A stretch of 47,268 nt of DNA from a virus (IMGVR_UViG_3300011113_000787:1-47268), one strand, 5' to 3'. Counted from the first letter of the stretch, positions 1 through 47,268 are shown. Translations and numbers: made by a program. The notes: generated from the sequence alone by a model not told the origin.

Positions 1-344
1 TCATAGAGTTTATCTTTTATTTCATTTTCTGTCTGACCAAATCTGAAAACTAATCTTCCTTTGTTTTCATCTTCTGTTTCCCAGGCTAACGCAACAACAT
101 CGTCCATTGCGTCTATCATAGAAAAAAAATCGGAGTTCTGAATCAATTCCAACTTTATATCGGTATTTCTCAGAACTCCCACTTTTTTGATATATTTTAA
201 CTCGGGTGGAGTTGGATAACCATTGGATGGTTTACTCTCCCAAGAATCTCCCCAAACGTCAGTTGTATCCGAGAAAATGAATTCGTAAAGATTATCTCCC
301 TTATAATTGGGACCTAATCCGTTTACGTAAATCAATTTACTCAT
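1..344 (-). CDS. Hypothetical protein, N-terminal 114 residues (runs off window)
   Basis: The reading frame is open from an ATG at 344 (MSKLIYVNGLGPNYKGDN...) to the window edge with no stop, so only the N-terminal part is visible. The start overlaps the TGA of the upstream 420-residue gene by the 4-nt ATGA junction, which implies translational coupling in one minus-strand operon. The sequence is soluble, mildly acidic and shows no signal peptide, membrane segment or motif I can assign. I do not recognise the family. The coupling to acidic, structural-style genes suggests a late or virion-associated role, but that is inference. Confidence 0.75.
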   Translation of the reverse strand, partial: MSKLIYVNGLGPNYKGDNLYEFIFSDTTDVWGDSWESKPSNGYPTPPELKYIKKVGVLRNTDIKLELIQNSDFFSMIDAMDDVVALAWETEDENKGRLVFRFGQTENEIKDKLY

Positions 345-1603
345 ACTAACAAACCTTCAGGAGAAATTTTAACTTGTTTACCTTTGTTTTCGAAAACTAA
401 ATTTTTCATGTTAGTTTTCCCAACAATAGTTGCCTTAGAGTTTTCTTCCAAAAACTTTTGAGCTGCCAATTTTTGTTCAGCACTCTCAACCAATTTTTGA
501 ACCTCCACCATTTGTCTTTTAACCGAAATAGCGCTTTGTTTTTTCTTCTGTGCAAATTTCTCTCTGTTTTCAAGGATTTCTTTTTTACTTACTTCAAAAT
601 ACTTTGAAATTACTTTATCTACTTTAGATTCTCCAAAGATACTATCGAAAATTGCTCCGTTACCAAAGTCTTCTCCCATTTCACCTTCAACAGGTACATC
701 CATATTTGCTTGGATATCTTCTACTTCAGTATCAGATGTAATGTCCTCATCGGGTGCCATACCATCGATAGAACCCATTTCGTCCTCAGATTCTACTTCG
801 TCAAATTTAGAAATGATATCCTCTTTGTCTTCTTCAGATAAAGAACCCAAATCTAATGAAGACAATACCATATTGATAACGTACTTGATGTTTTCAGAAG
901 TCATTCCCTCTTCATTATCCAAGGTTCTAATTTTTTGTGTTAATTTACCTGTAAGTTTTTGAATTGTTTTAAAAGTTACTTTCTCTTCAACATCTCCGCC
1001 ACCCATATCAGTATCAACTTCAGCATCCATAGAGAATTCTTCTTCCCCTTCAGGTGCACCCATATCATCTGGAAGTTCTGCTCCACCCATTTCAGGCATT
1101 GCTGGCTCATCTCCCATAGGAGGAACCCCTGCGTCAGGTGAAGGAGGTAATTCAGGTGATGGTACTGCTGGAGGTGCCATTGGTGGTACCGCCATTTCTT
1201 CAGGTGCCGCCTCAGGTGCAGGTTTTGGAGTTTTTAAGACAAACTTCTTTTGTTCGCCAAAAAGAGAAACTCCTTCCTCATTCTCGTTCAATCTATTGAG
1301 TTCAGCGGCAAATAAATTTAGTCTTTTGAATGCTTGTGAATATGAAGAATAGTATTTTCTATTTTTCATAGGTTCAATGTATTCTGTAACTCCTTCAGTT
1401 ACAACTTTCTTAATGATGTATCCTTGTCTTTCTTTTACAATTTCATAGGACATTCCATCAGCAAGATTGATACCGTATTCGCTTCTACTAGTTTCATTCA
1501 ATGTATTAGGAATATTCTCTTTGAAACGAGCAATTTCCATAATTCTTTTTATCTTGTCTTGGCCTGTGAGTTTTTCACTTCCAATTGGTTTTAAGTCTGC
1601 CAT
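341..1603 (-). CDS. Acidic Pro/Met/Glu-rich protein, putative virion or scaffold-like protein
   Basis: A 420-residue protein in three parts. Residues 1-130 form a basic, globular N-terminal region. Residues about 130-200 are low complexity, rich in Pro, Met, Glu and Gly (for example PPMAPPAVPSPELPPSP), and residues about 230-310 are a strongly acidic stretch. The C-terminal 90 residues are Lys-rich and helical, probably a coiled coil. There is no signal peptide or catalytic motif. This composition resembles phage scaffold, neck or core proteins, but I do not recognise a family. It lies 20 nt downstream of the Thr/Pro-rich protein gene and overlaps the next gene by ATGA, so it is co-transcribed with both. 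Confidence 0.7.
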   Translation of the reverse strand: MADLKPIGSEKLTGQDKIKRIMEIARFKENIPNTLNETSRSEYGINLADGMSYEIVKERQGYIIKKVVTEGVTEYIEPMKNRKYYSSYSQAFKRLNLFAAELNRLNENEEGVSLFGEQKKFVLKTPKPAPEAAPEEMAVPPMAPPAVPSPELPPSPDAGVPPMGDEPAMPEMGGAELPDDMGAPEGEEEFSMDAEVDTDMGGGDVEEKVTFKTIQKLTGKLTQKIRTLDNEEGMTSENIKYVINMVLSSLDLGSLSEEDKEDIISKFDEVESEDEMGSIDGMAPDEDITSDTEVEDIQANMDVPVEGEMGEDFGNGAIFDSIFGESKVDKVISKYFEVSKKEILENREKFAQKKKQSAISVKRQMVEVQKLVESAEQKLAAQKFLEENSKATIVGKTNMKNLVFENKGKQVKISPEGLLV

Positions 1604-1623
1604 ATTTTGAACTATTGTTTTTT

Positions 1624-2640
1624 TTAACTATTTAATCCGTTTACTCCTCCTAAGAGTACTGCGTTTAGTTGGACTGCCACTCCGTTTTCTGTTGCGAATC
1701 CAGGGTGTGGTACCTGTACACCAGGTGCCAAAGTACCTCCACTAAAGGAACCTTCCATTGCTGCAGTATATTCATAGAATTGGTTAACCGACGTACCTGT
1801 ATAAACAACTCCACACTCGGCACAATCTACATATGGACCACTAAGGTATGTTGCAGTTGCGACGATTGGACCATAGCTGGTATCAGTAACGAAGTAACAG
1901 TTATAGTCTAAATTATTATTATCAAATGTGAAGATATACATATCCCCAATTGTTGGAGATACTCCCGTAATTTCTACACTCCACGAAGTACCGATACAAT
2001 CTGTGATTAACCAATAACCTGGAGGTGTTGGTGTAGGTGTTGGAGTTTTAGTAGTTGTTGGCGTTGGGGTTGAAGTAACTGCGGCAGTTGCCGTAGCTGA
2101 AGGTGTTACAGCAGGAGTTGCTGTTGGTGATGCTGTAATTGTAGGTGTTGCAGTAACACTTGGTGTATCCGTTGGTGTTGCGGTTGCAGAAGCAGTAATA
2201 CTTGGTGTAACTCCTGGTGTACCTGTTGGTGTAGGTGTTGATGTAACGTTAGGAGTATCAGTTGGGGTACTAGTTGTAGTAACTGAAGGTGTAGGTGTTA
2301 CACTTGGAGTATCTGTAGGTGTAGTCGTAACACTTGGAGTATCTGTAGGTGTTACTGTAGGTGTTGGAGTTTTGGTAGGAGTTGCTGTTGTAGTTGGCGT
2401 TGGAGTAACAACTGCCAAACATGTAGCACAATCACCGTAGTCTGTTGATAGAGTGGCAACTAAATCAACTCCTGTTGAAGGTTCAGCATTATCAATTATA
2501 TCATAACAACCTTCACTGGTTGCCCCTGTGAAAGTTAGATAATAATTTCCGTTGACTGCTGGTAAATTGCTACTATCGAAATCAACAAGTATTGCAGGAC
2601 CACCAGAACACGAACCTACGAGATATGTTACTAAAGCCAT
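1624..2640 (-). CDS. Thr/Pro-rich linker protein with duplicated Cys-containing domain (putative virion surface protein)
   Basis: A 338-residue protein. Residues 1-77 hold a domain ending in DCATC. About 125 residues of [14 protein letters not shown]-type repeats follow. A second copy of the first domain comes after residue 205, with matching GxYxLTF/YIFTF, GCYD/YNCYF and DCATC/DCAECG positions, then a short C-terminal tail. Rigid Thr/Pro linkers joining repeated beta-rich modules are typical of virion decoration or adhesion proteins. The gene has a TATTTATA motif 13 nt upstream of its ATG (2653-2660), in line with late expression. The linker DNA is itself repetitive, so length variation between relatives is likely. 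There is no secretion signal. Function is inferred from architecture only. Confidence 0.75.
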
Positions 2641-2652
2641 TTATTTTTTCTT

Positions 2653-2660
2653 TATAAATA
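2653..2660 (-). promoter_or_regulatory. Candidate late promoter element TATTTATA
   Basis: TATTTATA read on the minus strand lies 13 nt before the ATG of the Thr/Pro-rich protein. It belongs to a recurrent set of same-orientation motifs described in the findings. Confidence 0.5.
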
Positions 2661-2708
2661 TACGACTACATAGAATAATTGTTATTATTCGTCGTAATCA
2701 AATAAATA

Positions 2709-3464
2709 TCAATTTTGGAAAGATTCTTCTATTTTTCTTTCAACCGATAATTTTTTATCCACTGCTTTGTGAGTTGAGTCGAACAGTTTTTGTATGTGAC
2801 CCGACCTTCTCAAAAACTTGAAAACCAAATTTTCATAAGAAAGTTCACCCTTCCCTTCTAATCCTGATTTTCTGTATTCTTTGAGCTTTTTTCTCAAATT
2901 TTCTAAAACTTCAATATTATCATCAATACTTTCAGTATCTGTGGCTTTTTCTATTTTTTCAACCCAACACTCGATTTTGTTTTTGAGCACCGTTTTATCA
3001 ATTTCAAATTTCATTTTTTCAGGTACATTCAACCATTCGTCATTCATAACTGAATAAACACCTGAGCTAGTATGAATTTCTTCAGTATCTTGTGCATACA
3101 ATTCAACGTCATATCCATATATCTTTATATTATGTCTCTCGTTGAACACAAACTTTTTCAAATCGAATAGTTCTTTATATAATGGAGCGTCCTTCTCATA
3201 CTGTTGTAAATCAACTAATACGTGTAAATCAAAGTCTGAAAATTCTGACCAATTGAAATTTGATAATGAACCTGTAAGTACTACGTCGTCAACAAATACA
3301 TCGTCTCCCAAATAGTCTATAAACTCTTCTGCAATACGCATGAGAGATTCTCTAACCTTTGGTTTCATAACTGCCTTCTTTGGGTCAGAAGGGTTAGTCC
3401 AAATTTTTGGATTTAATGTATCTCTAACTGAAAAACTATCTATAATCTTATTGAACTTACTCAT
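2709..3464 (-). CDS. Predicted nucleotidyltransferase (Pol beta superfamily)
   Basis: A 251-residue protein with the nucleotidyltransferase signature GS (65-66) followed by D77-x-D79 in SDFDLHVLV, and a likely third acidic residue in YDVELYAQD. This is the metal-binding layout of minimal nucleotidyltransferases. The C-terminal 100 residues are helical and Lys-rich. Substrate cannot be told from the sequence; candidates are antibiotic-type small molecules, RNA 3' ends or proteins. The gene has TATTTATT 4 nt upstream of the ATG (3469-3476), so it is probably late. The first residues (MSKFNKIIDSFSVRD) resemble the short N-terminal leader peptides on several other late proteins here. Confidence 0.75.
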   Translation of the reverse strand: MSKFNKIIDSFSVRDTLNPKIWTNPSDPKKAVMKPKVRESLMRIAEEFIDYLGDDVFVDDVVLTGSLSNFNWSEFSDFDLHVLVDLQQYEKDAPLYKELFDLKKFVFNERHNIKIYGYDVELYAQDTEEIHTSSGVYSVMNDEWLNVPEKMKFEIDKTVLKNKIECWVEKIEKATDTESIDDNIEVLENLRKKLKEYRKSGLEGKGELSYENLVFKFLRRSGHIQKLFDSTHKAVDKKLSVERKIEESFQN

Positions 3465-3468
3465 CCTA

Positions 3469-3476
3469 AATAAATA
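3469..3476 (-). promoter_or_regulatory. Candidate late promoter element TATTTATT
   Basis: TATTTATT on the minus strand, 4 nt before the nucleotidyltransferase ATG; member of the recurrent motif set. Confidence 0.45.
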
Positions 3477-3485
3477 GTCAGAGTG

Positions 3486-3728
3486 TTATAGTTTTTTGTA
3501 TTTGAACTTTTTGGAAATATCTGTTGTAAAAAACTTACCTTGAGATTCCGCCATTCTGAATTTGGTGTATGTTTGATGAGGCACTTCATCATACTCATAT
3601 TTGAATCCGTTGTTGAACTCAACGATGAGTTTTTTTGATTCTGTATCGTATTCTGCAGATTTAATATTTGAAGATTTAATCTCGTTAATAATCTTCGTCC
3701 CTTGTATTGTTTCCCTTGTTATCGCCAT
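3486..3728 (-). CDS. KTSC domain protein
   Basis: An 80-residue protein of which nearly the whole length matches the KTSC domain (named from the C-terminus of some lysyl-tRNA synthetases). Visible features are SSNIKSAEYD near residue 20, LIVEFNNGFKYEYDEVP in the middle and the terminal FKYKKL. KTSC proteins are common as small stand-alone phage and bacterial proteins of unknown role, possibly nucleic-acid binding. The start overlaps the end of the upstream 110-residue gene by 44 nt, so translation is probably coupled. The ATG at 3728 is the only good start that preserves the domain. Confidence 0.8.
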   Translation of the reverse strand: MAITRETIQGTKIINEIKSSNIKSAEYDTESKKLIVEFNNGFKYEYDEVPHQTYTKFRMAESQGKFFTTDISKKFKYKKL

Positions 3729-4017
3729 TTTTTAAAGGTGTTAATTCGTTAATTTTTAAAAGTAATGGACCTACATAATCCACTAATTCACCACGTTCAA
3801 TATTAAATCCATAATCACTAATCATACGATGTAAAGAATTTAATCTATCAGTAAATCTATCATGCAAACGCATCATAGTCGTTGTATATGTTGGAGGGTC
3901 ATCCAAATCAGATTCACTGAAACCCAACTCTTGAAAATGCTTCCTCATTTCCAAATAAACGTCCAATAAATTTCTAAGGGCTAAACTGTCTTCAATTAAT
4001 TCAAAATATGGTTTCAT
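3685..4017 (-). CDS. Hypothetical protein with N-terminal LIE leader-like peptide
   Basis: A 110-residue, largely helical protein of unknown family. It begins MKPYFELIEDSLALRN, which resembles T4-type capsid-targeting leaders because a hydrophobic segment is followed by an [L/I]xE site. A TATTTATA element lies 3 nt before the ATG (4021-4028). It heads the minus-strand operon running into the KTSC gene and is separated from the upstream Hsp20 gene by a strong terminator. No catalytic motif is visible. Confidence 0.7.
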   Translation of the reverse strand: MKPYFELIEDSLALRNLLDVYLEMRKHFQELGFSESDLDDPPTYTTTMMRLHDRFTDRLNSLHRMISDYGFNIERGELVDYVGPLLLKINELTPLKNGDNKGNNTRDEDY

Positions 4018-4020
4018 ACT

Positions 4021-4028
4021 TATAAATA
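4021..4028 (-). promoter_or_regulatory. Candidate late promoter element TATTTATA
   Basis: Minus-strand TATTTATA immediately downstream of the Hsp20 terminator and 3 nt before the next ATG, as expected for a promoter starting a new transcript. Confidence 0.55.
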
Positions 4029-4029
4029 C

Positions 4030-4058
4030 AAAACCCCCACCAAAATGATGAGGGTTTT
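4030..4058 (-). terminator. Intrinsic terminator after hsp20
   Basis: On the minus strand a 13-bp hairpin (AAAACCCTCATCA, loop TTT, TGGTGGGGGTTTT, one T.G pair) ends in a T run. It closes the hsp20 transcript. Confidence 0.8.
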
Positions 4059-4079
4059 ACGGATGTCCATTATTGAATC

Positions 4080-4475
4080 TTAAAGAATACTAATTCTTTT
4101 CTTATCTTGTTTTTTGTAGTTTGGTACAAACACAGTCAACATACCATCTTCTATGGTTGCTTCAATTGACGATGCATTATAACCATCACCGATTTTGAAT
4201 TCTTTGTTAATTGTTTTTGTTTTTTCTTCACCATTTAATTTGTAAGTTCTCTTACCATTGATGTAGAGGACACCGTCTTCCATTTCAGCCTTCAAATTTG
4301 TTTTGTTGAAACCTGGTGCTTCAAAAAACAAATAAGCACCGTCTTTTGTGTGATTAATTTCATAATTTTCTTCACCCAAATTTTTGGTCACCAAAGAAGT
4401 CTTGTAATAGGAATTCATATTACTACCCAAGATGTCTGAGAATAGTGAATTGATTTCGTTGTTTGATAAAATCAT
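4080..4475 (-). CDS. Small heat shock protein, Hsp20/alpha-crystallin family
   Basis: A 131-residue protein with the alpha-crystallin domain over residues about 35-131. Visible family features are the GAYLFFEAPGFNKTNLKAEMEDGVLYINGKR strands, NKEFKIGD, and the terminal AxIEDGMLTVFVPNYKK followed by the short IxI-type tail RISIL. Hsp20 proteins hold unfolding proteins in a refoldable state without ATP, and Hsp20 genes are known in T4-like phages. It is divergent from clpC next door, with its own terminator. Here it would cooperate with the phage ClpC/ClpP in protein quality control; this link is inference. Confidence 0.9.
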   Translation of the reverse strand: MILSNNEINSLFSDILGSNMNSYYKTSLVTKNLGEENYEINHTKDGAYLFFEAPGFNKTNLKAEMEDGVLYINGKRTYKLNGEEKTKTINKEFKIGDGYNASSIEATIEDGMLTVFVPNYKKQDKKRISIL

Positions 4476-4488
4476 AATTTTTCAATTT

Positions 4489-4517
4489 TTGTTTTTAAAG
4501 TTTATTATTTATCTTTG
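4489..4517 (+). promoter_or_regulatory. Bacteroidota-type promoter for clpC
   Basis: TTG at 4489-4491, an 18-nt spacer and TATCTTTG at 4510-4517 match the Bacteroidota -33/-7 consensus. It would start a leader of about 120 nt before clpC. Confidence 0.75.
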
Positions 4518-4518
4518 T

Positions 4519-4645
4519 GATAGTCAACTTTTATGCCGTGAGACTAATCACGACAAAAAGTCAGTTGATAAATAAACTATAAGACATTTTGTCTCAAAGT
4601 TTGGTAAAGTCCAAAATTTGATACATCTTTACAAAAATTAATTAC
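4519..4645 (+). promoter_or_regulatory. Structured 5' leader of clpC
   Basis: The leader can fold into one long stem (TCAACTTTT near 4526 with AAAGTCAGTTGA near 4558, containing CGTGA/TCACG) and a second hairpin AGACATTTTGTCT near 4583. A leader of this length is exceptional in this window, where most transcripts begin within 20 nt of the gene. A regulatory or RNA-stability role is plausible but not shown. Confidence 0.4.
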
Positions 4646-4646
4646 T

Positions 4647-6659
4647 ATGAATGATTTAATGGACGACGACGAAAAAATGAGTAAAAAACAAAAACAGAAC
4701 TCAGACAGTAGTACTCCTGTTTTGGATAACTTCAGTAGAGACTTAAATAAGTTAGCAGAACAAGGTAAACTCGACCCTGTAATTGGAAGAGACCGTGAGA
4801 TTCTGAGGATTGCTCAAATCTTATCTCGTAGAAAGAAAAACAATCCGATTATCATTGGTGAACCTGGTTGTGGTAAAACTGCAATTGTTGAAGGTCTTGC
4901 AATGAAGATTGTAAGTGGGGAATGTCCAAGAAATTTGATAGACAAAAGATTGGTCAATTTGGATTTGACTTCAGTTGTGGCGGGTACGAAATACCGTGGA
5001 CAATTTGAGGAAAGAATGAAAGTTATCATCGAAGAACTTCAAGCTAATCCGAATATCATTGTATTCATAGATGAGGTTCACACTTTAGTTGGTTCAGGTA
5101 ACTCCGCAGGTTCTATGGACGGTTCTAACATTTTCAAACCAGCTCTATCTCGTGGTGAGATTCAAATTATCGGAGCCACTACTTTAGATGAGTTCCGTAA
5201 AAACATTGAGAAAGACGGTGCATTAGAACGTAGATTCCAAAAAGTAATGGTTGACCCATCCTCAGTTGTTGAGACAATTCAGATTCTAAAAAATATCAGA
5301 GAGAAGTATGAATCTTATCACAAGGTTACTTACTCTGATGACGTTATTGAGACATGTGTGAAACTTGCTGACCGATATATCACTGACCGTGAGTTTCCCG
5401 ATAAGGCTTTTGATATCATGGATGAAGTTGGTGCAAGAATGCAAACTGAACTCAAGGTCCCACCTTCAATTGAAGAGTTGAAAAAGAAAGCTGCCGATAT
5501 TCGTAATCAAAAGATTGACGTAGTAAAAAAACAAAACTACGAACAAGCAGCCCAACTCAGAGACAAGGAGAAAAAACTATTGGACAAGTTGGAAACTGAG
5601 AAAAAGAAGTTTGAGGAAGAAATGATTAACAACAAAAAACAGATTTCTTTAGAAGACGTTTATGATGTTGTTTCTAACATGACCAAAATTCCTGTTAACA
5701 AAATGAGTGTTGATGATACAAAGGCACTTATAAACTTAGACAAAGAATTGATGGGTAAGGTTATTGGACAAGACGATGCGGTCAAGAAAATTGCAAAAGC
5801 AATCAAAAGAAACCGTCTCGGTATCAAAGACCCAAATCGCCCAATCGGTTCATTTGTATTCTTGGGTTCAACAGGGGTTGGTAAAACTCACTTAGCTAAA
5901 CAATTAGCTAAAGAAATGTTTGGTTCTGAAGATTCACTCATCCGTGTGGACATGTCTGAATACCAAGAGAAACACACTGTTTCCAAATTGGTGGGGGCTC
6001 CTCCAGGTTATGTGGGATATGAAGAAGGTGGTCTCCTTACAGAAAAGGTAAAGAACAAACCATATTCCGTAATTCTTTTTGACGAGGTAGAAAAAGCTCA
6101 CAAAGATGTGTTCACTGTTTTACTTCAGATTTTAGATGATGGTCACGTTACAGACAGTTTGGGACGTAAGATTAATTTCAAAAACACTTTGATTATTCTT
6201 ACTTCAAACTTGGGTGTGAAAAAACTTCAAGACTTCGGAACAGGTATTGGTTTTGGTACAAGTGCTTACGGAAACGAAGAAGCTAAAAAACAGGTACTAA
6301 TGAAAGAAATGAAAAATTTCTTTTCTCCTGAATTCATCAACCGTATTGACGACACAATTGTATTCAACAGTTTGAGTAAGGATGATATTAAGAAAATTAC
6401 TGAAATCGAACTCAAGAAGTTGATTGGTAGACTTGAGGATATGAACTACAAAGTGTCTTATGACGAGACATTGGTAGAGTACCTCTCCAAGGTTGGTTTT
6501 GACGAACTATATGGAGCTCGTCCTCTTAAAAGAGCTATTCAAGATAAAATTGAAGATTTGCTCTCCGAGGAAGTTTTAACAGGAAAACTTTTAGAAAATA
6601 AAAACTACAAGTTGAAAGTTGACGGTGAAAATGTAGTAATAGAAAAAAAGGGACGATAA
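4647..6659 (+). CDS. clpC: ClpC-type AAA+ unfoldase, lacking the Clp N domain
   Basis: A 670-residue protein with two AAA+ modules. The first has Walker A GEPGCGKT at 71-78 and Walker B VFIDEVH. The second has Walker A GSTGVGKT near 410, Walker B VILFDEVEKAH and the sensor LTSNLG. Between them a short UVR-like middle region (NYEQAAQLRDKEKKL) is diagnostic of ClpC rather than ClpA. The loop after LTSNLG reads GIGFGTSAYGN and aligns with the VGF/IGF ClpP-docking loop of ClpC/ClpA, so it should dock on ClpP. The usual 140-residue N domain that binds adaptors is missing, so adaptor use must differ. A ClpP is encoded at 31415. MSK at codon 11 is an alternative start. Confidence 0.92.
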   Translation: MNDLMDDDEKMSKKQKQNSDSSTPVLDNFSRDLNKLAEQGKLDPVIGRDREILRIAQILSRRKKNNPIIIGEPGCGKTAIVEGLAMKIVSGECPRNLIDKRLVNLDLTSVVAGTKYRGQFEERMKVIIEELQANPNIIVFIDEVHTLVGSGNSAGSMDGSNIFKPALSRGEIQIIGATTLDEFRKNIEKDGALERRFQKVMVDPSSVVETIQILKNIREKYESYHKVTYSDDVIETCVKLADRYITDREFPDKAFDIMDEVGARMQTELKVPPSIEELKKKAADIRNQKIDVVKKQNYEQAAQLRDKEKKLLDKLETEKKKFEEEMINNKKQISLEDVYDVVSNMTKIPVNKMSVDDTKALINLDKELMGKVIGQDDAVKKIAKAIKRNRLGIKDPNRPIGSFVFLGSTGVGKTHLAKQLAKEMFGSEDSLIRVDMSEYQEKHTVSKLVGAPPGYVGYEEGGLLTEKVKNKPYSVILFDEVEKAHKDVFTVLLQILDDGHVTDSLGRKINFKNTLIILTSNLGVKKLQDFGTGIGFGTSAYGNEEAKKQVLMKEMKNFFSPEFINRIDDTIVFNSLSKDDIKKITEIELKKLIGRLEDMNYKVSYDETLVEYLSKVGFDELYGARPLKRAIQDKIEDLLSEEVLTGKLLENKNYKLKVDGENVVIEKKGR

Positions 6660-6672
6660 GTCCCTTTTTTTT
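6643..6672 (+). terminator. Intrinsic terminator of clpC
   Basis: GGGAC-GATAA-GTCCC with flanking A and T tracts; the clpC stop codon lies in the loop and a run of eight T follows. Confidence 0.85.
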
Positions 6673-6673
6673 A

Positions 6674-6681
6674 TATTTATA
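6674..6681 (+). promoter_or_regulatory. Candidate late promoter element TATTTATA
   Basis: Directly after the clpC terminator and 3 nt before ATG 6685, same orientation. Confidence 0.55.
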
Positions 6682-6684
6682 AGA

Positions 6685-7293
6685 ATGAGTAATCTCTCAA
6701 GACTTTTAAATCAGTTCAAAGAAAATTTTCCAAGTGAATATAAATCCAAGGTAGGTGTAATTGAAACCTTTATAAAAAATTATATTCAGAAACGAAAAGT
6801 TAATGTAAAGTTTTTAAATTCATGTTCAACGGGATTCTCAGGTGTTAGAACAAGAGACCAAGTTATTATTTGTTCACCAATGAACATGAAAACTATTGGT
6901 GATTTTTTATATACAATTTTTCACGAAATCAGGCATGACCAACAAGTCCGAGATATAAAGATGCCAAACCCCTTCACCGATTTTGATTTGGATGATTTGG
7001 AAAAATTATATGAACACTATTGGGAGATGGAATTGGATGCGGACCAATTTGCTAAAAATATGGTGGCAAAACTCGTAATCAAACTAGGTATACCTATAGA
7101 AATTGCAAAACAACAATTCAGACTTTCAAGTTATATAGAAAATTACCCCATGATGTCTCAGGGTGTTATATTTCAACTTTCACAAATTATGAAACAAGTG
7201 AAAGAAATGAAAAAATCGGGGGTCGAATATAATGATATACAAGACCACCCGATGGTTAAAAAATATATAAGTCAGTTAGAAGACTTCATTTAA
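6685..7293 (+). CDS. Predicted zinc metallopeptidase (HExxH)
   Basis: A 202-residue protein with H80-E81-I-R-H84 and, about 32 residues later, the third-ligand candidate in YWEMELDADQFAKNM, the layout of gluzincin/ImmA-type metalloproteases. The N-terminal 50 residues are basic, and the C-terminal half is helical. There is no signal peptide, so it would act in the cytoplasm or, if packaged, from the virion. It follows clpC but has its own TATTTATA element, so it is probably late while clpC is early. It ends convergently with the M20 peptidase gene. The substrate is unknown. Confidence 0.65.
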   Translation: MSNLSRLLNQFKENFPSEYKSKVGVIETFIKNYIQKRKVNVKFLNSCSTGFSGVRTRDQVIICSPMNMKTIGDFLYTIFHEIRHDQQVRDIKMPNPFTDFDLDDLEKLYEHYWEMELDADQFAKNMVAKLVIKLGIPIEIAKQQFRLSSYIENYPMMSQGVIFQLSQIMKQVKEMKKSGVEYNDIQDHPMVKKYISQLEDFI

Positions 7294-8129
7294 AAAGTAT
7301 AAGACCTTTGGACATAATCTTGTGACTTTTTATAGTGTAGATTATATCCTAATTTCTCAATCATTTTTCTTCCCATTTCAATTCCGTTAAAAACATCATC
7401 GACTACAACGTATTCGTTCGCTGTGTGATAATCGTAGTATCCGATTGAGAAATTTATACATGAAAAATCAAACTTCCCTCTCAAAGCATAAACATCAGTA
7501 TACGGATGAACCATATATTGCATGTTTTCTTTCACCATACCTTCACTCAAAACTTCGTTGCAAGATTCGAAGAATTCAGAATCACGGTCAAACAAAACTT
7601 GACCAAAACATTTCTCAGTAATCATCCAATTCTCAGGTGCGTCGAATTGTATTCCGTAACCCACGTTCTCAAAAAACTCGGGGTCTGCACTACGAGAACC
7701 GTGGCATCCAGTTTCTTCAGAAACAAAGAAAGCTGCTTTTAGATATGGTAACTCACGAAGTAGAGTCATACACGCAAATACACCACATTTATCGTCACCA
7801 CCAATACCTGTTGGTCTTCCCAAGTCGTTATAACCTTTCAGTGCCAATTTCAGTTCGTCTTGCGCATTCGGTAGTTGTTCTTCAATTACATTAATAACAT
7901 CCAAACTATGAACGGTATCTGTGTGAGAAATCACACAAGGAAAATAGAAGTCTTTTGGTAATTCACCTTGAGGTTTTTTGGTTGCATAGATATTTCTTTT
8001 ATCATCCAAATAAAATTCAATGTTGTTTGCCTCAAGCCACTTGGAGAGATATGAAATCATCATATCCTCTTTGTAAGTCTTGGTAGGAATACTCAAAACT
8101 TGTTTTAGTAATTCTATATTTTTAGTCAT
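7290..8129 (-). CDS. M20-family metallopeptidase, peptidase T-like
   Basis: A 279-residue protein with the di-zinc signature of the M20 family. It has SHTDTVH (H69, D71), GIGGDDKCGV (bridging Asp 112/113), SEETGCHG (E138, E139), D163 in QFDAPEN and a late His in YDYHTANEY. All ligand positions are present, so the enzyme is probably active on short peptides. It is shorter than the usual 400-residue aminopeptidases because the lid or dimerisation insertion is small. Such enzymes are unusual in phages; it might finish degradation of Clp-generated peptides. The start is ATG 8129. It converges with and overlaps the neighbour by 4 nt. Confidence 0.85.
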   Translation of the reverse strand: MTKNIELLKQVLSIPTKTYKEDMMISYLSKWLEANNIEFYLDDKRNIYATKKPQGELPKDFYFPCVISHTDTVHSLDVINVIEEQLPNAQDELKLALKGYNDLGRPTGIGGDDKCGVFACMTLLRELPYLKAAFFVSEETGCHGSRSADPEFFENVGYGIQFDAPENWMITEKCFGQVLFDRDSEFFESCNEVLSEGMVKENMQYMVHPYTDVYALRGKFDFSCINFSIGYYDYHTANEYVVVDDVFNGIEMGRKMIEKLGYNLHYKKSQDYVQRSYTF

Positions 8130-8152
8130 TAAACAAAAGTACGAATTATTCC

Positions 8153-9193
8153 TTAAAATTCCAAACGGAATAATTCAGGTTGGTAAAGTAATCTATAGAA
8201 GGCTTCTTCTGAAACAGCAAAATCTTTAAATTCTCCCCCCTTTCTTTTTAAACTAATATCAATTTTACCATCTTTTCTATCAAATCCTCTAATCTTGAAC
8301 ATAACTTTATCGTCTTTAGGTAAATCATACCAAACATTTGTTTTGTATTTGTTTGATATTTTATCAACCAATTTCACAAAGTCTTGAAGTGATGATTCGT
8401 CCTCATCCTCTTCAAGTTTACCAAGTATGTCTTCTAATTCTTTTTCTACTGTTCTATTAAAAGAGTCTTTATCAAAATGTTCATCATCTTGGTATCCGTA
8501 CCTATCTTCATCCCAACCACCTATTGTTCTATCAGAACCTTTGAAAACTTCTTTAAAGAGTTTTGTTAATGATAGATGGGGTACTCCGAATTGTAGATAT
8601 AAAGAAATCAAATCAGCAACTGTAGTTTTTATACTATCACCACCATACAAATCTAATCCAAAATTTTTCAAAAAATTATCGAGTTCTTTTTCTACATGTT
8701 CACGTGCAACATGATTCATTTCTCTGTTTTTTTCATGTGTCCAATCTTGAACAATATTAGTAACACTTTTTGGGAAAAACTTGTCTAATTTTGCACCAAA
8801 CTCTCCCATACTATCATTAGCATTCCAATCGATTACGGTATTGAAATAATATTTGGCAATTTTTTCCATCAACTCCATATTTTCAGGATTGATATCATAC
8901 CAAGCTCCATAACCTTGTTTCCAATCATCGTCAGCTGTGTAAAAATCGTATGCTTCATATTGTTGATATGGTGATGTTACCATTTGATAAAACCAAATAT
9001 CATCATCATTTAACCCTAAAATTTTACCAAGTTTTTCGAATGATTTGAAGTTTAGTATTACAGTGGATTGTGCTGGGTTTGTTGAATTTAAACTTATTCT
9101 ATCGATTGCAGGGTCGATACCCTCCAATTCATATTTGGAAATTCTGCCCTTAACGAAATTTCTTAAACCATAAAATGAATCACCTAATTCCAT
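8153..9193 (-). CDS. Hypothetical protein, putative late protein
   Basis: A 346-residue acidic protein of unknown family. The central third (about 200-270) is rich in Asp/Glu with a Tyr-Asp stretch (GGWDEDRYGYQDDEHFD). The rest alternates helices and aromatic clusters. No signal peptide, membrane segment or catalytic motif is visible. TATTTATC lies 8 nt upstream of the ATG (9202-9209), so late transcription is likely. The next gene on the minus strand, the M20 peptidase, follows after 23 nt. Confidence 0.7.
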   Translation of the reverse strand: MELGDSFYGLRNFVKGRISKYELEGIDPAIDRISLNSTNPAQSTVILNFKSFEKLGKILGLNDDDIWFYQMVTSPYQQYEAYDFYTADDDWKQGYGAWYDINPENMELMEKIAKYYFNTVIDWNANDSMGEFGAKLDKFFPKSVTNIVQDWTHEKNREMNHVAREHVEKELDNFLKNFGLDLYGGDSIKTTVADLISLYLQFGVPHLSLTKLFKEVFKGSDRTIGGWDEDRYGYQDDEHFDKDSFNRTVEKELEDILGKLEEDEDESSLQDFVKLVDKISNKYKTNVWYDLPKDDKVMFKIRGFDRKDGKIDISLKRKGGEFKDFAVSEEAFYRLLYQPELFRLEF

Positions 9194-9201
9194 ATCTTAT
9201 A

Positions 9202-9209
9202 GATAAATA
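9202..9209 (-). promoter_or_regulatory. Candidate late promoter element TATTTATC
   Basis: Minus-strand TATTTATC, 8 nt before ATG 9193; member of the recurrent set. Confidence 0.5.
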
Positions 9210-9233
9210 CTTTTGTTTTGTTATCTTTTAGTC

Positions 9234-9998
9234 ATGAAGACAATTGAAGAATCAATAAAGGCAGTAAAAGAGTTCGATTTCAAATCAGCAACTCAAAAGG
9301 AAATTGAAGAAGTTCTTCCATCTTTCGGAATGAATGATGAATATACTTTTGAAATGCCCAAAATTTTCGAACCCAACTTTGGTTGGGGAATTAAATTTTG
9401 GCAGTACCCAAATCAATTTAGTAAGTTACTTACTCATTTGAAAGATAAAGAAATTGATTCATATTTGGAAATGGGGGTTAGGTGGGGAGGAACTTTCATT
9501 ATTATGAATGAATTCTTAATGAAATATAATCCAATTTTAGAAGCCCATGCAGTTGATATTATTGAGGCTTCAGAAATCTTACACACATATCAGACAAAAT
9601 TCAGAGAAAGACAATTCTTTTATCACCACATGGAGACACAAAGTGCCGACTTCTTCCAAAGACTTGAGGGTAAAGATAACTTAGTACCAACCAAACAAAT
9701 TGATTTAGTTTTTATTGATGCATGCCATTCATATCAATGTATCAAAAGGGATTACTATATTGCTTTGATGCTAGGTGCAAAGTACATTCTTTTTCACGAT
9801 ATTGTTAATACGAATACAAAAGGTGCACAATTAGCGTGGAAAGAAATGAAAAAACTACATAAAACCACATACGAATTTGTAGACCAATATGAAAATATGA
9901 ACGGAAAATATTTGGGATTGGGTCTCATTGAGGTCGACAAAGATGATGATATTTTTCCAATGTTCAAAACACATTATCACCATCTTAATGATTGGTGA
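9234..9998 (+). CDS. Class I SAM methyltransferase-like protein (CmcI/Methyltransf_24-like)
   Basis: A 254-residue protein. LEMGVRWGGTFIIMNEFL is the SAM-binding GxxxG-type loop, AHAVDII gives the acidic end of strand 2, and IDLVFIDACHSYQCIKRDY resembles the FIDxDHxY strand of Methyltransf_24/cephalosporin hydroxylase-like enzymes, followed by YILFHDIVN. These enzymes usually methylate small molecules or glycans. A TTG at 9213 would extend the frame by seven residues, but ATG 9234 matches the family start better. It is transcribed towards the tmRNA gene. Confidence 0.7.
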   Translation: MKTIEESIKAVKEFDFKSATQKEIEEVLPSFGMNDEYTFEMPKIFEPNFGWGIKFWQYPNQFSKLLTHLKDKEIDSYLEMGVRWGGTFIIMNEFLMKYNPILEAHAVDIIEASEILHTYQTKFRERQFFYHHMETQSADFFQRLEGKDNLVPTKQIDLVFIDACHSYQCIKRDYYIALMLGAKYILFHDIVNTNTKGAQLAWKEMKKLHKTTYEFVDQYENMNGKYLGLGLIEVDKDDDIFPMFKTHYHHLNDW

Positions 9999-10032
9999 TT
10001 GTTTTTTTATCTAATATTTATTCCTATATTTG
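9999..10032 (+). promoter_or_regulatory. Bacteroidota-type promoter for the tmRNA
   Basis: TATATTTG (10025-10032) matches TAnnTTTG, 21 nt before the mature 5' end. A TTG at 9999-10001 is 23 nt upstream, at the long end of the accepted spacing. Confidence 0.55.
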
Positions 10033-10052
10033 CTTTGTTCATTGAAATTATC

Positions 10053-10442
10053 GGGGAAGACATGGCATTGATTGGCGTGTGTAGGTATAAGTGGCACGTA
10101 GGAGCTGAATTAACTCCTTAAAAACTGATTTGAAACACAAACGGCAATACTTTTGCTAAAATGGCTGCTATCGGTTTAATCGCTGAAGAAGCTACAGTTG
10201 TTGCTTAATTAAGACACAACTACTCGGGTCGGTTAGGACATTAACCTAGGAACAGAAGTCCAATTTACGGGTCACAGGTCAGAGCTCGTTTAAAATAATT
10301 CTGAGACCAAGTTGTTTGTAGGTGGGGTTCTCACAAATATCAAACCTAATATTTCGGAACATTGAGAAACAATGTTGTAATAAACGTGTAGTCATTTATA
10401 GTTATCGCGAACAAGACTCGGGTTCGACCCCCGACTTCTCCA
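10053..10442 (+). ncRNA. ssrA: tmRNA (transfer-messenger RNA)
   Basis: The 5' GGGGAAG (10053-10059) pairs with CTTCTCC (10435-10441) as a 7-bp acceptor stem followed by discriminator A10442. The T arm is perfect: TCGGG, loop TTCGACC, CCCGA (10418-10434). The 390-nt length is normal for bacterial tmRNA. The sequence ACAAACGGC before the tag resembles Bacteroidota tmRNAs, and the GGC at 10143 is taken as resume codon. The tag then reads GNTFAKMAA-IGLIA-EEATVVA and stops at TAA 10206. It is longer than the usual Bacteroidota GxxNYALAA-type tags and ends VVA rather than LAA. CCA is not encoded (ACCG follows). tmRNA with SmpB rescues stalled ribosomes and tags nascent chains for Clp proteases; no smpB is visible here. 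Confidence 0.92.
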
Positions 10443-10468
10443 CCGCAGACTTTTTTGAGTTCTCGACA

Positions 10469-10476
10469 TATTTATT
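10469..10476 (+). promoter_or_regulatory. Candidate late promoter element TATTTATT
   Basis: TATTTATT, 3 nt before the GIY-YIG start codon at 10480. Confidence 0.5.
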
Positions 10477-10479
10477 AGT

Positions 10480-11127
10480 ATGTCGAACTCAAATAAGTCA
10501 AAAAAATATCATTTTATATACAAGACAACAAATCTCCTTAATAATAAATTTTACGTTGGAATGCATTCAACAACAAACCTGAACGATGGTTACATAGGGA
10601 GTGGAACTAATTTAAGATTTGCAATAAGAAAATACGGTCCGAATAATTTCAAATTTGAAATTCTCGAATGGTGTATCAATAGAGAAGAATTGATAAAAAG
10701 AGAAAAAGAAATTATAAACGAGAATTTCCTAAATGACCCGAATTGTTATAATTTGAAACCTGGTGGGACGGGCGGATTCAACAATCCAACTCACCAATAC
10801 AATTGTTCTAAAGCCGCAGGTATAAAACATAGAGAAATGTTAGAATGTGATGAAAATTATAGAAAAAAAATTTCAATTTCAAGAACAGAAACTAATAAAA
10901 AAAACCACAGTAATGGTAGGTTAAAATCAATTCAACAAATTTATTCTTGGGTTGGAAAAAAACACAAAGAAGAAACAAAGAAAAAAATATCTGAAAAAAA
11001 CTCTCTGAATCACTCAGGACAAAAAAACTCTCAATTTGGTACCAAATGGATTACCAATGGAAAACAAAATAAAAAAATAAAAAGTTCCGATTTACTACCT
11101 CAAGATTGGACATACGGTCGTGTGTAA
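10480..11127 (+). CDS. GIY-YIG homing endonuclease
   Basis: A 215-residue protein with an N-terminal GIY-YIG nuclease domain: HFIYKTTNLLNNKFYVGMHST supplies the IY...YVG motif, with Arg in FAIRKYG and Glu in the following helix (REKEIINENF). The rest holds NUMOD3-like DNA-binding helices (KKISISRTE, KKISEKNS) and the terminal KWITNGKQNKKIK...LPQDW motif typical of phage homing endonucleases. It starts 37 nt after the tmRNA, so it is best read as a free-standing homing endonuclease that mobilises the tmRNA locus, or that invaded near it. It has its own late-type TATTTATT element. Confidence 0.9.
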   Translation: MSNSNKSKKYHFIYKTTNLLNNKFYVGMHSTTNLNDGYIGSGTNLRFAIRKYGPNNFKFEILEWCINREELIKREKEIINENFLNDPNCYNLKPGGTGGFNNPTHQYNCSKAAGIKHREMLECDENYRKKISISRTETNKKNHSNGRLKSIQQIYSWVGKKHKEETKKKISEKNSLNHSGQKNSQFGTKWITNGKQNKKIKSSDLLPQDWTYGRV

Positions 11128-11154
11128 GATAATCCAAATTATTTAAATTAATTT

Positions 11155-11183
11155 ACCCTCATTTTCGGATGGGTGTTTTTTTT
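11155..11183 (+). terminator. Intrinsic terminator after GIY-YIG gene
   Basis: ACCCTC/GA(T)GGGT hairpin with one bulged T and a following T run. Confidence 0.6.
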
Positions 11184-11211
11184 ATTATTTTATTTTTTCT
11201 ATATTTCAAAC

Positions 11212-11562
11212 ATGAGTAAATTCGGTTCAATATTTTTTATATTCTTTGTGTACACGTTTTCACAAATTTTCACTTTCTATCAACTACAAGGTCACCTGTG
11301 GAATAAATGGATTAAAGAACATCCTTTCCTGATGTCCTTAATAGGCGTCCCGATTGGTTACCTCGTAATATTGGCAAGTAGGGAGATGGTGAATTTATAT
11401 GATGGTCAAACATGGCCAAATCGTATAATTGGGTTTTCCATTGGAGTTTTAATATTTTCAATTATGGCTTGGTTGATATTAAAAGAACCATTATCACTCA
11501 AAACTGTCGTGTGCTTAGCCCTTAGTTTAACCATCTTACTCATTCAGTTGTTTTGGAAGTAA
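11212..11562 (+). CDS. Small four-helix membrane protein, SMR/DMT-like
   Basis: A 116-residue protein with four predicted membrane helices: IFFIFFVYTFSQIF, FLMSLIGVPIGYLVIL, IIGFSIGVLIFSIMAWLIL and VVCLALSLTILLIQLFW. The KEPLSLKT loop before the last helix and the overall size resemble small multidrug resistance or DMT-type proteins. The conserved Glu of EmrE in helix 1 is not obvious, so transport activity is uncertain. The frame extends upstream to 11173 but ATG 11212 avoids a spurious hydrophobic extension. The phage protein would sit in the host inner membrane. Confidence 0.6.
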   Translation: MSKFGSIFFIFFVYTFSQIFTFYQLQGHLWNKWIKEHPFLMSLIGVPIGYLVILASREMVNLYDGQTWPNRIIGFSIGVLIFSIMAWLILKEPLSLKTVVCLALSLTILLIQLFWK

Positions 11563-11566
11563 TTGG

Positions 11567-11574
11567 TATTTATA
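11567..11574 (+). promoter_or_regulatory. Candidate late promoter element TATTTATA
   Basis: GTATTTATA, 4 nt before ATG 11579, between two plus-strand genes. Confidence 0.55.
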
Positions 11575-11578
11575 CCAT

Positions 11579-13057
11579 ATGAAGTTTCTCTCAATTTTAA
11601 TAAAGGAAGGTCGTAAAGAAGATTTAAAGAAAAAATATTCAACTAAATTCAACGAAGAGGATTTAGAATTTATTTTGAACATTTCAGATTTACAAGATTT
11701 CAACCACAAATACACTGACTTTGTATTAAAAAATACGGATGGTGATGGGGAATTAGACACTTCTGAATTAGAAAAACTAATAGGTCTAATTAAGGATTTC
11801 GACAAATACCAATCTCAACTTCCCAAAAAGGATATAAATCAGTATGTGTCCTTGAACGAACTTGAGAAGGTTATTCTATACATCAGGGAAAAGAAGAAAC
11901 AAAAGGAATTAGAAAATCAGGTAGAAAAGATTTACGAGGACGATAAGTTTTTAGTTGTTAGACCAAAATCTCACCCCGCATCTTGTAAGTACGGTTCCAA
12001 TACTAAATGGTGCACCACTGCACAATCTCCTGACCATTTCCAAAGATATACATCAGGCAGTCAAGCACTTTACTACATAATAAACAAAGCCAATTCAACA
12101 AACAAAGATTATTCAAAAGTTGCTGTTCACATTGGGACTTTAGGAAACCAAATGTTTTGGGACTCAAAAGATACCGCAATGGGAGACAGAGAAGTTTCAA
12201 TTTTCAAATACGCATTCCCTGAAATTATGGATGCAATAGAAGAAAATTATAAAACTTTTAGAGTCTCAGCCGAAGAAAAACATTTGAATGAAATCTTTAA
12301 CTCTTTTGGAATTACAAAAAGAAGTGATAAAAAATTATTTGGTACTGAATCTCAATTAAGTGTTGTTATCGAAGGTTTTCAAACTATAAACGATTTAGGT
12401 CCAGGACACGCCGAGGCAGGCTTGGCAGTAATATTGGATAATGTCTTGATAGATGAATATCAAGTTTTTGTAACCTTTAAATCAAAGGATAGAGAAACTT
12501 TCGAAGCGAGTATTGGTTTCATGGGTAAAGACAATTATATCGAGGAAGATTATTTTATTGATTTAGGTTTAGAAGATTTTGGAATTGATGTGAAGTTTAA
12601 GCAGTTAAACACAACACAAAATACTGCAGAAGGTGTTAGGTCTTATGTGGCCACCAGGGTTTTAGATAAAGTCAAAGAAAATCCAAAACTCAGAGAAAAA
12701 ATTGTTGGTACATCAAGTTTTTTTAGACCATCATATGGTTACACTTTTGGTAGGAAGAAAGGTTGGATTGAAAAACTTGTGAAGTTTTTGGATTCAGGTA
12801 AAATAGGAACAAAACTTGATTTTCTTACCGACATAGGGTTCTTGAACAAAATTACCAAGGATGGTAAGACAATGTACCAAAGAACAAAAGACGGATTTGT
12901 AATGAAACCTCGTGACTTAAGAGGACAACATTCCTCATTTTTCGCAGCAGCTAAAAATGCGGGAATTTTAGGTTATAGAAAGGTTGGAAAAGATTTCCTT
13001 TTAATAAAAGGTCCAAACTTTAACGCCTTCAAAGAGGGGAAGCTCAAGGCACTTTAG
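11579..13057 (+). CDS. WCTT-motif protein with EF-hand loop (paralogue of the protein at 45502)
   Basis: A 492-residue protein. Residues 1-20 (MKFLSILIKEGRKEDLKKKY) look like a T4-type capsid-targeting leader with an IKE site. Residues 52-63 (NTDGDGELDTSE) fit the 12-residue EF-hand calcium loop exactly. Around residues 130-180 lies KYGSNTKWCTTAQSPDHFQRY...YYIINK, a block also present in the 333-residue protein near the window end. The C-terminal 250 residues are unassigned. I do not recognise a functional family; the shared Trp-Cys-Thr-Thr core with a nearby FxRY and hydrophobic strand suggests a conserved fold. Late expression is suggested by the upstream TATTTATA. A packaged virion protein is plausible. 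Confidence 0.75.
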   Translation: MKFLSILIKEGRKEDLKKKYSTKFNEEDLEFILNISDLQDFNHKYTDFVLKNTDGDGELDTSELEKLIGLIKDFDKYQSQLPKKDINQYVSLNELEKVILYIREKKKQKELENQVEKIYEDDKFLVVRPKSHPASCKYGSNTKWCTTAQSPDHFQRYTSGSQALYYIINKANSTNKDYSKVAVHIGTLGNQMFWDSKDTAMGDREVSIFKYAFPEIMDAIEENYKTFRVSAEEKHLNEIFNSFGITKRSDKKLFGTESQLSVVIEGFQTINDLGPGHAEAGLAVILDNVLIDEYQVFVTFKSKDRETFEASIGFMGKDNYIEEDYFIDLGLEDFGIDVKFKQLNTTQNTAEGVRSYVATRVLDKVKENPKLREKIVGTSSFFRPSYGYTFGRKKGWIEKLVKFLDSGKIGTKLDFLTDIGFLNKITKDGKTMYQRTKDGFVMKPRDLRGQHSSFFAAAKNAGILGYRKVGKDFLLIKGPNFNAFKEGKLKAL

Positions 13058-13268
13058 ATAATCTTCGAAAGTAGATATATAAACCAAAGAAAAGCCCCGC
13101 AATACAATACAAAACGAAGTTCGCTTTCCATAAACTTCCTGTCCAAAGTATTAGGGAATATTGAACGGCATCGAATCCAAAAGGATTGAAGAACAGAGCC
13201 AGCATTAAAAATATTTGAGACAGATTTTCTTGGAATGTTTTCTGCCACGTTTCTCTGTTTATTTGCAT
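13044..13268 (-). CDS. Small two-helix membrane protein
   Basis: A 74-residue protein with two hydrophobic helices (about 18-30 and 50-66, LYCIAGLFFGLYIYF) and a basic tail. Its 3' end overlaps the convergent WCTT gene by 14 nt. A second minus-strand frame overlaps it (13054-13275), but that frame is less membrane-like and lacks features, so this one is preferred. Function unknown; inner-membrane location inferred. Confidence 0.5.
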   Translation of the reverse strand: MQINRETWQKTFQENLSQIFLMLALFFNPFGFDAVQYSLILWTGSLWKANFVLYCIAGLFFGLYIYFRRLSKVP

Positions 13269-13327
13269 CGTCCATAAATTGGGGTTTAAAATTTATGTCC
13301 TGAGACTATAATTTTATAGTTATAAAT

Positions 13328-13933
13328 ATGATATTTCAAAATTTTATTTACTCGAAAACTTATGACCATTATTTAATCCTACCCATGAAAACAGGTACGG
13401 TTAACGCCTCATGGATATTCACCTATTTTGATTTTCAAACTTACACAAGAAACTTTGATTCGGATGGTAACTTCAAAGAAATATCCAATCCCGCTATGTC
13501 CGCAGTACATAGTTTCTACTTACCACCTGAAATTGAAACCCCAAAGATTATTGTAACCGCAAGAAATCCTTATGATAAGGTTTTATCAAGATTTCTATTC
13601 ACATGGACACGAAATGAAACCCCGTCCTATCAAGACTTTTTGAATAATCTAATAAACTCAATTCAACATAATAACCCTATGTTGATTTATCCATCGGAGT
13701 TGATACCAACTTACACAATAAGATTGGAAAATATGTACGAAGATTACATGAAAATTCCTTTCGCCAAAGATTCTAATCTTAATAAATCAGGTATTCTTTT
13801 GGAGATGTGTAACAAAAAAATAAATGAGGCAAGAATTAAGGTTAATAAAGATGATTTTCTCACTGAAGAATCAAAAGAATTAATTTATAATTTCCTTAGA
13901 AATCAATTTGAACTCTTTGGATACAAAAAGTAA
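13328..13933 (+). CDS. Sulfotransferase-like protein
   Basis: A 201-residue protein with the two PAPS-binding signatures of the sulfotransferase fold. The 5'-phosphosulfate loop is LPMKTGTVNASW (K21-T24) and the 3'-phosphate motif is TARNPYDKVLSRF (R79-P81 onward). It is shorter than typical cytosolic sulfotransferases but similar to short Sulfotransfer_2-type proteins. It would transfer sulfate from PAPS to a glycan or other hydroxyl. A second, distinct sulfotransferase is at 22653. The late-type sequence before it (TTATAAATATG) is not in the usual motif orientation, so its regulation is unclear. Confidence 0.75.
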   Translation: MIFQNFIYSKTYDHYLILPMKTGTVNASWIFTYFDFQTYTRNFDSDGNFKEISNPAMSAVHSFYLPPEIETPKIIVTARNPYDKVLSRFLFTWTRNETPSYQDFLNNLINSIQHNNPMLIYPSELIPTYTIRLENMYEDYMKIPFAKDSNLNKSGILLEMCNKKINEARIKVNKDDFLTEESKELIYNFLRNQFELFGYKK

Positions 13934-13947
13934 ATTTCTTACATTTG
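13917..13947 (+). promoter_or_regulatory. Bacteroidota-type promoter, near-leaderless
   Basis: TTG (13917-13919), 20-nt spacer, TACATTTG (13940-13947); ATG follows 4 nt later at 13952, so the mRNA is nearly leaderless. Confidence 0.65.
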
Positions 13948-13951
13948 TTTT

Positions 13952-14143
13952 ATGGTAGATATCAAGAAAATATTACAAGAGAGAGGTTCAATTTCAAAAT
14001 TCGATGGGGTTGCACCTGAAGGTTTTATTTTGGTTCATGAAAAAACTTTGGAGGAATTAAAAGATTTCGATAAGTGGAAATCATGGAAAAACAATGAAAT
14101 TTCTATTGAAGAAATGAACAAACTAAATTTTGAAAATACTTAA
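13952..14143 (+). CDS. Small hypothetical protein
   Basis: A 63-residue charged protein (MVDIKKILQERGSISKFDGVA...) with no recognisable motif. It has a convincing host-type promoter directly upstream, so it is probably an early gene. Small early phage proteins often modify host enzymes, but nothing in the sequence says which. It ends just before another host-type promoter. Confidence 0.6.
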   Translation: MVDIKKILQERGSISKFDGVAPEGFILVHEKTLEELKDFDKWKSWKNNEISIEEMNKLNFENT

Positions 14144-14158
14144 TTTTAGTTATCTTTG
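14130..14158 (+). promoter_or_regulatory. Bacteroidota-type promoter upstream of small ORF and structured RNA
   Basis: TTG (14130-14132), 18-nt spacer, TATCTTTG (14151-14158). It overlaps the end of the 63-residue gene and drives the short transcript ending at the 14361 T run. Confidence 0.75.
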
Positions 14159-14182
14159 TAAAAACATTAAAACGTTAAAATC

Positions 14183-14275
14183 ATGTCGTTTTTTTTGACT
14201 GTTGAGGTAGAACTTGACCCAAATACCCCAGAGGATGAAGAAATCTGGGAGCATGGCGATAATGTTACATTTTAA
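14183..14275 (+). CDS. 30-residue acidic micropeptide ORF
   Basis: ATG 14183 to TAA 14275 encodes MSFFLTVEVELDPNTPEDEE..., 25 nt after a strong host-type promoter and immediately before a structured RNA with a terminator. No family is recognised. It could be a real micropeptide or a leader peptide that couples translation to folding of the downstream RNA. Acidic codon content and the clean spacing favour coding. Confidence 0.5.
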   Translation: MSFFLTVEVELDPNTPEDEEIWEHGDNVTF

Positions 14276-14281
14276 CGAGTG

Positions 14282-14368
14282 GTGGTCATACTGATGTAAC
14301 TGCTGCAGCAGTGAAAGGAAGTCGACTCCGAGGTATAGCATCCCATCAGTCCCTGACCACTTTTTTTT
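14282..14368 (+). ncRNA. Structured RNA ending in an intrinsic terminator
   Basis: Nested stems are visible: GTGGTCA (14282-14288) with TGACCAC (14354-14360), ACTGATG (14290-14296) with CATCAGT (14344-14350), and inside them hairpins ACTGC-TGCA-GCAGT (14299-14312) and GGA...TCC (14317-14329). The outer stem is followed directly by eight T. This is more elaborate than a plain terminator and looks like a multi-branched small RNA or a regulatory 3' element of the micropeptide transcript. No known riboswitch class is recognised. Confidence 0.65.
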
Positions 14369-14373
14369 AAACT

Positions 14374-14565
14374 ATGGAAAAGAAAAAAATATACAGAAGC
14401 AGAACGAAATCTATCGCAGGAGTCTGTACAGGACTTGCAGATTATTTCAACATTGAACCACTTTTGGTCAAAATTGCATTTTTTGCCTTGATTTGGAGTC
14501 CATTTCCCATAATTTTAATATATCTTATGTTGTGGATTCTTATGAATAAAGAACCCAAAGTATAA
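14374..14565 (+). CDS. PspC domain protein
   Basis: A 63-residue protein that is one complete PspC domain: KIYRSRTKSIAGVCTGLADYFNIEPLLVKIAFF followed by the hydrophobic segment PFPIILIYLMLWILM. PspC proteins are inner-membrane sensors or toxins-antitoxin-like regulators of the phage shock response to membrane stress. A phage copy might damp the host response or protect the membrane late in infection; that is inference. It precedes tRNA-Gly by 5 nt and is probably co-transcribed with it. Confidence 0.88.
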   Translation: MEKKKIYRSRTKSIAGVCTGLADYFNIEPLLVKIAFFALIWSPFPIILIYLMLWILMNKEPKV

Positions 14566-14570
14566 CCCAA

Positions 14571-14643
14571 GCGGAAGTAGCTCATTTGGTAGAGCGATAG
14601 CCTTCCAAGCTATAGGTGGCCAGTTCGAGCCTGGTCTTCCGCT
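14571..14643 (+). tRNA. trnG-UCC: tRNA-Gly (anticodon UCC)
   Basis: Acceptor GCGGAAG/CTTCCGC, D stem GCTC/GAGC, anticodon loop CTTCCAA, T loop TTCGAGC. CCA is encoded (14644-14646), unlike the array tRNAs. The body is nearly identical to tRNA-Gly(GCC) at 23755 outside the anticodon arm. Confidence 0.95.
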
Positions 14644-14647
14644 CCAT

Positions 14648-15043
14648 ATGAGCAAAGTAACAAAAAACCCCACCTTTTTCGTTGATATTGACGGAACGTT
14701 GGTTAAGTATCGAAAATTTGATGAGTTGTCTACAGCGATATTAACTCCAATTTCAGAAGTTATTGATTACGTAAACGACCAATATAATTCAGGTGCTGTG
14801 ATAATTATAACTACAGCACGTCCTGAATCTTTCAGAAACTACACAATGAGTGAGCTAGAAAAAATTGGTGTAAAGTTTCATCAACTTGTTATGGATTGTG
14901 GTAGGGGAACAAGAGTGATATTGAACGACAAGGACCCTGAACAACCTGAAATTCAAAGGGCTGTTGGAATAAATTTAGATAGGAACATGGGGTTTCAAAC
15001 CTTAGATGGTCCTCCAAGAGTTGAAAAATATGAGTCAAATTAA
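14648..15043 (+). CDS. HAD-superfamily hydrolase
   Basis: A 131-residue protein with HAD motif I FFVDIDGTLV (D13 and D15 area) and motif II IIITTARPE (Thr-Thr). A small C-terminal region with NDKDPEQPE may replace the usual motif III/IV. It belongs to the short, capless HAD phosphatases often seen in phages, which act on nucleotides or sugars. It starts 2 nt after the encoded CCA of tRNA-Gly and overlaps the DUF2061 gene by 14 nt. Confidence 0.8.
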   Translation: MSKVTKNPTFFVDIDGTLVKYRKFDELSTAILTPISEVIDYVNDQYNSGAVIIITTARPESFRNYTMSELEKIGVKFHQLVMDCGRGTRVILNDKDPEQPEIQRAVGINLDRNMGFQTLDGPPRVEKYESN

Positions 15044-15395
15044 GGTTTCGTACAAAAGACATTTAGCAAAAACTATAAGTTATAGAATAGTTAGCACAAC
15101 AATAGGTTTCTTGGCTATGTGGTGGGTATCAGGTAGTATCAAAATTGGTGCTGCGTTTGGTGTGGTAGAGTTGTTATATAAACCATTACAATACTATATC
15201 CATGAAAGAGTTTGGTATAGATGGATAAAATATGGTCTGATTACAACATCTGAAAAGAAGAAAAAAAATTTAGGTATAACTGAAGGTAAAACCAAAGAAA
15301 TCATCAAAGAATTTCCGCAAGAACTTCCTGAAACTTTACCTCCTCCCGCACCCCAACCTCAAAAGAGAGTTTTGAATTATAGTTCAAATAGATAA
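15030..15395 (+). CDS. DUF2061 membrane protein
   Basis: A 121-residue protein. SYKRHLAKTISYRIVSTTIGFLAMWWVSG and AAFGVVELLYKPLQYYIHERVWYRW match DUF2061, a family of small two-helix membrane proteins of unknown function, common in marine bacteria and often beside sulfate-assimilation genes. The C-terminal 45 residues are Pro/Lys-rich and soluble. ATG 15030 is chosen over 15006 because the family begins with this basic helix. An intrinsic terminator follows. Confidence 0.8.
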   Translation: MSQIKVSYKRHLAKTISYRIVSTTIGFLAMWWVSGSIKIGAAFGVVELLYKPLQYYIHERVWYRWIKYGLITTSEKKKKNLGITEGKTKEIIKEFPQELPETLPPPAPQPQKRVLNYSSNR

Positions 15396-15419
15396 ACCGA
15401 GACATTCTCGGTTTTTTTA
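15394..15419 (+). terminator. Intrinsic terminator
   Basis: AAACCGAGA-CAT-TCTCGGTTT followed by T7. Confidence 0.85.
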
Positions 15420-15429
15420 TTTTATAAGG

Positions 15430-15437
15430 TATTTATA
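15430..15437 (+). promoter_or_regulatory. Candidate late promoter element TATTTATA
   Basis: GTATTTATA 6 nt before ATG 15444, directly after the terminator; a GGAG follows and may serve as a ribosome binding site. Confidence 0.6.
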
Positions 15438-15443
15438 GGAGAC

Positions 15444-16757
15444 ATGAAGGAATTACAAAGGATACAAAGAATCTACGACAAAATTGATGGAAACAAAAAA
15501 TTGGTTCACGAAGTAATGGTTAGACCAATTGATGTTGCAGCGTCATATCCTAATTTAATATTCGCATCAAGAACTCAAAGAGACGAAATTAACAAGGCTT
15601 TATTAGATGATTTACAAAAAGCGGCTGAACTTACAGGTTACGATATCAACGTTAATTACGCCAAGACAGACCATGGAAAAAACACAAAGAGTGGTAACGT
15701 AAGTAGACATTACACAAATCAGGCGGTTGATATTGGTTCAATTGGCGGAAAAGTTGTAAGCCCAAGTAACAGAGATGTTGTAGACAAATATGTTGATGCT
15801 CTACTCAGTATGGGATATGCTAAGAATTCTGAAGGAGGTAACTCAAAAGCTGTTTTAACATTTGGATTTCCTGGTCATGATGACCATATCCACGTTTCAA
15901 ACAAAGAAGGTTCATCTTCTGAAGTAGACCCCAACTATAGCCCATCATCAGATAAAGAATCATCAGACAAAGATTCATCTACTGATAAAAAAGATGAAAA
16001 GTCAACCTTCGGTAGTGGAAGTAGTAAAGACTCAGACCCTGAGTTATACAAGTTAGCAGTTGGGATTGGTAAGATGATAGGTATCAACGAGTCATTTGGT
16101 AAAAATATTTCAAATAGATACGGAACTATTTCTATACCAGGTTCCTCAAACTCCGTAATTAAAAGCCCTGTCGATGGTGTTATCAACAACATGAAAAAAA
16201 TTTCTGGTTGTAAAAATCAGATAACAATTGAATCGAGTGATTTAGGTTACTTCTTTCAATATTGTGGGGTTTCTAAACCGAGAGTAAAAGATGGAGATAC
16301 AGTTTCAGAAGGACAAGTTATAGGAATTATGGACGGAGGAGATACTGCAGAAGTATTGATGTTGAACCGTTCTTATCACAGAGAAAACCTAAATCAGAGA
16401 GAATTCGAAAAAACATATTCTGAAAAAAAATCAACAAAAAAGAAAAAAGAATACACTCCTGATTATGATGGTGAAGTAGAGAAAAAATCTGATACTAGAA
16501 GTTATGCTGACCCTGCGTTAGCTGCACTTATAACCTTACCATTCGGTATATTCAAAAACAGATACGATAAAAAAACAGGTGAGTTAAAACAGAAGAGATG
16601 GGCTGAAACAGGAGAAAAGAAACAAACCGACCCAATTGTTATAAACGCAATAAAAGCCCCATTTAAAAAAGCTGCAAAATTTTTCCGTAAGGAAAAGAAT
16701 GAAGAAAACGACAAATTAAAAGAGGATATTCAAAGAATTAAAAGACTAATAAAATAA
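15444..16757 (+). CDS. M15-like peptidase fused to a degenerate M23-like domain (putative cell-wall hydrolase)
   Basis: A 437-residue protein. Residues about 40-155 carry an M15-type zinc site: SRHYTNQAVDIG (H89, D96) and GHDDHIHVS (H148, H150), as in L,D-carboxypeptidase-type endolysins. A Ser/Asp/Lys-rich linker (155-195) leads to a second module (about 215-320) with VIKSPVDGVI and VKDGDTVSEGQVIGIM, like M23/lipoyl beta-barrels but without the HxH and HxxxD zinc ligands, so probably only structural. The C-terminal 100 residues are basic. The late-type promoter and leader-like MKELQRIQRIYDKI suggest a tail or virion enzyme rather than a free endolysin. There is no signal peptide. Confidence 0.75.
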   Translation: MKELQRIQRIYDKIDGNKKLVHEVMVRPIDVAASYPNLIFASRTQRDEINKALLDDLQKAAELTGYDINVNYAKTDHGKNTKSGNVSRHYTNQAVDIGSIGGKVVSPSNRDVVDKYVDALLSMGYAKNSEGGNSKAVLTFGFPGHDDHIHVSNKEGSSSEVDPNYSPSSDKESSDKDSSTDKKDEKSTFGSGSSKDSDPELYKLAVGIGKMIGINESFGKNISNRYGTISIPGSSNSVIKSPVDGVINNMKKISGCKNQITIESSDLGYFFQYCGVSKPRVKDGDTVSEGQVIGIMDGGDTAEVLMLNRSYHRENLNQREFEKTYSEKKSTKKKKEYTPDYDGEVEKKSDTRSYADPALAALITLPFGIFKNRYDKKTGELKQKRWAETGEKKQTDPIVINAIKAPFKKAAKFFRKEKNEENDKLKEDIQRIKRLIK

Positions 16758-16759
16758 AA

Positions 16760-16784
16760 AAACCCATCGAAAGATGGGTTTTTA
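16760..16784 (+). terminator. Intrinsic terminator
   Basis: AACCCATC-GAAA-GATGGGTT with a following T run; convergent with the lipoprotein gene. Confidence 0.85.
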
Positions 16785-16805
16785 GTTTCGTAAGAAAAAG
16801 TAATA

Positions 16806-16979
16806 TTATTTAACTTCTTCTACCTTAACAGCAGTAGTGTCTACAACAACAGCCGCAGAATCCACTTTAAGTGAATCTACTACAACAGCAGAAGAATCTG
16901 ATTTAACTTCAGTTGAGGTACCTTTACCGCCGCAAGCCGTCAATGCTACGATTGATAACAATGCAAAGATTTTTTTCAT
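16806..16979 (-). CDS. Small lipoprotein with Val-Asp repeats
   Basis: A 57-residue ORF too short for routine calling. MKKIFALLSIVALTAC is a clear lipoprotein signal with Cys16 as lipidated residue, followed by GGKG and then a repeated pattern SSAVVVDSLKVDSAAVVVDTTAV. After cleavage about 42 residues remain. It would be anchored in the host envelope. A TATTTATA (within the palindrome ACTATATTTATAGT) sits about 50 nt upstream. Small envelope lipoproteins in phages often block superinfection or phage-receptor loss; that role is inferred only. Confidence 0.75.
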   Translation of the reverse strand: MKKIFALLSIVALTACGGKGTSTEVKSDSSAVVVDSLKVDSAAVVVDTTAVKVEEVK

Positions 16980-17074
16980 TTTTTTCTTTTTTTTGGTTAA
17001 TGTTTAATAACTATTCAAGACTATAAATATAGTACAACTTTTCTAAATCGTCAACTAGTAGGTTAAAAAAAGTG

Positions 17075-17159
17075 CGGAGAGTGCTGGATTCGAACCAGCG
17101 GGTCAGTTACCCGACCACGGTTTAGCAAACCGCTCCTTTAACCACTCAGGCAACTCTCC
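17075..17159 (-). tRNA. trnS-GCU: tRNA-Ser (anticodon GCU)
   Basis: Acceptor GGAGAGT/ACTCTCC, long variable arm (class II), anticodon loop TTGCTAA, T loop TTCGAAT. Last gene of the tRNA array on the minus strand. Confidence 0.95.
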
Positions 17160-17164
17160 TCGTG

Positions 17165-17238
17165 TGTGAACGGTGGGATTCGAACCCACGACAACTAGCG
17201 CCACAAGCTAGTGCTCTACCAACTAAGCTACGTCCACC
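17165..17238 (-). tRNA. trnH-GUG: tRNA-His (anticodon GUG)
   Basis: Anticodon loop CTTGTGG; acceptor GTGGACG/CGTTCAC with an extra 5' G (G-1) as expected for tRNA-His. Confidence 0.95.
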
Positions 17239-17245
17239 ATGTTTG

Positions 17246-17317
17246 TTGCGATAGGTGGATTTGAACCACCGACAACTTGGATATGAATCAAGTGCTCTAC
17301 CCCTGAGCTATATCGCA
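17246..17317 (-). tRNA. tRNA with CAU anticodon (elongator Met or Ile2)
   Basis: Acceptor TGCGATA/TATCGCA, anticodon loop TTCATAT. It lacks the three G-C pairs of an initiator. Met versus lysidine-modified Ile cannot be decided by eye. Confidence 0.85.
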
Positions 17318-17323
17318 TTCATG

Positions 17324-17395
17324 AAGTCCTATAGGGACTCGAACCCCAACTCTTTTTGTCCGTAGCAAAATGTTTTTCCATTAAACTATAGGACC
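17324..17395 (-). tRNA. trnR-ACG: tRNA-Arg (anticodon ACG)
   Basis: Anticodon stem TTTTG/CAAAA with loop CTACGGA; D stem GTTT/AAAC; T loop TTCGAGT. A34 would need deamination to inosine by host TadA. Confidence 0.88.
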
Positions 17396-17398
17396 CTG

Positions 17399-17469
17399 TT
17401 GTCGCACAAGGATTCGAACCTTGAAAAACAGAACCAAAATCTGTTGTGTTACCGTTACACCATACGACA
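17399..17469 (-). tRNA. trnQ-UUG: tRNA-Gln (anticodon UUG)
   Basis: Acceptor TGTCGTA/TGCGACA, anticodon loop TTTTGGT, T loop TTCGAAT. Confidence 0.94.
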
Positions 17470-17475
17470 GTATGG

Positions 17476-17548
17476 GACAGACCTAAGGAGACGTATTATT
17501 CTCTTCATTATCCTTGTACTTTAACACCATGGGAAGCGTGTGTCTGTC
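17476..17548 (-). ncRNA. Stem-closed spacer A, tRNA-sized (73 nt), between tRNA-Gln and tRNA(CAU)
   Basis: GACAGAC and GTCTGTC (7 bp, perfect) close a 73-nt stretch that fills the gap between two tRNAs. Inside, ACAC/GTGT forms a D-arm-like hairpin and AAGGA/TCCTT another stem. There is no TTCRA T loop and no clear anticodon, so it is not an ordinary tRNA. Confidence 0.45.
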
Positions 17549-17551
17549 TTG

Positions 17552-17625
17552 TGGACCCCCACGGGCTCGAACCGTGGACCTAATGATTATGAGTCATTTG
17601 CTCTGACCTACTGAGCTAGGGGTCC
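17552..17625 (-). tRNA. tRNA with CAU anticodon (Ile2 or elongator Met)
   Basis: Acceptor GGACCCC/GGGGTCC, anticodon loop CTCATAA, T loop TTCGAGC. The anticodon arm resembles the E. coli lysidine-type tRNA-Ile2, so one of the two CAU tRNAs is probably Ile2 and the other Met. Confidence 0.9.
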
Positions 17626-17631
17626 AAAATG

Positions 17632-17713
17632 TGGGAGTAGCTGGACTCGAACCAACGAACTCGAAAGAGGGAAGATTTACAGTCTTCTGCCATTGCCACT
17701 AGGCGATACTCCC
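17632..17713 (-). tRNA. trnY-GUA: tRNA-Tyr (anticodon GUA)
   Basis: Acceptor GGGAGTA/TACTCCC within the class II layout (long variable arm), anticodon loop CTGTAAA. Confidence 0.94.
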
Positions 17714-17719
17714 AAATTG

Positions 17720-17792
17720 CACGGGTGGTAGGACTCGAACCTACAACTCCTAGTTTTGGAGACTAGTACTCTACCAATTGAGCTACACCCAT
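17720..17792 (-). tRNA. trnW-CCA: tRNA-Trp (anticodon CCA)
   Basis: Acceptor ATGGGTG/CACCCGT, anticodon loop CTCCAAA, discriminator G; starts 5 nt after the cytidylyltransferase stop codon. Confidence 0.94.
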
Positions 17793-17797
17793 GTTTA

Positions 17798-18211
17798 TTA
17801 TTTCAAAAGCCAAGATGAGGATTGAATTTTATCACCCAAACCGTCGACCAATTTGATACCTAATTCATCACAGATTGGTTTTTCAGGTATAGTGTCGTTA
17901 TTTTGGTCACCTCCGTTTGCAAAGAACAACTCTACGTTTTCTTCAACCTCAGAGGCAATCATTCTCAACGTCTCACGAACCGTTCTGTCTTTATCGATAG
18001 ATAGTATGGTTTTATCTACCATCTTTAAACTATCGATAATTACCAATCTTTCGTCCTCATCTTGGAACTTTTTACTTCCTTTCAACTCACGTTGAAAATC
18101 GTTATTCACAATCACATAGAGTTTGTCTCCATGTTCTTTTGATTTGATAAAGTATTCAATATGTCCTTTATGGACAGGATTGAAATATCCACTTACGATT
18201 ACAACTTTCAT
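17798..18211 (-). CDS. Cytidylyltransferase-like nucleotidyltransferase (HxGH)
   Basis: A 137-residue Rossmann-type nucleotidyltransferase. SGYFNPVHKGHIEYF holds the HxGH ATP/CTP-binding motif, and the end (GDKIQSSSWLLK) matches the SSS motif of glycerol-3-phosphate cytidylyltransferase/RfaE C-domain enzymes. It would activate a sugar- or polyol-phosphate with CTP or ATP. Its ATG at 18211 overlaps the previous stop (TAATG), so a longer frame from 18232 is less likely. It lies within the tRNA array transcript just before tRNA-Trp. Confidence 0.85.
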   Translation of the reverse strand: MKVVIVSGYFNPVHKGHIEYFIKSKEHGDKLYVIVNNDFQRELKGSKKFQDEDERLVIIDSLKMVDKTILSIDKDRTVRETLRMIASEVEENVELFFANGGDQNNDTIPEKPICDELGIKLVDGLGDKIQSSSWLLK

Positions 18212-18765
18212 TATCCTTGTTTTTTTGTCCACTTACTTTTATCCAATAGGTCATCCCAATCTTCATACCCTTGTTCACGTGCATATTCATCGTTTTTTAT
18301 TCTTTGATACTTTTTTACGTTTTCAGGGTCTCTCATAGCTTCAGAGTTTTCAAAACCTAAAGATTTTGCACACTCCTCTTCACACCATCCATGAGAACCT
18401 ATTTCGATGTTTATTGGTAGGTCAGTTTCCAAAGATTCGATAAAATCTTCAAATTGACTTGCCGCTTCATAAGGCATTGTATAGATTCCCTCAGACACTT
18501 GATATCCGCTATCACTTTCTCTGTCGAATATTTCAATCCTACCCATTCTATACTTCTCACCCATCAAACTGAATACACCATATCCAACAGTAGAATAACT
18601 GAATCTACCTGGTGTACTAACACCTTGCATATCAACACATCTCGGATTTGCCTCCATGTAATGTGCCATATGGTCAACTAGCATTTCGTCAGTAAGTTCT
18701 TTTCCTTCTTGTTTTCTTCGGATGTTACTCAGGAACCATAACAAATCCGCTCTATTGATTTTCAT
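18211..18765 (-). CDS. Hypothetical protein
   Basis: A 184-residue protein, acidic, with no motif I recognise. The N-terminal third is helical and contains MAHYMEANPRCVDMQG. The C-terminal part ends in YEDWDDLLDKSKW. It is translationally linked to the cytidylyltransferase through the TAATG junction and follows the 95-residue gene after 16 nt, inside a tRNA-containing polycistron. Confidence 0.7.
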   Translation of the reverse strand: MKINRADLLWFLSNIRRKQEGKELTDEMLVDHMAHYMEANPRCVDMQGVSTPGRFSYSTVGYGVFSLMGEKYRMGRIEIFDRESDSGYQVSEGIYTMPYEAASQFEDFIESLETDLPINIEIGSHGWCEEECAKSLGFENSEAMRDPENVKKYQRIKNDEYAREQGYEDWDDLLDKSKWTKKQG

Positions 18766-18781
18766 ATCACAAATTTACGCT

Positions 18782-19069
18782 TTATATATTGAAATTACTA
18801 AACTTTAATCCCCACATTAAGGAAATCATCCCCATCTGAGTTTCAGCATACTTCTTATTCATTTTGAGTTCTTTGATGAGGTATTTCTGACCCCAATCTT
18901 TCCACTCATCGTTCTGTTCAACAGTCATAGTCCATTGAGTATACCAATCATCTTTACGGTCTTTAACATCATCATATGTAACTGAATGTCCTGCAATTTC
19001 AAACATTTTATTAATCATATCAACGACCATTTTTTCTCTCTTCTGTTCTAATGATAGTCTTTTTTTCAT
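18782..19069 (-). CDS. Hypothetical protein
   Basis: A 95-residue basic/helical protein beginning MKKRLSLEQKREKMV. The ATG at 19069 overlaps the TGA of the HAD gene (ATGA), which decides this start over the longer frame. No family is recognised. It is part of the same minus-strand operon as the HAD and cytidylyltransferase genes. Confidence 0.65.
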   Translation of the reverse strand: MKKRLSLEQKREKMVVDMINKMFEIAGHSVTYDDVKDRKDDWYTQWTMTVEQNDEWKDWGQKYLIKELKMNKKYAETQMGMISLMWGLKFSNFNI

Positions 19070-19590
19070 CGTTCTAATTTTTTTATACATTCATCAATTT
19101 TGTCTCTAAGTCTTCCACCTTGACCCCAATCTCCATCTACTTGTACATGTCTCCACTTTGGTACTCTTGGTTTCATCCACTTATATTGTCCGTCAAGTTT
19201 CATATCATCAATTGAAATCCAATTTGAGATTTTATTATCTTTCACCCACTTTGTGATTTCAGCCGCTCTTTCCCACTCAATTGACGGTCTACTTAATTTA
19301 TTCCATAAGTCCTGATGGGTGGTGATATCAACAATTGGAGCAGTTACACCGTAGTATTGGAAGATTCTTTTCAATTGAATGAAACTGAAATGTTTTCTCC
19401 AATCCGAACTCACAACGAGACTTGCATTGGTTTCATCACAAATCTTTTGTAGTGCTTGGCAATCCTCCTCAATCCAAGGGTATGGAATTGTGAAGGTCTT
19501 GGAAGCCTCATTGAGCGTAACTCTACCGTCACCCCACGTTCCCCATGCAAGTGGTCCATCTACATCAATAAAGATAATTTTACGTCTCAT
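19066..19590 (-). CDS. HAD-domain protein (Swiss Army Knife RNA-repair-type HAD)
   Basis: A 174-residue protein with FIDVDGPLAWG as HAD motif I and LVVSSDWRKHF as motif II. The SSDWR pattern, WISIDDM and the length match the HAD family found in so-called Swiss Army Knife RNA repair proteins, which may act on RNA 2'/3' phosphates. Its place between tRNA-Ile and tRNA-Trp in a tRNA operon fits an RNA-end repair role, for example against host anticodon nucleases. This role is inference. Confidence 0.75.
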   Translation of the reverse strand: MRRKIIFIDVDGPLAWGTWGDGRVTLNEASKTFTIPYPWIEEDCQALQKICDETNASLVVSSDWRKHFSFIQLKRIFQYYGVTAPIVDITTHQDLWNKLSRPSIEWERAAEITKWVKDNKISNWISIDDMKLDGQYKWMKPRVPKWRHVQVDGDWGQGGRLRDKIDECIKKLER

Positions 19591-19604
19591 AACATTTTAT
19601 TTTG

Positions 19605-19678
19605 TTGGAATGGGCGGGCTCGAACCGCCGACATCTACCGTATCAGGATAGCGCTCTGACCAACTGAGCTACATTCCA
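19605..19678 (-). tRNA. trnI-GAU: tRNA-Ile (anticodon GAU)
   Basis: Acceptor TGGAATG/CATTCCA, anticodon loop CTGATAC, T loop TTCGAGC. Confidence 0.95.
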
Positions 19679-19684
19679 TTATTG

Positions 19685-19756
19685 AGGTCAGTACAGGAAT
19701 CGAACCTGTGTAAATAGTTTTGCAGACTACCGCCTAAACCACTCGACCAACTGACC
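19685..19756 (-). tRNA. trnC-GCA: tRNA-Cys (anticodon GCA)
   Basis: Acceptor GGTCAGT/ACTGACC, anticodon loop CTGCAAA, discriminator U as usual for Cys. Confidence 0.94.
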
Positions 19757-19762
19757 TTATTG

Positions 19763-19835
19763 TGACCCCTGATGGATTCGAACCATCGACTTCTTCATTA
19801 AAAGTGAAGAGCTCTTCCACTGAGCTAAGAGGTCA
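19763..19835 (-). tRNA. trnK-UUU: tRNA-Lys (anticodon UUU)
   Basis: Acceptor GACCTCT/AGGGGTC, anticodon stem CTTCA/TGAAG with loop CTTTTAA. Confidence 0.95.
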
Positions 19836-19840
19836 GGTGT

Positions 19841-19912
19841 GGTAACGGTCAGAATCGAACTGACGACACCTTGCTCTTCAGGCAAGTGCTCTACCAACTG
19901 AGCTACGTCACC
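19841..19912 (-). tRNA. trnF-GAA: tRNA-Phe (anticodon GAA)
   Basis: Acceptor GGTGACG/CGTTACC, anticodon loop CTGAAGA. Confidence 0.95.
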
Positions 19913-19915
19913 AAG

Positions 19916-19987
19916 TTAAAATTGAGGTCGCCCACACTTGTTCGGGGCGGAGTCTTACGACAACCTTCAACATCCCCTCAATTTTAA
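19916..19987 (-). ncRNA. Stem-closed spacer B (72 nt) before tRNA-Phe
   Basis: TTAAAATTGAGG and CCTCAATTTTAA (12 bp, perfect) close a 72-nt segment between a protein gene and tRNA-Phe. Inside are hairpins CGCCC/GGGCG and GTC-GTAA-GAC (minus strand). There is no T run, so it is not an intrinsic terminator. Confidence 0.5.
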
Positions 19988-20199
19988 TAAACTTCAATAT
20001 CTTCCAAAGTTACATCTTCTCCTTGAGTATGCCTATAAACTGTATCAAAAAATTGTCCTAACAATTTATAGTCTTCATCAATCATTTTACAAAAATCAAA
20101 TGCTGGTATTGTACCATTGATTTGACCTTGTACTACCTTATCATACTTGGCATCTGGTTTATATTCAAAAACCACATTACCTCTAAAAACATATTTCAT
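19984..20199 (-). CDS. Small hypothetical protein
   Basis: A 71-residue protein (MKYVFRGNVVFEYKPDAKYD...) of unknown family, mixed alpha/beta by composition. It overlaps the upstream gene by 4 nt (ATGA) and its stop lies within the 12-bp stem of spacer B. It is co-transcribed with tRNA-Val upstream and tRNA-Phe downstream. Confidence 0.65.
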   Translation of the reverse strand: MKYVFRGNVVFEYKPDAKYDKVVQGQINGTIPAFDFCKMIDEDYKLLGQFFDTVYRHTQGEDVTLEDIEVY

Positions 20200-20603
20200 A
20201 TATTACAATTTTTTTTGACTTTAACAATGTCCCACTCGTAGTCACCGTTTCTGTCGAGTTCGAAATAATAATGACCACCAGTGAATTTTGCCCTTAGTCT
20301 AAACATCCAAAAAATGGTCTTTTTCAACTCATAAATTATGGATTCATTACCCGACCAACCCATGGTATGGAGTTCAAATAGTCCATCTTCTTCTTTGTAA
20401 GCAAAGTCCCCATAATTCCAAAGAGACTTAACAAATTCAACCAACTCGGACTGATTATCCGCACCGAAGAACTTTCCTATGGAAACCTCATCGTTTTCCA
20501 CATTATGACTCCAATTTTTAATATAATTCAAAGCCTCTTCGGTGGGATAACCATCTTCATCAAACAATTCCTCAGGGAATGGGTAATCTAATATTTTTTC
20601 CAT
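20196..20603 (-). CDS. Hypothetical acidic protein
   Basis: A 135-residue protein with an acidic N-terminus (MEKILDYPFPEELFDEDGYP) and an aromatic, beta-rich C-terminus (GGHYYFELDRNGDYEWDIV). No family is assigned. It is translationally coupled to the 71-residue gene and lies between tRNA-Val and tRNA-Phe. Confidence 0.7.
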   Translation of the reverse strand: MEKILDYPFPEELFDEDGYPTEEALNYIKNWSHNVENDEVSIGKFFGADNQSELVEFVKSLWNYGDFAYKEEDGLFELHTMGWSGNESIIYELKKTIFWMFRLRAKFTGGHYYFELDRNGDYEWDIVKVKKNCNI

Positions 20604-20619
20604 AACTATTTTTTTTTTG

Positions 20620-20692
20620 TAGTCCCTGTAGGAATCGAACCTACGACACCTTGCATGTAAGGCAAGTGCTCTTCCAACTGAGCTAAAGGACT
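20620..20692 (-). tRNA. trnV-UAC: tRNA-Val (anticodon UAC)
   Basis: Acceptor AGTCCTT/AGGGACT, anticodon stem CTTGC/GCAAG with loop CTTACAT. Confidence 0.95.
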
Positions 20693-20695
20693 GTG

Positions 20696-20785
20696 AATGA
20701 TGGCACCATCAACTCTCTTGATGCGTTTACGGCAGGGATTAGTAACCTTATCCTTTCGGAATTCGTCCTCTCTTATGCCATCATT
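20696..20785 (-). ncRNA. Stem-closed spacer C (90 nt) between tRNA-Glu and tRNA-Val
   Basis: AATGATGGCA and TGCCATCATT (10 bp, perfect) close the whole gap between the two tRNAs. Inside, CATCAA-CTCTC-TTGATG is a 6-bp hairpin and GGAT/ATCC another. There is no tRNA T loop. Confidence 0.5.
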
Positions 20786-20787
20786 TG

Positions 20788-20859
20788 TAGCCCCGCACGG
20801 ACTCGAACCGAAATCTCCACCGTGAAAGGGTGGCGTCCTAACCTTTAGACGACGGGGCC
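20788..20859 (-). tRNA. trnE-UUC: tRNA-Glu (anticodon UUC)
   Basis: Acceptor GGCCCCG/CGGGGCT, anticodon stem CCACC/GGTGG with loop CTTTCAC. First gene of its transcript. Confidence 0.95.
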
Positions 20860-20867
20860 AAGAATTA

Positions 20868-20898
20868 CAAATTTACAACCAATATTTCAAAGAACCAA
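20868..20898 (-). promoter_or_regulatory. Bacteroidota-type promoter for the tRNA-Glu unit
   Basis: On the minus strand TTG (20898-20896), 20-nt spacer, TAAATTTG (20875-20868), then tRNA-Glu 8 nt later. The pre-tRNA leader would be only a few nt. Confidence 0.8.
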
Positions 20899-20911
20899 AA
20901 ACACCTAAAAT

Positions 20912-20949
20912 AAAAAAACCCCGAACTTCATTTCTGTAGTCCGAGGTTT
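20912..20949 (-). terminator. Intrinsic terminator of the tRNA-Leu unit
   Basis: Minus-strand CCTCGGAC/GTTCGGGG stem (8 bp with two wobbles) followed by T7. It has nearly the same right arm as the terminator at 24931. Confidence 0.75.
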
Positions 20950-20982
20950 GTATATATAACTCTTCAGGAATTATAGGCTATC

Positions 20983-21063
20983 TCATGAGACTACAGCGCG
21001 TGTCTTAAACCAACAAATCTCTTGTTGTTTACTATAGACCATATGACGCACTATTGTTCTCAT
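20983..21063 (-). other. 26-codon ORF overlapping a strong hairpin (micropeptide or structured RNA)
   Basis: ATG 21063 to TGA 20983 could encode MRTIVRHMVYSKQQEICWFK... . The same DNA folds into a nested hairpin on the minus strand: GTGCGT with ACGCGC, GTCT with AGAC, TAAAC with GTTTA, and CAACAA-GAGAT-TTGTTG at the tip. It lies between the homing endonuclease remnant and the terminator at 20912. Coding and RNA roles cannot be separated here. Confidence 0.4.
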
Positions 21064-21114
21064 TGTTATTATAATTACTACAATTATAGTAAAAGTTTTT
21101 AAAAAACAAATATT

Positions 21115-21201
21115 TTATTTTTTTAAAATAGTTCTACCTAATCTCCATCCTTCAGGTATTTTATCGCCCTTATAAATTTTTTTAGATTCGATTTCATTAG
21201 T
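21115..21201 (-). pseudogene. Remnant of a homing endonuclease C-terminus next to tRNA-Leu(UAG)
   Basis: An open frame with no start codon encodes TNEIESKKIYKGDKIPEGW...LGR then a stop. The KGDKIPEGWxLGR pattern is the usual C-terminal motif of phage GIY-YIG/HNH homing endonucleases; compare the LPQDWTYGRV end of the gene at 10480. It begins 7 nt after the tRNA-Leu 3' end. Only about 28 codons remain, so it is a decayed mobile gene. Confidence 0.6.
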
Positions 21202-21207
21202 TCAAGG

Positions 21208-21288
21208 TACCCCAAGAGAGACTCGAACTCTCACGACCGAAGTCATTGGTTCCTAAGACCAACGCGGCTACCGTTACGCCATCGGGGT
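21208..21288 (-). tRNA. trnL-UAG: tRNA-Leu (anticodon UAG)
   Basis: Class II tRNA; acceptor ACCCCGA/TTGGGGT, TGGCG start of the D arm, anticodon stem TTGGT/ACCAA with loop CTTAGGA, discriminator A. Confidence 0.94.
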
Positions 21289-21292
21289 AAGT

Positions 21293-21383
21293 ATCATATC
21301 AGACAGGCATTCTACTCCCAGCTCCGAGGAATTGTATCTAATTTAACCCATCTCACCGCTGTGTGGGTACCTGAAGATATGAT
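21293..21383 (-). ncRNA. Stem-closed spacer H (91 nt) between tRNA-Arg(UCU) and tRNA-Leu(UAG)
   Basis: ATCATATC and GATATGAT (8 bp, perfect) enclose the gap; nested inside are CAGG/CCTG and ACCCA/TGGGT stems. It contains AGCGGTGAG, a 9-mer also present in spacer G. Confidence 0.5.
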
Positions 21384-21386
21384 TTG

Positions 21387-21458
21387 TAGTCCCGACAAGA
21401 ATCGAACTTGTATCTGGAGATTAGAAGTCACCCGTTCTATCCGTTGAACTACAGGACC
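21387..21458 (-). tRNA. trnR-UCU: tRNA-Arg (anticodon UCU)
   Basis: Acceptor GGTCCTG/CGGGACT, anticodon loop CTTCTAA, T loop TTCGATT; one U.U mismatch in the anticodon stem. Confidence 0.92.
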
Positions 21459-21462
21459 AAAG

Positions 21463-21549
21463 TACCTCAGGTGGGACTTGAACCCACACGGACATTTTCT
21501 GTCCACAAGATTTTAAGTCTTGCGCGTATACCGATTTCGCCACCAAGGT
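21463..21549 (-). tRNA. trnL-UAA: tRNA-Leu (anticodon UAA)
   Basis: Class II tRNA; acceptor ACCTTGG/CTGAGGT, TGGCGAAATCGG D arm, anticodon stem CAAGA/TCTTG with loop CTTAAAA. Confidence 0.95.
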
Positions 21550-21555
21550 ATAATA

Positions 21556-21586
21556 CAAAAATAAGGGATTTAGGTTAAAAAAACAA
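21556..21586 (-). promoter_or_regulatory. Bacteroidota-type promoter for the tRNA-Leu unit
   Basis: Minus-strand TTG (21586-21584), 20-nt spacer, TATTTTTG (21563-21556), 6 nt before tRNA-Leu(UAA). Confidence 0.8.
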
Positions 21587-21591
21587 ATAAT

Positions 21592-22299
21592 TTAGAAGTC
21601 TTCTTCGAAAACAGTATCTCTTCCTGTTTCTTCAATATTAGATGTATGATAAAGGATTACTTCTTTCCTATCCAAGTCGATTTCGAAATACCCTTGAGAG
21701 CCCTCGTTGATTTCCCAACCACCAAAATTACTTTCCAAAAGATTGTAACAGTAATCTTGAACCTGTGCAGGTAAGTCATTTCCGTTTGTAAATGAATCTT
21801 CAATGTATCCGCTATCACCACTTCCGTTATAATCAATCCTCAGAACTCTATCTTCGATTTCATCATCATTTTCCAATACATCGAATAGTTCCATTAGGTT
21901 TTCATCATCACCATCTTCTTCCAAGTTTCTGCTAATGGTTTCGGTATCACTAGTTTCATAGTAATTGTAATCATGAGAAACGGAAATCGTTGAATTATCA
22001 CAATCAATATCAATATCAATTCTTTCCCAATTAACATCATCTACATCAGGTTCACTAACCAAATCATTATCACTTACGTAAGCAATGATTTTTTTTAATA
22101 TTTCTTTCAATCCATCAGGAAGCTCCGCGGTATAGTTATTTGAAAAATGAGATATGCGATTCCAATTATAATCATCCTTATCAAATTGGCCATACTCCTT
22201 ATCAAATTCTACAGTCCCATTACTCATACCCAATGAACCTAGGTATCTACAAATTCTTTGTAAGTATTTTTTATCTTCTAATGTTAATAAATTGCTCAT
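21592..22299 (-). CDS. Hypothetical acidic protein
   Basis: A 235-residue, strongly acidic protein (MSNLLTLEDKKYLQ...) with a Tyr/Asp-rich beta-type core and C-terminal EETGRDTVFEEDF. The start at 22299 is preferred over 22323 because TATTTATA (22305-22312) lies 5 nt before it and the longer frame would overlap the previous gene. No family recognised. Its last codons run close to the tRNA-Leu promoter. Confidence 0.7.
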   Translation of the reverse strand: MSNLLTLEDKKYLQRICRYLGSLGMSNGTVEFDKEYGQFDKDDYNWNRISHFSNNYTAELPDGLKEILKKIIAYVSDNDLVSEPDVDDVNWERIDIDIDCDNSTISVSHDYNYYETSDTETISRNLEEDGDDENLMELFDVLENDDEIEDRVLRIDYNGSGDSGYIEDSFTNGNDLPAQVQDYCYNLLESNFGGWEINEGSQGYFEIDLDRKEVILYHTSNIEETGRDTVFEEDF

Positions 22300-22304
22300 A
22301 ATTT

Positions 22305-22312
22305 TATAAATA
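22305..22312 (-). promoter_or_regulatory. Candidate late promoter element TATTTATA
   Basis: Minus-strand TATTTATA between two genes, 5 nt before ATG 22299; it decides the start of the downstream gene. Confidence 0.55.
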
Positions 22313-22666
22313 TCAGTCTTCAAATTCTAATTTAACTGTTTTAAGCATCCAACTCGGTCTTGTGTTAGATGATATATTATTTACCCACTCTTTTGCTGAT
22401 GGTATATAATTGTTACAATCTTCCTTTACATGTTGTTCTCCAACATATCTAGTATAAACTATTTTGCCATCACTATTTTTGAACTCCTTACCAAACCTTT
22501 TTTCCATTTCGAATATCCCTTCAGAATGATGTCTAAACATTCTATGAAGGGAATCACCAAACCAACCTTTGGTTTCATCTAACCATTCATGTAGATGAAT
22601 ATAATCTTCAGGTTTTCCTCCAAACTTTTTTGCTGAACTTTTTGCGTGTAGATTAGGGTGTGCCAT
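22313..22666 (-). CDS. Conserved hypothetical protein, DUF6915-like
   Basis: A 117-residue protein. MAHPNLHAKSSAKKFGGKPEDYIHLHEWLDETKGWF and HRMFRHHSEGIFEMEKRFG resemble a conserved bacterial/phage family (DUF6915-like) rich in His and Trp. The many conserved His residues suggest metal binding, but no function is known. It overlaps the sulfotransferase gene by 14 nt in the same direction. Confidence 0.6.
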   Translation of the reverse strand: MAHPNLHAKSSAKKFGGKPEDYIHLHEWLDETKGWFGDSLHRMFRHHSEGIFEMEKRFGKEFKNSDGKIVYTRYVGEQHVKEDCNNYIPSAKEWVNNISSNTRPSWMLKTVKLEFED

Positions 22667-23252
22667 TTTTCCAAGAATCTTTATGGTAATCGAATAGTTG
22701 AAATTGTTCTATAAAATTCTCATGAACGAAATTAGCCAATTCCTCATTGTAAAATTCTTTCCAATTTTTCCTTTTTTCGTTCATCTGGTTTTCGAATTCA
22801 GTTTTGTATCTATTGTTTTTTATATTGAATTCAAATTGTTCACTTATCTTGGGGTCTGAAAAATCAATAAAACTGATTGACTTTATATCTTCTTCAAAAT
22901 TCTCAAGTCTTATAAATTTATTAAACGGTCTTCCTAATTTTAGAATATCCTTATGATAGAAGAATTGATATGAATCACAAAATATAAAACTTTGTAATGA
23001 TTTATAGACCCAGCTATCAAATTTTAAACTGAAGTTGTTAATGTGATGTGAATAAAGATGAAAGATACTAACTAATCGAGAATATGGATTTCTAACATTT
23101 GATATGAAAAAGGAATCCTGTTCGTTTTTATTAAAATAAAAACTGTGGTCTCCTATTTGAAAACCCAAAACAAGAAGTATTTCTTTAACAGAACGAGTCC
23201 CTGTCCTTTTTGGGGTAAACCAATAACAGTTGTATTTTTCTGAAAAGTTCAT
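22653..23252 (-). CDS. Sulfotransferase-like protein (second copy, divergent)
   Basis: A 199-residue protein with FTPKRTGTRSVKEIL (5'-phosphosulfate loop, residues 13-25) and SNVRNPYSRLVSIF (3'-phosphate motif, about 52-64). Both PAPS-binding blocks are intact. Identity with the protein at 13328 is confined to these motifs, so they are old paralogues or separate acquisitions with different acceptors. The ATG overlaps the stop of the upstream membrane protein (TAATG). Confidence 0.75.
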   Translation of the reverse strand: MNFSEKYNCYWFTPKRTGTRSVKEILLVLGFQIGDHSFYFNKNEQDSFFISNVRNPYSRLVSIFHLYSHHINNFSLKFDSWVYKSLQSFIFCDSYQFFYHKDILKLGRPFNKFIRLENFEEDIKSISFIDFSDPKISEQFEFNIKNNRYKTEFENQMNEKRKNWKEFYNEELANFVHENFIEQFQLFDYHKDSWKNGTP

Positions 23253-23485
23253 TACAATATTTTAGAATTATTTCTCCTAGCTTCTTCCGCCTCTTTGTAT
23301 ATTCTAACCCAAGTGAGGAATACATCCACAGGTGCGAGTATCCAACACATAATCAATAACCCCAATGTGTCCAAACCAGGAGATATACCTAAACCACCCG
23401 CCATTACATCTCGATTCCATTTCCTTATAGACATAAAGATACAATAAGATAAACAAATCAAATAATAAGACCAAAAAACTTGCAT
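23252..23485 (-). CDS. Small membrane protein
   Basis: A 77-residue protein with two hydrophobic helices (about 2-18 and 38-58, LGLLIMCWILAPVDVFLTW) and a basic C-terminus. The TAATG junction with the sulfotransferase gene supports this frame over the overlapping one at 23304-23531, which runs into tRNA-Ala. Function unknown; it may anchor or assist the sulfotransferase, which is speculation. Confidence 0.6.
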   Translation of the reverse strand: MQVFWSYYLICLSYCIFMSIRKWNRDVMAGGLGISPGLDTLGLLIMCWILAPVDVFLTWVRIYKEAEEARRNNSKIL

Positions 23486-23501
23486 ATATTAAAATTTTTA
23501 G

Positions 23502-23574
23502 TGGAGAATGAGGGAGTCGAACCCACGACAACTTGAATGCAAATCAAGTGCTCTACCAACTGAGCTAATTCCCC
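23502..23574 (-). tRNA. trnA-UGC: tRNA-Ala (anticodon UGC)
   Basis: Acceptor GGGGAAT/ATTCTCC, anticodon stem CTTGA/TCAAG with loop TTTGCAT; one U.U mismatch in the T stem. Confidence 0.93.
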
Positions 23575-23576
23575 TA

Positions 23577-23619
23577 AATAGGTGGGACTAACCTACTTCA
23601 GGTTTGTACACCACCCATT
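23577..23619 (-). ncRNA. Stem-closed spacer D (43 nt)
   Basis: AAT-a-GGTGG pairs with CCACC-c-ATT, and AACCT-ACTTC-AGGTT forms an inner hairpin, filling the gap between tRNA-Thr and tRNA-Ala. Confidence 0.35.
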
Positions 23620-23631
23620 AAAGTCCTTTTG

Positions 23632-23704
23632 AGCCTCCTATCGGAATCGAACCAATAACCTACGCATTACAAGTGCGTTGCTCTACCAGTTGAGCTAAGG
23701 AGGC
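23632..23704 (-). tRNA. trnT-UGU: tRNA-Thr (anticodon UGU)
   Basis: Acceptor GCCTCCT/AGGAGGC, anticodon loop CTTGTAA, T loop TTCGATT. Confidence 0.94.
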
Positions 23705-23709
23705 AATTT

Positions 23710-23746
23710 GTGGGTGTATGCTCATCACATACTTACTGGGCCCCAC
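23710..23746 (-). ncRNA. Stem-closed spacer E (37 nt)
   Basis: GTGGG pairs with CCCAC and GTATG-CTCATCA-CATAC forms an inner hairpin, between tRNA-Gly and tRNA-Thr. Confidence 0.35.
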
Positions 23747-23754
23747 CACCGATG

Positions 23755-23827
23755 AGCGGAAGACCAGGCTCGAACTGGCCACCCCAATCTTGGCAAGATT
23801 GTGCTCTACCGAATGAGCTACTTCCGC
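23755..23827 (-). tRNA. trnG-GCC: tRNA-Gly (anticodon GCC)
   Basis: Acceptor GCGGAAG/CTTCCGC, anticodon stem CAATC/GATTG with loop TTGCCAA. Outside the anticodon arm it differs from tRNA-Gly(UCC) at 14571 at one D-loop position. Confidence 0.95.
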
Positions 23828-23828
23828 G

Positions 23829-23921
23829 TATAGGTTTTTCGTCGACAGATTAGCCCAACAGACCGTCGTCATCTATTGGATTTTGGACACGGGTACACAA
23901 AAATGTGCGTTACAACCTATA
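23829..23921 (-). ncRNA. Stem-closed spacer F (93 nt)
   Basis: TATAGGTT and AACCTATA (8 bp, perfect) close most of the gap between tRNA-Asp and tRNA-Gly; an inner CACA-AAAA-TGTG hairpin is visible. Confidence 0.45.
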
Positions 23922-23932
23922 AACCCTACCAG

Positions 23933-24003
23933 CGGTCCCACGGGGAATCGAACCCCGCACCTCGGCGCGACAAGCCGATATTATACCGATTAACTATAAG
24001 ACC
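23933..24003 (-). tRNA. trnD-GUC: tRNA-Asp (anticodon GUC)
   Basis: Acceptor GGTCTTA/TGGGACC, anticodon stem TCGGC/GCCGA with loop TTGTCGC, discriminator G. Confidence 0.94.
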
Positions 24004-24005
24004 AT

Positions 24006-24196
24006 AAAACAGGTTTTTTGTGCCCTTTTACACATCATGACCAACATATTCCTATATTGGTGGTTACATTTTCGTCGTTGGTTAATTACTCCTGACTTAT
24101 AGTAAACACTACCCTCACCGCTCTGATACCGCGAATCAAGACGGCGTCTTTGGGATTCATATACCGAGGGGTTCCACCTCAGTCTTCACCTGTTTT
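24006..24196 (-). ncRNA. Stem-closed spacer G (191 nt) between tRNA-Asn and tRNA-Asp
   Basis: AAAACAGGT and ACCTGTTTT (9 bp, perfect) close the whole gap. Inside are GAGG/CCTC and other hairpins, and the 9-mer AGCGGTGAG shared with spacer H. No tRNA, RNase P or known RNA motif is recognised, and no ORF of note. Confidence 0.5.
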
Positions 24197-24198
24197 TG

Positions 24199-24270
24199 CG
24201 TCCCCTCAAGGATTCGAACCTTGGACTTCTTCGTTAACAGCGAAGAGCTCTACCGCTGAGCTAAGGAGAC
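24199..24270 (-). tRNA. trnN-GUU: tRNA-Asn (anticodon GUU)
   Basis: Acceptor GTCTCCT/AGGGGAC, anticodon stem CTTCG/CGAAG with loop CTGTTAA. Its 5' 21 nt overlap the 3' end of the HNH gene. Confidence 0.95.
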
Positions 24271-24780
24271 AAATTTATTTTTATATTCCAAGACCTTATC
24301 AAATATTTCATTTTTGTATCTTGAATGAATATATTGATGATGTGTTGGACACAAAGGTATTAAATTTTCAGGAGAATTATTATTGCGATTTTCATCAAAA
24401 TGATGAACAGTAACAATTTTTTCTTCTCCACAAACTATACATTTCTTTTCATGGTGTTCAAAACATGTTGACCTATATGAATGGTCTCTCCAGTTAGGAT
24501 TATTTTCACCACTCCTGAAATGGGTATTTGAACAAGAATAAGAACAAGTTGTTTTTTCCAACTTTCCCCCATTTCTTGTTTCGAACTCTTTACCGCAAAC
24601 GGGACAAATTTTTTTAATAATTTGATATTTAACATCTCTTTTTCTCAGATGCAATATATTCAAATTATTTTTTTCAACATATTCAAAAAACTTCTTACGG
24701 GACCTTCCGTTATCGTACCCATAACTTTTTTTTATTGCTTCCGCAATAGTTTGTGAATTTTTAATAAAATTTTCTATCAT
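24250..24780 (-). CDS. HNH homing endonuclease reading into tRNA-Asn
   Basis: A 176-residue protein with two zinc-binding Cys clusters (CPVCGKEF...CSYSC and CIVCGEEK) and an HNH core: VTVHHFDENRNNNSPENLIPLCPTHH. The C-terminal codons and stop are made from the tRNA-Asn 5' half (last residues SLAQR, with the TAG in the D loop). This is how free-standing homing endonucleases often sit beside their target. TATTTATT is 3 nt upstream of the start. It interrupts the array between tRNA-Pro and tRNA-Asn. Confidence 0.9.
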   Translation of the reverse strand: MIENFIKNSQTIAEAIKKSYGYDNGRSRKKFFEYVEKNNLNILHLRKRDVKYQIIKKICPVCGKEFETRNGGKLEKTTCSYSCSNTHFRSGENNPNWRDHSYRSTCFEHHEKKCIVCGEEKIVTVHHFDENRNNNSPENLIPLCPTHHQYIHSRYKNEIFDKVLEYKNKFVSLAQR

Positions 24781-24783
24781 ATT

Positions 24784-24791
24784 AATAAATA
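24784..24791 (-). promoter_or_regulatory. Candidate late promoter element TATTTATT
   Basis: Minus-strand TATTTATT, 3 nt before the HNH start; member of the recurrent set. Confidence 0.5.
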
Positions 24792-24844
24792 TTCACAATT
24801 GTCGGTAAAATAAATTTTGGGTCAAAACTTTTTTTACAGACTTG

Positions 24845-24917
24845 TAGAGTAGACAGGACTCGAACCTACACGCACTTGCTCCCAAAGCAAGGGACCTACC
24901 TATTGGTCAACTACTCT
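24845..24917 (-). tRNA. trnP-UGG: tRNA-Pro (anticodon UGG)
   Basis: Acceptor AGAGTAG/CTACTCT, anticodon stem CTTGC/GCAAG with loop TTTGGGA. Confidence 0.94.
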
Positions 24918-24923
24918 ATTTTA

Positions 24924-24954
24924 CAAAACTAAAAAAAAAACCCCGAACTTTCAA
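24924..24954 (-). promoter_or_regulatory. Bacteroidota-type promoter for the tRNA-Pro unit
   Basis: Minus-strand TTG (24954-24952), 20-nt spacer, TAGTTTTG (24931-24924), 6 nt before tRNA-Pro. The -33 element lies in the preceding terminator hairpin. Confidence 0.8.
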
Positions 24955-24970
24955 GGTTCAGGGTTTTTTG
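24931..24970 (-). terminator. Intrinsic terminator of the 33-residue gene
   Basis: Minus-strand CCCTGAAC/GTTCGGGG 8-bp stem followed by T10. Confidence 0.85.
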
Positions 24971-24988
24971 TTTGGCTTTGTTTTTTTA

Positions 24989-25090
24989 CTACCAACCACT
25001 TGCTTCTGAACCTAAGCATACTCTGCCTGCATCACCTGTATTAGGTGTTGTCGGTCTTAATAGATTCGTTAAATCAAATAATTGTTTCAT
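24989..25090 (-). CDS. 33-residue small protein
   Basis: ATG 25090 to TAG 24989 encodes MKQLFDLTNLLRPTTPNTGD...ASGW. TATTTATC lies 5 nt upstream and a strong terminator follows directly, so the ORF occupies a complete transcription unit. That context supports a real gene despite its length. No family or function is recognised. Confidence 0.6.
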   Translation of the reverse strand: MKQLFDLTNLLRPTTPNTGDAGRVCLGSEASGW

Positions 25091-25095
25091 AATGT

Positions 25096-25103
25096 GATAA
25101 ATA
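25096..25103 (-). promoter_or_regulatory. Candidate late promoter element TATTTATC
   Basis: Minus-strand TATTTATC, 5 nt before ATG 25090. Confidence 0.5.
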
Positions 25104-25112
25104 TAACAAAGT

Positions 25113-25379
25113 TTATAAAAGTCTTTGGAACACTCTTTCAAAATATTGTTCTTCTTCGTTGGTTAAAGAATAATATTTTGATTTTAGTTGTTCAATTTTT
25201 TGTTCAAATTCTATTTCACCGTAACCTCTTGGTTTGATAGAGGGTTTAACTTCTTTCTTTTCATTGAGTAATTCTTTTGGTAAATGCCCATCCTCAACAA
25301 GGGCTTTTATCAAATCTTTGATGTCCCACTTTGTACAGTTCATCAAAAAATCATCAACATCTATATCAATACTTGGCAT
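25113..25379 (-). CDS. Small hypothetical protein
   Basis: An 88-residue charged protein (MPSIDIDVDDFLMNCTKWDIKDLIKALVE...) with helical C-terminus. ATG 25379 is preferred over 25433, which would overlap the lipoprotein gene. It follows that gene by 10 nt, so it is probably co-transcribed. No family recognised; the LVEDGHLP segment suggests a small helical fold. Confidence 0.65.
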   Translation of the reverse strand: MPSIDIDVDDFLMNCTKWDIKDLIKALVEDGHLPKELLNEKKEVKPSIKPRGYGEIEFEQKIEQLKSKYYSLTNEEEQYFERVFQRLL

Positions 25380-25389
25380 AAAACAAATT

Positions 25390-26130
25390 TTAGTTTCCGT
25401 TACCTCTAATGTAAAGGTCTTTTGTTGAATCAAAATTTAATCTGAATCCTGTGTTAGGATAAGTCGTATAAAGACGGTAGAGTCCTTTAGGAATCCTGTT
25501 ACCTTGATAGTTTATTGTATACCCATACATAACACTATTTGTGGTATAATTTGTTCCTGTTCTTATTCCATTAGTCACAAGGTTGTTTCCGACCTTTTCA
25601 TAGACAAATACATTCTTTTGTCTTTTGGTATCGTTAGACATGGCACTCACAGGTATTAGAATATTAACCCATCCCATACCAATTACAGTATTTTTTGGGA
25701 CTTTGATTGTAGTAAAATTGAAAGCTGTCTTTTGATTTCCATGTTCATCAACACCACCACTAGTTTGTGGAATTTCTGCAGTAAAAATATTTGGTAATCT
25801 ACCATCAACCCAATGTGGCATATCAAAATAAAATTGAACGTTATGTTGGATTGCACTTCCAGGTCCTACAAAAAAACCTAAAAATTTGTATTGTGAAAGA
25901 GGGGACTGAGTCACACTATCTTTGAGGTATTTTGATACCATAGTGAACTTAGAATGGGGTTCAATAAACACGTAAGCGGTGTTGGTTTGGGTTGTACGTG
26001 CAGAGGTCATCCAATTATTGGATGTTGATTCGATTTGAGTCTCAGGTAGAGAAAACACTGGGAGTTCTTCCTTAACACATGAGCTCAAAAACAAAATCGA
26101 AATCAGTAAAATTGATGTAAGTTTTTTCAT
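25390..26130 (-). CDS. Lipoprotein
   Basis: A 246-residue protein with a lipoprotein signal (MKKLTSILLISILFLSSC, lipobox LSSC, Cys18). The mature part is beta-rich with no known domain (NWMTSARTTQTN..., GFFVGPGSAIQHN). The host-type promoter just upstream indicates early expression. An envelope lipoprotein made early in infection is a candidate superinfection-exclusion factor; that is inference. It resembles Bacteroidota host lipoproteins in signal style, so host origin is possible. Confidence 0.8.
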   Translation of the reverse strand: MKKLTSILLISILFLSSCVKEELPVFSLPETQIESTSNNWMTSARTTQTNTAYVFIEPHSKFTMVSKYLKDSVTQSPLSQYKFLGFFVGPGSAIQHNVQFYFDMPHWVDGRLPNIFTAEIPQTSGGVDEHGNQKTAFNFTTIKVPKNTVIGMGWVNILIPVSAMSNDTKRQKNVFVYEKVGNNLVTNGIRTGTNYTTNSVMYGYTINYQGNRIPKGLYRLYTTYPNTGFRLNFDSTKDLYIRGNGN

Positions 26131-26152
26131 TTTTTTCTAAGTTTTATTTTTA

Positions 26153-26180
26153 CAAAGGTAACAAAGAATTTGATTTCCAA
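26153..26180 (-). promoter_or_regulatory. Bacteroidota-type promoter for the lipoprotein gene
   Basis: Minus-strand TTG (26180-26178), 17-nt spacer, TACCTTTG (26160-26153), 22 nt before ATG. Confidence 0.75.
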
Positions 26181-26204
26181 AAAAATTTTTCGATATTTAT
26201 TTTT

Positions 26205-26312
26205 ATGATGATTTTAGACAATAAAAATACGTGTCTTTTGGGAACTTCAAGTTCATATGAGAACCTTTGGGTGATGAAACGCTGGATACCCCGAACCATA
26301 AACTATTGCTAA
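26205..26312 (+). CDS. 35-residue ORF in its own transcription unit
   Basis: ATG 26205 to TAA 26312 encodes MMILDNKNTCLLGTSSSYEN.... TATTTATT (26194-26201) is 3 nt upstream and an intrinsic terminator follows at 26326. As for the 33-residue gene at 24989, the promoter-ORF-terminator layout favours a real micropeptide, although an untranslated small RNA is possible. Confidence 0.5.
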   Translation: MMILDNKNTCLLGTSSSYENLWVMKRWIPRTINYC

Positions 26313-26325
26313 AATGTTCAATATC

Positions 26326-26356
26326 AAAGGGGTCAATAGACCCCTTTTGTTTTTTT
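26326..26356 (+). terminator. Intrinsic terminator
   Basis: AAAGGGGTC-AATA-GACCCCTTT followed by a T-rich run; overlaps the -33 element of the next promoter. Confidence 0.85.
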
Positions 26357-26377
26357 AAGTAAAATAAACTAAATTTG
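26347..26377 (+). promoter_or_regulatory. Bacteroidota-type promoter for the carbamoyltransferase operon
   Basis: TTG (26347-26349), 20-nt spacer, TAAATTTG (26370-26377), 13 nt before ATG 26391. Confidence 0.8.
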
Positions 26378-26390
26378 CAAAAAAATACCT

Positions 26391-26879
26391 ATGGGTGATG
26401 TATTAGTATTAAATTTTGATTATACCCCGTTGAATGTAACTACAATTCGACGAGGATTTGTTTTAGTAGATAAAGGTAAAGCCGAAATTGTTAAGTCAGA
26501 TGAAACTCCAATAATTGCTGGTTTCAAAACATATGTGCGCCCTGTAATCATCAGACTTCTGAAATACATCAAACATTTCACAAGAACTCTTCGTGCCAAT
26601 AGAAACAGAATATACAAAAGAGACAACCACCAATGTGTATATTGCGGTTCAAACAAACATCTAACTTTGGACCACGTTATACCTAAATCAAGGGGAGGAA
26701 AAAATGATTGGGATAATCTTGTTACCTCTTGTTTCAAATGTAATTTAAAGAAGTCTAATAGAACCCCTGAAGAAGCAAGGATGTCTATGAGACACAAGCC
26801 ATTTGCCCCTACATTAGTTGGTGAAAACGTAATTGTGAGTAAAGTTTGGGAAGACTATCAAAAATCATTCATTTATTAA
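26391..26879 (+). CDS. HNH endonuclease domain protein
   Basis: A 162-residue protein of the common bacterial HNH family that starts VLVLNFDYTPLNVTT. The HNH site is CVYCGSNKHLTLDHVIPKSRGG followed by NLVTSCFKCNLKKSNRT, with four Cys ligands. These proteins are widespread in Bacteroidota and phages; unlike homing endonucleases this type often belongs to the core genome. It is first in an operon with a membrane protein and two carbamoyltransferases, driven by a host-type promoter. Confidence 0.85.
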   Translation: MGDVLVLNFDYTPLNVTTIRRGFVLVDKGKAEIVKSDETPIIAGFKTYVRPVIIRLLKYIKHFTRTLRANRNRIYKRDNHQCVYCGSNKHLTLDHVIPKSRGGKNDWDNLVTSCFKCNLKKSNRTPEEARMSMRHKPFAPTLVGENVIVSKVWEDYQKSFIY

Positions 26880-26896
26880 TAAAACAATTTATAATT

Positions 26897-27211
26897 ATGA
26901 AGATGAACTCCGAGAAAAAAATAAGGATTGCATTCACCATAACGGTCTTAGCGTTACTGTGGGCACTTATTCGTATGGAACAGTATAAAAGTTTAAGTGA
27001 AAAAACACCTATCGAAGTAATTGGTGGAGGTGATATTTCTAAAGCCCAAACAATTGATTCACTTCAACACGTTATTGATTCACTCTACATGGAAAATTTT
27101 CCATGCCAAGTAGAATTGGGTAGATACCAAGTCGCCTTCCAAATTTTTATGGAAAGAAATCCAAAAGCCGCGTCTCAATATGGAGACATAATTTCTGAAG
27201 AAACTGAATAA
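26897..27211 (+). CDS. Small membrane-anchored protein
   Basis: A 104-residue protein with one N-terminal membrane anchor (KKIRIAFTITVLALLWALIRM) and a periplasmic or cytoplasmic tail containing a short coiled coil (IDSLQHVIDSLYMEN). ATG 26897 is chosen because it starts 18 nt after the HNH stop. The layout resembles i-spanin-like proteins, but no lysis cassette is nearby, so the function is unknown. Confidence 0.65.
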   Translation: MKMNSEKKIRIAFTITVLALLWALIRMEQYKSLSEKTPIEVIGGGDISKAQTIDSLQHVIDSLYMENFPCQVELGRYQVAFQIFMERNPKAASQYGDIISEETE

Positions 27212-27213
27212 AA

Positions 27214-27483
27214 ATGCAAGAAAATCAAACAAACCCAGCAGAAAATCATCAAGATTTATTAAACGCATCTTTAATATTTGCAAGAGCTTTGAGTCTTATA
27301 CTTGAAGATAGTCAAGGTATAGTTGTAGACATTCAAGGTGGTATTGAAGTAGAGTCGGATGTTGAAAAAGTAATCGTATTCAAACATCAAGACCAAGTTC
27401 ACATTTATAAATGTGAGGATGACTTAGTTGAAGGTACAGCTGTAAGAATGTCTAATATTGAAGATAATTCTGAACAAAAATAA
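27214..27483 (+). CDS. Small hypothetical protein
   Basis: An 89-residue acidic protein (MQENQTNPAENHQDLL...), with a beta-rich middle VIVFKHQDQVHIYKCED. It lies 2 nt after the previous gene and 5 nt before the first carbamoyltransferase, so it is an operon member. No family recognised. Confidence 0.65.
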   Translation: MQENQTNPAENHQDLLNASLIFARALSLILEDSQGIVVDIQGGIEVESDVEKVIVFKHQDQVHIYKCEDDLVEGTAVRMSNIEDNSEQK

Positions 27484-27488
27484 CATAC

Positions 27489-29159
27489 ATGAGAGTATTA
27501 GGTTTTTCTGTCGGTCACGACAAGGGAGCTGTTATTATTGAAAACGGCAAGATTTTAATTGGTATAACACAAGAAAGACTTTCAAGAGTGAAGCACGATG
27601 GCGCTCACGTTGGTGGTCTTATTCCTACTGAATCAATTAAATATTGTCTTAATAATACCTCACTTACTTTTAAGGACATTGATTTGTGGGTTTATAGTAC
27701 CACAGAGGAAGTTGATGATGTTATCGAAAAATTCTTTAAAGAATTAAAATACGACATTTCTCAAAAACATGAATTTATTCCCCATCACTTAGCACACGCT
27801 TATTCAACATTTTTCAGCTCGGGATTTGATGATGCCGTAGTTGTAGTTGCAGATGCGTCTGGTAGTATTCTTAATGAACGTAATAGACTTCATGAATGGT
27901 ACCCAAATGTCTCAAACGAAGGGCTTAAGGAAGGAGAATCATGGACTGAAGGAATATCAATTTTTGATTTTACAAAGAAAGAACAAAATGAGGTATACAA
28001 GAAGTGGATTAAGTACCCTGTACCTATCGATACAAATGAAGGTGTTTCAGTTGGTACTGTTTATTCTTTGGGTTCTTTACAATTAATATATGAACCTCAA
28101 AGCCACACTTGGCCAGCGGGTAAGCTTATGGGTTTAGCGTCATATGCAGATAAGGATATTGTTGCTGAAGCTCCTGAATATACTGTTTGGACTGATGACG
28201 GTGATATTCTTATACCTAATAACACAATCTACCCAAGAGTAACGTACGACGCAGACTTTTTCTCAAGAGCTTGTGTCGCAGGAATTTATCAAAGAGAACA
28301 AGAAAGAGTTTCTCTAATGTTAGCTGAACTCGGAAAAAAATTAACCAAATCCAAAAATATTTGTGTTGCGGGAGGTTCATTTCTGAATTGTAATTCCAAC
28401 GAACAAATTCTTAATTCAGGTTTGTATGAAAATTGTTACTTCCTACCACCATCCGATGATTCGGGTATTCCTTTGGGTTGTGCGTGGTATGGATATCAAT
28501 TGGTAAGTCCAATAAATAAAGTAGAACCTTTATCCCCTTATCTCGGTAAGATTTATTCAGATAAGGAAATCGCAGAATCCATTAATGAATATACTAATTT
28601 AGAGTTTGTTAAATATGAAAATTTTGACGACCTAATTGAAGAAGTATCATTCCTTTTAAATCAAAATAGAGTTATTGGATGGTTTCAGAATGGTTCAGAA
28701 ATAGGACCAAGAGCTTTGGGTAATCGTTCAATTTTGGCTTCTCCTATACAAAAATGGATGACTGGTTATATAAACTCCGATATTAAGAAAAGAGAATGGT
28801 ATAGACCTTTCGCACCTGCTGTTCTATTCGAACATCAATCTGAAATATTCGAATCGGATGTCTACTCCCCATACATGCTTGTAACAACTTCAGTAAAAGA
28901 AGAGTGGAGAAATAAAATCCCCGCAGTTACACACATAGATTACTCAGCCAGACATCAGTCTGTAACTGAAGAATCGAATCCAAGATTTTATAAATTAATA
29001 AACGCATTCTATAACAAAACTGGTGTTCCTGTACTCTTGAATACGAGTTTCAATGGACCACATGAGCCGATAGTTGAGTCTCCATCAGACGCAATCAAAA
29101 CAATGTTCAGTTGTAAATTGGACTTCCTTGTTATAGGAAATATTCTTATCAAGAGATAA
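27489..29159 (+). CDS. Carbamoyltransferase (TobZ/NodU/HypF-type), first of a tandem pair
   Basis: A 556-residue protein. Residues 1-350 form the ASKHA-like Carbam_trans_N domain (FSVGHDKGAVII..., ITQERLSRVKHDG, HHLAHAYSTFFSSGF with H99, H100 and H103, VVVVADASGS). Residues about 370-556 form the YrdC-like C domain with VIGWFQNGSEIGPRALGNRS and the terminal PVLLNTSFNGPHEPIV. Such enzymes use carbamoyl phosphate and ATP through carbamoyl-adenylate to carbamoylate a hydroxyl on a sugar or antibiotic. All visible active-site blocks are intact. It is followed by a paralogue after 4 nt. Confidence 0.92.
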   Translation: MRVLGFSVGHDKGAVIIENGKILIGITQERLSRVKHDGAHVGGLIPTESIKYCLNNTSLTFKDIDLWVYSTTEEVDDVIEKFFKELKYDISQKHEFIPHHLAHAYSTFFSSGFDDAVVVVADASGSILNERNRLHEWYPNVSNEGLKEGESWTEGISIFDFTKKEQNEVYKKWIKYPVPIDTNEGVSVGTVYSLGSLQLIYEPQSHTWPAGKLMGLASYADKDIVAEAPEYTVWTDDGDILIPNNTIYPRVTYDADFFSRACVAGIYQREQERVSLMLAELGKKLTKSKNICVAGGSFLNCNSNEQILNSGLYENCYFLPPSDDSGIPLGCAWYGYQLVSPINKVEPLSPYLGKIYSDKEIAESINEYTNLEFVKYENFDDLIEEVSFLLNQNRVIGWFQNGSEIGPRALGNRSILASPIQKWMTGYINSDIKKREWYRPFAPAVLFEHQSEIFESDVYSPYMLVTTSVKEEWRNKIPAVTHIDYSARHQSVTEESNPRFYKLINAFYNKTGVPVLLNTSFNGPHEPIVESPSDAIKTMFSCKLDFLVIGNILIKR

Positions 29160-29163
29160 CTTA

Positions 29164-30759
29164 ATGAGTACAATATATGGATTTTTTGGTGGCTCACACA
29201 GTCCTTCCACGTCATTTATAAAAGACGGTGAGATAATTTGTTGTATAGAAGAAGAAAGAATCACAAGAATCAAAGCTGGTGATAATTTCGATTGTGTGGC
29301 GGAGCTGAGTTCAAAAGAAGTAGAAAAAATAACGGGAGTTCCAATCAAGGAAGCCGACCATAGAGTATTTGTTGAACCCGTCACTGATGCATTTGCCAAC
29401 AGGTTAACAAACTTCAATTATGATAGGGTAAGTCATCACGACGCACATTGTTATGGGGCTTATTTCACAAGTGGTTTTGAAGGTAAAGCACTCAGTATTT
29501 CATACGATGGTGGTGGAGATAAGTCAGTAATGAAAATTTATTTATGTGAGGACGGCAAAATGACTTTAGCCCACTCATATGATATGTGTTCAACAGGTAG
29601 TTTAGCACATCTTTGGGCGTTCTCAGTTAGCACCATTAAGGGTTACGACCAAGATGGTGAAAGTATTTGGAGAATGTGTAAAGATGAAGGGAAATTGATG
29701 GGTATGGCACCCGATGGTGAATACGATGAAAATTTCTATAGAATATTAAAGTCTTTAATCGATTACAAGGAACTACGTTTTTTCCCAAATGATACTGGTA
29801 ACAAAACAAGATTCGTAGTAGAAACAATGCACAGACTTGGTTGGTTCGATGACCACAAAAACATAGAGAAATTTTCCTACAATCTTCAAAAAATCACTGA
29901 AGATTTGATGTTGAATTTCTTCAACGACTTACATAATAAATTTCCTGAATACACTAAATTGTGTCTATCGGGAGGATTATTCGCCAACGTAAAATTGAAC
30001 CAAAAAATAAATCAACTATCATGGGTTGATGAAATTTTTGTTTTTCCTGCAATGGGGGACGAAGGATTAAGTTTGGGTGCTTGTATAATCAAAGCACATC
30101 AGCTTGGTGAAATTACAAAACCATTCAAATTGAAAAATGTATTTTTTGGTAAGCAGTATTCTAATAGACAAATAATTGATGCTTCAGAAAAATACTCTGT
30201 TGTATACGAAAAATACCAACCATCAGAAATTGCAAAAGCAATTCACAATGGTGAAATTGTAGGTTGGTTCCAACATGGATTTGAATTTGGTCCAAGAGCC
30301 TTGGGAGCGAGAAGTATATTGGTAAGACCTACCGACTATGAAACTCATAGAAAACTTAACAAACGTCTCAAAAGACACGACTCGATGCCTTTCGCACCGA
30401 TAGTCATGGAAGAATTTTTTGATGAGCTTTTTGTTGAGTCAAAATCAAAATACTCATCTGAGTTTATGACCCTGTGTTTTCAAACCAAAGATGAATGGAT
30501 TGAAAAAATTCCAGCAGTTATCCAAAAGTCAGATAAAACAGCCCGACCACAATTGGTAAAAAAACAAAACAACCCAATGTTTTGGGAAATATTGAATGAA
30601 TATCATAAAATTTCAGGTATACCTGTTTTACTTAACACATCTTTCAATACCCACAACGAACCAATAATAGATAAACCCGACCATGCGTTTCCAAAACTCA
30701 TGGACGGTACATTAGATAAACTTATAATAGGCGAATATGTTTTTTCAAGTAGGAAATGA
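29164..30759 (+). CDS. Carbamoyltransferase, second of a tandem pair
   Basis: A 531-residue paralogue with the same two-domain layout. It has IEEERITRIKAGDNF, HHDAHCYGAYFTSGF (H91, H92, H95), ISYDGGGD, then IVGWFQHGFEFGPRALGARS and IPVLLNTSFNTHNEPII. Divergence from the first copy is large outside the motifs, so they probably have different acceptors or act as a hetero-complex. It overlaps the next gene by 23 nt. Carbamoyltransferases are known in some T4-like marine phages, where DNA or glycan modification has been considered. Confidence 0.92.
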   Translation: MSTIYGFFGGSHSPSTSFIKDGEIICCIEEERITRIKAGDNFDCVAELSSKEVEKITGVPIKEADHRVFVEPVTDAFANRLTNFNYDRVSHHDAHCYGAYFTSGFEGKALSISYDGGGDKSVMKIYLCEDGKMTLAHSYDMCSTGSLAHLWAFSVSTIKGYDQDGESIWRMCKDEGKLMGMAPDGEYDENFYRILKSLIDYKELRFFPNDTGNKTRFVVETMHRLGWFDDHKNIEKFSYNLQKITEDLMLNFFNDLHNKFPEYTKLCLSGGLFANVKLNQKINQLSWVDEIFVFPAMGDEGLSLGACIIKAHQLGEITKPFKLKNVFFGKQYSNRQIIDASEKYSVVYEKYQPSEIAKAIHNGEIVGWFQHGFEFGPRALGARSILVRPTDYETHRKLNKRLKRHDSMPFAPIVMEEFFDELFVESKSKYSSEFMTLCFQTKDEWIEKIPAVIQKSDKTARPQLVKKQNNPMFWEILNEYHKISGIPVLLNTSFNTHNEPIIDKPDHAFPKLMDGTLDKLIIGEYVFSSRK

Positions 30760-31378
30760 GAAGATAGTTTTGGATTTCAATGATGGAATCACGGTCAGAG
30801 TTGGGGGACCTGATATAACCTATTTTGTCGAGTGTGTCGAATACAAAGGTTCTGACCATCAGCCAGTCACATTGGAAAGTTTTCACGTCACAACTAATTG
30901 TGATTGGCCACAAAAACAATTCAGAGTTCCTATAGAATTCTATATGGACTTCGAAATCAAAATATACAGATTTGACCCAATATACGGTCTAAAGTTGATT
31001 TTCAATCACAGATATAATGACTATGACCAACTTGTTAGGTTTATTGTCGATACTGATGACTTAGATGAAGCAAAAATTTGGTTAAGTAAAATCAGAGAAT
31101 ACCAAAGAAAAAATCTTTGTAAGATTCAAGTTTTTTCCAAATTTCAAGAAATTGACTCCGCTTCGGATACTAGATTTCAAACAAGAGATTTGACCCCTTA
31201 CAAAACATATAAACTTGGTAGATTTCCTAAGAATTCATCTGATTGGAAAACAATCGACCCAAGAAAAGAGGGTTTGATTTGGCTAGGTCACTGGAAAACT
31301 ATTTGGTCATATCAACATCCAAGAATTTGGAAAAACCTTTCGTCCGAAGAAATTGTTAATGATATTTTGGGATTGTAA
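30737..31378 (+). CDS. Hypothetical protein in the carbamoyltransferase operon
   Basis: A 213-residue protein of unknown family. It begins inside the end of the second carbamoyltransferase gene (23-nt overlap), so translation is coupled and a shared process is likely. It contains glycan- or polysaccharide-style aromatic patches (TRDLTPYKTYKLGRFP, LIWLGHWKTIWSYQHP) but no catalytic motif that I can name. It may be an acceptor-processing or accessory enzyme; that is inference. Confidence 0.7.
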   Translation: MFFQVGNEKIVLDFNDGITVRVGGPDITYFVECVEYKGSDHQPVTLESFHVTTNCDWPQKQFRVPIEFYMDFEIKIYRFDPIYGLKLIFNHRYNDYDQLVRFIVDTDDLDEAKIWLSKIREYQRKNLCKIQVFSKFQEIDSASDTRFQTRDLTPYKTYKLGRFPKNSSDWKTIDPRKEGLIWLGHWKTIWSYQHPRIWKNLSSEEIVNDILGL

Positions 31379-31397
31379 CATTTATTTCCTAATTTTG
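31367..31397 (+). promoter_or_regulatory. Bacteroidota-type promoter for clpP
   Basis: TTG (31367-31369), 20-nt spacer, TAATTTTG (31390-31397), 17 nt before ATG 31415. Confidence 0.8.
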
Positions 31398-31414
31398 TTA
31401 CAAACAAATCATTT

Positions 31415-32092
31415 ATGGATATCGGAAAAGAATTTACATCTTATTACACAAAACATTTAGGAAAAGGTTCTTTGGACCTTCATTATTTCGGACAACAAAT
31501 TCAGTCGTCCATGACCCCTTATATCTTGGAGGAAAGAGAAATGAGAGCAACTCAGATTGATATCTTTTCTCGTTTGATGAGAGATAGGATTATATGGGTA
31601 GCGGGAGGTGTCGACGACAGGATGTCCACAATAGTTCAGGCTCAACTTATGTTTTTGGATAATGCCGAAAAAACCGACATTACCATGCACATCGATTCAC
31701 CAGGTGGTTCTGTTAAATCAGGTCTATCTATGGTCGATGTTATGAACTACATCTCATGTGATATCATCACAGTGAATACAGGTATGGCGGCATCTATGGG
31801 GTCGATTCTATTGGGTGCAGGAACTAAAGGTAAAAGGAGCTCATTGAGATTTTCAAGAACCATGTTGCATCAATCATCAGGGGGTTTTGGTGGGAATATT
31901 CAAGACGCCGAAATTAGTATGAAGGAATGGCACAAACTGAATGATATCTTATTCCAACTTTTGGGTGAATATTGTGGTAAAGACCCTGAACAAGTTAAAC
32001 AAGATGCGACAAGGGATTTGTGGTTAGATTCTGAACAAGCATTAGAGTACGGAATTATTGATACTATCGTAAAAACAAAAAAGAAGGGTTAA
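31415..32092 (+). CDS. clpP: ClpP serine protease
   Basis: A 225-residue ClpP-fold protease. The triad is complete: S127 in GMAASMGS, H152 in MLHQ and D201 in TRDLWLDSEQALEYGIID. The oxyanion segment HIDSPGGSV (93-100) is present. The N-terminal 40 residues (MDIGKEFTSYYTKHLGKG...) are extended relative to mature bacterial ClpP and may be a propeptide or a changed axial loop. It is expected to form a tetradecamer, which could dock the phage ClpC at 4647 or the host ClpX/ClpC. Phage ClpP-like proteins often serve as prohead proteases, which is an alternative. The early-type promoter and distance from capsid genes favour the Clp role. Confidence 0.9.
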   Translation: MDIGKEFTSYYTKHLGKGSLDLHYFGQQIQSSMTPYILEEREMRATQIDIFSRLMRDRIIWVAGGVDDRMSTIVQAQLMFLDNAEKTDITMHIDSPGGSVKSGLSMVDVMNYISCDIITVNTGMAASMGSILLGAGTKGKRSSLRFSRTMLHQSSGGFGGNIQDAEISMKEWHKLNDILFQLLGEYCGKDPEQVKQDATRDLWLDSEQALEYGIIDTIVKTKKKG

Positions 32093-32110
32093 ACCCTTCT
32101 TTTTTTTTAG
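32081..32110 (+). terminator. Intrinsic terminator of clpP
   Basis: AAGAAGGG-TTAAA-CCCTTCTT followed by T9; the clpP stop codon is in the loop. Confidence 0.9.
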
Positions 32111-32150
32111 ACCTTAGAACACCCCCTTTTGTTCTTTAGATTTATGTAGG

Positions 32151-32831
32151 TTAACTAGCTCCTACCAGCTCTTTTCCTTTATCTAAAATATCACTACCCT
32201 TACCTTTAATTTTATTAAGAACATTTTCGGCGTTACCTGAATACTTGTCGAATAATCCACAAACACCTTCAGATAGTTTTTCCTCTAAACTACTAACGAA
32301 TGTGGTCTCTTTAATTGCCCCACCAAGAACGTTTCTAAGAATTGAATGTCCTTTACCCTCAAGACCTTGAGCTCTTTGTAACATTACTGCTAATGCCTCC
32401 GCTAAAGATTCTGCAATTAATTTTGTTAATTCTTTACAATCTTTAGTTGCTCGAGCAAGTCTACCAGGGTCAGAAACAATAAAAGATGTTACAAAATCTT
32501 TGAAGTAACCACCTAATCCGAACCATCCTAATATTGACCCTATCAGAGGTTCAACAAAAGCTTGGGTTACCCCGCTTGGTGCTTGTCCGAACAACTTACC
32601 TAAAATCTCACCAAATTGTTCATTGATTAAACCTTTTTGGTCAAGATTTCTTACTTCACTCAAAAATTCAAAAATAACTTTAAGTTTTTTTTCCTCTTCG
32701 AGACTTTGAAATTTTTCCTTTGGACCTAAGATTATTGAAAGTCTGTTCTCAACAATCTTACTTTCGATTAATTGAGAGTTTTTCTTTTGTTTTTCTTCTA
32801 AAAGTTTCTTTCTAATATCTTTTTTCAACAT
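32151..32831 (-). CDS. Putative virion protein with hydrophobic core and leader-like N-terminus
   Basis: A 226-residue protein. The first 25 residues (MLKKDIRKKLLEEKQKKNSQL) look like a basic leader with an LLE site. The centre (about 85-125) is Gly-rich and hydrophobic (FVEPLIGSILGWFGLGGYFKDFVTSF), possibly membrane-active. The tail is Lys/Gly-rich. ATG 32831 starts 4 nt after the previous gene stop; the longer frame is less likely. It resembles proteins that could be ejected from a capsid and insert in membranes, but no family is recognised. Confidence 0.6.
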   Translation of the reverse strand: MLKKDIRKKLLEEKQKKNSQLIESKIVENRLSIILGPKEKFQSLEEEKKLKVIFEFLSEVRNLDQKGLINEQFGEILGKLFGQAPSGVTQAFVEPLIGSILGWFGLGGYFKDFVTSFIVSDPGRLARATKDCKELTKLIAESLAEALAVMLQRAQGLEGKGHSILRNVLGGAIKETTFVSSLEEKLSEGVCGLFDKYSGNAENVLNKIKGKGSDILDKGKELVGAS

Positions 32832-32835
32832 AATA

Positions 32836-33867
32836 TTATTGTAATCTAAATATTGAATCATCACCTGATGATGTAGGACCTCCTGTTTTTCTACCCATAA
32901 GAGTTTGAATCATATCATCAAATTTTCCTCCACCGATTCCCCATTGACCTTCGAATTCATTTTTACAGAATTGTGCTTGGTCTTTCATACGTTGAACCAA
33001 TCCTCTGTTTGTAATTTGTCTTCCTTTACTTCTTTCGAACTCTTTGAAGAAACGTTGAATAGTTTCTTTACACTCTTTTCTCTTCATTGTCTCACCCTCT
33101 TGCTTATCTTGAAGAATCTTCGGGTCGGCAAGTTTAGGGTCAATGTAAACCAATTGATTAGGTGAGAATAATCCTTCAGGTAAACCTGAATAATTAATCT
33201 TATATAATTCTACGTATTGGTAATTATCTTTTTCAGTATCTGTTGGATTAACTATATATCCATCTTTTCTCAATTTATCAACCCATTGCTTTTTGATATT
33301 TTCTTTATCGTCCATTGTACCTGTCGCAGTACCTTTTTTTCTATAAAGTTTTACATTCCCCACAGGGACCATTTCCCAAATAGTTGAGTTTGATAATTCT
33401 CTTGTGTCCACCCCTTGGGCTCTTAATTCTTCAGTTGTTGCCCATTTATCTTTCTTATATTGAGTAATTAAATATTCATTATTAACTTGGTCCTCAGTTT
33501 TCTTACCGAAGTTAGCCATAGCGGGACATGGTTTAGGTAATGGTCTGACTGCACTAAATTCAGATTGTTGACCGTTTTTACCTGGTTTAACATAGTAATA
33601 AGTGTTATCAGGTCTAATCCTAACCACAATATAACCTTGACCTATCATGGTAGGGTCATTTGCCTTTTTTTGAAATACCCAATTACCACTTCCTACAGGT
33701 GATTCAATCATTCCAAAATAAGGGTCACTACCTTTCTGACCAAAACAACCTGCAGACATCCCAGCCTCAATTATAGCCTTACTGTTATTAGTTTTTTGTT
33801 CAACAATTAATTTATGTTTTTTAAGAATTTCAATTCTTTCTGATTCTTCTACTAAAAAATTTTTCAT
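32836..33867 (-). CDS. Putative virion protein, unknown family
   Basis: A 343-residue protein starting MKNFLVEESERIEILKKHK, a hydrophobic leader followed by LVE and an amphipathic helix, as in other late proteins here. The middle is beta-rich with YIVVRIRPDNTYYYVKPGKNG. The C-terminal third is helical and contains CKETIQRFF. No catalytic motif. It lies 11 nt from the upstream peptidoglycan-binding protein gene and 4 nt from the next, so all three are one operon. Confidence 0.65.
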   Translation of the reverse strand: MKNFLVEESERIEILKKHKLIVEQKTNNSKAIIEAGMSAGCFGQKGSDPYFGMIESPVGSGNWVFQKKANDPTMIGQGYIVVRIRPDNTYYYVKPGKNGQQSEFSAVRPLPKPCPAMANFGKKTEDQVNNEYLITQYKKDKWATTEELRAQGVDTRELSNSTIWEMVPVGNVKLYRKKGTATGTMDDKENIKKQWVDKLRKDGYIVNPTDTEKDNYQYVELYKINYSGLPEGLFSPNQLVYIDPKLADPKILQDKQEGETMKRKECKETIQRFFKEFERSKGRQITNRGLVQRMKDQAQFCKNEFEGQWGIGGGKFDDMIQTLMGRKTGGPTSSGDDSIFRLQ

Positions 33868-33878
33868 TGTAAATATTT

Positions 33879-35111
33879 TTATAATTCCTCGTTACTTGAT
33901 GGTTCAGGTTTCAACGAAGGGTCAATATCTTGTCCCGTTGCTGAACAAATTTTATCAACTTCTGAGTCTCTAAATATTCCATTTAATTCTGGATGTTTTT
34001 CATTCAACTTACTTTCCGTTTTTGGACCAAATTTTCCATCTTGTGATAGTCCACCTAAACATCCTTGTACTTTTGCAATTACATCTGATTTACAACCTTT
34101 CCTATAAACACCTGAGCACGATTGAAATGAAGGTCTTGGACTTGGGTCTGGACTTGGGTTTGGACTTGGTGTAGTTCCTGAATCCAAATCTACCTCCACA
34201 GGTCCCAAATTTATATTTCCTAAATCAGCTTGTTCTCTGACCAATTTTTTTTTTATACTCTCAGATACAGTTACTTTTGTATTATCAGAACCTGAACAAA
34301 CAAGTTTCTTGCCTGTCCATTTGTGTGTGTCCGCAGTATATATTCTACCATTTTGTAAAACATGGAACTGTTTCAGTTGTCCTTTAACTTTGAAGTTAAC
34401 TGCAACATATGTGTTTCCAAATTCATCAGTTTCAATCGAAAGCGGCATAACAAAAGATTTAGTCACTTCCAAACAAGGGAAGTTTTCAATCCACCAGTTA
34501 TCATTTGCTGTTTCCGCATCTCTAATTTTCAAATTACCTTTAACTGATTTAGCTAACAAAATCTCAATTACATTAGTAACTTCACCAATCTCAGAAGTAT
34601 TAAGTTCACTAATTAATTCTTCTTCGAATTTGTTTTTACCCATTAATTGTCTAATCTTACAAAAATCACCGAAATTCCCGTTTTTTTCGAGTTCAGATAA
34701 CGCAGTTCTCAAATCTGTAAGACCTGTACCTCCACCAATTCCAAATCCACCAAAAGTCCAATCGAAAGATTTTCTGAATATACCCGCAAGTTTTGTCTGT
34801 TCTTGGGTACTTAATGTTTCTCTTTTTAATTTTTGGGCTTCCGCATTGTTTTTATCACAACCTTTAGAAAGTTCTTTCAATTTTGTCTCTGAGTCTGCAG
34901 TACTATATTCTGCAGCTGCACCACCAGCAGTTCCTAATAGAGCCGCTATTCCAGCTCCGATTGCCCATGCAACCAAAGGAATTGCTTCATTAATTGGTTG
35001 TTTACTTTCTACAACTACTTTATTCTCTGTGTAAGTTTTTGAGGAATCATACTCCATCATTAATTTTATTCTTTGGAGTGCCTCTTCGGGACTATATTTT
35101 GGATGTACCAT
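33879..35111 (-). CDS. Putative virion protein with C-terminal peptidoglycan-binding domain
   Basis: A 410-residue protein. The N-terminus reads YSPEEALQRIKLMMEYDSSKTYTENK, followed by a hydrophobic Gly/Ala segment (LVAWAIGAGIAALLGTAGG) that could span or disturb a membrane. Residues about 325-335 form a PSPNPSPDPS linker. Residues about 345-400 resemble a PG_binding_1 domain (VIAKVQGCLGGLSQDGKFGPKTESKLNEK). A protein with both membrane-active and cell-wall-binding parts fits a role in DNA or protein delivery at entry. TATTTATA is at 35128-35135, upstream of the start, so late. Confidence 0.7.
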   Translation of the reverse strand: MVHPKYSPEEALQRIKLMMEYDSSKTYTENKVVVESKQPINEAIPLVAWAIGAGIAALLGTAGGAAAEYSTADSETKLKELSKGCDKNNAEAQKLKRETLSTQEQTKLAGIFRKSFDWTFGGFGIGGGTGLTDLRTALSELEKNGNFGDFCKIRQLMGKNKFEEELISELNTSEIGEVTNVIEILLAKSVKGNLKIRDAETANDNWWIENFPCLEVTKSFVMPLSIETDEFGNTYVAVNFKVKGQLKQFHVLQNGRIYTADTHKWTGKKLVCSGSDNTKVTVSESIKKKLVREQADLGNINLGPVEVDLDSGTTPSPNPSPDPSPRPSFQSCSGVYRKGCKSDVIAKVQGCLGGLSQDGKFGPKTESKLNEKHPELNGIFRDSEVDKICSATGQDIDPSLKPEPSSNEEL

Positions 35112-35127
35112 ACTACTGTTTTTTTGT

Positions 35128-35135
35128 TATAAATA
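35128..35135 (-). promoter_or_regulatory. Candidate late promoter element TATTTATA
   Basis: Minus-strand TATTTATA, 16 nt before ATG 35111. Confidence 0.5.
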
Positions 35136-35143
35136 TGTTGAAA

Positions 35144-35389
35144 TTACCAAATTTGATTTGCAGCTCCTCTGGTAAGACCAGTTTCCCATTTTTCACCCGC
35201 TTTACCTAACATGTTAGCTTTACCTCTTTTCAAAGGATAGGAGTCAGCCCATTTTGGAGGTGCTTTACCCGTTCCACCTGTTGAACCACCTGAAGGTGCT
35301 GCGGCTTCCTGTTCTTTCATTTCGCCATCACGGCTTTTATCTGAATATTTTTGGAAAAACGATATAAGAAAATCTACGTCTAGAATCAT
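35144..35389 (-). CDS. Small hypothetical protein
   Basis: An 81-residue protein (MILDVDFLISFFQKYSDKSRDG...) with a low-complexity middle (AAAPSGGSTGGTGKAPP) and a conserved-looking end LTRGAANQIW. ATG 35389 is supported by TATTTATT 3 nt upstream (35393-35400); the longer frame from 35425 would cross this element and the divergent promoter. No family recognised; probably late. Confidence 0.6.
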   Translation of the reverse strand: MILDVDFLISFFQKYSDKSRDGEMKEQEAAAPSGGSTGGTGKAPPKWADSYPLKRGKANMLGKAGEKWETGLTRGAANQIW

Positions 35390-35392
35390 ATA

Positions 35393-35400
35393 AATAAATA
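35393..35400 (-). promoter_or_regulatory. Candidate late promoter element TATTTATT
   Basis: Minus-strand TATTTATT, 3 nt before ATG 35389; back to back with the host-type promoter at 35404. Confidence 0.5.
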
Positions 35401-35403
35401 TTT

Positions 35404-35432
35404 TTGATTTGGATAAAAAGTTCATACCTTTG
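35404..35432 (+). promoter_or_regulatory. Bacteroidota-type promoter, near-leaderless
   Basis: TTG (35404-35406), 18-nt spacer, TACCTTTG (35425-35432), ATG 5 nt later. Confidence 0.8.
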
Positions 35433-35437
35433 TCTCT

Positions 35438-35980
35438 ATGAAAAAATATATCTTGTTTCTATTACCACTACTCTTATCGTGTGAGAAATATGTTACTGAA
35501 ATAAGTGACCTTACTTTGAGTGGGAAATATGTAGTATCCAAAATTACCTTGATTCAAACTTCTCAAGTCAATAGTTCAGATACTACTTTTCTTTCTGGTT
35601 CAGTTTTTCAAACCCCCTACCTTCCCGACCCATTTGATTCGATTAGAGTGGATAATTTTTACATACATTTCGATTATTCAACTGTGAGGATGGTTTGGCA
35701 CAATCGATATCAGAATGGACAAAGAGACAGATGGGAATATGGTGAGTCACCAAATGAAATTATGTTTTGGAGGGTTCCATATAGTTTTGATGCTTACACA
35801 ACTGGTAAAATTCAGTTTGACTATAAACCTAAAGATAGAAATTCATATGCACGAATTACCTTTCAGGTCGATAGCGACTTATTAGAGACTCTCCAACTCT
35901 CAGGTTTGGATTTTGCACCCTACGGTAAGGATGGTCCTCACTATAGAGTCATCCTTTCCTTGAATAGAGTTGGACCTTAA
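35438..35980 (+). CDS. Lipoprotein
   Basis: A 180-residue protein with a lipoprotein signal (MKKYILFLLPLLLSC, Cys15). The mature part begins EKYVTEISDLTLSGKYVVSKI and is beta-rich, similar in style to Bacteroidota lipocalin-like lipoproteins that start with a GKYxVxxI strand. The near-leaderless host-type promoter indicates early transcription. A role in blocking superinfecting phages at the envelope is plausible but unproven. It converges with the acidic 99-residue gene. Confidence 0.8.
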   Translation: MKKYILFLLPLLLSCEKYVTEISDLTLSGKYVVSKITLIQTSQVNSSDTTFLSGSVFQTPYLPDPFDSIRVDNFYIHFDYSTVRMVWHNRYQNGQRDRWEYGESPNEIMFWRVPYSFDAYTTGKIQFDYKPKDRNSYARITFQVDSDLLETLQLSGLDFAPYGKDGPHYRVILSLNRVGP

Positions 35981-36276
35981 TAAAATTCTGATTCAGGTAA
36001 TGATTCAGGATGGATTGTGTAGTATTCGTTGAGAAATGTTATAAGTTCGTCCTCGTCAAGTTCTACTTTTTCTTCGTCGATAAATGAATCGTCCTCGTCA
36101 TCTTCAAAGAAGTCAAATGTTTCTGTAACTAAATCGAATCCATATTCTTCAACTATTGAATAATCTATTTGGTCTACTCTTATAACCTCGTCATTATCTT
36201 CTATGGTCCTAAATGAAACCTCCATAATGTTGCTATCGCTATTCATGAAGTAGGACACAATTTCTTTAATTTCCAT
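35977..36276 (-). CDS. Small, highly acidic protein
   Basis: A 99-residue protein with a run of Asp/Glu residues in its second half (FFEDDEDDSFIDEEKVELDEDE). Small acidic phage proteins can mimic DNA and inhibit nucleases, as Ocr and similar proteins do, but composition alone is weak evidence. The ends overlap the lipoprotein gene by 4 nt (convergent). No clear promoter of either class is seen upstream. Confidence 0.6.
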   Translation of the reverse strand: MEIKEIVSYFMNSDSNIMEVSFRTIEDNDEVIRVDQIDYSIVEEYGFDLVTETFDFFEDDEDDSFIDEEKVELDEDELITFLNEYYTIHPESLPESEFY

Positions 36277-36355
36277 ATGTAATTTTATATAACAAATATT
36301 ATTAAACCTGATAAAAGTCAGGTCAAATTTTTTATTTTACCATTTTTTTTCTGTG

Positions 36356-36363
36356 TATTTATG
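36356..36363 (+). promoter_or_regulatory. Candidate late promoter element TATTTATG
   Basis: GTATTTATG, 26 nt before ATG 36390, further than most members of the set. Confidence 0.35.
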
Positions 36364-36389
36364 GTTAGATTTTATTAAACATTCAAATT

Positions 36390-36986
36390 ATGAGATTCAA
36401 TTCACTTACAATAGACGATTTTTACTCTAATCCGTTAGAGGTTAGAGAATTTGCACTTAAACAAGAATTCAAAGTACGAGGAAATTATCCAGGTCAAAGA
36501 ACAAAATCTTTTTTAAGTGATGGGTTAAAAAAGAGACTCAGAGATATTCTTTATCCATTTGCAGGAGAAATTACATATTGGGGTAGTGATGACCCTGAAA
36601 ACAATTACACAGGTTCTTTTCAATACACTGTAGCTGAAGATAGGTCATGGATTCATGCCGATTCACATACTGATTGGGCTGCGGTTTTATACCTAACACC
36701 TGACGCACCATTAAGTTCAGGTACTGGAATTTTCAGACACAAAGAAACAGGTTGGATGCATTACGACTACAAAAGAGAAAATGAACCAGGTTATAAAGAA
36801 TCTGCACCTCCTGGTGATGAAATGAGAGACTATACAAAATGGGAACTAGTTGATAGAATCGGAAATGTGTTCAATCGTCTTATCATGTACAGAGCAGATA
36901 ACTACCACGTATCATTGGATTACTTCGGTAAGAATTTGTATGATGGAAGATTGTTTCAGGTCTTTTTCTTCAACACGGAGCGTTAA
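36390..36986 (+). CDS. 2OG-Fe(II) oxygenase-like protein (DUF6445-like)
   Basis: A 198-residue protein with an HxD iron site in WIHADSHTDWAAVLYLTPD (H89, D91), a distal His in NYHVSLDYFG (about 172) and a following Arg (GRLFQVFFF), the layout of Fe(II)/2-oxoglutarate dioxygenases. The order of features matches DUF6445-type proteins common in marine phages. The substrate may be a protein, a nucleobase or a cofactor. It converges with a minus-strand gene that is coupled to a second oxygenase. Confidence 0.8.
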   Translation: MRFNSLTIDDFYSNPLEVREFALKQEFKVRGNYPGQRTKSFLSDGLKKRLRDILYPFAGEITYWGSDDPENNYTGSFQYTVAEDRSWIHADSHTDWAAVLYLTPDAPLSSGTGIFRHKETGWMHYDYKRENEPGYKESAPPGDEMRDYTKWELVDRIGNVFNRLIMYRADNYHVSLDYFGKNLYDGRLFQVFFFNTER

Positions 36987-37402
36987 TCCGATTTTAGATT
37001 TGAAAGTAAATCAATATTCATTTCTGCTACGATATCCAAAATACCTGAGGTACAGAAACATTTTTCGGGGTGATGAGTTGAACTAACTAACCTTAAATGG
37101 TTAAAACCCAAAATTAACGGTACAAATTCGGAATTCTTATAAAGTTTCTGAATGACCAAGTTAGGGTCTAAAGATATCAAAAAATCAATAGCATCTTTAG
37201 TCGGTGTTTGAAACACAGGCAGTGGGAGTTTGGACATCAATTCTCTGAATTCGTGAAACCCATACGCGTCAGTAGAACCATCCAAAGGCTGTATTACCAA
37301 ACTTAAGTTTTCTCTTGATGATTTAAAAAACCAAAGCCAATACTCGTTCTGTAAACCAACCCTTCTAAAATCCGATGTTGATATTATTTCGTGTCTAATC
37401 AT
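36983..37402 (-). CDS. Hypothetical protein coupled to an oxygenase
   Basis: A 139-residue protein (MIRHEIISTSDFRRVGLQNEYWLWFF...) of unknown family. ATG 37402 overlaps the oxygenase TGA (ATGA), which fixes this start over 37426 and implies coupled translation. Aromatic-rich N-terminus, no signal peptide. A role together with the oxygenase is likely but undefined. Confidence 0.65.
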   Translation of the reverse strand: MIRHEIISTSDFRRVGLQNEYWLWFFKSSRENLSLVIQPLDGSTDAYGFHEFRELMSKLPLPVFQTPTKDAIDFLISLDPNLVIQKLYKNSEFVPLILGFNHLRLVSSTHHPEKCFCTSGILDIVAEMNIDLLSNLKSD

Positions 37403-37998
37403 CTTAAGTTTGCTCCGCACAACCAAGTTACCAAAGACTTTCTTAAACCTGAAGAAAGTGGAGTTACTCTATGTAAAACAAATGATGGGAAAAAACAAAT
37501 TAACCCTTTTCCTCTCGGAACATTTATAATACTACCACCAGTGTTCATCTGTAAATCACCTCCCTCGTATTCATCAGGATTTGATAATTGAAGAACGACT
37601 GAAAGTTTTCTATTGGAAATACCGACCCCGAGGTCTGCGTGCCAATCATAGTGACCACCGTTTCCGTAATATGTTGTGTATTGAAGGTCGTCTTGGAAAT
37701 CCCAAATATCAAAATTCCACATTTCTTCATTTGCCTTTATTGCCAAATCAGCAATTCTATCAAAGACCCAATCGGTTTTTGGGTTATTTGAAAGCCATGC
37801 AATATCACTGACTCTATATTCAGATTCTTGTTGGTTAGCTTCTTCTCCTATAGTAGTTGCCTTTATCTTGGGTTGAGCTTCACCAATTTCGATTATTTTT
37901 TCAATCTCTTGGTCGGTAAAGGCATTTGTGAAATAATAGTAATTGAAATGATTAACGTTATTTCTCTGATTTGATACGAATTTGTTGTTACTTGGCAT
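37399..37998 (-). CDS. 2OG-Fe(II) oxygenase, prolyl 4-hydroxylase-like
   Basis: A 199-residue protein with the full facial triad: HYDWHADLG (H120, D122) and FVLHRVTP (H176), plus R186 in SGLRKSLVTW for 2-oxoglutarate. The GGDLQM and RGKGLICFFPSF segments match the P4Hc family. Homologues are common in T4-like marine phages, with unknown targets. Translationally coupled to the downstream 139-residue gene. Confidence 0.9.
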   Translation of the reverse strand: MPSNNKFVSNQRNNVNHFNYYYFTNAFTDQEIEKIIEIGEAQPKIKATTIGEEANQQESEYRVSDIAWLSNNPKTDWVFDRIADLAIKANEEMWNFDIWDFQDDLQYTTYYGNGGHYDWHADLGVGISNRKLSVVLQLSNPDEYEGGDLQMNTGGSIINVPRGKGLICFFPSFVLHRVTPLSSGLRKSLVTWLCGANLR

Positions 37999-38051
37999 GT
38001 CTTTGATTTATTACTTCAAGTTTAACTTGGTTTACCTATATTTTCAATAGT

Positions 38052-39029
38052 ATGGTACAAAAAAAATTAGTATTCGATGTTGTTTTTATAACTGATGATG
38101 AGGCGGTTTTTGAACTAAGGTTTCAAAAAGTACGTGAAAGTGTGGACTATTTTTTAGTCTTTGGGACTGAAAATAGTTTGAAAAAAATTGGAAAATATTA
38201 CCCCGAAGACTATTCTAAAATCAAAACGTTTACATTAGAAGAAAATTTTTCTCAGAAATCAAACGAAGCAGATTTAATCTCAACTTTGATTCTCGATACT
38301 ATTAAAGAGATTTACAGTTCTTTTGAGGATTTGATATTCTTTTCTTTTTCTAACGAAATACCTGATTTATCATCTTTAGATGAGATGGATATAAAATCGA
38401 AAGAAGTAATTTTTTTAATCAGCGATGTTTATGAAGGTGATTTTAATAGAAAAAGGAAATATTCAGAACTTGGTTCTGTATTAGTTAATTTTAGTTATTT
38501 ACTCAAAAACAAAAAAAATTTTCTACATGAAATTTTCAATTTCAAATTTAACATTAAAGCACAGGATTTAGGAGTTAAAAATGGTTTTAAAATTTTAAAT
38601 TTTAAAACAAATGGCAATGACCTACCTGACTTTTATGTGTGTCCTTTTTCAGGAAGGTATGTAGAATACAAGTTTGACCGAAATCAAAGAAAATTCGTTT
38701 TCTTTTGTGAGGTAGACAAAGAGGATGTAGATAGTGATTTTATTTTCAAATTAAAATTTGTAAAAAAATTTCCCGAAAAAAATATTATAGATTTAAAAAA
38801 TAAAATACAAAACCTCGAGATTTTTATACCTGAAACCCCGTTGTATTTTACAAACTTGTCTGATTTTCAATCCAACTACAAAATTAATTCTATCTTTAGA
38901 GTTTTATCGATTTTCGATTGTAAAGACGGAGATGATATAGAAATATTTTTGGAAGATGGCTCAGTAAAAAAATTGAAATATAATGAAATAAAAAACCCCT
39001 CTTTTAGGGAGGGGTTCAAATTATTTTAG
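38052..39029 (+). CDS. Glycosyltransferase family 17-like protein
   Basis: A 325-residue protein. The N-terminus VFDVVFITDDEAVFELRFQKVRESVDYFLVF resembles the GT17 opening (DVFxFFNELDLLEIRL...VDYFV), followed by a DLIFFSFSNEIPDLS stretch in the position of the SDxDEI metal motif, where the key Asp is partly replaced. The C-terminal 120 residues are Lys/Phe-rich and unassigned. It could add sugars to a glycan or to modified DNA, but motif decay makes activity uncertain. AT content is notably high here. Confidence 0.6.
   Translation: MVQKKLVFDVVFITDDEAVFELRFQKVRESVDYFLVFGTENSLKKIGKYYPEDYSKIKTFTLEENFSQKSNEADLISTLILDTIKEIYSSFEDLIFFSFSNEIPDLSSLDEMDIKSKEVIFLISDVYEGDFNRKRKYSELGSVLVNFSYLLKNKKNFLHEIFNFKFNIKAQDLGVKNGFKILNFKTNGNDLPDFYVCPFSGRYVEYKFDRNQRKFVFFCEVDKEDVDSDFIFKLKFVKKFPEKNIIDLKNKIQNLEIFIPETPLYFTNLSDFQSNYKINSIFRVLSIFDCKDGDDIEIFLEDGSVKKLKYNEIKNPSFREGFKLF
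38994..39016 (-). terminator. Bidirectional terminator
   Basis: AACCCCTC-TTTTAG-GGAGGGGTT; T6 follows on the minus strand, closing the zinc-ribbon gene. The same hairpin overlaps the 3' end of the plus-strand gene. Confidence 0.75.
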
Positions 39030-40181
39030 AACTTTCATTCTTATCATCATTTCAGTGATTTTGTTTTTTTGTTTTTCAAAAGACTCTTTTAAATCTTCAT
39101 CAATTTCATCCCAATCACCCGTGTAAGCCTTGATTTCTTCCCACGATGAATCTTCTGGATTAAATTTCTCAATATCCAAGTCGAGTTCATCAGGTGCCAA
39201 ATCTTTCTGCCAATAAACATCATCTTCAGCGGTATCATCATTTGACGACCCACCCCAGCTTGAAGTTTGGTATGGTCCAGCACTTCCTGGTCCTTTTGAA
39301 TCGAAATCAAAGGCAGGTTCCATATCACCATAAATTCCTTGTACTCCTGAGATATCAGTTTCTTCTAATTCATCTGACCAAGCAGATTCCATAGTTTCGT
39401 AGTCACAATCTAAACACTCGTCTTCTTCCATTTCTCCCTCAGGGAAGACATCCATGGGGCCGTTACTAACAAAATCGTAGGCTGGTTCAACATTACTGAT
39501 GTCCATATCAGGAGCATTTCCACCGCCAGTATAGCCTTGTTCGTACATTTCACTTGAATCGATTTCCAAGTCATCTGTTCCCACGACTTCATCATCTTCG
39601 TTGTCTGGGTCTTCAAAGTTATCAACATAATCATCTTCTTCTTGTTCATTTTTTATTCCCTTCATGTGGTGCATTTTTTCGAATGTACCGTACTTGTTTC
39701 CACCGCCTTGAACATAATCAAATTCTGCATTACCTAAGTCTTCAACGTCGTAGATATCATCAAGATGACCTGTTTCATCCAATGATTCCATTTTATATCC
39801 ACACTCAGTACACTCACCCTCGTTCATTGAGCCACCGCATTCAGAACACATCATCTCTTCTTTTTCCTCCATAGTACCAACCTCACCTTTCCATCCACAC
39901 TCCATACATTCACCTTCACTCATTTGCATTGCCCCGCATTCATCACAAACTTCTTTTTGAACTTGTTCGTTGATTCCCATATTGGTATAAGGCTTAACAA
40001 CACCTTTGTTATTGATAACTGCACCAACTTTATCTTTTGCAAAGTCTTGTACGTACAATGGTTGTTGATTTGATACATTTGGTTGTAGAGTTCTGTATCC
40101 ATCATAGAGTGTTCTGTGTTGAGACAAGATATCATTCTTTTCATCTTGACTCAATCTATTTGTTGCAAAGTATGCGTTCAT
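39021..40181 (-). CDS. Acidic protein with two zinc ribbons (putative virion protein)
   Basis: A 386-residue protein. The N-terminal 75 residues include KNDILSQHRTLYDGYRTL and QPLYVQDFAKDKVGAVINNKG. Two zinc-ribbon modules follow: CDECGAMQMSEGECMECGW and CSECGGSMNEGECTECGY. The remaining 250 residues are very acidic, Gly/Asp-rich and repetitive (DISNVEPAYDFVSNGP is echoed as DMEPAFDFDSKGP). TATTTATA lies 14 nt before the start. Architecture suggests a structural or scaffold component; no family name can be given. Confidence 0.7.
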   Translation of the reverse strand: MNAYFATNRLSQDEKNDILSQHRTLYDGYRTLQPNVSNQQPLYVQDFAKDKVGAVINNKGVVKPYTNMGINEQVQKEVCDECGAMQMSEGECMECGWKGEVGTMEEKEEMMCSECGGSMNEGECTECGYKMESLDETGHLDDIYDVEDLGNAEFDYVQGGGNKYGTFEKMHHMKGIKNEQEEDDYVDNFEDPDNEDDEVVGTDDLEIDSSEMYEQGYTGGGNAPDMDISNVEPAYDFVSNGPMDVFPEGEMEEDECLDCDYETMESAWSDELEETDISGVQGIYGDMEPAFDFDSKGPGSAGPYQTSSWGGSSNDDTAEDDVYWQKDLAPDELDLDIEKFNPEDSSWEEIKAYTGDWDEIDEDLKESFEKQKNKITEMMIRMKVLK

Positions 40182-40195
40182 AAAGAATTATTTTC

Positions 40196-40203
40196 TATAA
40201 ATA
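40196..40203 (-). promoter_or_regulatory. Candidate late promoter element TATTTATA
   Basis: Minus-strand GTATTTATA, 14 nt before ATG 40181. Confidence 0.5.
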
Positions 40204-40262
40204 CCAAAAAAATCTGAATTTTCCATTTTACAATACCCAAATTAATTGATAGTATTGATTAG

Positions 40263-40338
40263 ACAGGTTTAGTTCGATTCATTGATAAAGTATCTTGGTA
40301 ATTTACTTATCGCCATTTGAACTGACCTGTTTTTTTTA
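40263..40338 (+). ncRNA. Structured RNA ending in an intrinsic terminator
   Basis: ACAGGT (40263-40268) and AGTTC (40271-40275) pair with ACCTGT (40325-40330) and GAACT (40319-40323); an inner GATAA/TTATC stem closes part of the loop; T8 follows. No plus-strand gene lies upstream for 1.2 kb, so this terminator would end a short transcript of its own. No promoter of either class is clear. Confidence 0.5.
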
Positions 40339-40351
40339 TTATAAATTTTCA

Positions 40352-40359
40352 TATCTTTG
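40352..40359 (+). promoter_or_regulatory. Bacteroidota-type -7 element for the thyA operon
   Basis: TATCTTTG, 19 nt before ATG 40379; no exact TTG at -33, only a T-rich tract. Confidence 0.6.
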
Positions 40360-40378
40360 TTATCTAAACAATTAAAAC

Positions 40379-40594
40379 ATGCAGACACTTATTTTCAACA
40401 CAACTACAAAATCAATTAAGGTTTACGAAAACTACACATCAGATAACCAAAAAATCCTTATGGAAATGGGAAGCATCCCCACTGTAAAGGTTTGTGAAGG
40501 ATTCTACGAGGTAATCCAAAGCGATGAGTTCGAGAAAAAATTTCCCGTGCTTCGTTTACCAATTTCAAACACAAACATGGTGATTACAAAATAA
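40379..40594 (+). CDS. Small hypothetical protein
   Basis: A 71-residue protein (MQTLIFNTTTKSIKVYENYTSD...), beta-rich, with no recognised motif. First gene of an early-type operon that ends in thymidylate synthase, with 4-nt overlaps between the last four genes. A nucleotide-metabolism link is only positional. Confidence 0.65.
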   Translation: MQTLIFNTTTKSIKVYENYTSDNQKILMEMGSIPTVKVCEGFYEVIQSDEFEKKFPVLRLPISNTNMVITK

Positions 40595-40598
40595 AAAA

Positions 40599-40802
40599 AT
40601 GGACAACAGACTCACTGAAATATTTGAAAACACGATTCCTCATAGTTCTTTTTTAAGTGAAAGAGCAATTATGAGTTGTATGTACCAATCCTATAATTTA
40701 GGTATTGAAGACGTATTGGAATGGTTGAAGAAAAATGAGCACTTGTCCGACAACATAAATTATTTAATCGAAGAATTTCAAAATCAAAGAAATCCAAGAT
40801 GA
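40599..40802 (+). CDS. Small hypothetical protein
   Basis: A 67-residue helical protein (MDNRLTEIFENTIPHSSFLSER...) of unknown family, 4 nt after the previous gene and overlapping the next by ATGA. Operon member. Confidence 0.6.
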   Translation: MDNRLTEIFENTIPHSSFLSERAIMSCMYQSYNLGIEDVLEWLKKNEHLSDNINYLIEEFQNQRNPR

Positions 40803-40963
40803 GCATCACAAATGAGGAAATAATTGATGAAATATTACATGAAGCCCATAAATATGGACTTCGTAAGGAGGTAATTGATACCGCAAAAGAAATTCTATTA
40901 TCTAATCCAAAATTAGACAGAGTTTCTGCATATGAACAAGCATTTCAAGAATGGGTAAAATGA
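40799..40963 (+). CDS. 54-residue helical protein
   Basis: A short ORF between two coupled genes. ATG 40799 overlaps the previous TGA and its own TGA (40961-40963) overlaps the next ATG, which strongly supports translation. The product (MSITNEEIIDEILHEAHKYG...) is helical and charged, with KEVIDTAKEILLSNP; family unknown. Confidence 0.75.
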   Translation: MSITNEEIIDEILHEAHKYGLRKEVIDTAKEILLSNPKLDRVSAYEQAFQEWVK

Positions 40964-41172
40964 AAGAATTAGATTTACATGGAATATTTCATAGAGATGT
41001 AAGGGACAAAGTTGAAAATTTTGTTCTCTTACACTCTACTGAACTTCCTGTAAGGATTATCACAGGTGACTCACTTAGAATGAGGAATTTGACTATAAAC
41101 ATTCTTAATAAACATAAATTTTCCTACGACCTACCAGCACATAACCCTGGTGAAATTATAGTATTATCATGA
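40960..41172 (+). CDS. Smr-domain protein
   Basis: A 70-residue protein consisting of one small MutS-related (Smr) domain. KELDLHGIFHRDVRDKVENFV holds the LDLHG motif, and VRIITGDSLRMRNLT stands at the usual TGxG motif (here TGDS). GEIIVL closes the domain. Smr domains nick or bind structured nucleic acids and some cleave stalled-ribosome mRNA. ATG 40960 is fixed by the ATGA junction. If it acts on stalled mRNA it would complement the phage tmRNA; that link is speculative. Confidence 0.8.
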   Translation: MKELDLHGIFHRDVRDKVENFVLLHSTELPVRIITGDSLRMRNLTINILNKHKFSYDLPAHNPGEIIVLS

Positions 41173-42266
41173 ATACCATAGACAAGAAATATCAAGACCT
41201 ACTGCTCCACATCCTTCGTGAAGGTGTTGTGAAAAAAGATAGAACAGGTACAGGAACCAAATCAATTTTTGGTTATCAAATCCGTCATAACATGAGGGAA
41301 GGTTTTCCATTACTCACAACGAAAAAAATGGCATGGAAAACTATGGTAACTGAATTACTTTGGTTTTTACGTGGTGATACTAACATCAAGTATTTGGTTG
41401 ATAATGGTTGTAACATTTGGAATGGTGATGCTTATAAAAATTATTTGAACATTACTAAACGTGAATTCGAACTAAATTCAGCGATGTCGGGTCATCCTCA
41501 TTTCAACCTCAAATCTGTAGATGAGTTCATAGATAAAATCAAAACTGATGTGAGGTTTGCTAAAGAATATGGTGGGTTAGGTCCAATTTATGGCAAACAA
41601 TGGAGACAATGGCAAGGTTGGATGACCACTTCAAAAGGTGAAATGGGCTCATTGTGGTTCGACCAAATTCAAAGATTAGTCCACATGTTGAGAACAGAAC
41701 CTGATTCAAGAAGACTTATGGTTAATGCTTGGAATGTTGGTGAATTAGATGAAATGGTTTTACCTCCATGCCATTATGGGTTTCAAGTATATACAAGAGA
41801 ACTTACATACAGTGAAAGATACAGTTTGTGGTTTTCTAAAAATTACGAAACGGGGATGGAATACGATGAAACAATTATTCCTGATTTTGATAATGACTAC
41901 TACACAAAAACACCTACTAGAGCAATATCTTTGATGTGGAATCAAAGGTCTGTTGATACATTCTTAGGATTACCATTCAATATTGCCTCTTACGGACTAT
42001 TACTAACCTTATTAGGAAAGTTAGTCAACATGGTTCCCGACGAATTAATCGGTAATTTGGGCGACACCCATTTGTATCTGAATCACATTGAACAAGCAAG
42101 AGAACAAATTGAAAGAAAATCATTCGAATTACCAAACGTGAGATTGAATTTTGATTTTCAATTTAATGACGGATATCTTGTTGCTTGGGAAAAAATTGGT
42201 GTTGATAATATTCAATTATTGAACTACAACTCTCATTCACCTATAAAGGCACCTTTGAGTAACTAG
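41169..42266 (+). CDS. thyA: Thymidylate synthase
   Basis: A 365-residue thymidylate synthase. RTGTGTKSIFG, PLLTTKKMAWKTMVTELLWFLRGDTN, catalytic C201 in LPPCHYGFQ, QRSVDTFLGLPFNIASYG with N271 (dUMP-specific, not dCMP) and DTHLYLNH are all present. About 40 extra residues lie between the catalytic Cys and the QRS motif (YTRELTYSERYSL...TKTPTR), longer than in E. coli ThyA. It would methylate dUMP to dTMP, though a dUMP hydroxymethylase cannot be excluded by eye. Coupled to the Smr gene by ATGA. Confidence 0.93.
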   Translation: MNTIDKKYQDLLLHILREGVVKKDRTGTGTKSIFGYQIRHNMREGFPLLTTKKMAWKTMVTELLWFLRGDTNIKYLVDNGCNIWNGDAYKNYLNITKREFELNSAMSGHPHFNLKSVDEFIDKIKTDVRFAKEYGGLGPIYGKQWRQWQGWMTTSKGEMGSLWFDQIQRLVHMLRTEPDSRRLMVNAWNVGELDEMVLPPCHYGFQVYTRELTYSERYSLWFSKNYETGMEYDETIIPDFDNDYYTKTPTRAISLMWNQRSVDTFLGLPFNIASYGLLLTLLGKLVNMVPDELIGNLGDTHLYLNHIEQAREQIERKSFELPNVRLNFDFQFNDGYLVAWEKIGVDNIQLLNYNSHSPIKAPLSN

Positions 42267-42886
42267 TTTCTGTTACCCATAGCAGACAATGCAATATACA
42301 GACCCAAGATTCTTTGAGCAAAATTCCTTGCATATCTGTTGACTTGGTCCATATTATCAAGGTCTTTGTTATTTTTTTCCATATACTTTATAACACCTTG
42401 AATAATTTTGTTTTTTGATTCGTCTGCGTCTTGCAAAACCGCTTGGAAATCCTCGTCTTCCTCTCTACCTTCACCGTAATAACGGTCAATATGTTCACTA
42501 CCAGAATAAAGTAAGGGGGATGCACCATACATGTTAACAATACCACTATCTCTTACTTTATATAGAAATTGTTCTAACCATCTCCAATCAAAATTCTCGA
42601 AAACATCTGCATTTTGAGTCATATAATCCCAAGTGCTATCACGTTGTTCTTGGATATTTTCCTCAGACTTAACTTTTTTCCAAGCATCTGTTGATGTGAT
42701 TAATCCCAAAGTACTTCCATTTTCCCACTTAACGGAAATGATTTTCTCGTCAGGAGACTCGAATGGGTCTCTTGAAATTTTTACAACAACTCCGATTGTT
42801 CCAGGAGGGACTGCAGTCTCTTTTTCCATGTGTAATAAAATTATTACATCACCTACTTTAAGTTCAGGATTTAACGGACCTTTCAT
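42263..42886 (-). CDS. Hypothetical late protein with SH3-like N-terminus
   Basis: A 207-residue protein. Residues 1-70 (LKVGDVIILLHMEKETAVPPGTIGVVVKI...IISVKWENGSTLGLI) look like a small SH3/KOW-like beta barrel. The remainder is helical and ends RNFAQRILGLYIALSAMGNRN. No enzymatic motif. TATTTATT lies 4 nt upstream of the start. Its 3' end overlaps thyA by 4 nt (convergent). Confidence 0.7.
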   Translation of the reverse strand: MKGPLNPELKVGDVIILLHMEKETAVPPGTIGVVVKISRDPFESPDEKIISVKWENGSTLGLITSTDAWKKVKSEENIQEQRDSTWDYMTQNADVFENFDWRWLEQFLYKVRDSGIVNMYGASPLLYSGSEHIDRYYGEGREEDEDFQAVLQDADESKNKIIQGVIKYMEKNNKDLDNMDQVNRYARNFAQRILGLYIALSAMGNRN

Positions 42887-42890
42887 ACTA

Positions 42891-42898
42891 ATAAATAT
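42891..42898 (-). promoter_or_regulatory. Candidate late promoter element TATTTATT
   Basis: Minus-strand TATTTATT, 4 nt before ATG 42886; divergent with the plus-strand element at 42907. Confidence 0.55.
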
Positions 42899-42906
42899 AA
42901 CTGGAG

Positions 42907-42914
42907 TATTTATA
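42907..42914 (+). promoter_or_regulatory. Candidate late promoter element TATTTATA
   Basis: GTATTTATA, 5 nt before ATG 42920; divergent pair with 42891. Confidence 0.6.
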
Positions 42915-42919
42915 ATCGT

Positions 42920-43543
42920 ATGGAATTTTTAATTAGTCAATCACAACTTCAATTAATATTAAATGAACAGAGAGGAGATGATAATATCTCAGATTCTTTA
43001 AAAAGAATGAAGTCATTTACCAATAATATGGTTGGTAAAGTATTGAAGACTTATGATATCAATCTCAAGATGTTTTTAACTTGGGGTACTTCTATTGCTG
43101 GATTAGTAATGCCCTTGAATGAATTCTTGAAATCAGGTAATCTACAACTTAATGAAAATGAGAGATACTTGGTTCTTTGTGGTGTTGCTTTTTTAATATT
43201 TTTTGAGGGTAAAAGAGGTATACAAAAATTGTTAATGAAAATTAAGGAAGAGGGGTTGGAAGAAGCTTTTGATGCAACTATTTTGAAAGCTTATCAACTG
43301 AAAGACGCTTTTACCGATTTTTTACGTTCTACAAAAATTATATCAAGCCAATTTTTGGAAATAATCTCATACGCATTTTTAATTCCTATAATAGGGGACA
43401 TACAAGGGTTAGTGGCAAATACAACAGATTTGAAATCAGCTGCAATTATGGTTGCCGAAAGATTAATCGCTTCAGGTGCAATTTTACTTTCTCGTGAGGC
43501 CCTTCTTAATTTAGTCAGAAAACTAATCAAGAGATTGGGATAA
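42920..43543 (+). CDS. Membrane-associated late protein with leader-like N-terminus
   Basis: A 207-residue protein beginning MEFLISQSQLQLILNEQRGD, a leader-like segment with an LNE site. Two or three hydrophobic helices follow (ISLKMFLTWGTSIAGLVMPL-like region near 55-70, YLVLCGVAFLIFFEG near 85-100, and FAYAFLIPIIGDIQG-like region near 150). No family is recognised. If packaged, it could help form a channel during ejection; that is inference. Confidence 0.6.
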   Translation: MEFLISQSQLQLILNEQRGDDNISDSLKRMKSFTNNMVGKVLKTYDINLKMFLTWGTSIAGLVMPLNEFLKSGNLQLNENERYLVLCGVAFLIFFEGKRGIQKLLMKIKEEGLEEAFDATILKAYQLKDAFTDFLRSTKIISSQFLEIISYAFLIPIIGDIQGLVANTTDLKSAAIMVAERLIASGAILLSREALLNLVRKLIKRLG

Positions 43544-44282
43544 AGAAATCTGGTAAGATTCTGTTGTAATTTTCTTTTTGGTTTACTTTGACTCCGTTTA
43601 ATTTACTCACTCTAATCGAAATTTGAGCATATACGTCATCAACCAAATCAATTTTTGTATCAGGTGAAATCACTTCATAAATATAATCTTCCATTTTAGG
43701 TAAAAACCAATCTCTATCAACTAAAAGACTCCAAAGGGTTCCTGCGACTTCATCAAGTTTTTCGGGATTTGGAATCACAGGTGTTTTGTCTATTTCAAAA
43801 TCTGAAAGTTCCATTTTCATATAAAAATTGACGTTTTCATGGATTCCGTCATATGGGGTTTTATCCCAACTTAATCTGCAACTCATATCCAAAGTCTTTT
43901 CACCCTCAAAAACTGTAATACCAATCCTACCGAATTCTTCGTTACATTTTTTGATAATCTTACTTAAAGATTCTTTATTAATGAATGTAAAACTATCGTC
44001 GAATAATTCTTTGTCGTTTACATCCATCACAATAGTGTATGAATAAGTTTTTCCAATAAATTTATAGGCTTCAAAAATTTGTTCTTGAATTAAACTATCC
44101 AATACCTGAGCAATGTATGATTGGTTCTCTTCAGGTAAAATGACGTTAACATTGAATCTAAATGCGTCCGCAAAACTATCTTCAATTTCAATATCAAAGT
44201 ATTGAAATATAATTCCTTCAGATTCAATTGGTTCTTTAAAGTACTTTTGTAAAAATTTTAATATCCCTTCTAATTCATTCAT
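43527..44282 (-). CDS. Hypothetical protein
   Basis: A 251-residue acidic alpha/beta protein (MNELEGILKFLQKYFKEPIESEG...) with no assigned motif. It is translationally coupled to the upstream metallopeptidase gene (ATGA) and overlaps the convergent membrane protein gene by 17 nt. Composition suggests two similar halves (FDIEIEDSFADAFRFNVNV and a later YIYEVISPDTKIDLVDDVYAQISI), but I cannot prove a duplication. Confidence 0.65.
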   Translation of the reverse strand: MNELEGILKFLQKYFKEPIESEGIIFQYFDIEIEDSFADAFRFNVNVILPEENQSYIAQVLDSLIQEQIFEAYKFIGKTYSYTIVMDVNDKELFDDSFTFINKESLSKIIKKCNEEFGRIGITVFEGEKTLDMSCRLSWDKTPYDGIHENVNFYMKMELSDFEIDKTPVIPNPEKLDEVAGTLWSLLVDRDWFLPKMEDYIYEVISPDTKIDLVDDVYAQISIRVSKLNGVKVNQKENYNRILPDFFIPIS

Positions 44283-44863
44283 TTTTCACTGAGTATTTTT
44301 TGAATTACTCTTTCCGCTTGGTCTTTATTCATCCTGTGTTTATGTGGGTTCTCATCGAACCATCTTCTGACCAAAGTTTCATAATCTATTTTCTCACCCC
44401 TTGACCTCCTTTTGAAACCAGCTCTTTGAGCCTCCAATTCGTGATGTTGTGTGTAATACTTTTCAGGACTTTTGGGTTCTCGACTTGGAAACTTATATCC
44501 CTTTTGATGTTGTTTGATGTGCTCTAATTCGTGTCTGATAATTTCATTTAACTCACCAACCAAGGGTTGTAAAATTTCTTGACCATAACTCGGGTTAGTC
44601 ATTATTTCAACATATATTACATCATCATCATTGTAGTATTCAGCTTCCACATCGAACCCATCAACTGATTCATCAGATGAAATCTCTAAAAAAATTGAAA
44701 ATGAATTACTAAATTGAGGAAATTCATATTCCATTCGGTCTTCGTATAAATCCTCAGGAAGACCATACTCACCGTCTTTTTCTTTTTTGACGATGGTTAT
44801 AATATCCCTAACGATTGTTCTAACAACATTATCCAATTTGTCCTCTAAGATTAAGTTCTTCAT
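44279..44863 (-). CDS. Predicted zinc metallopeptidase (HExxH) with leader-like N-terminus
   Basis: A 194-residue protein. HELEH (H111, E112, H115) is followed 27-30 residues later by HHELEAQRAGF, whose Glu may be the third ligand. The N-terminus MKNLILEDKLDNVVR carries an ILE site like T4 capsid-targeting leaders, and TATTTATT is 4 nt upstream. A packaged protease injected with the DNA is a reasonable model, as is a virion-assembly enzyme. It has no similarity to the HEIRH protein at 6685 beyond the zinc motif. Confidence 0.65.
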   Translation of the reverse strand: MKNLILEDKLDNVVRTIVRDIITIVKKEKDGEYGLPEDLYEDRMEYEFPQFSNSFSIFLEISSDESVDGFDVEAEYYNDDDVIYVEIMTNPSYGQEILQPLVGELNEIIRHELEHIKQHQKGYKFPSREPKSPEKYYTQHHELEAQRAGFKRRSRGEKIDYETLVRRWFDENPHKHRMNKDQAERVIQKILSEK

Positions 44864-44865
44864 TA

Positions 44866-45300
44866 TTAATAAATACCTCTGAATGGTATTGATAAACCAA
44901 CCCCATATCGGAATCCTTCCATGTAATTCACACCGAAAGTAAAATCCAAACCTTTTTCTGTTTTCGTAAGGATTCTAAGAGGATAAATTTTAACCCATAT
45001 GTCTGGTTTAACAGAAATACTATCTCGGAATGATTCAACGAAACCTCCTGCCATCAATGATATTCTATGATTAGATATGGATATACCCATCCTATTAAAC
45101 CTACTCATAGGTGTGGTATAAATGTAAGGAGTGGGGAATGAGGTAAGTAGGTATCCACCTAAGTAAAATCCTACACCATTAAAGTCGTTGTTGTAAGTCA
45201 CCACCATTGTTTTTTGGTCGGGGACCCACATTACGTCACTTGTTTGACTGAAAGATTTCAAACAAATTATTAATAAAATTGTTGTTAGAGTTGTTTTCAT
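44866..45300 (-). CDS. Secreted beta-rich protein (putative outer-membrane or periplasmic)
   Basis: A 144-residue protein with a Bacteroidota-style signal peptide (MKTTLTTILLIICLKSFSQ, cleavage after SFSQ or nearby). The mature part has alternating hydrophobic strands (GVGFYLGGYLLTSF, GISISNHRISLMAGGFV, LDFTFGVNYMEGFRYGVGLSIPF) typical of small outer-membrane barrels or surface proteins. It could alter phage receptors after infection. The start codon lies just before the tRNA-Ser promoter, which reads the other way. Confidence 0.65.
   Translation of the reverse strand: MKTTLTTILLIICLKSFSQTSDVMWVPDQKTMVVTYNNDFNGVGFYLGGYLLTSFPTPYIYTTPMSRFNRMGISISNHRISLMAGGFVESFRDSISVKPDIWVKIYPLRILTKTEKGLDFTFGVNYMEGFRYGVGLSIPFRGIY
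44868..44875 (-). promoter_or_regulatory. Candidate late promoter element TATTTATT
   Basis: Minus-strand GTATTTATT, 4 nt before ATG 44863, inside the end of the secreted protein gene. Confidence 0.5.
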
Positions 45301-45321
45301 ACAACAAAGTTAGTAAATTTG
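45291..45321 (+). promoter_or_regulatory. Bacteroidota-type promoter for tRNA-Ser(UGA)
   Basis: TTG (45291-45293), 20-nt spacer, TAAATTTG (45314-45321), followed by a TATTTATC (45322-45329), so both promoter classes overlap; tRNA starts at 45344. Confidence 0.75.
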
Positions 45322-45343
45322 TATTTATCAAACAAGGAAAGAT

Positions 45344-45426
45344 GGAGAGAATCCGAATCGGTGAGGAAGCTGTCTTGAAAACAGTCGGGTGTAAAAGCCT
45401 TGGGGGTTCGAGCCCCTCTCTCTCCG
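45344..45426 (+). tRNA. trnS-UGA: tRNA-Ser (anticodon UGA)
   Basis: Class II tRNA; acceptor GGAGAG A/T CTCTCC, anticodon stem CTGT/ACAG with loop CTTGAAA, T loop TTCGAGC. It stands alone, 20 kb from the main array. Confidence 0.94.
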
Positions 45427-45427
45427 C

Positions 45428-45456
45428 AAAAGGTGGATAACTTATCCACCTTTTTT
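45428..45456 (+). terminator. Intrinsic terminator of tRNA-Ser
   Basis: AAAAGGTGGATAA-C-TTATCCACCTTTT with a T run, only 2 nt after the tRNA. Confidence 0.9.
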
Positions 45457-45501
45457 ATTTGACTAAAAAAAATAATTGTTTTATGTTTTAAAAAAAAAGT
45501 T

Positions 45502-46503
45502 ATGTCTCGAATTGATGAACTGAAGAAACAATACCCCGAACTTAATGTATCTCTATTAGATATCATAGTTAATTTGGACACATCCAAAACTTACAAATAC
45601 GCACCTCTCTTTTGTAAACTGATTGCCAAAAGATTGAATTTAAAAAATAACAATCCAAATGAAAATTACATTGATGTAAAACTTAGATATGAGTCTAGTT
45701 TGATAAATAGAGGAATTTCTACAATCAATTTGACTGATAACGAGTTGTTTGTATACAACATGCTCATGGATTATTTCCCAACTGAGATTTTTTCCACAAT
45801 CAAAGAGTTCATGTATTTCATGGATAAAAATCAAATTGAAAATAAAGATGTTACTTCCTATTCAACAATTGATGAAATAAGAGGTGCAATTACTTTAGCA
45901 TCAATGAAAGAACTTACTAAAGAACTTGAAGGTCAGGTTATTAAAGAATACGAAGATGAAGTTTGGATTGCGGTTAGACCTCTAACATTCCAAGCGTCAG
46001 CAAAATATGGAACGGGTACTAGATGGTGTACAACCTATCAAGCAGAAAAAAACTATTTTGAAAGATATTGGAGAGGTGGAATTTTATGTTACTTCATCAA
46101 TAAAAAAACAGGTTACAAGTTTGCTGGATACAGAAGTCTACCTGATAGGGAGATGAGTTTTTGGAACGCAGCGGACAATCGTGTAGATTATTTGGATTTG
46201 GAAATTGATGATTATATGTTTTTGAACATAAGAAAAATATTTTCTTCTGAATTCACAAACAAAAACCTTTCTTCAGATGAAATTCAGGATTTGGTACATA
46301 AAGAGTGTATTGAGTCTTATGAAAAAAGGGAAATATCTATGGAACCAGACATTCCTGAATTGCACCAATTGGCAGTTAACGAACCACAACCCGTGGAGGA
46401 ACCAAATCAGGCTTTGATGGATGCTGTTCGTAGATATAGAACCATGACCGCAGTACCTAGATTCGAGGAACCAAATACCCCCGTAATGCAAATTAGAGGA
46501 TAA
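45502..46503 (+). CDS. WCTT-motif protein (paralogue of the protein at 11579)
   Basis: A 333-residue protein. The block around residues 160-215 reads KYGTGTRWCTTYQAEKNYFERY...CYFINKKTGYKFAGY and aligns with KYGSNTKWCTTAQSPDHFQRY...YYIINK of the 492-residue protein. The region before it (EDEVWIAVRPLTFQASA) also matches (DDKFLVVRPKSHPASC). The N-terminal 130 residues and the Pro-rich tail (NEPQPVEEPNQ) are not shared. No EF-hand loop is seen here. The function is unknown; conserved Arg, Trp, Cys and Thr residues suggest an enzyme or binding site. Confidence 0.75.
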   Translation: MSRIDELKKQYPELNVSLLDIIVNLDTSKTYKYAPLFCKLIAKRLNLKNNNPNENYIDVKLRYESSLINRGISTINLTDNELFVYNMLMDYFPTEIFSTIKEFMYFMDKNQIENKDVTSYSTIDEIRGAITLASMKELTKELEGQVIKEYEDEVWIAVRPLTFQASAKYGTGTRWCTTYQAEKNYFERYWRGGILCYFINKKTGYKFAGYRSLPDREMSFWNAADNRVDYLDLEIDDYMFLNIRKIFSSEFTNKNLSSDEIQDLVHKECIESYEKREISMEPDIPELHQLAVNEPQPVEEPNQALMDAVRRYRTMTAVPRFEEPNTPVMQIRG

Positions 46504-46508
46504 TATTG

Positions 46509-46534
46509 AACCCACCTTATTGGTGGGTTTTTAA
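46509..46534 (+). terminator. Intrinsic terminator
   Basis: AACCCACC-TTAT-TGGTGGGTT followed by TTTT. Confidence 0.85.
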
Positions 46535-46548
46535 TTACAATAGTTAGG

Positions 46549-46556
46549 TATTTATC
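46549..46556 (+). promoter_or_regulatory. Candidate late promoter element TATTTATC
   Basis: GTATTTATC, 5 nt before ATG 46562, right after a terminator. Confidence 0.55.
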
Positions 46557-46561
46557 ATAAC

Positions 46562-47268
46562 ATGAGGACACTCAACGAAATATTAGACAAATACAATGTA
46601 TCTGAAAAAAATGGCTCTTCAGGTAATTTGAAAGCACTGAAGAAAACTATTGAAGAACTTGAAAAGTTAGACAAAGTTCTACTTTTACCTTGTTCGAATA
46701 GATACAATTGGGATTTGGGTAAAATGGACATCCCAAAGTCTACAATTTTGGCGATGGTCATTGACGAGTACCTCGGAGACAAGTCTGTTTTGATTGATGT
46801 ACCAGAACTTAAAATTTATCCATGTGAGGGAAATGTATCGAGAGCTGAAGGTAATTCTTGTGGACTTAAAAAAGCCATGCTGAAAGACAAAACCAAAAAC
46901 CCATCAGGGGAACACAGATGTTGGGCTAGTCTAAACAACAAAGACGATGAACTTTGGAAAATATCAAAGGAACTTTTGGAATCTGATGCTGTTATATTTT
47001 TCTCATCTGTGAGATGGGGTCAAGCCAACATGTTTTATCAGAAATTGATTGAAAGACTTACATGGTTAGAAAATAGACACACAACTTTGGGTGAGTCTAA
47101 TATTATCAAAGACATTCAAAGTGGATTTATATGTGTAGGACAAAACTGGAAAGGTATCGATGTCGTAGATACTCAAAAAAGAGTACATACATATTATGGA
47201 TTCAGACCGAATGATGATTTCTATTGGAATTGGCAGTTCACAAACAAAATTTCTGATGAGACACAGAA
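46562..47268 (+). CDS. Flavodoxin-like NAD(P)H-dependent FMN reductase, N-terminal 235 residues (runs off window)
   Basis: Open from ATG 46562 to the window end. After a leader-like start (MRTLNEILDKYNVSEKN) the sequence KVLLLPCSNRYNWDLG occupies the FMN-phosphate position. LLESDAVIFFSSVRWGQANMFYQKLIERL and SGFICVGQNWKG match the second flavin-loop region of flavodoxin-like NADPH-FMN reductases. The insert KIYPCEGNVSRAEGNSCGL with two Cys is typical of this type. Such oxidoreductases reduce quinones or flavins. The late-type promoter suggests it may be virion-associated, which would be unusual. The C-terminus is not visible. Confidence 0.75.
   Translation, partial: MRTLNEILDKYNVSEKNGSSGNLKALKKTIEELEKLDKVLLLPCSNRYNWDLGKMDIPKSTILAMVIDEYLGDKSVLIDVPELKIYPCEGNVSRAEGNSCGLKKAMLKDKTKNPSGEHRCWASLNNKDDELWKISKELLESDAVIFFSSVRWGQANMFYQKLIERLTWLENRHTTLGESNIIKDIQSGFICVGQNWKGIDVVDTQKRVHTYYGFRPNDDFYWNWQFTNKISDETQ

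Follow-up and report, generated by a model that had tools for sequence, protein, structure and literature searches.

Class III O-carbamoyltransferases of the TobZ/GdmN type rely on a general base histidine and four iron ligands, which in GdmN are H27 and H133, H137, D156 and D333, respectively (PMC9633730). Phages are known to encode an enzyme of this type that carbamoylates 5hmC (eLife 2021, PMC8670742). This enzyme does not act on 5hmdUTP, and the positions of TobZ W408, G421 and R423 are the ones that best separate contigs of modified DNA from others (PMC8670742). TibC and Aah are O-heptosyltransferases of the BAHT family (TIGR04414; structures 4rap and 4rb4). In TibC, the beta-barrel spans residues 1-97 and the N-lobe residues 98-195; the C-lobe (218-406) carries the donor site, the thumb and the iron finger. 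The D110A variant of TibC is inactive, and TibA is no longer heptosylated once 80 or 95 residues are deleted from the TibC N terminus (PMC4358343).

Here, we describe a phage locus in which relatives of these two enzyme types are neighbours, namely a divergent carbamoyltransferase (CT2) and a half-length TibC homologue (U213). The literature that we searched, in which subscription papers were mostly outside reach, holds no published account of such a pair. We also know of no carbamoyltransferase of solved structure that has a half-TibC partner, as CT2 does.

RESULTS

Organisation of the locus

The stretch of DNA analysed here (the window) comprises bases 1-47268 of a virus record of 111,268 bases, which is itself a fragment. 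The relevant features are the following.

1624..2640, minus strand: Thr/Pro-rich protein of 338 aa (29 T, 15 P and 5 S in a stretch of 60 residues)
17798..18232, minus strand: nucleotidyltransferase (context); best curated model, heptose-1-phosphate adenylyltransferase domain
26391-26879: HNH gene, unrelated to the CT1/CT2/U213 unit; the interval of the original prediction begins here
27214..27483, plus strand: gene for 89 aa that directly precedes CT1 and is retained by most close relatives (tblastn synteny)
27489..29159, plus strand: CT1, class III O-carbamoyltransferase of 556 aa with Kae1-like and YrdC-like domains (Pfam PF02543/PF16861, phrog_1601, phmmer)
29164..30759, plus strand: CT2, divergent class III O-carbamoyltransferase of 531 aa (Pfam; model against PDB)
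30737..30759, plus strand: 23-nt overlap of the CT2 end and the U213 start (ORF coordinates)
30737..31378, plus strand: U213, half-length TibC/Aah O-heptosyltransferase homologue of 213 aa (TIGR04414, Foldseek, CT2 adjacency)
31415..32092, plus strand: ClpP-like protease (PF00574, 3e-57), which follows CT1 directly where CT2-U213 is absent (synteny)
36390-36986: DUF6445 gene
37399-37998: 2OG oxygenase
41169..42266, plus strand: thymidylate synthase (TS) homologue, dUMP-type, with PPCH147 and GLPFN177 (PF00303; residues read)

CT1, CT2 and U213 are all full-length and on one strand, with 4 nt between CT1 and CT2. The 23-nt overlap makes translational coupling of CT2 and U213 likely. The ORFs, and the presence of both Pfam domains in each transferase, agree with the original prediction of two full-length, divergent O-carbamoyltransferases followed by an overlapping gene of 213 residues. 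The two small genes that the predicted interval includes upstream of CT1 are outside the unit, and the 89-aa gene has no match at E 0.01 in Pfam and PHROG searches. A tmRNA gene and 24 tRNA genes, a large set for a phage, are found just upstream of the three genes (10053-24917).

The wider neighbourhood had been predicted to encode a cytidylyltransferase, two oxygenases, two sulfotransferases and a GT17-like enzyme. The cytidylyltransferase holds as the nucleotidyltransferase at 17798-18232, which scores 58.8 of 181.5 bits against the heptose-1-phosphate adenylyltransferase model, far under the cut-off. The 2OG oxygenase and the DUF6445 gene hold as well. The sulfotransferase matches remain under the Pfam cut-offs (E 0.018 and 0.03), and the GT17-like assignment (38052-39029) has neither Pfam nor NCBIfam support.

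Two divergent carbamoyltransferases

Both enzymes score over the Pfam cut-offs for Carbam_trans_C and Carbam_trans_N (5e-67 and 1.5e-27 for CT1, 8e-53 and 1e-25 for CT2), and both match phrog_1601. CT1 finds VtdB, TobZ, NovN and GdmN in phmmer searches, and TobZ, GdmN, NovN and VtdB are also the best PDB matches of the CT2 model (pLDDT 92.8). The structural comparison with TobZ that was suggested together with the original prediction gives E 2.4e-40 and a TM score of 0.85 for CT2. CT1 and CT2 share 34% identity across 276 aa of the C-terminal part. In the alignments, the general base (H10 in CT1, H12 in CT2) and the iron ligands (H99, H103, D122 and D324 in CT1; H91, H95, D115 and D299 in CT2) are all kept, as they are in every sampled relative. 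On sequence grounds, we consider the assignment of both proteins to the class III O-carbamoyltransferases of TobZ/GdmN type as firm. They resemble TobZ, GdmN, NovN and VtdB in two-domain fold, base and iron ligands, and are expected to use carbamoyl-adenylate chemistry (PMC9633730). CT1 and CT2 differ from these enzymes in being phage-encoded, and CT2 also in having a methionine (M408) at the position of TobZ R449.

The TobZ residues W408, G421 and R423 correspond to W398, G411 and R413 in CT1 and to W368, G381 and R383 in CT2. Sampled relatives keep W-G-R as well, and the substitutions of the 5hmC enzyme are absent. The 5hmC carbamoyltransferase and the carbamoyltransferase of Bacteroides phage BF486P3, which adjoins a gene annotated as deoxycytidylate 5-hydroxymethyltransferase, read I-C-T instead. 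In a tree of the C-terminal region, the CT1s (100/100) and the CT2s (92/93) form separate clades, and a third clade (100/100) unites the proven 5hmC carbamoyltransferase with the BF486P3 enzyme. This DNA-type clade groups with the CT2 clade, its nearest neighbour among the sampled groups, against the remaining carbamoyltransferases (split 97/94), and the two have the methionine at the TobZ R449 position and an M-PFAP motif in common.

The Nol-like carbamoyltransferases of cyanophages and pelagiphages resemble CT1 and CT2 in phrog_1601 membership, and share 29-33% identity with CT1 over its full length. They differ from CT2 in that none of those sampled has a half-TibC neighbour. In cyanophage S-RIM44, the carbamoyltransferase is annotated as two pieces (L126, 3986-5607), with the C-terminal-like piece first, adjoining ThyX, and the larger piece after it. 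Matches to CT1 of 2030 nt in some loci, which might have been read as introns, are CT1 matches joined to the CT2 start.

U213 is half of a TibC-type enzyme

The protein described as unknown in the original prediction, which has no match in Pfam and PHROG searches, is no longer an orphan. Residues 4-180 of U213 match positions 6-174 of the 374 positions of NCBIfam profile TIGR04414 (E 2.9e-9); the score is 36.4 bits against a cut-off of 200, and the protein stops before the C-lobe. The AlphaFold model is of moderate confidence (pLDDT 72, low at 165-196; pTM 0.64). Its top 19 PDB matches in Foldseek are all TibC (4rb4/4rap, E from 1.1e-8), and its matches in a viral library include two phage proteins, one named Aah/TibC glycosyltransferase and the other a glycosyltransferase. 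Remote half-TibC partners of CT2 also match the N-terminal half of TIGR04414 (best E 1.5e-8). The identification of U213 as a half-TibC is thus firm.

By profile and fold, U213 has the N-terminal beta-barrel and the GT-B N-lobe of TibC/Aah. In contrast to TibC/Aah, it is encoded beside a carbamoyltransferase and lacks the C-lobe, and with it the donor site, the hairpin thumb and the four-Cys iron finger. The catalytic D110 is not kept either: the residue is E111 in U213, and E, D, Q, T, N or I across 30 pairs. Without an ADP-heptose-binding lobe, U213 therefore cannot transfer sugar by the known TibC mechanism. Its length (213-215 aa in close relatives) and dN/dS (about 0.06-0.12) nevertheless mark it, at the sequence level, as a true gene under purifying selection. 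The only match to U213 in cellular genomes comes from a Crocinitomix MAG (L134, JALQVX010000268.1), in which the end of the gene lies at a contig edge (1-360) and is followed by aroA and other cellular-looking genes; this may be a chimera or an integration.

CT2 and half-TibC proteins form a conserved pair

In all 45 IMG/VR loci found with a U213 profile, CT2 is directly upstream. A CT2 profile search adds many remote homologues (38-46% identity) on unrelated contigs. We counted 59 distinct CT2-clade loci in IMG/VR, after dropping truncated duplicates (L097-L103), other carbamoyltransferase classes (L125, L130, L132), one false match of 24 bits and a locus cut by the contig end (L172). A stand-alone half-TibC of 175-297 aa is directly adjacent on the same strand in 55 of the 59. 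In L185 and L189 the adjacent half-TibC is fused to a GT2 domain, in L196 it is on the opposite strand, and in L183 CT2 adjoins a TibC-domain protein of 1120 aa. No half-TibC neighbour was found for CT1-type or other phage carbamoyltransferases (0/47); among these, the CT1s of close relatives carry less weight as controls than the enzymes of cyanophages and pelagiphages, because CT2 is the gene next to these CT1s. The final half-TibC profile was trained partly on neighbours of CT2 and is circular for a few loci, e.g. L163 and L169; the independent A5 profile gives the same picture for most of the others. As the IMG/VR pairs are metagenomic and have common ancestry, the locus counts do not represent independent events.

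The gene order within the pair is reversible, with the half-TibC first in some loci (L171, L174, L176-L182, L197), and the pair is duplicated in tandem in L188, L190, L191 and L194. Across 30 distinct pairs, the two genes are spaced by -23 to +2 nt, and CT2 and half-TibC distances are strongly correlated (Mantel r 0.89, 0/5000 permutations); the 14 remote pairs alone give r 0.83 (0/5000). In relatives in IMG/VR, the order is HNH, small genes, CT1, [CT2, U213], ClpP, with CT2 and U213 either jointly present or jointly absent. CT1 is directly followed by ClpP in L016, L017, L018, L020 and L023, all without the pair. CT2 and half-TibC are firmly a conserved pair with near-obligate adjacency.

The second CT2 copy is short in the tandem pairs (L091, 4890-5975; L188, L190, L191, L194): with about 361-373 aa, it aligns with no more than the N-terminal two thirds of the CT2 profile and seems to be without the YrdC-like domain.

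Genomic context of the pairs

Remote pairs are found in glycan clusters. On the L046 and L164 contigs, the pair lies beside a TibC-like glycosyltransferase (GT) and multi-GT proteins. L179 encodes an HldD-like protein, GTs, a TibC-like GT, half-TibC and CT2. The order in L091 is TibC-like GT, radical SAM protein, CT2, half-TibC, short CT2, half-TibC, DUF6445-like, HldD-like and HldE-kinase-like protein. The Hld-like genes of such clusters resemble those for ADP-heptose synthesis. In L187 the cluster is placed after the end of a tail-fibre gene, and in L185 a fusion of an FkbM methyltransferase and a carbamoyltransferase is followed by CT2 with half-TibC-GT2 and then by a tail sheath gene. The FkbM-type methyltransferase/carbamoyltransferase is a natural fusion (L185, 16-2778; L189, 1-2793). 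A TibC-like barrel was considered for FkbM methyltransferases near remote pairs and then discarded, as the profile scores were marginal or nil.

In a 321-kb relative (G010), a TibC-like transferase adjoins very large Thr/Pro-rich ORFs, and one ORF of this cluster (1433 aa) has phrog_15511 in common with the Thr/Pro-rich window protein at 1624..2640, which is a candidate O-glycosylation acceptor. The 111-kb fragment record encodes no full-length TibC-like transferase. TibC-like domains are present twice in a 317-kb relative (G005) that has no CT2/U213; the pair therefore does not track the heptosyltransferase.

Elsewhere in the record, a UDP-galactopyranose mutase gene and two GT2-like genes (96779-100285, L008) represent a possible second glycan cluster of the same phage. 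A TonB-dependent-receptor-like protein (CarboxypepD_reg, Plug and OMP beta-barrel; 108245-110776, L009) suggests a Bacteroidota host. Many small genes of the record (e.g. 82388-85085, 104959-105587) have an N-terminal 'MKYIISESRL'-like motif.

The thymidylate synthase homologue

All ten TS copies that were read, from the phage and its relatives, have H147 and N177, as dUMP-type enzymes do, and not the D177 of dCMP hydroxymethylases; four of the ten are alike in the stretches read. There is one copy per genome, and the 317-321-kb relatives likewise have N177. A TS homologue with D177 was not found in the fragment record or in these relatives, and the flanks of the remote CT2 loci, about 6 kb, contain no TS homologue. 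A search with PF18723 (5hmU DNA kinase family) had no match anywhere and is thus without weight either way.

DISCUSSION

The almost constant presence of a half-TibC beside CT2 suggests a two-part enzyme. If CT1 and CT2 are active, they would be expected from their sequences to convert carbamoyl phosphate and ATP to carbamoyl-AMP, and to pass the carbamoyl group on to a hydroxyl. CT2 would be one half of a two-protein unit, in which U213 most likely binds the acceptor or serves for docking, without catalysis of its own. The substrate would probably be a sugar on a protein glycosylated by the phage, such as a virion fibre or another Thr/Pro-rich protein, which CT2 would cap with a carbamate. We infer the CT2-U213 complex, the acceptor-binding role, the sugar, its carrier protein and the benefit for the phage. 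In view of the glycan clusters and the Thr/Pro-rich ORFs, heptose-like O-glycans on phage proteins appear to be the most economical substrate. That the substrate is a glycan seems likely to us, and the explanation as a whole, with CT1 and CT2 decorating a glycan and U213 serving CT2 as non-catalytic acceptor-binding partner, moderately likely. The more specific proposal that the glycan is attached to a virion protein, with U213 as the acceptor-binding subunit, has slightly less than an even chance.

The original prediction had left the choice between a decorated glycan and a hypermodified base. The glycan branch has gained by association, from the half-TibC nature of U213 and the remote pairs in glycan clusters, whereas the base branch, once a candidate for the main reading, has been weakened by the TS N177 in ten copies and the W-G-R of both transferases. 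CT1 and/or CT2 could nevertheless carbamoylate hydroxymethylated bases of phage DNA for nuclease protection, as the 5hmC enzyme precedent (PMC8670742), the BF486P3 gene neighbourhood and the TS homologue in the window might suggest. The greater proximity of the CT2 clade than of CT1 to the DNA-type clade, with the shared M-PFAP motif and the exchange of R449 for methionine, keeps a nucleic-acid substrate possible for CT2. However, a TS of dUMP type in a single copy per genome, the lack of TS homologues near remote CT2 loci, and the inactivity of the proven enzyme on 5hmdUTP (PMC8670742) all speak against it, as does W-G-R in place of I-C-T, and we regard DNA bases as an improbable target.

A glycan target need not be on the virion. 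CT1 and CT2-U213 may instead modify LPS or capsule glycans of the infected host, which could, for instance, keep out other phages. Class III carbamoyltransferases without a dimerization domain usually use polar acceptors, such as tobramycin (PMC9633730), the same record carries glycosyltransferases and UDP-galactopyranose mutase, and the neighbour of a pelagiphage carbamoyltransferase gene is annotated as UDP-glucose/GDP-mannose dehydrogenase family. We nevertheless consider host glycans unlikely, in view of the fact that TibC-type enzymes modify proteins (PMC4358343) and that several remote clusters have genes for tail fibre, tail sheath or what look like other structural proteins as neighbours. 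It is also conceivable that U213, devoid of the donor lobe and the conserved aspartate, is no enzyme part at all but a gene in decay next to CT2, or a regulator. This is very hard to reconcile with its constant length and a dN/dS of about 0.1, with adjacency in both orders in unrelated phages, and with the co-divergence and the GT2 fusion. Joint regulation, instead of a complex, could also account for overlap and co-inheritance of CT2 and U213.

Our preferred reading, a carbamate-capping pair of CT2 and U213, may extend to a widespread, previously undescribed two-component phage enzyme, in which a half-glycosyltransferase supplies the acceptor specificity of a carbamoyltransferase in trans for the capping of phage glycoproteins, a tentative generalisation that we hold to be slightly more doubtful than probable. 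If it is true, the unannotated family of proteins beside the carbamoyltransferases of many large phages would have a function, and half a glycosyltransferase would have been put to new use as a subunit for targeting. The gene pair would be a simple marker, with which phage carbamoyltransferases of glycan type might be told from those of DNA type. Finally, it would point to phage protein glycosylation with carbamate caps, which would be open to mass spectrometry.
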